Positions 1-64,000 of a stretch of 64,000 nt of DNA are shown piece by piece. The DNA comes from Patiria pectinifera (lineage: Eukaryota > Echinodermata > Asteroidea > Valvatida > Asterinidae), in the NCBI GenBank assembly GCA_029964075.1, contig CM057142.1, positions 32,800,392 to 32,864,391 of the forward strand, given 5' to 3'. How positions within the stretch are numbered: position 1 is the stretch's first letter; every line of letters starts with the position of its first letter. A program made the translations under genes and the position numbers. Under the pieces are notes generated by a model, which worked only from the letters and a program-made list of their open reading frames with translations, ran no database searches and was not told where the DNA came from.

Positions 1-942
1 AAATGTCTTCGAGCATTCCACAACCTCTTTAAGATCACACACTCATAACTATAATTCCACATTGGAAGAAATCAGCAGGAGAGAAAGCACAATGCAGAGA
101 TGCAAGAGAAGAGAAAAAGAGTACATTTAACTACTCAAGGCAGACACAAAACTGAAGGACAGCCTGCACAAACAGGTGCTAGTGGATTGGAGACATGCTT
201 TATATATGAGGACAGGCAATGCTCTAAAAGTTTTTTATGTTGTACTGGATGCAATCTACTGCCGAAATTTTACCGTCCCTATAATTCCCTGTTCTCCAGT
301 ACTCTTGGAATGCAATTTCAAGGTGCATCGGATCATTTGCCTTTAGTGCATTTTTTTTTTCGTTTGAAACAACGAGATTTCTCACAATCTTAAAAAGGTT
401 CCATAACAAGGTTTAGCTCAGTTTTAGCTCAAGTTCAAGTTTTAGCTCAGTTGCTGCTATAAATTTTGAGAAAACAGCATAAACATTTACACCATTTTTT
501 GGATAACTTAAGGGGATTTCACTGCTAGCGCATGTTACAAAAAGTGGCCCGTTGGCAGGGTTTTACCCTGTTTAAAACCATTTCAGGTGGAATAATTGCT
601 CAGGGGTATTTTGCACCAGTGCTATTTTCACTTTGAGCAAAGTTTCTGTCATTAAATCAGCAAGTATTTTTCCAGGTAATAACAAACGCTCCTACGTAGT
701 TTTAAATAATGGTGACACTGAGTAAAGATGTCATAAGGACACTGACGCACAAACTATTTTTTGAAAGATTGCACATTAGGGAGACTGACACTGAAGCACA
801 GAGGAGATACAAACTGACTAAAGATACAGTCATCTTCACTACAAACCAGAGTATCGGCTGAAGCTACAAGCTACCGCAGGAACAGAGAAGCAGCTCACGA
901 TGTCCACTGCCAAGAAGCAAACCTGTGAATGAGTGTACTTAC
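1..942. other. Last intron or 3' flank; terminal exon not found
   Basis: No stretch here resembles the last 20 or so residues of usherin or a class I PDZ ligand before a stop. A decayed copy of MITE family A may occupy about 315-490 (GGATCATTTGC plus GAGAAAACAG), too diverged to be sure. Confidence 0.4.
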
Positions 943-1167
943 ATCGGCCATACTAACCATGCCACTATCCTGTTTGGGGAGCAGCACGCGACTGTCCCAG
1001 CCCGAGTCGTCAAACTGCTTCATCTTCTCCGGCGTGGTGCCCCGGCTGTAGCTGAGGGGAGGCTGGGGCAGGCCCCCTTGGCTAGGATCCAGGAAGGTAG
1101 GGTTGATGTATGCGTTGCGAAGGCTGTGCATGCTGGCTGACCGACTGACGGCCTGAGGGATGGGGTC
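943..1167 (-). CDS. USH2A: Usherin exon 50: cytoplasmic tail
   Basis: 225 bp, codon boundary at both ends. DPIPQAVSRSASMHSLRNAY, SRGTTPEKMKQFDDSG, MVSMAD at the donor GCCGAT|GTAAGT. Serine-rich, with a spacing like the vertebrate tail. Reading past the donor gives a stop within 50 bases without any PDZ ligand, so a further exon is expected. Confidence 0.92.
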
Positions 1168-4100
1168 CTGGGGAGAGATATAGCAGACAACCATTAGCCA
1201 CTGGAGACAGAGTGGTGGACAAATCAATCACAAGTCAAATCACAAGTCTGGTTCAAGAGCTTTGGGTGAGCAAAGGCAATGCCTTTGTCATAGGTCACTT
1301 GAATAGCTAGTGACTTTACCCGACACTGAGTGACTTGTGATGGACTTGCGAAGACTGGACTTCAAATACGACTGCAGATAGTACGCTTCATAATTAATAA
1401 TAATAATATGTGGTGCTAATTATATAGCGCCTTATGTTTCAAAGCGCTTCATCATTATTACCCATCGCGATAGAATCGCGTCAACGCAGCTTGTGAAAAT
1501 TGTCCAATTACATGATCTACAAATGGACACAGAACGCGCAAAATCTGAGATAAACAAAACCTAACGTACACAATTCCATATGGTTGTTTAAGGGGCATGG
1601 CTAACTTGCAAATTGCAGTCATGGTAGAAGCGTTCTCGTCGCAGCCATGTTTCGATTAATTCTTCCACCACCACACACCACACACAACTCAACAACGTCC
1701 ATTACATACATATATCCATATTATGCCTAGAAATGGAAGTGGTTGGGAGGGTCAGAAACACAGGTCTTTTTTTCAAGACCTGCATCGACAGTTGTGTCTG
1801 CTGATGTTGACAGGCTTTCCACAGTAAAACAACATCTCCTCGCTGTGTGATGTGGACCTTGCACAGAATAACATCAAGGCACAACGATGTGTCCAGCAAT
1901 GGCTGGACTTCGTTTAAGTTTGTCTATGTTTGGACTCAAAAGGATAGGATTTATGGACCTATTATATGCAACTCTCTTATTGGCCAATTTTTTAGTGCAT
2001 CTGGGAAGTATCTAACTTGAATTCCAATATGTGTAAAATGTACTCCCCATACCAAGTGGAAGATCAAGCATGAAAAAGGCTTCAAATCATGAGTCCTCCT
2101 CTTAACAACATGCATGCCCAGTTGCAGTCTACTCACATGACCCTTGTTAAACCATGTTGACAAAATGCACAATGCCAGTGAATGATTGCTTGCATTTCTA
2201 ACTACTCTTGAAGGCCTTTGGATCGGGCTCTAAATAGTTGCCCAAAGTAGTCTGACAAAGTTAGTCAAACTACGGATGACCTTAGGTTACTCTCAAATTG
2301 CACTCCAGAACTCACCAGAATGCTCTCCGTCTCCGAATATTTCCCGCAGGTGTTGAAGGTGAAGTTGCCGCGTTGCTGCCGCGGGGGTAACGGTCGCCGC
2401 TCCCTCTCGTAGGGCTTGCGCGTACCCAGGCGACTCAAGACCACGGCAATCAGGATGAATAGAATGACCACGCCCACAAGGACCATGATGGCAATAAACC
2501 AGACCGTGTTGTACCATACCACTTGGGGCTCTCGCGTCGCATTGGGAGAATCTGACGTGAAGAAAAAGGAGAAAGACTCAAGAGCTTAAGTTTGTTTACT
2601 AACTTCTGTTAAAGTTATAGACAAGCGAAGGACCGCTGGTCAATTTGGGGTAGATTTGTGATGTAACTTAGGCCGCTGAGTCACAGAAAAAAAGGCCAGT
2701 GATCTCTAATCAAACTACCGTCAAAACATCATGATAACACCTGCCAGTCCCAGGTTTCTGATGTGAAATATTTGACTATTGATAACCAGCTTATTTCACT
2801 AGCTAGTCTCACATAGTCACACAGACTCCCCCGGAAAACAAGTGCGCATGCGCTACTTCTGCAGGCAATTACGGTCCACTCTCAGCCCCATGTGTTCTAC
2901 ATAGGGGGCCTACCACAAAAGAGCTGCCATGAAGTTGCACAAAAGTCTTGCTGCATGTTGTATGCTACTGGAAGAAATTTAAGAGTTTGGTTCGGAACTA
3001 CATGTACTATGAAACGTTTTGAATGTGCGCTACAAATATTAGGCCAAACAGGTGCGCGCGCATTACACAACAGCTGCAAGATTCCCTAGACATTGTTTCT
3101 GGCAGTTTGTTGGTAGAAGCCATTCATGTTCATACATGTACGTGCAGATGACATGACTGTAGAACAATCGGGAAACTTCAGATAGCTCACATTTTTTTTT
3201 ATCCATTCCCTTAAGATTCTGACTTGACAAAGATTTACTGTATAATGTGAACAAGAGGTATTAGTTTATCACTGGAGGGCAACATGGTACCCAAGGGGAA
3301 TACCTAGCATCCACTCGAAACGAAGTTTACCCCTACCTGGTGGTTGATATATGATGGTTGGATAGGACACTGATCCAACAGTGGTCTTACACATCACTGT
3401 CCACTCGTACTCTGCAAACACAGATCCAAACAAATCAAACATCATGTCAATGATTTATCAATGCCAGTTTGCTAATATATCAAATGTGAGTCTAGCAAAT
3501 TAATATAAGACAACCAATCAGCTAAGAAGTCTAAAACACACATTAAAGCTATAGTCCATCATTTGCAGCCATCCGAAAAAGTAACTGGCGTATTATTGTT
3601 GAAAAACATACTTGCTGAAAGATAGTAAGTGGACTAAACTCCCTGTGAAATGAATCTGTCTGGCAAGCTGTCATTTTGAAGTAATCAACAAAAGAAGGCC
3701 TTTCCAACGGTGCGTCTTAAGACGCACCGTAGGAACATTTAAATTAGTAGTTCGTTTTGTTATTCGGCGCAGCGCGCACAAGTATTGGAACGACGCACAC
3801 GCGCGCGCGGTTGCTATAATTCGTCGGATCAGTGCGCGACATCGCGTATAGCTGCAATTCAAAACATGATTCAGCAACTTTTGATTTGAAATTGAGATCC
3901 TAGAATGCTGTTTTTCTCGGAATATACAGCTGAAGCTGAGCTGAAACTTCATCAGGTTAGTTGTTCAGTATCCTTCATTAGATTTTGAACACTTATGTTG
4001 CTTCAAACGAACAAAATGCACAAATTACAAATGATGGACTATATCTTTAATCACACCAGAACTTTAATAAAATTATATCATACTTATGCAAACCTTTCAA

Positions 4101-7100
4101 CAATAAGCCACTTGGTGTGTTCCAAAAGAATTACAAAATGGTGCCATGGAGTCTGGGCTTCATTTCATGGTTCTGCTTCCCGTTAGTGAAAAACCTCTGC
4201 TTAGTGTAGCAGAACATTCTCTGCTTACGGTTAGCATATTTCATGGGTAGGTTTCTGTGCATGCGAACTTGGCTTCTGCGCATGCGTACATCCCACAACT
4301 ATTAAAGGATTCTGTGCTTACAGGGTTAAGCTCAGAATCTTTCTGCTAGCGCTGTTAGCAAAGAATGGTGATCGTAAGCATGGAATTCTGTGGTTAGCAG
4401 CGCCATGAAATTGGGCCCTGGTCTGAGAAGCTTATTTGCTTATCAATCTGCTAAGTGTAAACCATGGCCATGTACGTACGCTGTGCCTTCAGGGGCCGCC
4501 TGACGCCGGTGGCAATGCCGCTGTAGACCACATCTCCATTCTCCGTCAGCTGGTACTCCGTCAGCATGCCGTTGAGTCGGAAGCTACCCGCCCAGCTGAC
4601 ACTGATCAGCCTGCTGGTGGCGTTGGTCAAGATGGCTGGCTTGGTTTCAGGAACGTATTCTGGAACTGTATCAAAACAACAAAAAAGAAATGACAATCAA
4701 ACAAAGGCACTGACAATTCGTAAAACTGCCAACCTTATATTAGACAAAGCTTGTACAGATTATCAAAATCTGTTTGGGCCACTTTCTTCACCTTCTTGGT
4801 ATGTGAATGCCTTTCATTAGATACCAAGTGGCCCAACTTGGGATTCAAGTCCTTTTATTTAATTAGCTGTATCTCTGGACTGGGGTGTCCAAATGAGATG
4901 GGATAAAGACCATTGTGTAGAGTATTTACTACACCTTCAGACTCTATAGATAAGTTTTGCAAAAAGAGAGTGCTAGTATTTTAAATATTTATGGATTTAA
5001 TGCTACATTTTCTTTTAACCAGTTCACGCCGGGAATATTTTGACAAGAACAAAACGAGGCAAGGGATTACTTTTCACTTGACCTCAAGCCAGGCGGGTTG
5101 AAACCATCACCCTCGGACAGCACACTCATATTTCCGGCCTCGCTTGCTGCGAGCGGGTCGCAGACAGATATTTCCGGCCTCGCTCCCTGTGTGTTTTATC
5201 CGTCATCCGTTCCGAATACCGCAAAACCTTTGCGTGTATATACGTCCTCCAGGGCGATTTTAAACACCCTGTATTTTACCCAACCCTCCCCAAGTAGAAC
5301 TGAGTATTGTCTGTAAGGTGGTTGCTCGATCTGGTGAGACATGGCGCTTTCGCAACTTCTGTCAAACAAAAACAACCGCAGGAACTCTCGTTTCATCTAT
5401 CGTGCCTGCCACATACCTGCTCCCAGTGTCGCCTGCACGCTATCCGGCGACTGGACCGCACCCTCAGCGTTATAAGCCATCACCATGAACTGGTAGTTGG
5501 TGTAAGGCCGCAGCCCTGTGGCATTGTGGGCTAGCGCCAGGGCCTTGTCTATCCTCTGATAGCCGGCCTCTGTGCAGGGCTGGCTGAAGGGCTGGCTGGT
5601 GGGTGGGCAAGATGCTCTCATGTGAAGCTCATACCTGTATTTGAAGAAATATTTCCCAAATATTGTATATTTCTATATTATGATATTCAATTATAGTATG
5701 AATCCATACGTAGACATAAACTTGCCACCACTGAGCTGGAAAAACTAATGGCACGTTCTCTGTGCTCAAACTTTCAAAGTGGCATCATGATCCAGTGTAA
5801 AGTATTGAGGGCTTGGCTCCACACTCTTCAATCCTGCAAAATCCTCCCAAAAAACCCTAATTTAGAAGGGTTAGTGTTTCCATATACAGAATGAGTCTAA
5901 AAAAACGAAACCCAAATGTTGGGACCATTGTTTTAGTGAAGTTCTGCATGTAGCACTTTAAACAATCTAGGATATAAAAGCCCAATTCATGAGCTTTCTT
6001 TTCGTACAAAAATCATTCAAATCACTCATGTACTTTTCAAGTTACAGAATTTTAAACACAACCATCGTTTTAAGGTTCTGTCCACGGATCACAAAAAAGT
6101 TCAGTGTTCTTTCAGCAAAACCAAAACAAATCACATTGGGATGTGTGTGAATCATTTTCATTAGGGCTGAAAGAACACACACCTTTTTGTGGTTCGTGGA
6201 CAGAACTTTAAAACGGTGGTTGTGTTTAAAACTCTGTAACTTGAAAAGTACAAGAGTGATTTGACTGATTATTGTACTAAAAGAAAGCTTATGAATTGGG
6301 CTTTTATGCCGTAGATTTTGAAAGTGCTACATGCAGAACTTCAATAAAACAATAGTCCCAACATTTGGGTTTCGGTTTTTGGACTCACCCTGTATGTACC
6401 GAATGGTTAAGTGCAATGACAACACTTGTTTAGAAATTATTTTGTAGTAAACTAAGTGAAAGTGTGGCATACCACATTAGCAAATCTAAGCCATTGTAAA
6501 ACATAATACTCTATAACTTGTATACATTTCTTTTAACCCCTTAAGAACGGGTTATAATGGGGACATTCCTCCACACATAGAGCAAGTGGCCCGCATGACT
6601 GCACAGCCTTTGTGTGGTAGCGGGACTGCACAAAAGCAGCAGCTGTGGAACTACCCACTAGCTGTGTGCCACGGCATACCACATCTGGCAACTGCATTCC
6701 AATGAGGATTAGTGGCCGCGGCCATGACCGCTTCCCGGGCCCATGGGGTTAACAAGATTTCTGATAATTACATGAAGGAACACACAAGTGAATTCTTTCC
6801 AGTGCATTAATGTTTCTCTGTATCCCTGCATGCATGCGACTTTTGTATTGAGTTGTCCTTTTTTTTTTTAACTAATTATATTTAAAGGCACATAGGATCA
6901 TTTGCTTTTAAGACATTTTTATTCATTTCCAATAATAGCACTACTCAAAATCGAAAGAAAAAATTTCAAAACCTAACCTGTTGAACTTTCACCTCAGTGG
7001 ATATTACACTTTTCGAGAAAACTATGAAAACTCAAGCACGACCTTTTGATCACCAAACACGATTTCATCCATAGCACTCTTTGTTTCCCAAAATTGTTGG

Positions 7101-10100
7101 CATCCATCTACATTTCTTGATTTCTTCTAAACGACAGCAAGCCAGATAGAATAATTTCACGGGGTGTTTAGTACCAGTACAATCTTTAATCCAAGTAAGC
7201 TTTTTGTTAATATTTTGGAAGGTTACTTTTGGGATATATGCAAATGATCCTATATGCCTTTTAAATGAGAAGCGGAATTATGCCCATTACTAGTTTGATG
7301 CTAACCTGATGATAATTCCGTTGGTCTCGGCGGGTGGATCCCAGGCTACATGGATCCAGGTTGTGCCCACTTCAGTGACTGCCGGTGGAGCTATACCGCT
7401 AGGCAGGGCCTGGCTGGTCCTGACTATGGCCTGCTCACTGGTTGTACATCCCCCTGCTGTGCAAGCACTGACTGAGTAGGCGTAGACAGCGTAAGGCTGA
7501 AGCTGGCCGTCAGTGTAGCTGGTCAATGTGGTGATTATCAGCTAAAGGAGACAGATCATATTGCATATTATCTTCAAGTAAACTTGAATCCTCGATCCTG
7601 ATTGGTCGATCCATGGCAACAAGCCATGCTACATATAACCATGTAGCACGGCCTCGGTCCATACCGCACTTCGCTTTTCTAAGATGCGCGTGCCAATCCG
7701 TACAACACGCACGTGCAATAGGCCTCGGCCTTGTTGTTCCGTGTTCCACTCACGCTCGCGGGATAACTTATATTAATACTGTGCCCCTATCCAATAATAT
7801 TGGTGGCTCAAGACACTACATCGTAAATAAAATATTTACTTTAGCTTTCTGATGACTGACCATAAAGTTAAGTTTTGAAGGCCAACTTTGAAAACAGAAG
7901 TGATTCGCAATAGGGTGTGCAATGACGTGTTTATCTCAAAACCTCTGTTTATAAAATGCCCTACAGTTGAACAATCATGCGTCCTTTATAGTTTGCGTGG
8001 TACTACAGAAAAAGAATTACTTACAGTATAAATGTTTAATCATCATTCAGAGAAAAAAATACTATCTGGATCCTGTGCCTCAAAAAAAAAGCAAAAAGTG
8101 CTGAGTTTGTGTCTGCCAGTGCAAGCTGAAAACCCTTTGGTATCATCTACAAATGGCTGTTTACACTTTTCCCCATGACTTGCTGCAAAAAAAATGGCAT
8201 CTCTGTAGTAACCTTTTATAAGGGGGAGTGTGGCCTAGTGGTTAGGGTTCGTGACTCCTGATCAGAGGGTCAGGGGTTCGAATCCAGCAGCTGGTCAAAT
8301 GTTGTGTCCTTGGGCAAGCCTCTTCACCCCCACTAGCCTCTCTCCACCCAGGAGTATAAAATGGGTGCTGGTGTAGCGTGAATATCCGACTTTATATAAC
8401 TGACATACAGATCCTAGTCATTTGATTGGTGGAACTCACATCACGTGACATTCGTTATTGCTCCCATTCATGCCGCGGCTCAAAAAGTACTATCCGTCAT
8501 GGGGAATGGGAAATACTATTCAGGATCATGACGCGGTATTTGTGTGCAAAATGCATGCTGGTGAGCACGTTCAGCGTTGCGCGTAGCGCGTATTGTTCCA
8601 AAGAGCCAGCGCTACAGCGTTGGGTTCAAACATTTTCGTGAAGGGGTGGTTTGGAAGAGAGAAATACATTTTCCTCCAGTTTTGTATTGAAAAAAAAAGT
8701 TCAAATATATCAAATGACAAGGATCTCTATGTCAGTTATATAAAACAAATATTGAGTGGCTTTCAATTGTGAAATGGGAGGAATATTATCGCTCGGTAAA
8801 ATCTGGACTTTTCCAGTTCACTCGGCCTCGCCTCGTGAAATGGAAAAGTCCAGATTTTACCTTGCGATAATATTCCTCCCATTCCACGCTGAGCCACTCA
8901 ATATTTGTATACCATGAATTATGGGCTCATTGGTAGTATCGCGCATGCCTAAGTACGATAATATGCTATTTTTAGGATCATAATGAGAGAGTGACCTGCC
9001 ACGTGCGAGGGAATAACCAATAATAGGGAAAAGAAGTCGGATTTTCATAGGAGTCGGATTGTCATATGACACTGGCATTAGCTGGGGAGCAACCTGCGAT
9101 GGACTGGCATCCAATCCAGGGGGAAAAAGGGAAATCCTCGGTCGTTTCATGCCTAGGAAACCGGAGATAAATGCCGGCCTGATGAGTTATATGCTCGTGA
9201 CAGACTTTAATGCAGTAATCTTTTAGTGAAACACTATAATGTGAATTGCTACAGTTTCACTTCTTTCTGAAACCCCCCAAAAAAATCAAAACACAGAATA
9301 ACCTCAGTCTCGGTTGCATACCTCTGTTCCATTCCTGATGATTGTGTAACTTGAGATATCACCGTTGGGTTGGCTGGGGATAAGGATGTTGACTGTCAGG
9401 GTGGTGGGCCCAACATCCTGTAACTGAGGTGGTTGTAAGCCCTACAAATGGAAGAAATCAAACATTATTTAACAGGGCATTTTGGCCTGAAATCCCTGAA
9501 ATTTCATGTTTTGGATTCTTTACTAATACTATTTAAAACGTCTAGTTGAAAAGGAAACCGACCTAATGGCTTACCGTTTCCGAGAAAAAGACCCCCAAAA
9601 AACCCTGGTTGTTTACATCAAACATGACGGAGTACGCATACTTTTTTCTGTCGTTTTCATTCAATGTACGATACACATTGTGTGTGTCAGATAAATTACA
9701 CCAATATACAAAATCGTTTCTTACACGTCTGCAGAAGGTGACCTCTGTGCAGCTGGAATCACAACTAGCAATGAACAGCTGGATTTTTTGGGACAAAATT
9801 GTGACCCCCGAAATTAATTCTCGCATGGTTCTCGCAAGAATAACACAAAATATGCCCCGTTTTTAAAGGATGGTTGTGTGGACGTTTAGATTCTACTTTT
9901 AAATGCTCTTTCCATTTAATATCATTTCGTTTAAAACGTGTTTTGTGGCCCAATTGGGCGTATTCTAGGCCGTAATGTCCCTTTCATATAATGACAACAG
10001 TGTCAGACTGTCAGGCACAGAATAACAGGTGAACAACGTGATTATACTTCAGACATTTGTGATGCAATCAAGCTACATGCGCGTTTGTCAACCCCGGTCA

Positions 10101-13100
10101 AAATTTGTATTACAGATTTCGAAAGAGCACAATCTCAGCATCACTGCTGTGAAGTGATGAAGTGGCTCTATTTTGGCCTGTATCTCCAGAGAAATATTCC
10201 CGACAAACGACTCATTTAGCTTGATCACATCACATTTGGTATTAAACATAAGCGTATTTCATGGCAAGATTGTACTTATGATTATATGCACCTGGAGTGC
10301 TCTACGGTTGTGTAAATTTTTCTATGCACATTTTACCGCTGAAGTTTGTATGCTTTTTGCTGTGGAAGGAGGCACTGTTAGCAAAAAGAAAATGTAATTG
10401 GCTTCACAAGTCCATCACAAATTGGAACCTGGCATGAAGGAAGACACTAGAAATGTGGACCAGCATGAGAAAATTGAGGAGTTGCACTTTTACAAAGTCT
10501 GTCTTGAGCAGTTTCAACAAGGAGGCTTTCAATGATGACTTACCTGTGGTGGCGCCTCCAGCATTCTGACCGGCGCCCATGAGCTCGATGTCTCTCCTAC
10601 CGAGTTGATAGACGTCACCATGTACTCGTAGGTCTTGTCTGGAATCAGGGTGGGATCCAGATCGTTGTATCTGGTGTTGGGACCCTCGTAAATCAACACT
10701 GGATCGTCCCGGTTGTTTGTCTGGCGGTAGACTCGACGACGGTACAACTTGTAGCCAAGGATCAGGCCGTTAGGATTCTGCGGCAGACCCCATTCTGCCA
10801 GCACACCGCTGGCAACTCCTAGGTTGTCAGTGAGGGGCGTGAGGGTAGGGGCTAGCTGGTTACTGGGGGCATTCTCCAGGGTTCGGGCATGGGCACGGTC
10901 GCTCAGGGCACATCCAGTCAAGGTACAGGCCCCAATGCGGAATTCATACTCAGTGAAGAAATTAAGTCGTTCGACGTCATAACTGAACTGTTTTCCAGAG
11001 TATAGGATGTTTCCCTCTACATAAAGGGTGTAGTTTTGGATGTCTCCATTTGGGTAGATGGGGGGTAGCCAGGTTGCCCGGATGGAAGAAGAGGTGAGAA
11101 CTGTGAGGTCGGGAGGGTTCAGACCAGCAGGTGAGGAAGACGATGTCAAGACCGTCGCTGGATCACTGATGGCTAGTCCCTGGCTGTTGAAAGCTGTCAC
11201 CACGTAAGAATACTCCTGACCTGGAGTCAACCCCCGACCCCCGTCGCCGAAGTCCTGGAACCTTGTGGCATCACCATCATAGACAAGCTTGCCATCCCGA
11301 CGCAGCTCATAACGGAGGATCAAGCCATTGGGCATGTCTGGTTCTGTCCAAGATGCCTCAACTGAGATGGCACTAAGAGCTCGTAGAACGGGTGGATTCA
11401 TACCAACAGGCTGAGCTTCAAAAGGTCTGCTAAGTGTCGGGAGGCTCTCAGTGCAGCCTCCTGCTGTGCAAGCAGAGATCCTGAAGGAGTACTCTTGATA
11501 TGGAACTAGGCCAGTACTAGTGTGCTCCAAACCGGAGCCTGAGTAAACCACAACCCCGTCCGTTTTCAAGTCGTAGCGTATGATCTCTCCAGCATCCAGG
11601 GATGGGCTTGTCCAGCTAATCTGGATGGATGTTGAGCTGATCGGGACAGCCACTGGAGGTGCCACACTTCCTGGAGCTGTTTCCAGAGTCCGGATGTACG
11701 TTGGGTCACTCTCTGTGCAGCCACCGCCTGTGCATGCAGTGACGGTGTAGGCGTACAATGTGTAGGCCATCAAGCCCCGATCTGTGAACTGCCTGGGGGA
11801 ATCACTCTCAAAACTGAATGGAGCACTGTCGTTCCTCCCCAATAAGTAACCAGTGATGATTCCATTGGCCTGTGATGGCTCGGACCACTGGATCTGCAAG
11901 GTGGTGGGATCATTGGCCACATGTGAAACCACTGGAGGCAACACTCCTACTGGGGATGCCTCCTCTGTCCGCACCGACACCCAGGAACTCTCAGCCTGAC
12001 CGACGGCGTTCACAACCACAATGCGGTACTCATACAGCTTGTGCGGCTGCAGGGAGTAATCTGTGAAGCTGTATGCATCAGCATCAGTGTTGTACTCTTG
12101 GTGGACAACTCGAGTATCGGTGAAAAGACTGGAGTCAGTGTCACGCCTACGTCTGCTTGAAGTTGCTGTGCGTCTCACAATGTCGTACCGGAGAACCCTA
12201 CCATTAGCACTGACTGGTGGGCTCCAGAGGAGCTGCACTGACGCTGATGTGATTTCCCCAACAGTGGGTGGGGATTGGTTTGCAGGGGCAACTTCTGCTG
12301 TTATGACAGTTTGTGGTTGGCCTCGCCCGCAACCAATGCTTGTACAAGCTTCCAACACCACAACATACTCTGTGTATGGATCCAAACGTCGGAAGAGGTA
12401 CTCCCTTGTCAGGCCAACATAGATGGGTGTGATGAGGTAAACGTCTTCGTAGATACGGTATTCTTGGATGTGTCCATTGGGTTGTCCAGGCTCCGGCCAA
12501 CGTAACACCAGCGACCGGCCATCTGATTGCTGTACCACTGTGAACCCTCCGATCTCTGCAGGCACCCCCTCCTGGGTTGTGACTTGGCCCCATGGCCCGG
12601 CCGTCTCCCCAGCTCCATTGATAGCAACTATGCGCACCTGGTATGAAGTAAATGGAGACAGACCATAAAAGGTGGTCTGAAAGAGGCTTCCTTCAACAGT
12701 TGCGGCAGGAACAACCGGGTTAGGCAGGGTTGGATCACTGGACAGTTCCTGGTACTCCAGCCGGTATGCTGTTATGAGTCCATTTGGGAAGGCAGTTAGC
12801 TGCCAGCTGGCCATGATGGCATAGGAGCTGATGGCTACTAGCTCTGGCTGGGCCACACCTTGTGGAGGGGCCTCTAGGGTGCGGACATTAGCCCAGGGAC
12901 CTTCGTCCATCCCTTCGGAGTTATGCACTGTGATTCGGTACTCAAAGAGAGTAAATGGCGACAGTCCACCTCCTGCATTGGTGAAGCTTGTCTGAGCTGC
13001 GTCACCTTGATAAACAAGGTAGAGCTGGGCAGTGCCATACTGCCGCCGATACACCATATACCGGGTGATGTTCCCGTTGGGGTTTGTCGGAGGGTTCCAG

Positions 13101-16100
13101 GACACTTCGATGACAGTGGGTCCGGTAGCGACCAAAGTTGGCTCTCCCTGCCCTTGAGGAGGAGCTTCAAAGGTACGGGCAAAAGCCTTGGGTCCGTGCC
13201 CGCATCCCCCGTCGGTGCACGCCTCGACTCGGACGTCATACAGCCTGAAAGGGGTCAGGTTACTGATGACGATGGAGGTAGCCAAGCCACTGAAATAGGG
13301 CCTCTGCTCTGGGGTGCCGCTGAGTATGACAACACCGTACCTTCTGATGACTCCATTTGGGATGGCAGGTGCTTGCCAGGAGGCTCGGATTGACGTAGAG
13401 CTCAGGACGGTGAGACTAGGAGTCGGGATAGCCTCTGGAGTGCTCTCCGGAGTCTGGCAGGCATAGACAGAGCTATTGGTGCCGCCAGCAGACGTAGACG
13501 CTCGGAGTGTATACTCGTAGCGAGTGTTTGGAGCGAGGTTGGTGTCGGTGAACACCTGACTTGATCGGCTTCCAGTGTACACGAGCTGGTCAAAGCGGTA
13601 GAGCTGGTAGGATGTGATGATGCCATTGGGAACAGCCGGCGGGGACCAGTAGAGCTCCAGAATGGTAGCACTGACCACAACATGGACTGGGCTGGACACG
13701 CCTTGAAATGAAAGAACGAACGAGTGTCATATGCTAGTTTCTGTTTTGATCATCAAATTAACTTCCACATTGTTAGTGATGACTCTCCAGAATAAGTTAC
13801 TTATCTTTCATGGAACATCTTTAACAATAATGCGTTACAATGTTAGATTTAAGTCCAGCACAATTAAAGCTACAGTCCATCATTTGCAGCCATCCAAAAA
13901 GTAACTGACGCAATTGTTGTTGAAAAACATACTTGGTTGAAAGATAGTAAGGGAACTAAGCTCCCTGTGAAATTATTCTTTCTGGCACGCTGTCATCTTG
14001 AAAAAATCAACGAAAGAAGGCCTTTTCAACAATGCATCTAAAGACGCAACGTTGGAAATTTCCGTTAGTAGTTCGTTTTTTTATTTGGCGAAGCGCACGC
14101 AAGCGTTGACACGACGCACACACGCGCGCGGTTGCTATAATTTGTCGGATCAGTGCGCGACATCGCGTAGCTGCAATCGACTCAGTTAGAACGTGTCTCA
14201 GATGCTGAATTCAGGCCCAATTCAAAACACGATTCAGCAACTTTTGATTTGAAATCGAGATCCTAGAATGTTGTTTTTCTCGAAATATACAGCTGAAGTG
14301 GAGCTGAAACTTCATCAGGTTAGTTGTTCAGCACCCTTCTTCAGATCTTGAGCAAGTTTGTTACTTCAAACCAACAAAATGCACAAATGACAAATGATGG
14401 ACTGTACCTTTAAGTTACATATCAAATCTCAAGTCAATCACATATTTGAGGTCAAAGCAAAACGGAAAGAGCTGTGACATAGGAATGCCTTTCAAATAGT
14501 TTGTCACTTGAGAAATCTTTTTTGTTTTTACCTTGTGGGGGTGCTTCAGGTGTAGTGATGCTGATGGGATTGCTGGATGTGCAGCCTGCTGATGTACAAG
14601 CAACCAGGGTGTACGTGTAACTTGTGTACGGAAGCAAACCTGGAAAAAAAGTCAACATAAACACATCAGACGTGCTCCAGTTTCTCAGACTTTAGGTCTA
14701 AACTCAAATTGGAAACTTCTGTGTCTTAAGCTGGAAGATGCTCTTATCAGAACTAAAAGTACTTAGCGAAAGTTGATAATAAGCAGGACAAGTTCTTTTC
14801 CGAACTAAATATCTTCTGTAAGATTTGGCTTCTAAATAGAGATACTAACAAAATAATGAAAGGCTTGAAACACCATGTGCGAATAATTTCTCAATTCAAG
14901 AAAATGGTTCTGAAAAGAACCAGATAACTAAACTGACGTTCCGGTCAGTGTGCTCTGACCGTCTTCAGGAGAGTGCCTAAATCAAGAAAGTGAATACTTA
15001 GCAAGCAAAAGGCGAAGTCAATGAAGAAGGAGAAGTTGTATCCTGTGAGGATGCTAAGCATACTAAGCAGTAGTTATTACCACATGATGTTACCGCAAAC
15101 CGAAACGATACCGATACTCTACCATGCAAAGCCTCAAATCTTACATGGAAGATGCTCAGTTACTCAAGCTTGATGCCCAGTTCACTTTAGACTGTGGCTC
15201 ATGACTTTATCAAAAGCCAAATGAAAATTCTCTTGCCCGACTATTGTTTGAAAAGGATTGTCTAAGTTTGTCAAATTAAACCATTGAGAAATTCTATTTT
15301 GATTGTGATATGTACATCTTCCAAATATTTCAAATTCATGAAAACTATTTTATTCCTAACTGGCGTAGCATATTTTGCTTGGAAACTTGCAGAAACTTCC
15401 TATATCCACCTCTGTGCAGGAACCCAAGGACAAATTCTTTGCACTCGGACTATACAAAGGAATTAAAGGCTGTAAATTCTGCTTACCACTGTGGAGAAAC
15501 TCAAACACCGTCGCGTCTCCCACATATATAGGGTCCGCTGCGCCAGCCTCAGTGATTCTATACTCCTGGATGACACCGTTGGGTCTCCCGGGTTCCCGCC
15601 ATGTGATCTGGATGGTGTTGGCATCCAGGGACGTGACCGTTGGATCAAAGAGATTGGCTGGCGCGTCTTGTAATGTTGCGGCAATCACCTGTGAAAACGA
15701 GAGGAGGGAGAAAGTCAGTGTAATTTTTCATTGTTATGCACAACATAGTTATCAAATATTAATCATTTTCACCAGTGTGTTCATATTTACAGTAATTTTA
15801 GATCAATGGATGAAAAACATTCCCAGCAAACTTTTAAAAAAATCTTTAAGCTGGCGTTAAGGATTTTAGTGGCATCAATAGTATTGGGTGGACATATTAA
15901 AATTTGAATGAAATTGCAATAAAAAGTTACATTTAAACTTTTAATAGATTAACAGAAATGAATCAGTTAATTTAAAAAAAAAATCAGTTCGTCCACGTCA
16001 TGCATTCTACAGGCCAGAAATCAAAATTTCAAATGAAGTGAAGAATTTAATTTTCAATGTTTCACAAACATCAGCAAGATCTTACTCATTGAACCCTGGG

Positions 16101-19100
16101 CTAGTTGAGTATAAACTCAAACTTGAATGTTAACGACATCCACGACAGGCAGTTTACAAAAGCCCTAATAAAAACATCTGTGAAATGCAAAATAAAACCC
16201 TTGGAAAAGCCATGGAATACTGACCGGCTCGCTGTTGGCACATCCGATGCTCGTGCAGGCACCGAGTACGTAAGTGTAATGTTGGTAAGGCTGAATGCCT
16301 CGATTGTCGTCTAGCGAAGTGTCCAGGCCGCGGTAAATCTCAATGTTGTCGCGTCGTAGGATGTAAGTTGTGATGACACCTGTGGCAGAATGGTTCGTAC
16401 TTTAAGAGTCAGGACTCATAATTTTTTTTCTAATTTGGCATTCAGTCTGGATGGACCTCAAAGGTTTTGCAACATATTCCCGGTGGGGTCCTTTGATGGG
16501 AGGTGGGGACAGAAGGCGAGAAGAAAACCCTCAGAGAACACCCTGACGGAATCAGGAAGGGACTGATGAAAAGCCAATCGGTATTTCTGCCCTGAGCAGG
16601 AATCAAACCAGGGTCACTAGTAGTTGAAAGTGAGGAAAGCACTCCAATGTCATCCCCACTCAAAGAGTAAATTCAAAGTAAATACTAAATCATTCACTAA
16701 AAAGAATCAGTAAAGCAGGGTGACTGGAAATGGTTCACAGAATTTTTCGTTTGAAAAAATTCAAATAACAACATCATCAAGTAATAGCCAAACACTAAAC
16801 ATTTTTGAATCTAGTTATTTTGGAAAGAAATATGTGACGGGTTGACTCAGTTTTTCCAAAACCTTCCTGCACTTTGGCCGTTGGCAATGCTTTAGAAATT
16901 TTGATGTTTGGGAAGAGCACAGAAGTTCTATGGATAGTCGAAAAAGAAACTACATCGCCACTTAAAAGAAATTAGTATTTATTTTATGTAAATGAGACGT
17001 GACAACACAGTTGTTTTGAGAAAATGAAAATCTCTGGTCACATGTTGGGGTAAATCTTTAAAGTCTATATGACTTAAAGTGACTGCAACATGCTGAAAAA
17101 CCATATTTGCTGCTCCAATGTGAGTTTCTCTTAAAATGATTTTCAATGGTTTTACCATTTGGGTAAGCTGGTTGCTGCCAGGTCAGGACAATCGTATCCA
17201 ACACCCCAGTGCCTACTCTCCACTCTGGGGCAGCTACCCCTATGGGTATATCCTCGTTAGTCCGGGCACTGCTGAACTCGCTGGTGGCACTACCGACGCT
17301 GTTGTGGGCTGTGATGGCGTACTCATAGGTGGTGTATGGTAGCAGATCCTCATCTGTGGATTGCGAATCAAAGGGAATTAGGGCAATGTTAGGCTGCTCT
17401 CAGGTTGACCTTGCGATGTCACAGAACAGTCGGTGACTGACTTTTCAGGACCGAGCTGCGCATGAGCTACCACCGCCGGGAACATGTTAGTCACCATTTT
17501 TTTGCGACCTGAGTGCAACTGCGAGAATATTAAGACGATCGGCATCAGCAGGCACTAAATAAAATTGAGTCGCAGAAGAAAAAACTTAAAACTTCTACGC
17601 CCAAAACGAGTTCCCAACAGGCTCGAATGAATCGCATTTGACTTGTGTAAATTAACGTCATTGTGTGCCCATCTGGATCATCTAATTTTATTGAGAATCT
17701 TTGTCGCATCGTGGGTGTCATGAGCATGACTGCTATTAGTCTGTGTCGAGATGCTGCTTGTTCCATGCTAATCACACAATTTCTCAATTTTATGACCTGA
17801 GGCTTGACTTTTCTGATTGATACCGCAGGTTCCGTTGTGGTGTAAGCAAATTGCAGGTTAACCCAAAGCCGGCTTTAGGATCCAGCCACAGCTAAAGACA
17901 GAAGGCTATTCTTTGCAGGTTTTCAGGATTGTGACCTGCTCGCCATTCAACTCACCCAAGTATGAGTACGTGTTGGGTCCTGTAATAGCAACACTATCCA
18001 GGGCGGTCAGACAGACACCACTGCCCCCTGGGGTGGGGCTAGCAGAGGGTGGGGGAGATGGCATGAACCGACTGTCAATTGTGGCACACACATTGGTGTT
18101 CATGTCAAAGTCACACCTGCAAAAAAAATATATTAAACCACTAATGAATTTCTTTTCAATTCCTGAATATTCGAGCAAAAATCACATGATCATGCAACGG
18201 GTTCTGTGCGCAAACGAAAGAGGGCGCTTTTTTACCGCTTTCGAGAGCCCCGTGGATGAGACACACTGCATGCATGTACTGGTTCGCACACGTATAGCAC
18301 AAAGTATGCAGAACTTCTTTACTCTGAAGGTGCGCCAAACTAAAGCCTCTTCACGTAAGCATCATCAGCAATGCGTTCAAATGTCTCTCCCAGTGGTCTC
18401 CCCCAACTCTCCCTTTCTTACCGTTGAGGGGGTACTTGTGCACGAAGCCCATACTTAACTTTTCAAAGTCATCTCAAGTCCATCACAAATCAATCACACA
18501 TCATTGTATTCCCTCAAGTAACGATGAACTGTCACAAAAAAATTCCTGTTTCATTACTCATTTCTTGTTACTCTTGACTAGACTTGTGATTGAAACGAAT
18601 ACAACTCCAGTTGGCAGCAATTTAGACTAAATACTAATTTCTGAGTTCTTGAGAAAAAAAATCATCCAACCAATGCATAAGGGCACAGAAAAATCATAAA
18701 AATTGTATATAGTCACAAAAAATAATACAGGGTGACGTTCATGAGAAGTAAAAATGAGGAAATCAGCAGATCCGAGGAAAAGTTGAATGCCTCATAATAT
18801 GACAAGAGTTTAAATGATTTGTTAGAAATACCTTTATTTTCAACCCGAGCAGTTATCTTTATATCCTTTTTAGTCCTATTTTCAACCTTTTCAGCATTGA
18901 AATATGTGAAATTATTAAAGAAATTGCACAAATGAAAGACACATTAAAATGAATGTTTCTTAACTGTAGTAATGCCATTGGAATGGACCAAAAAATGGAG
19001 TTACATAATTAGCATTTTCTCAGCAACCCAATTTGCTGTTTTCATGATTTATTAAATATCTGAAGGAAAAAAACTTGCAGCTTTAATCTATTATACGAAA

Positions 19101-22100
19101 CAAAATGATTCACAGATCACCTTTGTAAAACAGTTTTAAGTTGCATTTTTTGGGGTCACCCTGTATATGCAAAGAAGGACATATTAGATATAGATTTCCA
19201 AAAACAAAAAGATTAATAAAATGGAAATATCGTCTCCTTCTACAGTAAATGAACATATCAGGAAACATTTACATGACAGAATTATGGCAATGAATGGATG
19301 TACAGTCTCCTAAGACCACTGACCTGCTGCAGTAAGCTGTAGCTGCTTGGCTGATTGGGCACACCGTACCCCCACCGCAGTTCCCCTCCACGTTGGTGCC
19401 CCTGTCTGCGCACACATGCGTCAGGGGGTTATAGCCAGCGTTATTACAGCAAGCTTGTGAGGGGGTGATCTTCTCAGCACCACAGCACTGGTCGTTGGCC
19501 GACCGCTTGGCTTGTGGGGTAGGATAAGAATGGACCTAGAAACAAACAAAATCCAAAAAATTGTTGTTTAAATAACCAGAGCAGAGCTGTAATTGAGTTG
19601 ATTACAGTCAAATCACAATTCAGCTCACAAAAACTTCACTTAAAAGCATATAGTATCACTTGCTTTTCATACATTTTGTTCATTTTCTGATAACAACACC
19701 ACTCAAAATCCAAAGGAGAATGTTCAAAGCGCTGTTGAAGTTTCAGCTCAGTGCATATTACACTTTTTTGAGAAAACAGTAAAAAACCACGCACCACCTT
19801 TTGACAATGAAACATGATTTTGTCAATAGCACTCTTTATTTCCAAAAATCAGTGAATTGACTGATCGTTGGAAATCACCTACATATCTTGATTTCTTCTA
19901 AATGACAGGAAGTCAGACGAAATAATTTCATAGGGTGTTTAGTGCCAGTACAATCTTTAATCCAAGTAAGCTATTTGACAATAATTTGGTACGTTACTTT
20001 TGGCATAACTGCAAAATGATCCTACATGCCTTTCGAAACAGTGTGACCTGTCACTGTCTTTTTTGCGCTTTATTTTTCTCTCATCCTACATATGAAAGTA
20101 GCTTATGGTCATTTTGTAAATTTTACATTCAATGATCTCATAAACCTCAAAGTTGTACATTAATAGAATTTACATGCACACCAAAAATCCTAGCAAAACA
20201 GGCCGCATTGGTTGAAATGAATAGTAGAAGTTCAAAGCAACATGTTTCAAGTGTGACATTTGTACTTTTTATAATTTTGTTTACAATGACTTCTCCGTAA
20301 CTGAAATAAACCACATACAACATTACCTAATCATCTTGATTTCTCCCTCCCCTTTTTAAAAATTAATTTTGAGAGATTCTCCTTGTAACGTTTTTCTTAT
20401 AATTACCACCTTTATATCATTACCTTGACGATGCCAGTTTCTGATGAGCAACACAAAGTGACATCAGGGTCCACGTACTCAATGCCACAGCACACCTTGT
20501 TAGGTTCGGGGTCAAAGGTCATGGTGAGGTCATTCTCTTGGCAACACACCTGGTCTGATCCAATCACAGAAGAGCCACAGCACTGGCTGTTGAAACCATC
20601 TTGGAATGTACCTGAACATTGGAGGTCACAAAGAGGAAGCTATATTAAAAGTAGGTGGCTACAACTTCATGAAGACTTCAGACTTTTGTGATACTTTTTT
20701 TTCCCAGCTGCTTTCGACCAATTTCCTTTTAGTGATCCACTTTATTTCATATAGCTGGTCATCCATCACGAAAACAAAATAATGAAATCACATGGGCCAG
20801 CACGTTTTTGGACGATGTGGTCTATAGGTTCTTTGCAGAAACTATACAGGGTGCAATTAATAAAATAAAGCATTGAAGTATATGTGCAAAACTGAACGAG
20901 AAGGAAAGTTATGTTTAAAGTCGTGTTCCCTGTGCTCTTCCACAAATTTGCGAACAGACTGGCTTTCGGTCTGTACATTATCGATACTGATTGTGAGGCA
21001 GGAACCAGCCTACCCCGCGAGAACAGAAGAATTGTTTTGCAGCCAATAATTTGAAATTGTGAAGTAATAATTCAATAACTAAACATGGGCCGATATTTTT
21101 GGTTGATGTCTCATTCAAAAGTGAGCAGCCTAACTTTTGTTTTTGCTAGAAAAATGGCAAGTTAGAAAAGGAATATATTTTTCGGGATGAAACTTGAAAA
21201 TAGCACGGGGAACGCAACTTCAAGTAAACACAGAAAATTAAAAACAGAAATCCACCACCAAATCAGTGCATAAATCAATTTGGACGCAACTTGGATTCCA
21301 AGAGAGATCCTCATTTGTGAAATGTGTCCCGTTTGTCATGCTAGCAAGCCAATGCAACTGACTACTTCGTCATGTTAACAAATGGGAGCCACTAGCTTTT
21401 GATCACATGACAGTTTGGGTATAAACTTTTTGGGGTCCCAGATATTATTGGCTTAGCTTAAGCACAACAAACTGGACATAAAGTAGTGAAAAGAAAAAGA
21501 AACAAGTCTTTACATGAAGAAAGTACACATTTATGGAAACAGAAATAGTTTGAATGCAAAGAAATGGGCAAATCATCAACATAGAAACGCACATGTTGAA
21601 TCCAACAAAGTAAAGATTGAATTGAAGTGCTTTAATAAACTAAATAACATCAAAGTTTATGATATGTGCTGAAGAGGAAAACTGTGTAAAAAAGTCTAAA
21701 AGATAAGGTGCTCAAAAAACCACAGGTGAATAGAAGGAAGAAACACAAAAAGGAAGAAAGGATCAAGTTTACTGAGAAATGTAGAGTGCCATGTTGTTCT
21801 AGGCCATGAATCTAACCATTTTATTTTTGTCAATAATTTTATTGAATGGAATATTACATTTTTTTTACCAAGAAAGTACAGAACTTTCTTCAAGCAAGGG
21901 AAAGTAACCATCATTCAAAAGAATTCCAGCCAATGTGTTCTGAGCTTTTATAAAAGTTTTTCTTTTCCTCAGGGACAAGACTTGAGACATTTTTCACAAA
22001 CCCACTACTTGTACAAATAACCTGATCTGCAACGGCGACTGCCAACCAAAATTACAGAATCTTAAACGCATGTAGGATCATTTGCTTGCCAATAATAACA

Positions 22101-25100
22101 CTACTCAAATTGCACAGAGGACTGTTCAAACCCTACACTGTTGAAGTTTCAGCTCAGTGGATTCTACACTTTTGAGAAAGCACTGAAAACCATGCACAAC
22201 CTTTTGATCACGAAACACGATTTCATCAATAGAACTCATTATTTCCAAGGATCGGTCAATTGACTGTTTGTTGGAAATCACCTACATTTCTTAAGTTCTT
22301 CTGAATGACAGCAAGCCAGACGGAATAATTTCACGGGGTGTTTAGTACCAGTACAATCTTTAATCCAAGTACGCTTTTTGATATTAATTCCGTAGGTTAC
22401 TTTTGGGGTAAATGCAAACGATCCTATGTGCCTTTCATTCTATGCCACCCACAACCATTTACTGCCTAAAATAGTGACTTTCACGGCGAGTCAAAAAAAG
22501 CGGAACCCAAACCCGAAAAATTACATTTCATATTTAAAAAAATATGTACCACCAAACATAATAATGACTGGAAAGCCAATTTCATAAGCTACTTTTAGAT
22601 GAAAAAAATTACTGAAATTGCTCAATCCGTTCAAAGAATATCACTATTTAAACGCAATGACCCTAAAACCTCTTGTGTCCAAAAATACAAGTTCAAGGAT
22701 CGTCGTCACAATTGTCTCCAAACATCACCAGTGATAAAACCTCAGTTTAAAAGTTTAAAATATTAAACAATAAGGCCCGTATTTTTAAAAAAGGGGATTT
22801 TATAAATCATTTTGTTTGCCAAACCAGGGTTGTTAATAAAGATATTGTGCACAACAGTTGTTGACAGTTGTATTCTGTGTCATTTTCTTTGTTGTTCCAA
22901 ACAATCAGAATACACAATAAAATGCTTTTGAATGGTGATATCCTTTGAACGAATTGAGCAATGTCACTATTTTTTCATCTAACAGTAGCTTATGAAATTG
23001 GCTTTCCAGTCATTATGTTTGGTGCTACATATTTTTTAAATATGAAATCCAATGTTATTCAAACACCGTGTTCACCGGCAGAAAAAAAAGAGTATTTTGA
23101 CAAAGCCACCAATCACCAATACAAAATAAAGAAGGATGAGTAACAGGATAGGAACCGAGGCAGAACGAACAGATGCCACACTCAAAATACTTTTACCATC
23201 AAAGGGCACAAACGTCATCTGGCAGCACAGTCCCTGCGTCTTGTCATAGAATGTACCTACAAGTGGTTAAAATCTCTAAGTTATTCTGGTCTTACTCAAA
23301 ATGTTTTTGACAAATGAATTCGAGATTGTAACGCTGACATCAAAATCAAGGACAAATGTTGTTCTAAACGCGATGAATACGTGTCAACTTTTGACTTTCA
23401 TTGCTGAGAATTGAAGTTTAACTAAACATTGGAGGTATCTAGAATTAAAGGGGGCCAAACAACACTGACAAAAAGGGATAAGATCTGCAGTCGTGGGCAT
23501 CTTTGGGGTGCTGTGGTCCAATGGTTATGGTGTTCGACTCATGTGCCGTGGTACATGGGTTCGAATCCGGACCGTGGGAACATGGTGCTTGTGCTCCTGA
23601 GCAAGGCGCTTTACCATTATTGCTTCGTCCTTCGGATGGGACGTGAAGCCGTAGGTCCTGTGTGTTGTGTAATGCACGTTAAAGAACCCAGTGACACTTA
23701 TCGCTAAGAGAAGGGGTTTGCCCCGGTGTTTCTGGCAGTGGCTGCTTAATGCGCCGCAGCACCTTGTAAACCATTATAAAGGTGCTACATAATGGTTCTC
23801 ATACTTCTCATGTACTTCATTTACCTATCTCTAATAATAGACATAATTTCCAGCGCCTTGAGTACCTAATTGTTGGTAGATACGTGCGCTATATAAGACT
23901 TTGGTATTATTATCTTGTACAGCAATTATTTTTAAGAAACCGTATCCCCTTTGAGTGATCCCCGTTTGCTATTTCCCAGGTTTGCATCGCTGCTAATGTT
24001 GCTGGCATCGTGACTTTGGGCGTGATCCCTGGCTACATGGCATACATGTATATGGGTTCTGACTAGCACCCCTTGAACAAAGACATTGACTAAATGGGGA
24101 ACCGCCAACATAGGGCTGGATAGCTCAGTTGGTAGAATGCAGGAATGGCAATCTGGAGGTAGCAGGTTCAAACCCCGCTCCTGTCAACTTCTTTGTTCAA
24201 CTTCAAAATTATTACACCACATCTAGTCAGTTCTCCTTTGCAATTTACTTGCAAACTGGCAATTATGAAGGACTATTTATTATATTTGTGTCTAGTTTTA
24301 GGTGACTCTACGAGTAGATCCAACATTGTAAGGAACGTACCTCCACAGCATATCTGGGGTCCTGCCGTGTCGTAGGGCACACCTCTGCAGCACGCGTCGC
24401 CGGGCCCCACAGCCACCCTATCCTCATTGGGGTCCGAGCAGCATATCTGACCGACCGGAACGCTGACGTACTGACCGCTGCAGCACTGGTGGTCAGCCTG
24501 GTACGGATGGAACTGACCGCCACAGCAGACGTCTGAGGACACGGTCCTGGCTGGGAGGTAGTTGGTGCCGCAGCACTCGTAGGCAGGCTGCTGGTTGTGG
24601 AGGACGCCCTCACAGCAAACCTGAGGTCAAGTGCACAATAAAACCCTCACTTAAATGTGAAGTGACCGGGTCAATGTTCTGTTTGGCTTAGGAAAATCTT
24701 TACATAAATGTAGGCAACATTCACCTGAAAGGCTCCCCAAGCTGCGTTCCTCTTGCTTCTAGTTTGTCTAAATTTACTTCACAAAAAAATTGTTTGCGTA
24801 CACTCAACATCAGTTGTAAGCTTGAAACCAACACTGACACCTACAGTTGCCCAATTTAAACCCAGTTACTAAAATTCCACAAGTTAAAAACAAAAATGCA
24901 GTTTCAATTTAACTAAACTAAATGAATTCATGATGAAAAAAAAAAAGATTAGGGCTTTAGTCCACTACCTGACTGCCGGAATAGCACTGATTACCACAGA
25001 CACTCTGTGTGATACTACACTCCAGGTAGAAACATATGTCTGTTCCTGTGCCTCCACCCGACCTGTCAATACAGTAAACAGACAAATAAATCCGGTCAAC

Positions 25101-27198
25101 AACAGAGCAGGAAATGTGGCTTGAGGCTTTGCATATTTCAGATACAAGGATGTGATCCAACAGCAGGGATGTAGTCAAGTCCATCACAAGGCCCTGGCAA
25201 TCCCTCCCAAGTCCATCACAAGTCCTCCAGTCCCAATTCAAATCACAAGCTATTCAAATGAGCTTTGAAAAAAGGCATTCCTTTGTTATTGTTCATCCAC
25301 TGTTACTTGTGACTGGACTTGTGATGGTCTCAACTACAACCCTGCTTAAAGGGCATATACAACATTTGCAAACATTGAAAAATAAAACTACCAAGTTTTT
25401 ACAAAATACCTTACTAGGATGTTGGTAAATGAGAGTCTAAAGCATCCTGTAAAATTACGGCACCTGGTGTCGTCACTTTCAAGAAAATGGTATTTTTGTA
25501 TACATTTCCAACGGTGGTCGGCCGACCACCGTTGGAGAAACCTAACTATTTTGCAACTACTGCTCCAAATTTACAATGTTTTTCAGTCCAAATTTTGTTT
25601 GCTATTGGTTACATGTTCGTGAACGGGTGCAGGCCAGCTAGACTGGTTCCCTTACCTTACAATTTTCCGGCATCTATAAATTGATTCATTTTATCTTTAG
25701 TGGAGTCAGGGAGCCAGACTACTTAAACATTTTTGTTTTCTTGGTTTTTCAAGCATTTTTGAACACGAAACTTCAAACATGTCAGTTAAACAATATTTGA
25801 TCTGTTATACTAATCAAATAGTTCATTTCTGAAGATTACAGCAAAAGCCAATGATGTATATTCCCTTTAACAGAACTGAATGTGAATTTTTTCACCCACA
25901 TGGCATCCATGCTTGCCACAATGTCAAACTGTCCAACAAATTTTTTAAAAGTGTACTCTTTCAAATACAAATGGAAAATGGAAAAAGTATACAAATATCT
26001 TTCACAGCCACAGCGCAGGATCCAACCACATATTTTGTATGCTGTTTTTTTTTTTATAGGCTCCGTACACGAACAAGAGAGGGCACTTTATCACCACTTT
26101 CGAGAGCCCCTTGGACGGCACACACCGTACTGGTTTGCGCACATGTAGCTCCAAGTGCCCAAGGCTAATCTTATTCTGAATGTGCAGAAAGCCATTATTT
26201 GCATTATTGGCAATAGACCTTGATCATGCTGCCACCATTTCAGTCATGTTCCTTGTATCCACTAACAGTACTGAATGATAATATTTTTTTAGGCAAAAAG
26301 GAAACAGACTATTTTTCCTTCCAGCCTCGCTTTGGATACGTTGATTTGAAAGGGGAAAACAAAAATCAAGATGGCCGCAAGATGATAATGGTCTATACGT
26401 TCGAATGTCTCTCCCAGTGGTCTCCCCCAACTCTCCCTTTCTCACCGTTGAGGGGGTACTTGTGCATGGAAGGGGAATAATGGAACAGTGAAGTGATTTG
26501 AAATGACTTACTCTTCATCACAGGTTGTGTAAGCCCTGCGGTACAGTTCATACTGCAGGAGGATGCCGTTGGGCTGGGTCGGGGTCACCCAGTTGACGTC
26601 TATGACGCTAGAACCCAGTACCCTCAGGTTAGGGGGCGTCATCCCGGTAGGGGGAGCCTCTAGGGTGGTGGTGAAGGTGGCGTTGCTCAGAAGGCAGTCA
26701 TACACTGTGCAAACTTCAACCTGGGGGGAAAAAGGATTGCGATTTTTTTGGACATGGGATTGACAGATTCTCTCTTGCCTGGGCTGACACTTTTGATATT
26801 ATACAGGGTGACCCCCAAAAAATGCAACCCGAAAACATTTGCCTTTAAAAAAAAAAAAAAGTGGATTGTTTGTTTTATGGTTTTAATGCTAAAGCTTTCT
26901 TTTTTTTTTTTTTTAAAATAAAAAAAAAAAAAAAAAAAACAGCACTGAGGGGGTAGTGACTGAAGAAAATGCCAATTATGTAAAAGTCATTTTTTTCATC
27001 CTGTACACAAGTACTGCAAACAGTGAAATTTTTTACTGTAAGTAAGGCCGAGTTTTTTTTTTTTTCTTTTAGGGGCAAAACATATTTCAAAAAAAACATA
27101 TTCTTCTTTTCTCAGTTTCGATTTTTTAGGGACAGTTACCCCAGGGGGGGGGAAATTTGCACTACTTAAACTTGCACTACCTTTTGCGCCCTCTTTTT

Positions 27199-27237
<39 letters not shown>

Positions 27238-30200
27238 GGAGGGGAACCAACCCCTTGCCCCCCCAACGCCCACTGTGCAATGTATGACTGTATTGTGCTA
27301 TTTCCTTAGTTATTTTTTATTAATGTGAAGTATTTAGAGTTTTAAAAATGGACTAAAAAATGGGTTTAAAAGGACTAAAAAAAAAAAACGAGCATTTCCA
27401 TCAGAATTCAAACAAATCTCTTTCATCATTTCACCTGTTGTGTTGTACTATTAGGACAAGCAGATCAGAGTTTTTTGACTGATTAATTTGGATTCTAATT
27501 TCAGATCTACTATTTACCTGTATCTTGTAGATGGTGTAGGGTTGAAGGTTTGACAGGATATGTGAGAATGTCGCGGAGGGTAACGTGGCCACTACGACGT
27601 CGTCTTGATAGACGTCGTAGCGGAGTATGTCTCCGTTGGGTTGGGCGGGTGACTGCCAGGAGACTCGGAGGGCTGAGGGGCTTAAGATGTTGATGGTGGG
27701 TATTGAAAAACCTTCAGGAGCTGAAAAAGGATATGGTTAGAAAAAAAAAGTTGATTAGGACGTTAAAGTTATGAACTTGAAAACTGTCAGTGAAGCTGCA
27801 TTTTACAGAGTTAGCTCCCAGCTTTCCGTTGATACATGCAATTATGTTTTTACTCTGTCTTCTAAATCATAATTTATACTGTGTGTTCATTGTTTAACTG
27901 ATAGTTTTCTTCCTTTTTTCCTTTTATATTGTTTGTTTAAATGCTTTCACGACCGAGTTCAAAACAAAAAGCTAAATCTTTCAATTGGCGATGTCGGTCT
28001 GATTCAGTGATGGTAGTAAAGGAGCTGTCCCAACAATGTACCATTGCTCTCGTGTGGACCTCTCCTTTCAACACACAATCTATATTAAGGGCATATAGGA
28101 TCATTTGCACTTCATGCAGTTTGTTCGTCTCCAAGTGTTATTACAACACTCCAAAGATGAATGTTCAAACCCAACCCTGTTGAGGTTTCAGCTCGGTGGA
28201 TGTCATTATTTTTTTGAGAAAACAGTCAAACACCATGAACAATCTGTTTCTCACAAAACACAATTTCATAAATGTTACTCTCTTTACTTCCAACAATCAG
28301 TCAGTTGACTGATCATTGGAAATCGCCTACATTTCTTGATTTCTTCTAAATGACAGCAAGCCAGATGGAATAATTTTACGGGGTATTTAATACCAGTACG
28401 ATCTAAAATCAGAGTAAGATTTTTTATAATAATTTGGTAGGTTGCTTGTGAAATAAATGCAAATGACCCTATAAGCCTTTAACAGAGAATTGTTTAGACA
28501 CGTCTTCTCACTTCTCCATTAGCCCAAACTCAGTGTCATTTTGATCGGTACATGCTCACCAAGTACATAACTGATTGTGGTACACTTAAAAAATAGTTCA
28601 GCACTTTTGTGTCCAAATTCGGCAGCAAATTTCCAATGAGATTAACAAAAAAAACATCAGCTCACCTCCATCCAGGGTTTCTACATAGGCCAGATTGCTG
28701 GACACATTGTAAGCACCGTTGTAGATGATCACTCTAAACTCATACAGCGTGTTGGGTATGAGTAGTCCTACGGTGGTAGAGCTCACGCCCGGCGGGTAGG
28801 TGGCCGTGGTTCGAATCCCGGGGGTGGAGCTGGCACCGTACTCGACGAAATAGTTGACGACACTGCCCTTCAATTCTTGTAAGGCTGGGAAATAGGACAT
28901 TAATGTTGTCACTGTCAAAAACATGATGAAGTGACTGGGTTCTGGAAAATTTTTCTTATTAAACGATGTCGATACATTTAGGTTTTGGCGCTCTGAAAAA
29001 TATATTTTGAAATATTACTATTTCCTTCTTCCCTGCCTCTTTGATATATTACTGAGATTTTACTTTTATATGTGGGGATTCCATGAGAAAGTGGAAAATT
29101 TAATATTTATGAAATCTTCCAAACTGCAGGCATCACAACCTCAACTGTGGTATCAAGTTATAGGGGACAACAATACTTTTCATTTGAGTGATATGACAGT
29201 GAGATGGAATGTGGTCAAGTGCAAATTTTTTTGTCAAACAAACTTTTTGGGATGCTAAAATTACAGACTTTAGGTAGTAATTTTGACACCTTGTCTTTAC
29301 ATGCAAATGCTGCAAAATGTTTTGTGAGTTTTTGTTTTCAAGGCATGTTACCTTTTTCTATCTTGACCTTTCATTCAAATCAAGAAATAACACAATGAGA
29401 GCTTCTACTTTCACATGACGACAAAAAGCTCAGCTTGAAACTGCCAACAAACTCTAAAACTCACTAGGTGTGGTCCAGGTCAGGGACACAGTCACATGAT
29501 CCAGGGCGATCGCAGACAGCGATGCACCGACGGACGGCCGGCCAGCCAAGGTTATGACCTCATTGCTGGAGTTAGAGGTCAATGAGCCAACATCGTTGGA
29601 GACAGTGACCCGGTACTGGTAGGTGGTGTAGGTAGTCAAGCCAAGATCAGCATAGAAGGTTTGAGTGCCGCTGTAGATGAGCTGCCAGAAACCAATACCG
29701 ATTGGGGTTCCTGTAAGCAGTGGACAACAAGATACATATATGTTATAAATATTGAACACATTTCCTAAAAAAAGTCGATCCAAAAATCAATCTTAGCTAC
29801 ATAAGTAATGTTATTGGTAAGCATTTCATTAAAAGAGAAAGCTGAGATGAGTTGCCAGAAACCAATACCAATTGGGGTTCCTAAGAACAGTGGACAACAA
29901 GGTATGTCATAAAAATATTGAACAAATTTCCTAAAAATGTTTGATCCACAAATCAATCTAAACTACATAAAAAATGTTATTGGTAAGCATTTTCTTAAAA
30001 GAGAAGGCAGAAAACTGTGGCCTAAATACTGTGACATTTTTCAGTTATATTTAGCATTGCACAATCTTCGAGACAGTCGGGATACAATGTGTAAAAGATT
30101 GACTCTTTCTTAAAGAAAATCCTATCAATCCCAAAACCCATTTTATTTCCAGTCAATTTAATGGAATACTTAACGTATTAGCAGCTGTATAACATTGTAT

Positions 30201-33200
30201 TACATTGCGTTTATACACTGAAGAAGCCACAAAACCATTGAGTGCTCGCGCAGTTTTGGGTGCTACAGTGAGTAAAAGGCAGGGCTGTTTCAGATGCTAC
30301 TATGACTAACGAGTAAACAGGTAGCAAAACAATTTGCTACACCAAAAAATTCTCAAACTCATTCAAAGGTAAAGACATGCTAGCGCATGCCTGCATTGAC
30401 AATTTTATTTAGACTCTGCATTATTTACTCCTTCTGGTTTCTTCAAAGTGGATGAAGGTTCTTGAAAATGAAAAAGGCATGCTTGGAGAAAGTGTGTATT
30501 TAGAAATGGCATCGTTCTTAATTAACCTTTTCGTTTTTGAATAGGTGCATTAAAGAAAAGCATACAGGCATTTAGGATCTTTTGCATTTATCCCAAAAGT
30601 AACTCTTGAATTATTCTCAGTTGACTTGTATACAGAATGTATTGCTACTAAACACTCAGTAAATGATTCCGTCTGGCTTGCTGTCATTTAGAAGAAACCA
30701 AGAAATGTAGGTGATTACCAACAATCAGTCAATCGACTGATCGTTGGACAAAATCGTGTTTTGTGAACAAAAGATTGTGCATGCTTTTTCACTGTTTTCT
30801 CAAAAATTGTAATATCCATTGAGCTGATACTTCAACTGGTTAGGTTTTGAACATTCTTCTTTGGATTTTGAGTGGTTTTATTACTGGAAACGAACAAAAT
30901 GCAAAAAGAGCGGATGATCGTATATGCTAATAAGTAAGCTAGTCAACTAACTATCCCAGCTTTACACAGGTAAAATGTCACTGTAATCTACAATTCAAAA
31001 TCACCTCAAAGTCAAAATTACCTGGCTGAAGCGGTTCCCTGATCTTCATCCTGTGCAACTCGTATCTGATGTTAGGCCCATTGGGACCGGTGGGGGGACT
31101 CCAACTGACCGAGATGTAGGTCTGCGTGATGGCGTCGCCTCTAGGGGGCGCCTGGCCCACGGGGATGTAGGGATCGGTCTGGGCCGGTGTGCCGCTACTC
31201 TCTGTACAGCCGCCGATGGTACAGGCTTCTATGCTCACTGTTATGGAAAGTTTACATTCAGTCAATCAGTTGCAAGATTCATGTAGCCATGCCAATGATA
31301 AGATTTGTGATAAGATTTCAGTTGAAATCAATGCAAGTTCCATGTGAGGTTCACATCCAGTGCATGTGAGGTTCACATCCAGTGCATGTGAGGTTCACAT
31401 CCAGTGCATGTGAGGTTCACATCCAATGCATGTGAGGTTCACTTGAGTTTCATGTGAGTTTCATTAAACTTTCATAGGATTATCAGCTTCATGTCAGGTT
31501 GGTGTGAGGTTTGTATGAGGTTCACATGAATAGAAGTTCATGTGAGGTTAATGTGAGGTTCATTTGGGGATTATGCGAGGTTCAATGGAGATCTCAGTGA
31601 AGTTCATGTGAGCATTTGAGATCACTACTGAGGGAATTTTTGTTGACAAAATCTCCTGAATGTAGGATTCTTTATAATTTCTTTGCATATACTGTAAAAA
31701 AAATATGTTTTTTTTAATGATACACTATAGTTAAAGGTAATGGACACCATTTGCAAAGAAAAGGTGTTTTTGCCGATTCAAGGAACAGCAATGTGATAAA
31801 AGGGAAGCAGGTTATTGAAAAACCAACCTGTCGAACTTTCGGTTCGGTAGATATGCTTTGCAGAAAACTGTGAATTGACGTTCAAGCATAGGTTTCTGTT
31901 GAAAGCGCGATGGTTTTGTCCTAACCACTGCGAGGAAACGATGGTAATTCCTCATTTCTCGAAAATGAAGGCAAACTTAGTGCAAGGATTTCACACGATG
32001 TCTGATCCTATTATTTACTTACAATCAAGTAGGCTACTTGATGATATTTTTACAGTTTCACTTTTGAAAGATTGAAAATGGTGTCCAATTCCATAAAAGC
32101 ACAAATTGTGCAACAATTTACAGCTTTTCAGTCTTCGAAAGGACAGTTCAGCGAACAAACTGAGACATATCCAAGTTACTGTAAGAGAACTGACCTAGGT
32201 AGTTGGTATAGGGTACCAGACCACTGACTACTCTGCTAGTACCGTTGGTATCTCCGATGTACACCCTTGGCTGTGGCATCCGTATGGTGTAGCTGATGAT
32301 TTCACCATTGGTGAGAACCGGTGGTTGCCAGGCAACCAGCACTGACTGGTGATCTAGGATGGTTACGCTGGGTGGATTTACTCCCCCTGGAGCTTTGGTG
32401 TAAAAAAAAAAAAATGTACTGTTCTGAATCACTTGTCAAGTATTGACGATCAATAATAAAAAGCTTGAAAAAAAAATCAAAAAAAATTAATTCTCCATCG
32501 TCAAATACTCTACAGATACCCATCTCCAACCTTTTGATTTGAATTAAATACTTCTGATTGAACCATATTCCATGTTATTAATGAAAATTCTATTTTCTTT
32601 TTACTAAAAGCATAGTTTTATAACAATGTTTTAAAAATCCAACAAGTAATCCTTTCCTCTAGAGAGAGTCATTTTTCAATTTCCAACTGTTTTTTTCTAG
32701 TTTAAAAAAAAACTGCTACAAACTGGTTACGCTGGGTGGATTTACTCCCCCTGGAGCTTTGGTGTTAAAACAAAACACTCTAATTGTACTCTTCTGAATC
32801 ACTTGTCATGTATTGACAATCAATAAAAAAAAAACTTGAAAAAAAATCAATTCTCCATCGTCAAATACTCTACAGATACCCATCTCCAACCTTTTGATTT
32901 GAATTAAATACTTCTGATTGAACCATATTCCATGTTATTAATGGAAAACTCAATATTCTTTTAACTAAAAGCATAGTTTTACAGCAATGTCTTAAAAATC
33001 CAACAAATAATCTTTTCCTTTACAGACGGTCATTTCTCAATTTCCAACTTTTTTCTAGTTAAAAAAAAAATGCTACCAACTGTTGAGATACCGAATCAAG
33101 GACTACATGGTTTAACTTGACCCTCTAAAAATCCTAACATATATTTCAAACAATTTCAAAGAATTTAATCAAAAAATCATTTAATAATGCAGACAACCAA

Positions 33201-36200
33201 TAAAAAGCCATAAACAAAACACTCTGACTTGTATCTGACTGTTCGGTCCTTATCATTTGAATTAAGAAGTTCTTAAAAATCATCAAGCACAAATTGAAGG
33301 CAACGATGCTTACCGGCCGAGAGTGTTGTGACCGTCTGCCATAAGCTAGAGGAACTGCCAATACCGTTACGGACCCTGACCCTGTACTCAAAGACCGTGT
33401 AGGGAGTGACGGCCGGGGATTGGTCTAGGTAGACCAACGGGCTGGACGGCCCGATGGATACCACCGTGGTGACGGCAGCAAGGCCCTTGATGCGGCGTTG
33501 AATCTCGTAACCAGTCAGGACCCCGCTGGGGGAGTCGGGGGGAGACCAGGTGATCAGGACAGATGTGGGTGTCTCGGAGCGCAGGGTGGGCGCCGCTAGC
33601 CCTGACGGAACTGTGTGTGGAGGGGGAGGGAATATTAGAGTTCGCAGCATGTCATAAAAACAAAATTCCCTGAGTTTTTTTCCTGACCTTTCCCTGAGAA
33701 ATTTCCAAAATTCTATGAGAAGTATTTTCACTAAAAAACGAGGTTGCTGGTCAAGAAATGGTGCAGCACAGCCAATTGTCATTGTCTGGAGAGGTTTGTA
33801 ATATTCACACTGCAGAAACACTAAAAAGCCACCCATACTGGAATTTGCATCCTTGTGGAGACATTCCTTTGTTCTTGTGTACTAAAGTTTTCGAGTATGA
33901 AAGTGTAGTTTAAAAATGCTCTTATTTTAACCAGAATTAATTTCCTTGGCTGAAATTCAGACTTAATATCCCTTTCCTAAAACTCTTCCATTTGCGATGG
34001 ATCAACATAGCTTGGAAATTCCTAGTTTTTGAGTAAAATCCACATATCTATTTCGTGAAAACCTTGTGGAGACGTATTCATCTATAGAAATTGCCCTGTG
34101 GAGATGTATACAATCTTTTGTTCCCTATTGAACACACGTCTCCAGAGGGTACGGTGTATCAGATCACCATAGCCAGTCAGTCAATGGGCACAACTTGGAC
34201 CCATGGCACAAGATGCACATATGCCAAACTGGCGAAAACCTTTCCCTTCTAGGTCACTGTCAAATTCCCTGTTTTTCCTAAATTCCCAGAGTTTTGCCTG
34301 ACTGCAAAAATGGAAACTCATGTTCAAGGTTGTCCTTGATTTCCAGAGCGGCAGCGAACCCTGAAGATTAGCACCCAACAAATTGCTTCCTCAAACAGAG
34401 GCCTTAAATCTTGTAAAGCCACACTAGAACAAGGCCGAGATTTTGAAAACTTTCATAAAATATGAAAAATCTGAACTTTTCGCTTACTTGCTTGAGGCGT
34501 CCTATAAGTCAATGAGTGCACACTGCTTGTACATCCAGCACTGTTACACATCTCAACATGGTAGTTATAATCAGTGTATGGCATAAGACCATCGGCTAGG
34601 AACTCAGTCGCGTTGCCTGGCAGCTGTAAACACAAACACAGAGACAGAGTTAGTAAAAAAAATAGTTATTTGCCTTCAAACAGTTTTTTTTGCATATTCG
34701 CTTAGTAAGGCTTAAAGCCACTCCAGGTACAGGGCCACAAGAGAAATTATAATAAGAGTAAGTACTCTGGAAAAACTGAAGGTAGGAATTAACATTCCTC
34801 TTGAAACAGGACAGATCATAGGTTGGAGGGAAACAAGCACCAGGCAAGGAATTCCAAAGAGATGCAGCACGTGGGAAAAATGCTATTGGAATATCCTTTT
34901 GTTCTACATCTAGGTAATGGCAACAGTGTATGAATGAGAACAGGCAGAAAGCTGAGTTTCTCTCTCAAACACTGTGATTGGAGGAACCAGGTTGGACAGA
35001 CTAATGGAGCCATGACCATGAAAATATCATTAATTGAGGGTAAAAGCAGAGTCATCAGAACACAAAACCTGACTAAAGTACCTTTTCGGGATAGAACTGC
35101 CCATTTTTCAGATTTCACTTAACAATCTTTTGCCGGGATTAGCTGATGGTCCATGTGGGTTAATTTGAGGTGAAAAAAATAGGACTTGAGCGGATGCAGC
35201 CCTCATTTTTCAATTGTCTTCCTGCATTTTTCATTAACCAGGATCCCCCACCGACTGTATTTCTGAAGGTGAATTGTTTATCAGTACACTAGTGTCAGAG
35301 AATTCCCCAAAAGCTATCTCCTTTTTTTAACTGCTGATTTTATGAATTGGGTATTAACCCCATTCCATGGACCAGTAACGGAGGTTTAACAAAAAAGATT
35401 ATACATATGTGTCAACTGAAAACTAACAAACTACACAATCATGATAATATAACTTGAGGATTAAAAAACAAACCACTGACTTGATTTTGTTGGAACTTCA
35501 TTTGGATCTAAGGGGCAAGAGTTTTAGTAGGTTTTCCTTAGTCATATATTTGTTTATGAATTGTGAAGCGCATTGCGAGCTCAGACGGTCCTGAAATGCG
35601 CTATATAAGAATGTGTTATTATTATTAATATTATGGGTGCAACAAAAGGATGTTTATATCGGATACAGACGCCTTATAAATGTTCATTATTATTATTATT
35701 ATTATATTTGGCTTACATTTACACAAACCAAAAGAGATCTTAGGAAATTCCTTATAGTCCACTGACTAATCTTGACTTACAATTTGCCTGAGTAGGTTGT
35801 TCTGGTACAGCCTGACTCTACTGATGATGCCGTTGGGTTGCTCTGGCTGCTCCCATGTTACCAGCATGCTGAAGGCATCCAAGATGGCCGCCATGGGAGG
35901 GTCAATTGGCCCAGGTGCTGTGGGGGGAAAAGAAAAACATTATTTGATTGAATGCAACGACATTAATACATAACTGGGTAAAGATTAACAGTGCTGTAGT
36001 CGAGGTACATGAGATGGATCACAACCACATCGCAAGTCCAATCAAAACATCAGAAGTCTGGTCACACGTACATCGCAAGTCCGATCAAAATATCACATAT
36101 CCGATCACAGGTACATCGCAAGTCTGATCACAAGTACACCACAAGTCTGCTCACAAGTACATCGCAAGTGCAATCAAAATATCACAAGTCCGATCACAGG

Positions 36201-39200
36201 TACATCGTAAGTCTGATCACAAGTACACCGCAAGTCCGATCACAAGTACATCACAAGTCCGATCACAAGTACATCACAAGTACAATCAAAACATCACAAG
36301 TCCAATCACAAGTACATCGCAAGTCTGAACAAAACATCAGAAGTCTGATCACAAGTACATCGCAAGTCCGATCACAAGTACATTGCAAGTCTGAACAAAA
36401 CATCAGAAGTCTGATCGCAAGTACATCGCAAGTCCAATCAAAACAAAATAAGTCTGATCACAAGTACATCGCAAGTCCGATCACAAGTACATCGCAAGTC
36501 TGAACAAAACATCAGAAGTCTGATCACAAGGACATCGCAAGTCCGATCACAAGTACATCGCAAGTCTGAACAAAACATCAGAAGTCTGATCACAAGTACA
36601 TCGCAAGTCCAATCAAAACAAAATAAGTCTGATCACAAGTACATCACAAGTCCAGTCACAAGTACATCTCAAGTCCAATCAAAACATCACAAGTCTGATC
36701 ACAAGTTCAGTTACAAGTAACAGGGGATAGACAGTAACAAAAGATAATAATCAAGAACTTGAGCTATTCCCGATTCAGAAAATCTGCCACCAAAGTTGCA
36801 AATTCTACATCTTGGAAAATGTAATCTTCGCTTCGTGGAAAGGAACATTCCATCTGTCACCTCTCGAAATTATTCTTACCATCTGACCATTGCACTCATA
36901 AACATTCATTATTTGTATACTATTTTAATACACATGTATGAAGTTGGTGCACCGGCATGTACTGAATGCCACTCAAATTTGGCATCAGAAATCCCATCTA
37001 TAGTTTATACAGGCCTACATGCAACAGACAAATCAAAGAGTGTGTGTTGATTTTTTTAAATGGGAAGGCTTGGCTAAACCTTGAGTTTTTGAGAGAACTC
37101 ACCAGCCTCCGAGGTAAACGCAGCTGTCCAGCCACTCTCTGTCTCGCCGTAGTTATTACTCGCTATGACTCGGAACTCATACTCGGTGTAGGGACTCAGG
37201 CCAGTCTTGATGAAGCTAGTCACAGTGACTGGACTATCAAACAGGCTAGAGGATTCAAGAGAAACAAAGTAATAAATTAATGAGGGCAAATTTTGCAATT
37301 CACAGTACAGTGGAAAGCCGCTACAACGAACATCGCGGGAGCCACAGAAATGGTTCGTACATGTAATGGCAATCGTTTGGCGTAGCAATTTTAAGCTGCT
37401 GGTGCTCCGGTACTCACTTTTCAATAAATAGCGCCCTTCAGAACTTCACCCTGCATGCCCTGATAGTTACTGAAAGACAACTTTGAACATGTGCCGACTA
37501 TTGAATTATGTCATTATACAGTTTTTGAGCTCACTACCTACAGCGATGGGTGGCTTTCCCCTTCTATTCCTTCGGGACGTAAAAGCCACTTGTCGCTCTT
37601 CTCTTGACATTGATATTTTCAACATTAATGTTCGGTACGTTTTGTAACACAAAAATTGGGAGCCAAGGACATTGTTTGGTATAGCCGAATGTTCGGTATA
37701 GCGGTGTTCGGTATAGTGGTGTTCGGTATATGTTCCACTGTACATCATGGTAAAAAGTAAACAAAAAATGTGATATAGGCGTTAAAATATAAAAGAGCTG
37801 TCATTCCCCAAATAACATGTTCATCATTATTATTAATAATGAGGCTTCGCCTCGCCCGCTTCACTGGTGTCGGGGGTGAGGGTAAGGGGGAGGGGGTGGG
37901 GGTTGTGGGCGGTGGATGAAATGGTACCCTTGCCTTTGCCTCGGGTACCATCTGCCCCCACACACAAAAATGGCCCACTCCACAGAGGGTAATGTACTCA
38001 CTCCTCTTGAAGTCCTGGCTGCAGGGTTGGCCGGAACTGTAGCTGGTACTTGGCGTCACCGGGTGCGTTGTTCCTTGCTGGGACCTGCCACTGGGCACGG
38101 ATGGATGTCGAGGACAGGGTTACCAGTGTAGGCGGGAACACACCATCAGGACCTCAAGAATTGAAGCACAGAATCAAAGACTGTCAGTGGAGTTTTACAT
38201 CAATGTTGTATCTTGTTAAGCGCACATAGGATCATTTGCACTTACCCCAAAAGTAACCTACCAAATTATTATCAAAAACCTCACTTGGATTACAGATCCT
38301 ACTGGTACTAGACACCCCGTGAAATTATTCCATCTGGCTTGCTGTCATTTGGAAGAACGAGGGTGATTTCCAACGAACAGTCAATTGTTCATAAGATGGA
38401 ATTTTGCGTCGGGGTGATGTAAATCAAATTAGGTTTTGCCCTTCACCGACGTATATAAACACTGTATACTCTGTGTGTTTATTCGAACCAGCCAACCGAT
38501 CCCGTTAGCTCGGTGGTCGAGTGGTAAGACATCTGCACTAGAAAGCAGGAGGTCGTGGGTTTGAGTCCCACCCGAGTGATTTTTCAACTTTCACTCAGGA
38601 GGTAACACACTGAGTATACAGTGTTTATATACGTTGGTGAAGGGCAAAACCTAATTTGATGAACAGTTAATTGACTGGTTTTGGGAAATAACATGTTTAT
38701 ACATTGACGAAATCATGTTTTGTGATAAAAAATGATTGTGCATGTTTTTTTCACTGTACATGTAGTCTTGAAAAGTGTAATATCCACTGAGCTGAAACTT
38801 CAACAGCTTAGGTTTTTCTACATTCTTCTTTGGATTTGTCTTGTCCCGTTACTGCAAAAACCACCACGATTGGGCTATGTATGAAAAGCAAAATGATCCT
38901 TTATGCACAATAGTTGTTGTCTTATACTTGTTCATGTTTTTTTGAGAATCACTATGTTATTTTGAAAAAAATTCTACATTTTCAATGTGGGCTAGTTTTA
39001 CCACTTGAAGGAATTAATACTTGTATAATATTTCTAAGGCCTTAATTTAAGAAAAAAAAGTGGAAAAAAAAGCAACAAGTGGAATTATTTATGCACTTAC
39101 TTCCTTTTGGCATGCGCACGTCTTGCTGGTTGCTGAGCAGGCTGCCCTTAGTGTTGTAGCCTAGTACCTGCACCGTGTAGGGTGAGTCCGGGATCAGACC

Positions 39201-42200
39201 TGAGATGGCCACCAGCATGTTAGCGTCGGTGGTGTTGAGCAGGGTTCGGGTCTGTGAAATGGTGTTGTAGTTCCCTGTCTCTGTGAAAGGCAAACATCCG
39301 CAAAAATGGTTATACAGTATCAACAGGGGATGAACAATAGCTTGTGACTTGACCTGGGATTGGATGACTTGTGCACTTGTAAAGACGTATGATGGACTTT
39401 CGAGGATTTTTGTGTGGACTCGTTAGGATTTGTGAAGAACTGTGATCGACTCAAATACAGCACCGTGACAGGCCATTAAAAGTAATATACAACGTTTGCT
39501 TTTGCTGTAATTTTCAGAAATGGATGGATTTGGGGTTGGTATTTTACAGCAAATATTGTTACACTGACCTGTTTCAAGTTTTGTGTTCGTGGGTGCTGGA
39601 AAAAAAACAAGAATAAAATGCTGCTCTTTTAGTCTGGTTCCCTGAACCTACCTCAGAGGAAACGGAGCAATTTACAGACGTCGGGGAATGGTCAGGTCAG
39701 AGGACCAGTTTAGCTGGCTTGCACCCATTCACAGATGTGTAACCGATTACAAACAAAATGTGGACTAATAACATTTGGTAAATTGGGGTCAGAATAAAAA
39801 TTCCACTTTTCTTGAAAACGACAGCATATCAGGTGCCATGATTTCACAGGATGCTTGAGACTATTTTTCAGTTACAGTCAAGTATTAAAGGTATTTCATC
39901 ATAATTTGGTAGTTTTGGTTTTTGATGTCTGCAAATGTTGTATACTCCCTTTAACCAACACTGGTTTATATTTTTCAATCATACAATCAGCAAGGTGACT
40001 GGTGCTAGGTCCTCGTACAAAAACTAAAATATGCATGGTTACTGAACCTCAACTAAAGCAAACTAACTTACCCGGCGAAACGTAAAATATCCCAGTGAAC
40101 AGCACTTCATACTGCAGGATACCGTTAGGGCTATCCGGTGCGGTCCAGCGCGCTGACACGGTGCGCGCATCGGTCACAAACACGCTCAGCATGATGCTGC
40201 CCGTGGGCGGGGCCTCGGCGGTACGGGCCGAGGTCTCGGGACCGTAGGAGCAACCTCGCGAGGTACAGGCCTCCAAGCGGAAGATGTGGAGGCTGTGAGG
40301 GGCCAGGCCGGTGGCGCGGTAGGACAGGCTGAGGTTGGCGAGGACCACGGAGCCGTCCTGGATCAGGGTGTAGCGGGTGATGACTCCTGAAATGAGAGCA
40401 AGGAGAAATAGATGCAGTGATTGTTAGGGCCGTCTTGTTGCCATTGCTTTGGCTTTGAGTTAGTCCCTGAAAACATGTAGTCCATCACAAGGCCATGAAA
40501 AGGGCCACTTGATTCAAGGTGCGGGCTACACATAGACCAGAGAAAAGAGGGAGGTCAGAAACTAAAGCAATATGTGTCCAAATACATTAAAAAAAACAGG
40601 AGACTTTTTGGTTGGAATGAAACATACAAGTTGAAAATCTATTAATAAAAAAAAAGGGGAATTTTTCAAAGGGCACAGGGAACGCAACTGGACAGAAGTG
40701 TTTGTCTACTCACCGTTTGGATTTTCAGGTGCAGTCCAGGACACATGCAACTCATTCGGGCTGATGACAGTCACAGAGGGAGCTGGTACACCCTCTGGAA
40801 TGCTCTCCTCTGTGCGCGCAGTGGCTGGTGCACTATTGGTGCAACCTCCCCCTGTGCAGGCCTGGAATTAATGACAAATTTGTGCAAAGTCTCAGTGGCT
40901 TTTCTATTCAACTTAACATTTTTTACAAGTTGAGATGACCAAAAATGCTGCTGGTTGCTATAAAGAAGATGGTACACTCTCTGTAATACGGCGCGTGTGG
41001 CCAAGCGGTTCGGGTTAGTGACTCATGATCAGAGGGTCAGGGGTTCAAATCCAGCTGCTGGCCACTTGTTGTGTCCTTGGGCAAGCCACTTTGCCCAAAC
41101 TTGCCTCTCTCCACCCAGGAGAGATGGGTACCAGCATTAGCAGGGGAGTAACCTGCGATGGACTGGCATCCCATCCTGGGGGGGGGGGATAGAAATATTT
41201 TCAGTCTTTTCGTTCCAAGGAAACTGGAGATAAACACCAGCCAAGGACAGACTTTACTTTTACGCTCTCTGTAAAGCTTTCTCTCCCATGTAATGTCAAA
41301 TGCATTATAAAGACTTTTAAATTGATTATGTAATGCTGGCTTTCCATGAACTGAAAGCTCATATATTTTTTTTAGTCCTGCGCTATTGAATGGATAAGAA
41401 AAAAGAAAACCTGATTAATTAAGTCTACTAGAAAATACTCACACTAAGGACCACGAGGTACGTCGTTCCAGCCGTCAACTCAGACAGAACATGACTGCGT
41501 ATCAGCACAGTGGAGTTGTAGACCTCTTGGCCCAGCTGTCCCGGCTGGACCGACAGGAACAGCGCGTATCTCTCCAGGCGACCGTTGAGCTGGGCAGGCT
41601 CCACCCAGCTGACTTCGATGGAGGTGGGGCCTCTGGCCAATAAAGTGGGCGGGGGGACAAAGGTCGGAGGCCGCTGGGCGGTGGTGATGCTGACCTCGGG
41701 GCTGTCCGTGCAGCCAATAGTAGTACACGCTACCACACACACAACAATTTGGGTTATTTTCTCAATAGGTAGTGATTTTTGTGCAAAAGTAAATACAAAG
41801 CCATCTATGGCAAACAGTTTATTGAAAATAAATGTGGAATGGTATTTCAATATACCAATGATTAAAAAAACTCAAGTTTATTTACCATCGTAAATGTTTT
41901 AAGTCTTGCATGGCAAATAATGGTTATTAAATACAAATCACGCATCCCATAGCATAAAAAAAATGTTTTCTATTCAGTTTTGAAATGCAACATGGTGTAC
42001 AGAGAGTGAACCGGCAATTGTAAACATTTAAGTCATATAGGATCATTTGCATTTACCATAAAGGTAACCCACTGAATTATAAAAACAAACAAGAAGCTGA
42101 CTTTAATTAAAGATCATAGTACTAAACACCCCGTGAATTATTGTGTCTGGCTTGCTGTCTTAGAAGAATTCAAGAAAATGTAGGCGATTTCCAAAGACCA

Positions 42201-45200
42201 GTCAATTCACACTAATTACTAACGTTATAATGCAACCCTGCAAGGTTGTTAGCTCAAAAATTGTGTACACTACTCACACATTAGCCTGTATTAAATCCAA
42301 TAGCACCTTTGTTTAATTTCACACACCAGACTGGCGTGTGCATTCCACAGAAGTAATCAAGTCAATCACAAGTCAGTCATAAGTCATCGCAAGTCATCTC
42401 AAGTTATTGTAAGTCGTCACAAGTCATAATAAGATGGAATTTTTGCGTCGGGGTGATGTAAATCAATATTAGGTTATACCTCGGTGAAGGGCGAAACCTG
42501 ATATTGGTTTCATCACAAGTCAATCACAACTCCATGAAAAGTCATCCAGTGTCATCCCGTTTCAGCCATTGAAAAATACTTTAGTCATCGCTCATCCGCC
42601 GTTATTTGTGAACTGAATTGTGAAATGTGATTGACTTGTAGTTGAATAGATTACAACTCTGTTGCATTCAGTCAAGAACCAATCTGCTTTGGATGAAGAG
42701 CGTTCCTCCGTGTATTTGGCATGGCTGCATGCTTCACAAACTCTATCTAAATCGCCACATTGCCAAAAATACTCCTGGCAGGTCAAATATTTCCGGCTCA
42801 CCTGTGACCTTGAACCGGTACGCCGTGTAGACCTGTAGGCCAGACTCAGTGTGCGACTGCTGGACACCGGTGTAGACTGTCAGGTCATTCATTTGTAACG
42901 CGTAGCTGGTGATGACACCGTTGGGCCGGTCTGGTTCCGGCCACGTCAGCGCTATAGTATCCGCTGTGGTGGACGTGGGCTGGGGCGGATTGACACCTTC
43001 GGGTGCTGATGGAAAGAGAGGGAAATTATAAACAAATGGAAAAACTTGTTTGAAGCAGGAAAACTGCAGATTAAGAAGGGTTGTTGAAAAATTGTTTTTC
43101 CTGACAGTTCAGAAAGATTTTGACAAAAATCTGAATTTTGCCGCAAAATTTCTTGAGGTTTTAGAGGAATGATGAACATGCTGCAAAAATCTGTTCTACT
43201 GAGTGGTTCTGCTACAATGCCACTTTGCCTTATAGGAACACTGGTTTTGGGTTATCTGCAGTTTATCGTCATCACCAGAATGAAACTGACCACACCAGTG
43301 GCAGTGAAACATTTCTGGAAGTATGTGTGGGCGGGCCGTCACCACGTTATGGGGAAGTTGTTTACTGTTAGGCAAATTAAGACCAAGTTATGGGGACTTG
43401 CTGCTGTCCCCACAGCATCTTCGATCCCCATAGTACCATGGGACAACTCGTGTGTAGTCCCCACAACTATGGAACAAGTATGTGTGTACATGTATACACA
43501 TTTAAATTGTGGATCTTGAACAATAGAGGACAATAGGGTCCACGATTGACCGAAGGTCTTCTGTTGATGTGTGTATGTACAAAACATATGGGAGGTCTTC
43601 CTAAAAAGTTAGAGTATAAACAAATGAGGGACAATAGAGAGAGGAGGGAGGGGAAAAAACCACCACCTATGACCCACACTTACCTTCTTGTAGTGTCTGG
43701 ACATCCACGGCTGAGCTCTCAGTGCATCCCCCGGCTGTACAGGCCGTGATTGTCACTCTGTAGCTGGTGAACGGAATCACATCAGTGATGTTACCTGCTC
43801 AAAGAAAAAGGAAGAAAAATAACAATGTATACATAGCTCATTGGTCCAATGGTAAGTCATTTTTATACACGAGTATGCAGGAGTTTAAGAGTTAAGTCCA
43901 ACTGTATAGGCTTGTGAAAATATTCATTTTCTCACACGCTCTCTGATAGCACTGAGTAAACAGTGCTTCGAGACCATTACAGAGGTAGTATCAAACTTGT
44001 ATGCAGGCCACACGTAAACACTCAGTGCTCCCCAAGTTTCTATGAATATCATCTTTAAAACTTTAGTATCACATTGAACTTACATATTAGGGGTTATGGG
44101 GTTTAAAGCTATAGTCCATCATTTGCAACTATCCAAAAAGTAACTGACGTAATTATTGTTGACAAACATACTTGGTTGAAAGATAGTAAGGGGACTAAAC
44201 TCCCTGTGAAATTATTCTTTCTGGCAAGCTGTCATTTTGAAGAAATCAACGAAAGAAGGCCTTTCCAACGGTGCGTCTTAAGACGCACCGTTGGAAATTT
44301 CCGTTAGTAGTTCGTTTTTTTATTCGGCAAAGCGCGGGCAAGCGTTGGCACGACCCACACATGCGCATGGTTACTATAATTCGTCGGATCGGTGCGCGAC
44401 ATCGCGTAGCTACAATCGGCTCAGTGAGAACGTGTCTCGGATGCTGAATTCAGGCCCAATTCAAAACATGATTCAGCAACTTTTGATTTGAAATCGAGAT
44501 CCTAGAATGCTGTTTATCTCAAAATATACAGCTGAAGCTGAGTTAAAACTTCATCAGGTTGGTTGTTCAGCACCCTTCTTTAGCTTTTTAACACTTTTGT
44601 TGCTTCAAATGAACAAAATGCACAAATTACAAATGATGGACTATATCTTTAAGGAACAGATGGCAAAATGAGGGACAACAGGACCCCGCAAGTCGCATTA
44701 TAGAAAACTCATTAATTGGTTTCAATGGAAACAAAAGGAGAAAAGTGGGGAAATAATGGTCCACAATAGTGGTGTACATATAATTAAACATGGTTCCCTG
44801 TAAGCAATAAGCAGCATGCAGAAACAAAAGGGACAATAGAAGCAACAAGTCAGTTTTTAACAATCTATCTGCCCAATAAGGAAAACGCTATAGAGTTTGA
44901 GATTCCAGCAGAAGCATTTCAATAGGAACAAAGGAGAACAAAAGAAGAGAAACAAAGGTCTTCCCACAAGTATATGTATGTAAGGCTGTGCACACACACA
45001 CACTTCATGTATGGTGGCTTTACGATAGAAGACAGACACACCAAGGGAGAACAAAAGATCCTTTCATTCTTCGAGGGTTGGGTCTTTTGTTCAAAACAGT
45101 CCTCGATTATACGGCTATGTGCATAGTCTATGGGAGAGTGTCATATAACAGGGACAAAGGGAAACACAAAGCATTGTCCTCGGGCATATAGAAATTCACG

Positions 45201-48200
45201 ACTGTGTGCACAGCGGCATGTTTGGCCAATGGGCGCTTGTAATTCGTGGCGTGTGCGCGTGTATAACGCAGTCACGAACCGGATGCAAGCAGCTAAAGCC
45301 ATGTGCGATGACCTTGTGTTACTGCCGGCTATGGCAATGTAATTCAGAAGCGACCTTTCATTCTGTAAAATGTAAATGGAGAATATTCCGCACCAAGAGA
45401 TTAAGCAGAATAAAAGTCTGTTTGTCAACTCACCTGTGTACTCTGAGGGCCCAGTGTCGTTGTGGTAAACCCTGACCGGGTCTGCCTGGGACCGATCTTG
45501 ATCGTATGCAGTCAGAATGTAGTGCAGTAGGAGACCAGTGTTGCCGGTAGGCCGCTGCCAGCTGAGCTGAATGATGTAACCGCTCAGGGCTACAGGGTCA
45601 GTGGGCGGGGTCACACCAGTGGGAGCTGAAAATGAGGGGGGGGGAGAGAAGAGTGGAATAGCATTTCATTTTAAAGCAGAAAAACACACCTTTTTGCTCA
45701 GCAAAAATCAGCCGAGAACCAGTCAAAGGCAATATACATTGCATGAAATTTTAGTTGGTAACCTGTTTCGGCTGAGCAAATATGCGAGGCGTTCTTGCAA
45801 AATGAGACAGAACTGGGCAGACGTTAAAACAAGGGTTTATTAGGAAAGAGAAAAATATCCTCCTTACAATACTGTTTGTTGCACTTCAATCGGACATTCT
45901 ATTGACAAGTTTTGGCTGTATGCAGATCGCATTTATCAATATGTCAAAAGAGTACAATACTAAGAAAAAGGCCTTTAAAGTTTCGAGTTTTGTAGTCGTG
46001 AATATGAAAGATGACAATTGTTTTTTTCTTTAAAAACACTTTTTTCTCCATGATTTTTATAGTACTACTTGTAAACATTTGTAGTAGACATATCAAAGAT
46101 TACAAATATCAATAGATCTGAACATCGATAAAAATGATCAACAATTGTTTTTTGTTTTCTTCATTTTTCTCCAGTACGACCTGTGACCACTTCCGTCTCA
46201 TTTTGCTAGAACACCTCACATATGTTCTGTGCTTGGTCCCTGATTGTGCTAAAAAGTTTTCCGCGTTTCATAATGCACTCAGCATTGAGACGTGATGAAG
46301 ATTTATAACAGGAGAAACTTTAAGGTCATTTCCGCTCTGTGTCTAGGTGCAGTGCATTGCTCTCCACTGCATTGGTTTGAATGCAATTTAAATACAGTAA
46401 ACTCCGGCTAAGTTGGCACTCTCGTGACCCGAGAATTTGTAAAGACTTATAAGCGAATGCCGACATCTGCTGTAAGTCGTCATTTTGCCGACTTACATGA
46501 ATGGCCTTTTTGCACACATGATTCATTGCACTTAGAGGCTTCGATTTACCCTGCTTTATCTCCTTAATGCTTGAGTTGAATCCAGCAAATTAATCCTCGA
46601 ATTTTATCATCACGTTTGGGATATTGATAGTGGAGACTACGTGTACAAAATAGTAGTACATGTAGGCCTACGTGCACAGTTACGAATTAAATGCAAGCGT
46701 GGTATACCATGCACGCAGTGACGACAGCACTGGTATTGACTGCATCATTCAATAAGATGACCTCCAAAACGGACAGAGCGCATGCGTACAGACTAGAGGG
46801 GGTACTGGTATTGATATGCTCACGATGCATATGCGATATGCGGTAGGAAACCCCTTTTGCGACACCGATGCATGCAGCGATCACGGGCCGTGCCAAAACA
46901 CTTTTCACTCGACACTTCTTGCCAACCACAGTAGGAAGTCGATGCCAATGCGTGATTGTTTGAATACTGACTTACACAAAGGATTCTGTTAGGCTTTTTA
47001 TGGAAAGGGGACCGAGAGTAACACGACGACTTGAGCAAAATGGCGACTTACGAAAGCCAATTTAGAAATAAAAAATTCAATGGAAATGCATTACAGACAA
47101 TCGGGACTTTAGTCAGACGGCCGACTTGAGCAATTTGACGAGTTGTACGATGTCGGCTTGGCCGGAGTTAACTGTAGGAGTACTTACACCCTTCTCTGGT
47201 TCTGCCTACTGCCCAGGAGCTGGTGGTTGATCCGGCATTATTACTGGCTGTCACTTGGTATAAATACTCTGAAAAGATAACAAATAAGTTGGGTCAGACA
47301 CTGGAAGCAATGCAGTTTGGTAGTTACTGAAGTGCCTGGATAAATCATGTCAGTGTAGTTTGTTCAGAAAAGGGCACGAGAAAATTTCTACCAATTCAAA
47401 GGGATCATGACATGAATTTAACTCGAGAACATTATTTTGTGCAACTTTCAACTCCTGTTAACTGTATGAAAACTATCTGACATGCCTTGTTGGTTAATAT
47501 TTTTGAAAAGTGCACTTCTTTAAACATTGAAAATGTTCCATGCTTTTCCTGACAACTGAGGGCACACTTGCTGTGACGTCATTTTAGGAACACGTTCTTC
47601 AGTATAGGGGTATTCTGATCAAATTGTGAAGCCAAACGTTTGATTGCTGACTTTCTATCATGTACTGAAACAACAGCTGAATGTTTAAAATATGAACAAT
47701 GTACAAAGCTTTTGTTTAATATTTATGAGACTTGTATTTGTAAAAATTAATGTCCGTCGTACGTCCGACTTGTATTTGTAAAAATTAATGTCCATCGTAT
47801 GTTTCACCAATATACTTTTCCTTATGATTTTAACTTTACTCAACATTATTTAATAATTTGTTATTCATGCAGGGCCCCAAATGGAAACCAGTTTTTAACT
47901 GTTTGGGCATACCCTGGGTAAAGAAATGGAATAAATAAATAAATAATAAATAAACAACAAAATTTACAACGGCAAAATATCCAAAATTCTGGCAAATTTT
48001 GGTGCTGAAATAGCTGTAACACTGAGTTTTCTGCCTAAGGTGCATTTTCAAGGATTACATAAAAAAAAATTATATTACATGGGCCCTTTAAGAGGTTGAG
48101 AGTGCCATGGTATAATAGTTATGGTGCTTGACCCATGTGCAGTGGCATGTGGGTTTGAATCCTGATGGTATCATGGTGCTTATTATGTTCTTGGGAAAAC

Positions 48201-51200
48201 ATGGGGAGTCAGGTTGGCGTAGCGGTACTTTCCCCGCCTTCCATCGCTGTGACCCGGGTTCGAATCCCGCCTGGGCCAATATGTGGATTTGGTTTTCAGT
48301 CCCTGCCTGATTCCGTGGGTTTTCCTCAGAATACTCTTAGGGCTTTTCCTCCCACATCTAAAACTGTAATTTCTTCACATTGTCTTCTCTTTACTGGGCC
48401 CCATGGGAGACCAGTGGATTCCACTGAATGGGCTACCCAGTTAAAATAAGAAATAAAAGACATACTTTACTACAATCACCTCCAAAAACAAAAGAAAACG
48501 TTCAACATACCAGTGTACGTCTGAAGTCCATCATCCCCAAAGCTGGTATCTTGGCCCGTATAGACTGCAGTAGTGGTGGGCGTGATACAAGGGTCAGAGG
48601 TCATGGTCTCAGCTGGGCAGCCATCCAGGTACACATTGGACAGCTCAGCCCCCTGGACTGAGAAGTCCAGCCGCTGACCGCTGATGACCAACTGACGAAT
48701 ACATCCACCAAAACCTGGAGAGAAAAGAAAAAAAATGTAATTCAGCTCTCGCAGGGCAGGTTGATTTGTGCTCAAAATGAAAGCCCTTTTTCAGAGGTTG
48801 CCCAAAATCGGAATAAAGTTGTTTTTTTTTCTTTAAAACTAAACGTACAATATGAAAATTTGTTAGGAGAAAAAAACAAGTTTTGAAGGGCATGGGGTAT
48901 GCAATTTAACAACTATTTGGGAATTATATAACTGACATACAGGTCCTTGTCATTTGATTGGTGGAACTCACATCACGTGACATTCATTATTGCTCCCATT
49001 CACGCCTGGGCTCAAAAAGTCCCATTCGCCCATGGGGAATGGGAAATACTATTCAACAGGATCTATATGTCAGTTATATAAAACAAATATTGAGTGGCTT
49101 CAAATTGTGAAATGGGAGGAATACTATCACTCAGTAAAATCTGGACTTTTCCAGTTCACTCTGCTTTGCCTCAAAGACCAGATTTTACCTTGCGATAATA
49201 TTCCTCCCACTCTACTTTGAGCCACTCAATATTTGTATACTGTTGTGCCTGCAAAAAAAAACATGCATAATATGATGAAATAATCCTTCACAAACCTGAT
49301 TGGAATGTTAACCCAGCATTACTAGCAAAGTCCACAGCATCCGAGTCCTCAGGGACACCGCCCATGAAGAGCTTGGATGTGATGACCAGGGGTGCACTAT
49401 CGCCGGACCCAACGGCCTGCGGTCCGCCAAGCACACCCACTGTCACCTGGGCTCCATTCTGGACCACGGTGACCGAGTGCCACTGACCGTCGCAGAGGTT
49501 AGCCCCCGAGGTGGATAAGGTCAGGGGATCGGCTGATCCTGTACGAATGACGAGCTGGCGGGATATGATACCAAGACAAACGAAATGCAATCAAAAAACA
49601 CTGCCATCAATGATCCTGGGCCCCTACTCTCTTAAGGTTATACCACAACCCTCTCCGACACTGCAGAACAATTGGGTAAATTCAAACGTGGGAGTCTGTG
49701 ACTAGACTAGTCAGTGTTTGGTACTAGGACTGGCAAGACTTGCATGTTCTAAGTTCACCTTAAAGTTAACTGAATGTGCACGTGTACACTCAATGAAATA
49801 ATTTTTCTGCTTATTTATGGAGGCATTTTATGACTAAATTTAGTTATGAACTATTGTAATATATACACAATATTGTTATTATAATTATAATTTTTTTATC
49901 ATTTTAATAGGACTTAATTCAAGGACCAAGATTCCTAATGAGCCGATGTTAAAGATAAAGTTTCCGGCCAAAACTTGAGTTCAAATTCTCCCTACCTCCA
50001 AGTCTCCATTGACTAGCTGCAGTAGTAGGAAGGCCCCATCGGAAGCATAGGCAAACATGACCAGACCGGAACTGAGCTGTGTCCTCATCTCCAGAGTAAC
50101 AATGAATGCTGGCCCACCGGTAACTGTCCCCTCCGGCAGAATAGCGTACCCTGTACAAATCACAATGGGTTTCTTTAAAGTCAAGTGCCAGACCACACAA
50201 TTGTGAATAAAATTTAAATGGGAAACAGTTAAAGGGAATATACATCACTTGCTTTTGCTGTAATTTTCAGAAATGGATGGAAATGGGGGGTTGGAAATAT
50301 ATAGCAAATATAGTTACACTGACTTTTTTGAGGTTTTGGGTTCGAAAATGCTACAAAAACCAAGAAAAACAATCATTTTCCTGTAGTCTGGTTCCCTGAC
50401 TCCATATAAGAAGAAACAGAGCAGTTTACATACATTGGGGAATTGTAAGGTCAGGGAACCAGTCTAGCTGGCTTGTACCCGTTCATAGGTGTGTAATCGA
50501 TTGCAAACAAGTGCGATGGTCAATTGGGGCCAGTATTTGAAAAAAGCCAGTTTTTTCCAACGCTGGTCAGCCGACCAGCGTTGGAAATTGATACAAAAAT
50601 ACCACTTTTCTTGAAAATGACAGTATACCAGGAGTTATGATTTTACAGGATGCTTTACAGTGTCATTCACTAACAGTCCAGCAAGGTATTTCAAAATGAT
50701 TTGGTTGTTTTATTTTTTGATGTTTGCAAATGTTGTATTTTCCCTTTAACAGTCATTATGGCCAAGTATGGATTTAAAGTTCAAATGCCAAACATCCTGC
50801 ACATTATTTTTTGGTTGAATCATACATTTTTTAACAAGAAAAGAAAAACAAGGATTTTTTTTTCCATTTCATTAACAAAGCGACTACTGTAGGTTAATTT
50901 AGTCCAAAATGAACTTCTAAAACAATCTTGAAAATGGACTTGCGCATGAGATCTTTATTTTTTCCAAGGAGCTGGAAAAGAAATGACGGAATTGTGAAAT
51001 TTGAGTTTTTCTGCATCATCCCCGAAACTCCACAAAACAAAATACCTACAACCCCACTATACAAAATAAACGGCCCCTCATCGTACCTTTTCCCAAGAAA
51101 TGCGCCCCTCCTGCCAGTCCCACGGGGCACCCCTGCCATCCAGGCACGGTGTTCTGTCTCGCCACAGCCCCCTCCCACTGTAGCTCCTCCCACAAAGAGG

Positions 51201-54200
51201 TCGGCCGGTGCTGTTTCTCCACCCTCAGGCCGCGCATGCAGCCCACAAAGGATCGCTGGACGAGGGCGCTGTTGCCCGTCTCGGTCCGCAACAGGACAAA
51301 GTCCGGAGGGAGGCCGCCGACGTAGAGACCGGTTGTCATGCCGATGATGGTGGAGGCAGTCTGTGCCGAGCTTTGACCTGTGGATTGTCAACGAATGCAT
51401 TACCAGGCAAAGCATACTTCAAAAAGCTATCCCATCAAATCCTTGTTCAAAACTCAGAACTGTTAGGAAATGTCATGTGTTTTGCGTTCTTTTCTCATGT
51501 GTAGTGTGTTGCTACATTCAGCTAATTTAAACTGTAATACTTAAAGTTGTAGGGGCATTAGCCCCTCCACCCCCACTGTTTGCAAATATTCCTTCTTCGT
51601 CCGCCCACTGTTGGCCACCCCACTACAAAGGCATTTAAACTGTCTCTCTCCACATTCAGAGACATTTCGCCTCCATTGATGAATTACCAGCACTTTAAAT
51701 TTACAATTTTCATTTTGCATCACTAGATGGCGTAACTAGTAATATCAGCATTCTTTCTCAGGACCAAGTATCCGATTTCATGCCTGGTAATGAGTTGTAA
51801 TGAATATACATAACAATGGTGATGATTCTGACAGTCAGTCTTGGTAAGGCGATCAGGTTGGCGTAGCGGTACTTTCCTCGCCTTCCACCGCTGTGACCAG
51901 TCTGGGACGATATGTGGATTGGGTTTTCAGTCCCTGCCTGATTCCGTGGGTTTTCCCTAGAATATCATTCTGGGGTTTTCCTCCCACCACTAAAACTACA
52001 AGTTCTATCCATGTTTTCAAACCAAGGGACCCCACTGGACATAATGTGAAAGACTTTTGTGGGCTATCCCAGCCAATTGCCAGATAATCATCAATAAATC
52101 AAATAAATAAAAATACACTTATGACTTGTCACCCTGGTAATATGAATAACAAGATGTGTCACACGACGTATGACAAAGCTCAGTCGAGTCCTAAATCCTA
52201 AGATGCATAATACAACTAAATGTGTGACTGTTCAGTTATTCTGAATAGAAAACCATTATATTTCAGACTCACCAGTGTACACCTCGTCCACGGTGATGGT
52301 CCCAACGACACCGTTACGTACAGCAAGCACACGGTGCCACTGCCCGTCATCATATGCCCGACCCCCATCGTTAGTGGGTGTCACGGCGGCAACCCCACCC
52401 TGAGGGTCAAACAGAAACCAGGGGCGGCCACCTCGAAGCTGAACGGCAAGGAATTCCTCCTGCTCTCCTGAAGATATTGCTAGGAGGAGCAAGGCGTCGA
52501 CGGGAGTGGTGGGTGACACTAAACGCTCCACTCGGAACTCAAACTCAATTCCTACATTGTTGAAACATGAAACAAAAACAACAGTGACTTGTATGAATGT
52601 CACTCGTGGAATGGTAGGTTGACTAGGTTCTGGCCTTCATTGCAGTAATTCATTTTCTTATATTGGGCAGGTGGTTGCTGGTTCTAGTGCCACCTAAGTA
52701 GGCTCTTTAGGTAATTTTGTTTAACCCGGATGTCCGTGGATTTGCAAACAGAGGTATACGCATCGCAAATGGAGTGCCTCGTTCATAACGTCACATTTTT
52801 AGCGATATCTTCAGAACTGACTGTCAGATTTCATTAATTTTTGGGTGGTATATCCTGAAGATATCGGGAATAATGACAAGTAAATTTCATTTTTGTAACC
52901 TGTGTAGTTTTTAAGTTACAATTTTATACAGTCTGTCGTCGTGTTGAGGTCTGCTGTTTTTGTCCACGGGCGAAAGAGCCTAACTTAAGCAAGCCTGTGA
53001 ATGTTTATCTCACAAGGTTTCATACGGCAATGTAAAGCCCCACATGTTGTGCATTGCATGCAATTCTCAGTCACGCACATGCAGGCACGCGTGTAAGGCA
53101 CATTGCATTCGAGGTTAACTATTTTATATGTGTTTTTACAGACTGTTCACGTGGCCGTTCTCGACCAAACGAATGACAGTATCCAAGCACATGATATAAC
53201 AAAACAATTTATGCACTGTACTGAGGTTTATTTTTTTTAACAAGAGAGAGTTTAAAAATAATACATAGTGAAATCATAGTGCATTTGTCTTTAACTTTTG
53301 GGCGGGGGAAATCATAAAAGCAGATTTGCAAACAAAATCTCTGCCAAAGATTTAGTCTAACTGTGAACTTCATTGACCAAATTCTTCCTCTAAAATAAGG
53401 ACAGACTCGGCTATCTACCATCCTATGACTGCTGGTTTGTGGACAAAATACCAGTGTTGTAGTACTCATGCTTGGTACTCGCACTCGAATATAAAAACAC
53501 TCAGACTTGAATTCACGGTACTCATGCTCGAGAAGTAAAGTACTTGGACTGAACTACTTGAAATCGTACTCCATCATCAAAGTACTCGTACTTGATTGTA
53601 CACGACTGTACAGTATGCATGGGATCTTATTACTTGAGATTGTTTTCACTTGAGTTCTCCATAAAGTACTCGAACTCGTATTTGTACTATGAGTTCCAAC
53701 TACTTGGACTTGGTTTCAAAAAACCTGTACTCAAAGGTCCAAGTACTTGGACTCGAGTACCTGTACTCACTCTCGAGGGTCAAAGTACTATGATGCGAGT
53801 GGTACTTTATAGCTTGGTACTCGGCAGCACTTTTGATAAAAGTACTTGACTACAACACTGCAAAATACTTTTTTACCACTGGGCCTGTCAGCTTGGTAAG
53901 CTAACTTGGTAAGCTTTCCCTAAATCTCATGTTATTAATGGCACTAACCTGTATAGGCAGAGCTGGGAAGTGTGGAGCTAGGAAACAGGTAGTAAGCCCC
54001 TCCGGGAAACCTTGTCCCCTTTTCCACCCTCGGTGGGTAAGAGTTGAAGGATGCTATTGTGCGCACTGCGGTGTACACAGGGGTGGGACCATTCTGCTGC
54101 AGAGGGGGGTTCCAAGTGACCGACATCGTGGAGAAATTGTAGCCGTTGACGAAGGGAGGCTGAAGATCTTGCGGTGCTGTGAAACATTAAGAAAATTTGG

Positions 54201-57200
54201 TATTCTGTCAAAAAAATCTCAGACACAATGATGTTGCGATATGTTTACCTTGTTGGATCACGGAAGTCAGTCAGAGACTGCATTGCTTTCATGCCATCAT
54301 GCATCGTGAAAGTCATTCAATTGTTTTTTTTTTTTAGCTCATCATAGTATGGTGACTACTTCAAGAGGTGAATTTCAGTTTTTTTCTCTTAATAAACTTT
54401 TTACTTGTATGTTAATTCCAACCCCAAAAAGCTTTCTATATTTTTCCTTTTTAGGATGTCTGCAACCTTCTGAGAAAAAAGCTGAACATTCTTTTTTGAC
54501 ACAAACATTTCCACTTTGCAAGCAGACTGTCATCCTGTTCGTGCATTATCAGTACTGATTGTGGGGCGGGCACCAGCCTACCCAGCAAGAATGAAATTAT
54601 AGTCTGGCACCCAATAATTCGAAATTGTAAAGTCATAATTCAATAACTAAACATGGGCCCATTTTTCAGTCGATGTCTCATTCAAAAGTGAACCACCTTC
54701 GTTTTGCTAGAAAAAAACTCAATTTAGAGACAAAATCAATTTTTCGTGAAGAAACTCGAAAATAGCATGAGGAAAGCAACTCTAAAACAGCCTCTGACAT
54801 TTGATTCACCTTAAGCCGACACTCCATGGTTCATTGACGCAAGTAAATTTTACTGTTTTTATTTGTTGAAACTATTATGCATTTCAGTTGGCTGTACCTG
54901 ATTCAAGCGTTCTTCCAGCCGATCTGTCGCTCTTCACGCAGCCAATGCTGTTGCATGCCTCAATGATAAACTCATGGAGGGCGTATGGCTGGAGATCATT
55001 CACAATGTAATAGTTGGAGGTCCCATCCGATGTGTGAATCAACTGTTATACAAAATAAAAACAGACAGATAATTAAAGGCATATAGGATCATTTGCTCTT
55101 CATGCATTCTGTTTGTTTCCAATGATAACACCACTCAAAATCCAAAGAAGAATGTTCCAAACCTAACCTGTTGAACTTTCAGCTCAGTGGATAATACACT
55201 TTTCAAGAAAACGTGGAAACAAAGCTAATGGACCGATCCAGTAAGCTCCGCCCAGTGCGCACGTGGGCAAATTAACACGTCCAATGCCACGCTGCATTTT
55301 TCTGCCGCGCGCATCATACGCGCGTGCACGCATGTCGGACTTTAGTGCACGCACGTCAGACATAAATCACGGCTGTGATTGGTCAGAACACCATGGGGCG
55401 GTGCTTACTGGATCGGTCCATTATGCCCCTGCAAGTGCATTGGTAAGGAGAGATCAACTACTGGTCAACCTATTGTTCACACCCGGATTTGCTCCCAGTT
55501 CTTAATAGACTTAACAGCAATCTTTTCAAATTATGCACATAGTATTAGGCCATGTCCAAAACAATCACTGTCATCTACATCTACAGCTATTCTCTCTCGC
55601 ATACAGCGTGTGTCAATAAAACGCAGGATTAGAAACAAAAATATTAAGAATATAAACCACCCCTATTCATCATAATGTTAACCCTCTTTTCAAAGTACCT
55701 TTCCTTCTCTTCACTATGCTTTTTATCCCATCTCATTTGGACAATCCTGTCCAGAGATAGAGTACACTGAAGAAGGGTTATAAATTCCAAGCTGGTCTGA
55801 TTTGTGAAATCACACATACCTAATGAAAGGTTTGAATTCAGTACAGGTGAAAGTATTTGTGGATCACAAAGAAGGACATGTGTGGCAGGATTAGGCTTAC
55901 ATAATCCTTTTAATAGTCCACAATCAATGTTATTAGTCAATAATTCATGATGCTTTGAAACAATGATAGTCCAGTTATTAAATTTAAGTGATACTTATCA
56001 TCAGTTGTTTCAAAGAAAGTTTTGTTCTGGTTTAATTGTCTCCAATGCATACCTGCATTGTACATAACTGGTCGTTGTGTTAAGGTCATTGAATCAGACC
56101 AACCCGCTTCAGAAGGGATTCACAAAACTTGTCATAACTTTTGAACCAAAAGTCCAAATTCCACCAAACAAAAATCTTGTCAAAGATGAAATTATGGACA
56201 ATCAAATCCTTATCAAATTAGGCACACCAGTAGCATAATTTTCTCAGAAAAAAAATCGCTTTGAATCCTGCGTTTTTATTGTCACACGCTGTACAGTGAC
56301 AACAACCAACGCCATAGCCACAAGATACCCATTCAGACACAGAGTACAGCTTACCGTCTGGATCTCCGGGGGAGCGAATGGATCATCAGACATCACAATC
56401 TGATAGACATTGTACTGGATGATAAAGCCTAGGGCCTGTCTCTCTGTCGGTGGCTGCCATGTCACATTCAGTTGGGAGCTGGAGATGCCGTACACGTACG
56501 GTGCTGGGGTGGACAACGGCACTGGAAAGAAATGCAAAACACAAAAATGTCTACCACCACTTTCTATATAGGAACCATAGAATAGAGCGTGTAAGCCTGG
56601 CCAGTCCATGTTCACTTTTTCGGTGAACGTCGTGGTACCAAACACTGATTAGTCTAGTCACAGACTCACGTGTTTGGATTTATCCAATTATTATCCTCAT
56701 GATCAATTGAATGGAAGTTGAGGTCAACAATTTGTATTTTATAATAGTCATCACATTGCAATATTTTCAATATTTGCAAATTGTTATGCTTTCTTTCCTT
56801 TCGAAGTGCCAATTTATTGCCTTTGATTGGATGGGCCCAGTCAGGACAAAAAAGAAATGCAACAAATAGGGCATTTATACACACGTTGTAGATCCTACAC
56901 ATGGTGCCTGGATGTGCTGTATTCTTGTAAAATCTTGCATGTTTTCGAGGTCAACTTGCACACTCTATAGCATTATAATATGCAAACAAATATGTTTAAG
57001 TTAAAAATCCTTTATTGTAATAACTTTAGAAGGTCATACAAACGTTTACAAAATTGTGAGAAACGTGTGGCTTTTGAATTATTATGGAGTCCCTTATGTG
57101 CACTTTTTACTTTTATTTTCAGCCTAAGCTGTGTAATTTCTAAGAATGTTCTAAGGCCTTTGGTTGTTTTGTTTAAGTTCTTAATTGGCCTGCTTGCATG

Positions 57201-60200
57201 TTTTTAAACTTTTTTATATATATTTCTTAATAACCTGTGGATTTTTAATTGTACAGCGCTTTGTGATGTCTTTGTTACACAGAAAGCGTTTTTTAAATAA
57301 TTCATATTATTATTATATTTATTATTTTTGTGATAAGCATTGCTGCAAAGCTGGGAAACAGTAATCAGGGATAACAAAAAAAAACATCTTTCCAAACAAC
57401 TGCAACGCTAATCTTTTGACGTAGTTGCCCCTTATAGTTTCAATTTTCGAACAATTCATGTACTAATTTCAAAATCTTAGGAGTGATTTGTTTTAAAATC
57501 TTAGGAGTGATTTGTTTTACGTGACTCTAGAACACAGGAAGTATGGTGCAATGCACTTTTTTTCAGTTCAGTTCAGTTATGTCCACAATGTTCGCAAATA
57601 AATCATACTATTACACTATAATGTATTAAACAGAGGAGTGAAAACTGCAGAGTACCCCACAAGAAAGCATAGCTTGTAGGCAAGGGCCCCTAATACATAC
57701 ATGTGCTTTGACCTATAGAAGAAATATAACAGAGTAAATTTAGACACCGAGTGACAATGATAAGCCGTGATTCTGTGGTGAGGTTTCCTAAAAATACAAG
57801 ATACAATCAAGGGCGGATCCAGGGGGGGGGCCAAAGGGGGCCATGGCCCCCCCCCCAAAACGAAACCAATTTTTTTAAATTTTTTTATGTGACATCGCAA
57901 TAAAGGCAGGCAATGAGTACACCACCATCTTTTCCTCAAAAAAATATTGGTTAAAGTGGTCAGAAATTGCCTCAGATCGCACCACAGAGCATCTAGAATC
58001 CAAAAAATTTTCGGGGCCCTTAAAATTTTTTTTGGCCCCCCCCAAAATTGTGTTCTGGATCCGCCCTTGGATACAATAAGCAATACAGACAAGGACAGAC
58101 ATAGGGACAGAACATGAAGCCAGAATCCGGTTCGTAAGTGTGACGTCATCTCAACTTACTGTACATGGTGTAGCATGGCACCAATGGAACCGGAAGTTAA
58201 CGCAACTTGAGTGTTTATCCAATGGGCGCTCGTAATCAGTGGTGCGTGCGCGTGTATGACGAAGTCACTTACGAACCGGATAGGAATGTAAGGAATAAAA
58301 AAAACTTAATGACGTAGGTAGACTTACTAGCTTCCAGGGTCCGCGCCCGGGCCCAGTCACTCTCCCCAGTGCCGGCCGCGTTCCTGGCCGTCACTTTGAA
58401 CTCATACTGGGTGAAGGGCTCCAGGCCGTCCTGGGTGAAGTTTGTGGCGGGGGGTTCAGCCGGGGTCTCCAAGGGGGTCAGGGTGGGTCTGGGGTTGTAG
58501 TAACCAGCAGGGAAGAAGATGCGGGTTTCTGGAGGGTCGCGGAGGCCGTTTTGGCCCGGTAGGCCTCGCATGAAAAGCTCGTAATGAGTGATGATGCCTG
58601 TAAAATTAGACACGATTTCATTTTTTTGATATGAGAGAACGATAACCTATTGTCTAGAAACAATAGATGCCTTACTTTCTGAGATGACATGGTGCTGTAA
58701 TTATTGTGATAAAACTGTAGGGTATGGAGTCATTATGGGCTCGGTATACGAGCCAATCACCTTTTAAAAAGGAATGTCATGCCAACAATTTACAATAATA
58801 ATCTTTTTAAATAATAATATCATTCTTCCTCATTTATTTAATAATCAGTTCGCGCCGAAGGCCGTGTATATACGAAAACGTTTTGCGGTATGCGGAACGG
58901 ATGACGCATAAACACGCAGGGCGCGAGGCTGGAAATATCTGTCAGCGACCCGCTCGCAACGAGCGAGGCCGGAAATAAGAGTGTGCAGCCTGAAGGTGAT
59001 GGCTTCAACCCGCCTGGCTTGAGGTCGAGTGAAAAGTAATCCCAGGCCTTGTTCTGTTCTTGTCAAAATAATCCCAGCGAGAACTGGTTAACAAAACTAT
59101 TATACTGCAGGGATATAGTTGAGTAATTCACGAGTCCATTCACAAGTCCAGTCACAAGACACAATTGATGAACACTAACAAAGGAATGCCTTTATGAAAG
59201 CTCATTTGAGTAGCCTGGGATTTAAATTGGGACTGGAGGACTTTGTGAGGACTTGCAGCGATTAGTGACGGACTTGACTGTTATACTGACATTGCGGTTT
59301 CGTGGAAATTTACTGGCATAACCTCCTCTTCAATTTAAATAAAAACCTAAAAAAGGAGACGGGGTTGATATGTCACTCACTCTCCCCCAATACATGGCTC
59401 ACAATTGAACATAGTATTTCCAGACCTTTACTCACCATTTGGTTCCGTGGGAGGTTCCCAACTGATAAAGAACGCCGTGGTACTAATCCCTACAGCGTCT
59501 GCCTCCTGCACCCCCTCCGGAGCCGCCATAGGCGTGTAGGCAACATTCCCTAGGCCCCGCCCACAATCACTGGCAGTGCACACTGTCAAAAAGAACGTGT
59601 AGTTGGTGAAGGGGATCAGGTCGTCGGCCGCGTAGCTGGTGGCCAGCCCGCTGTAGTGCTGGGTGGGTGGGGTGGGCCTACTGGGCGTGACGGAGGTCAG
59701 AATGTACCGGGCGATGGGGGCAACGATCGCCGCGGGCTTGGTCCAGGCAAACTGGGCCGTGCGGGCCCCGACGTTGGTGATGGTGAGAACGTCAAAGTTG
59801 GCGGGGATGGCGTCGGGGGTGGTGGCTGTGATTGGTGGGCTGGATGCGCTGCCTGCCTCGTTCACGGCCTGTACGTAGTAGGTGTACTGGGTATAGGGCG
59901 TCAGGCCTGTGTCGTTGTGCTCTTGGGTACCTGTGTTAAGAGATGAAAATAAAGCAGCACTCAAAAGTATTTATCTTCATAGGTTGTCCAGAACATATCT
60001 ATAAACAATCTGTACTTTTGTCAGTCTTTTATTTGGGTTATTTCCCTGTTTGTTTGTAAACACGTATTGATCTCTATGATTGATCCATTATATGCATAAT
60101 ATGAGAGTTCAGTATACACACGTAAAGAAAAATTAGGCAAATTGTGTAACTGTGATTTTTTTAATGCTTTTCAAGAGCTTGTGAAATGAAAACCTCACAC

Positions 60201-63200
60201 GATTTAAAGGTCAGATGGGACTGACACCTATGACAAGGTTCCAAGAAACTGGGATGACCAATGAGAAAGATACGTATCTTTATGACAGTTCATTTGCATA
60301 AATGGTCACTTAAAGGCATTTAGGATCATTTGCATTCATCCAAAAAGTTACACAGCAAATTATTATCAAAAAGCTTATTTGGATTTAAGATTGTACTGGT
60401 ACTAAATAACCCGAAAAATGATTCTGTCTGGCTTGAACTAAAGAAACGTAGGTGAATTCCAACGATCAATCAATCGACTGATCATTGGAAATATTAAAAA
60501 GAGTTCTATTGATGAATCGTGTTTCGTGATGAAAACGTTGTGCGTGGTTTTTCACTGTTTTCTCGAAGAGTGTAATATCCACAGAGCTGAAAGTTCAACA
60601 GGTTGGGTTTTGAACATTCTTCTTTGGATTTTGAGTGGTGATATTATTGGAAACGAAGAAAACGCATGAAAAGCAAATGATCCTATATGCCTTTAAGTTG
60701 ACCCTTTGATGGAATTATGATGACACCAGTGCAGAAACCACTCAGACAATGTGCTTGCCAAGTGTCCAATTTGAATCTGAAGCAGTAGTGGATACATCAT
60801 CCCAATGCAAAAAAAAAGACTTATCAAGAAGAACTTGTCAAATTTTAACATTCAATTCCATCATTACGGACGTTACATTTTTTTTCAAACAAAAAGCCAC
60901 AATAACACTTGCATTTTGCGTGTGAAAACAAGATGCCAAATGGACTACCTAAAATCCATGATTTTAGTCCCAAAAACCTTTTTTTTTTAAATACATTTTA
61001 CAAATTCCATCTGACTGGCACACCACTCAAGAAAAGGTTTTGTTGTCCCGTTTTACAGGCATGCAACTTGGAAGAAACAAAAAACGAGGAAACCAAAATC
61101 TTTACAAGACTTTGTACAGTTTTTTTTTCAATTTGTCAATGGCATAAGTGTGAAGTGAAAAACGAGGAAATCAGCTGATCCAAGGAAAAGTTGCAAACCT
61201 GGTTTTATGCAATACAACATTTGAGGTCGTGATGCTTGTCGATCTGAAGATTTCATAAATTTTCCACTTTTTAGCAATGTCCACTTTCATGTGGAATTGC
61301 CCATTTTCAAAACTGAATCACTCACCGAGAGGATCGTTGCCGTACAAGCCATTGTACACCAGCACACCATCCCTGTACAATCTATACTCTAGGATGTTCC
61401 CATTGGGTGCATCCGGGGGACCCCAGACCAGCCGAAGAGAGAAGGGTGTCAGAGCACTCCAGCTAGGGGCAGGCTGCTGCTCGGGAGCTGAACAATGCAA
61501 ACAGACACAGTTAGATGTACACCTAGGTATAGACCATGCACCGGGGTTCGAAATTAGCAGTAGCCTTCTAGCCAAATGCAAAAAAATGTCATCGTATGTG
61601 TGCAAAATCATAGCGGAGTACCAGCAAAATTGAACAGATCGTGTTCTGAAGTATAACATTTGGCAAAAAAACCTTTGGACAGAGAAGTGTTTTTAGGTGT
61701 CTTGTGTATCAAAACTTTTGTGTGAACGAAAGTTCATCTCCTTTCGACTGCATGAAAAATTGCACAGAATGCAGATTTGGTTACCACGTCCCCCATAGCC
61801 TTGTGTGCATTTATCTGCCACGGTTATCCCCCCCCAAAAAATTGTCAAATCTTGCTGTGCACCAGACTATTTTGGAATACCACACTGGCTTATTGAGACA
61901 TGTTCTTATACATGTACATCAGTGTGTGTTAATACTTTTGTGGATGTCACAAAGTTGAGAACAAACTTCAAAGGATTAAATTAGACACAAAAAACTGCGT
62001 AGACAGAAGTTAGACAGTTATGAGACAAAAATGACCTGCTAGCACATGCACTCAGAATGTAAATACATAAGACTGTTCGGGTAACCAAAACAAATGATGG
62101 GTAAGCAACCTCTGTCTAACAGTAATTTTGCACTCTAGACATTTACGATGGAAAGGGCAAACAAATAATTTGAATTGATATGTTTTCATTTTATTAAAAA
62201 TAAAAATCACACTGGGTCTACATTCATCAAGTTGGTATGTAAGAAAATGTTAAACAAAGTAATGTGCTTAAGGTTGGAAGCAGTTACAAGCAAATACACA
62301 AATACATGACATTAAGCAAATTTCAACATTAAACAACCACTGCTCTATACCAACCTTTACTGCATCCCAGCGGGTTACCAGCCTGCAGATTGCTTGTTCC
62401 ACTCTTACACGTATCACACCGTCGACCGGTTACCAGTTCTTTACATTCACACAGGCCGTTGTTGGGCTCACATGTTGTATTGAGACTGCCAGCTGGGTCG
62501 CAGGCACACAGCTGACATCTGAAAATCACAAGAAAACATGTTTTTACAAAGCTTTTGTCTAAGAGAGGCCACTTTTAACACTTACCATCAACATTCTGAT
62601 GTACAATTCTGCAGTTATTCAGCCATCCTATACTGTTCACTTGCAATACCACATAAAGACAAGCGGCCCTGCAAATAAACTCATTCTTATTTTGAAAAAA
62701 AAAATCTAACTTAAGTCACTTAAGTCACACATGTCCATAAAAAATGAAAATTACTGTGCCCCATTTTGTTTAAAAAGGAAAACCATTTGGCATACATTTT
62801 TGGACTGTTTTTCCATACTGCACTGCAAAATTGGTCTTTCCATGGTAAGCTTTATGTGGCAAACAGCACAGTGAATCACTCCTGAAGTTGATAATACCTA
62901 ACTCACGTGGCAAATGAACTTTTACAGAATAAACGTTGTAGTGAAGAGGGACCAGTTCCTAAAGGTCTCTCTCAAATGACGTCATGTCCTACAGACGTGC
63001 ATCGGCATTTTGAGCGTCAACTTGCACAACGTGCATCAGCTGCGTCATATATATCAAACACATTTCGAGCAACAAGCGCGCGTGTATGGAACATTTTCAA
63101 CACTGTGCAATGCGTGTTTGATTGTACAGAGTTGCAGTTCTCCTACAGAGATGGCCGTCTTAGAGACAGACCTATATGAAAAAGGTTTTCACTTTGCAAA

Positions 63201-64000: not shown

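Follow-up and report, generated by a model that had tools for sequence, protein, structure and literature searches.

The window analysed here is a stretch of 64 kb with 41.7% GC and a CpG o/e of 0.61, in which exons of a fibronectin-III-rich gene lie on the minus strand, and which is on that ground regarded as animal DNA. Twelve of its 15 open reading frames (ORFs) of at least 120 aa were scanned against Pfam, the three ORFs overlapping the large FN3 ORF being left out. Four ORFs gave matches, with fn3 the strongest each time, accompanied by the DSCAM Fn3 domain, purple acid phosphatase N and chitinase A N, and none of the 12 matched a transposase family. Searching the window with family profiles, we located 18 loci of a group of short elements (10 of family A, three of B, four of C and one divergent locus, D), a count in keeping with the at least 13 copies or fragments claimed by an earlier reading of the sequence alone. 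The profiles were built from the A, B and C copies, with D1 added as a single sequence, and hits to these copies are thus built in. This search newly detected the left half of A10, and the A, B and C profiles and the D1 query gave no further locus in the window at E 0.01. All evidence on copies comes from inside the 64-kb window, with few copies for B and C. The loci, together with the parts of the B3 element, are as follows.

44103 to 44652, + strand: B3, complete, both TTAA duplications included
44262 to 44297, + strand: palindrome of B3, perfect, 36 nt, 18+18, no loop
44107 to 44261, + strand: B3 left module, from the tip up to the palindrome, with homology among A, B and C
3543 to 4050, + strand: B1, palindrome at 3701-3736
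13864 to 14413, + strand: B2, palindrome at 14023-14058, decayed
6882 to 7263, - strand: A1, core of the palindrome deleted, remnants of the arms kept
19640 to 20035, - strand: A2, palindrome at 19839-19874
22062 to 22437, - strand: A3, palindrome at 22242-22277
28085 to 28482, - strand: A4, palindrome at 28287-28322
30562 to 30933, + strand: A5, palindrome at 30715-30750, a deletion beginning in the right arm
38216 to 38912, + strand: A6, an insert with a tRNA gene interrupting the palindrome at its centre
42027 to 42210, + strand: A7, left half only, stopping just beyond the palindrome centre
55073 to 55219, - strand: A8, right half only, palindrome region absent
60310 to 60696, + strand: A9, palindrome at 60456-60491
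317 to 705, - strand: A10, divergent, no recognisable palindrome
25346 to 25870, + strand: C1, palindrome at 25505-25538
39476 to 39954, - strand: C2, palindrome deleted
50229 to 50749, - strand: C3, palindrome at 50554-50587
63444 to 63704, + strand: C4, right half only, palindrome region absent
31731 to 32097, - strand: D1, divergent relative, with TTTCC where the palindrome would lie but no clear palindrome

The sequence-only reading had set out from the element at 44103-44652 and described it correctly, as TTAA stands at both ends and the palindrome at 44262-44297 is a perfect 18+18. Apart from the split A6, the 14 elements in which both ends are kept span 359-542 bp. Being short, multi-copy (18 loci), bounded by terminal inverted repeats (TIRs) of ~20 bp and devoid of coding capacity, the elements qualify as MITEs; coding capacity was judged from the ORFs of at least 120 aa, 0 of 15 of which overlap an element by coordinates. 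The insert at the palindrome centre of A6 (38387-38660) is flanked by an imperfect ~12-bp duplication and consists of two 62-nt inverted arms around a tRNA-like gene at 38507-38579 (47.3 bits in Rfam); a shorter copy of the ends of this insert lies at 42429-42516. A second tRNA-like match at 24114-24186 was identified as tRNA-Ala by ARAGORN (35.5 bits in Rfam), and these two tRNA matches were the only structured RNAs detected in the whole window at Rfam gathering scores. Nested inverted repeats at 5900-6380 (63 nt with 94% and 137 nt with 90% complementarity) resemble a separate fold-back element, while short repeat arrays of the CAAGTC/CACAAGT type occupy 36004-36749, mostly spaced 23 and 43 nt, and 42350-42560.

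The TIRs are ~20 nt long, and the two ends of an element agree at 21 of 22 positions in A and at 19 of 22 in both B and C. In each family pair both ends have changed at 7 of 22 TIR positions, and one end alone at 2, 2 and 3 positions. TTAA is present on both sides of eight of the 15 elements keeping both ends; counted per end, left ends have it in 10 of 16 cases and right ends in 13 of 17 (23 of 33 together). The A, B and C consensuses start with AG at both ends (AG..CT), in agreement with the definition of Kolobok by 5'-RR and YY-3' termini in passages of PMC9587614. The terminal motif AGGRR, given for T2-MITEs in passages of PMC6004289, is matched by C (AGGGA), not by A (AGGCA) or B (AGCTA at the left end, AGATA at the right). 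Assignment to piggyBac MITEs was considered and rejected: TTAA agrees, but the ends start AG, not with the CC[C/T]T terminal motif reported for piggyBac in passages of PMC2872659. TTAA duplications in combination with AG...CT ends fit Kolobok/T2-type MITEs rather than piggyBac, and Kolobok is probably the mobilising superfamily. A, B, C and D are best read as subfamilies of one non-autonomous TTAA-targeting DNA transposon lineage (MITEs) of the Kolobok/T2 type.

The families had been described as differing in sequence, which is incomplete, since the stretch between tip and palindrome is homologous in all three. By blastn (one copy per family), profiles and a joint alignment, this homology covers ~155 bp with 60-75% identity, and the consensuses of the left module share 117/155 (A-B), 96/156 (A-C) and 93/155 (B-C) positions. 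The palindrome lies at a matching distance from the tip in the three consensuses, the stretch from TTAA (included) to the palindrome being 160 nt in A, 159 nt in B and 162 nt in C. From the CATTTGC motif to the palindrome the distance is 141-145 nt in nine of 12 copies, and it is shorter in A9 (129 nt), A6 (134 nt) and A5 (136 nt), each of which has private deletions. The interior differs between A, B and C, and the right ~115-140 nt are common to A, B and D. Most of D1 is related to A (A profile, 4e-11), and more weakly D1 is related to the right end of B (B profile, 3e-6; E 0.002-0.007 against the B copies).

Where the homology ends was tallied over 20 cross-family profile alignments with the copies A2-A5, A9, B1-B3, C1 and C3, leaving out A6 with its split and A7 with its halved palindrome. 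Twelve of the alignments ended no more than 3 nt from the far palindrome edge and two more at most 7 nt from it; among the remainder, five stopped 20-59 nt short and one extended 14 nt beyond the edge, further than which none of the 20 A/B/C alignments reached. Over the 60 nt beyond the palindrome, A and C had 18 identities versus 20.8 in shuffled sequences, which is not better, and B and C had 11 versus 22.1 in an alignment that was mostly gapped, while A and B had 24 versus 18.9, which is slightly better. This limit of homology applies to comparisons among A, B and C. It does not apply to A and D, because D1 used as query gave alignments running through the palindrome in six A copies (A1-A5 and A9), and the A profile aligns across the palindrome position in D1. 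At that position D1 carries TTTCC, 142 from the tip motif and matching the palindrome distance; as a search for a palindrome remnant in D1, its alignment to the C palindrome was equalled by 341 of 2000 shuffles. The interior directly 3' of the palindrome contains a GCGC-rich stretch in B1-B3 (44298-44460 in B3) that is absent from A, and C elements such as C3 have a second inverted repeat, ~CTGGTTCCCTGAC / GTCAGGGAACCAG, with a loop of ~50 nt to the right of the palindrome.

The palindrome of A, B and C is 34-36 bp long, with outer arms TTTCCAACG/CGTTGGAAA and symmetric cores that differ by family. Perfect arms of at least 12 bp with a loop of at most 8 occur at five sites in the whole window, four of them palindromes of the A/B/C type and one a poly-T/poly-A tract. 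The exact arm pattern had two matches in the window versus 0.00 expected in 100 shuffles, and a relaxed pattern recovered copies of A, B and C in a scan of the window. Much of the sequence-only reading stands here: the core sequences that it quoted are correct (that of C3 given as on the + strand), and constant arms, variable cores and shared ends all hold across A, B and C. An intact palindrome is not present in all copies, being missing, damaged or unrecognisable in A1, A6-A8, A10, C2, C4 and D1. The outer arms are identical at 18 of 18 positions in every family pair, once two tied CpG positions of A are taken as CG. In the left module, 77 of 154 columns are identical in all three families and one of 146 nine-column windows reaches 9/9 identity. 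Over 11 copies, only four of 146 flank windows are conserved equally to or better than the left arm, and 28 of 146 equal or exceed the right arm; the suggestion that the arms are conserved beyond the flank is upheld for the left arm and more weakly for the right, whose lower conservation is partly explained by CpG columns. With the CpG columns removed, the conservation scores of the arms were 0.96 and 0.92 versus 0.79 for the flank.

Five core pair positions differ between A and B, five between A and C and three between B and C, every one of them on both arms and none one-sided; the C core is one pair shorter, with one base missing per arm. The family palindromes compared here are majority sequences with ties resolved, in which two A CpG positions and three C positions were read as symmetric. 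At right-arm columns 28-29 of A, the six copies have C3/T3 and T2/G2/C1/A1, which we read as the CG of B and C on the view that TG, CA and TT are decayed forms; a plain majority consensus of A has TT in place of CG in the right arm. The C palindrome derives from two copies differing at four positions (one paired and two one-sided differences), for which we used the symmetric letter at one-sided positions and the C1 pair at the paired position, and the B palindrome derives from three copies with no tie of consequence. Because of the tie-breaks in the A arm and in C, the zero count of one-sided differences is cleanest for the A and B cores. Most simply, the cores would be one ancestral palindrome diverged in place by paired changes, given that A, B and C share its position and boundaries, its arms and the inner GTC/GAC. 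To judge from these alignments, both arms appear to have changed together as A, B and C diverged.

Swapped cores, exchanged between elements, had been proposed instead. The conserved arms could act as crossover sites for recombination, but the core matches the family of its flank in all 11 aligned palindromes, and we regard such exchange as extremely improbable. Swapped cores were rejected, since flank, boundary, arms and inner GTC/GAC fit plain divergence, with 0 chimaeras among 11.

Within families, nine A and B copies have 28 one-arm and two two-arm differences from their own palindrome, some of the one-arm differences in A falling on tied CpG columns. Neither two-arm difference restores a pair, giving 0 restored among 30 changed pair positions. 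Between C1 and C3 there is one paired change, from G/C to C/G, and there are two one-sided ones. A pair count over the 11 copies gave 87.6% paired cells versus 78.2 in shuffles, 18 two-sided cells versus 6.3 and a covariation score of 0.268 versus 0.120 (0/500 shuffles in each case), three scores that are inflated by kinship among the sequences. Pairs with two-sided change (5 versus 4.4; 256/500 shuffles as high) and further pair types (14 versus 12.8; 170/500 as high) showed no excess in the same copies. Decay of individual A and B copies is unpaired.

Paired change might be a mutational product of little or no function, generated by template switching in a quasi-palindrome that copies arm onto arm in source elements. 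Such copying would agree with a perfection that runs through the centre, with two-sided differences between families and with the paired C1/C3 change, which arose within one family. However, the 0/30 restored pairs indicate that arm-to-arm copying is not frequent in resident copies, and template switching alone does not explain the shared boundaries and the fixed tip distance in three families. We consider this origin quite unlikely.

Symmetry might also be kept for base pairing, as a DNA hairpin or cruciform or as an RNA stem with a role in transposition, replication or transcript processing, for which any self-complementary core would work. The sequence changes while the symmetry stays, the paired G/C to C/G change between C1 and C3 lies within one family, and B3 folds with -19.6 kcal/mol as DNA (z -10). 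Yet in six folded copies the four centre bases fall in the predicted loop and are nevertheless self-complementary, reading AATT in A, TTAA in B and GGCC in C1. A loop needs no symmetry, so this symmetric centre, which C3 lacks through a mismatch, counts against pairing. Moreover, pairing alone would not demand the sequence conservation seen in the arms and inner GTC/GAC, and no Rfam family matched the palindrome at gathering scores. The functional hairpin suggested by the sequence-only reading is possible in this light, and we rate pairing as the basis of the symmetry as rather unlikely.

A MITE codes for nothing, and a stretch that is alike between subfamilies 25-40% apart is hence most likely needed in cis by the transposition machinery. 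The palindrome closes the stretch common to A, B and C at a fixed distance from the tip. We tentatively favour, at somewhat less than even chances, the reading that it belongs to the transposition signal of the left end, most likely as a dyad site recognised by a transposase dimer. The left ~155 bp and the palindrome would then form a left-end cis-acting unit, and the right ~115-140 bp (A, B and D) a right-end unit. A dimer of the mobilising transposase, or of an accessory protein, would bind the palindrome at fixed spacing from the cleaved tip, and the palindrome might promote transposition or restrain it in the manner of the innermost site of piggyBat. As transposases diverge, both half-sites would change together, as the two TIRs mostly did; a homodimer with drifting specificity would lead to paired changes such as those observed. 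TIRs and palindrome behave alike, since both are family-specific and internally matched. By analogy with known systems, a protein dimer may read the palindrome, and selection through transposition would probably maintain it. Several findings speak against a dyad site: its 34-36 bp exceed the 17-19 bp of the piggyBac palindrome, a dimer would not require symmetry at every base, D1 and A10 have no visible palindrome and the A-D homology crosses it, the perfection of the family palindromes owes something to tie-breaks, two of the pair-count measures did not exceed shuffles, and the precedents are of the piggyBac type, whereas the present elements are without the piggyBac terminal motif.

The palindrome might instead be where a homodimeric nuclease encoded by the autonomous partner acts; a general proposal of this kind exists for the His-Me finger nucleases of KolobokP, which may cut within their own terminal repeats. 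The ends of the elements are Kolobok-like, and the palindrome is touched by five of 11 large indels or breaks (binomial 0.0014), a post hoc count made by eye on events of at least 12 nt with A10 and D1 left out, which we take as a hint only. Palindromes are deletion-prone anyway, and the A6 event, with its imperfect ~12-bp duplication, resembles an ordinary insertion. Passages of PMC9587614 relate the KolobokP nuclease to I-PpoI, a homodimer on a semi-palindromic site, and leave open a homing site inside the KolobokP terminal repeat; the same passages give KolobokP target-site duplications (TSDs) of 3-5 bp without strong target preference, unlike TTAA, and repeats of ~450 or ~660 bp, unlike the A/B/C elements. 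A nuclease site is accordingly judged very unlikely.

A further development of the dyad-site reading, which we put forward as doubtful, is that the palindrome is a third, internal transposase code co-evolving with both TIRs, in which symmetry, including that of the centre, would be required and sequence would be partly free. Descriptions of MITE ends are usually confined to TIRs and target duplications. If a third code exists, matching pairs of TIR and palindrome would keep subfamilies apart, TTAA transposons would have a new end architecture, and the autonomous partner could encode a dedicated reader of the palindrome, either a homodimeric nuclease or a DNA-binding protein. A palindrome with paired divergence at the inner limit of the A/B/C left-half homology provides a testable map of a Kolobok-like left-end cis signal, and the A, B and C palindromes are a natural test case for separating the importance of symmetry from that of sequence. 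No description of Kolobok-like end recognition was found in the literature passages searched.

Outside the window, a loose arm pattern matched four viral contigs, whose cores are imperfect; beyond this pattern they did not match the window at E 0.01. The arms with GTC/GAC had 0 matches in prokaryotic genome contigs and viral contigs, and the tip pattern had 0 in viral contigs; these negatives say little, because the collections hold prokaryotes and viruses. A word search of the PMC open literature returned no paper on the A/B/C palindrome, and the families may be listed in Repbase.

Among known systems, the T2-MITEs of the Kolobok group in Xenopus (passages of PMC6004289) resemble A, B and C in their TTAA duplication, AG ends, short non-autonomous form and several subfamilies; they differ in AGGRR, which only C matches, and the stem 'palindrom' is absent from the main text of PMC6004289. 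The solo terminal repeats of KolobokP are likewise bounded by RR..YY ends and short TIRs over a few hundred bp, and passages of PMC9587614 describe them as probably self-sufficient in mobility and as occurring in 7 animal phyla. We rejected this identity, since TTAA is found here in place of 3-5 bp TSDs with no strong target preference, and since the lengths differ from ~450/~660, the nearest to 450 being C2 at 471, a deleted copy. In piggyBac, also a TTAA transposon, a palindrome of the left end is bound by a dimer of transposase cysteine-rich domains, but it measures 17-19 bp and lies at bp 17-33 from the tip, compared with 34-36 bp at ~155 in A, B and C (passages of PMC7351741). In piggyBat, according to passages of PMC11707139, three imperfect left-end palindromes are bound by the cysteine-rich-domain dimer; the innermost lies at bp 107-120, where a third binding site restrains activity. 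The CMITEs of corals are TTAA MITE families as well, with a common interior and differing TIRs; they are ~100 bp long, have CCC ends and are linked to piggyBac, and the stem 'palindrom' is absent from the main text of PMC2872659. In passages of that paper, its authors suggest a role in transposition for the shared interior.
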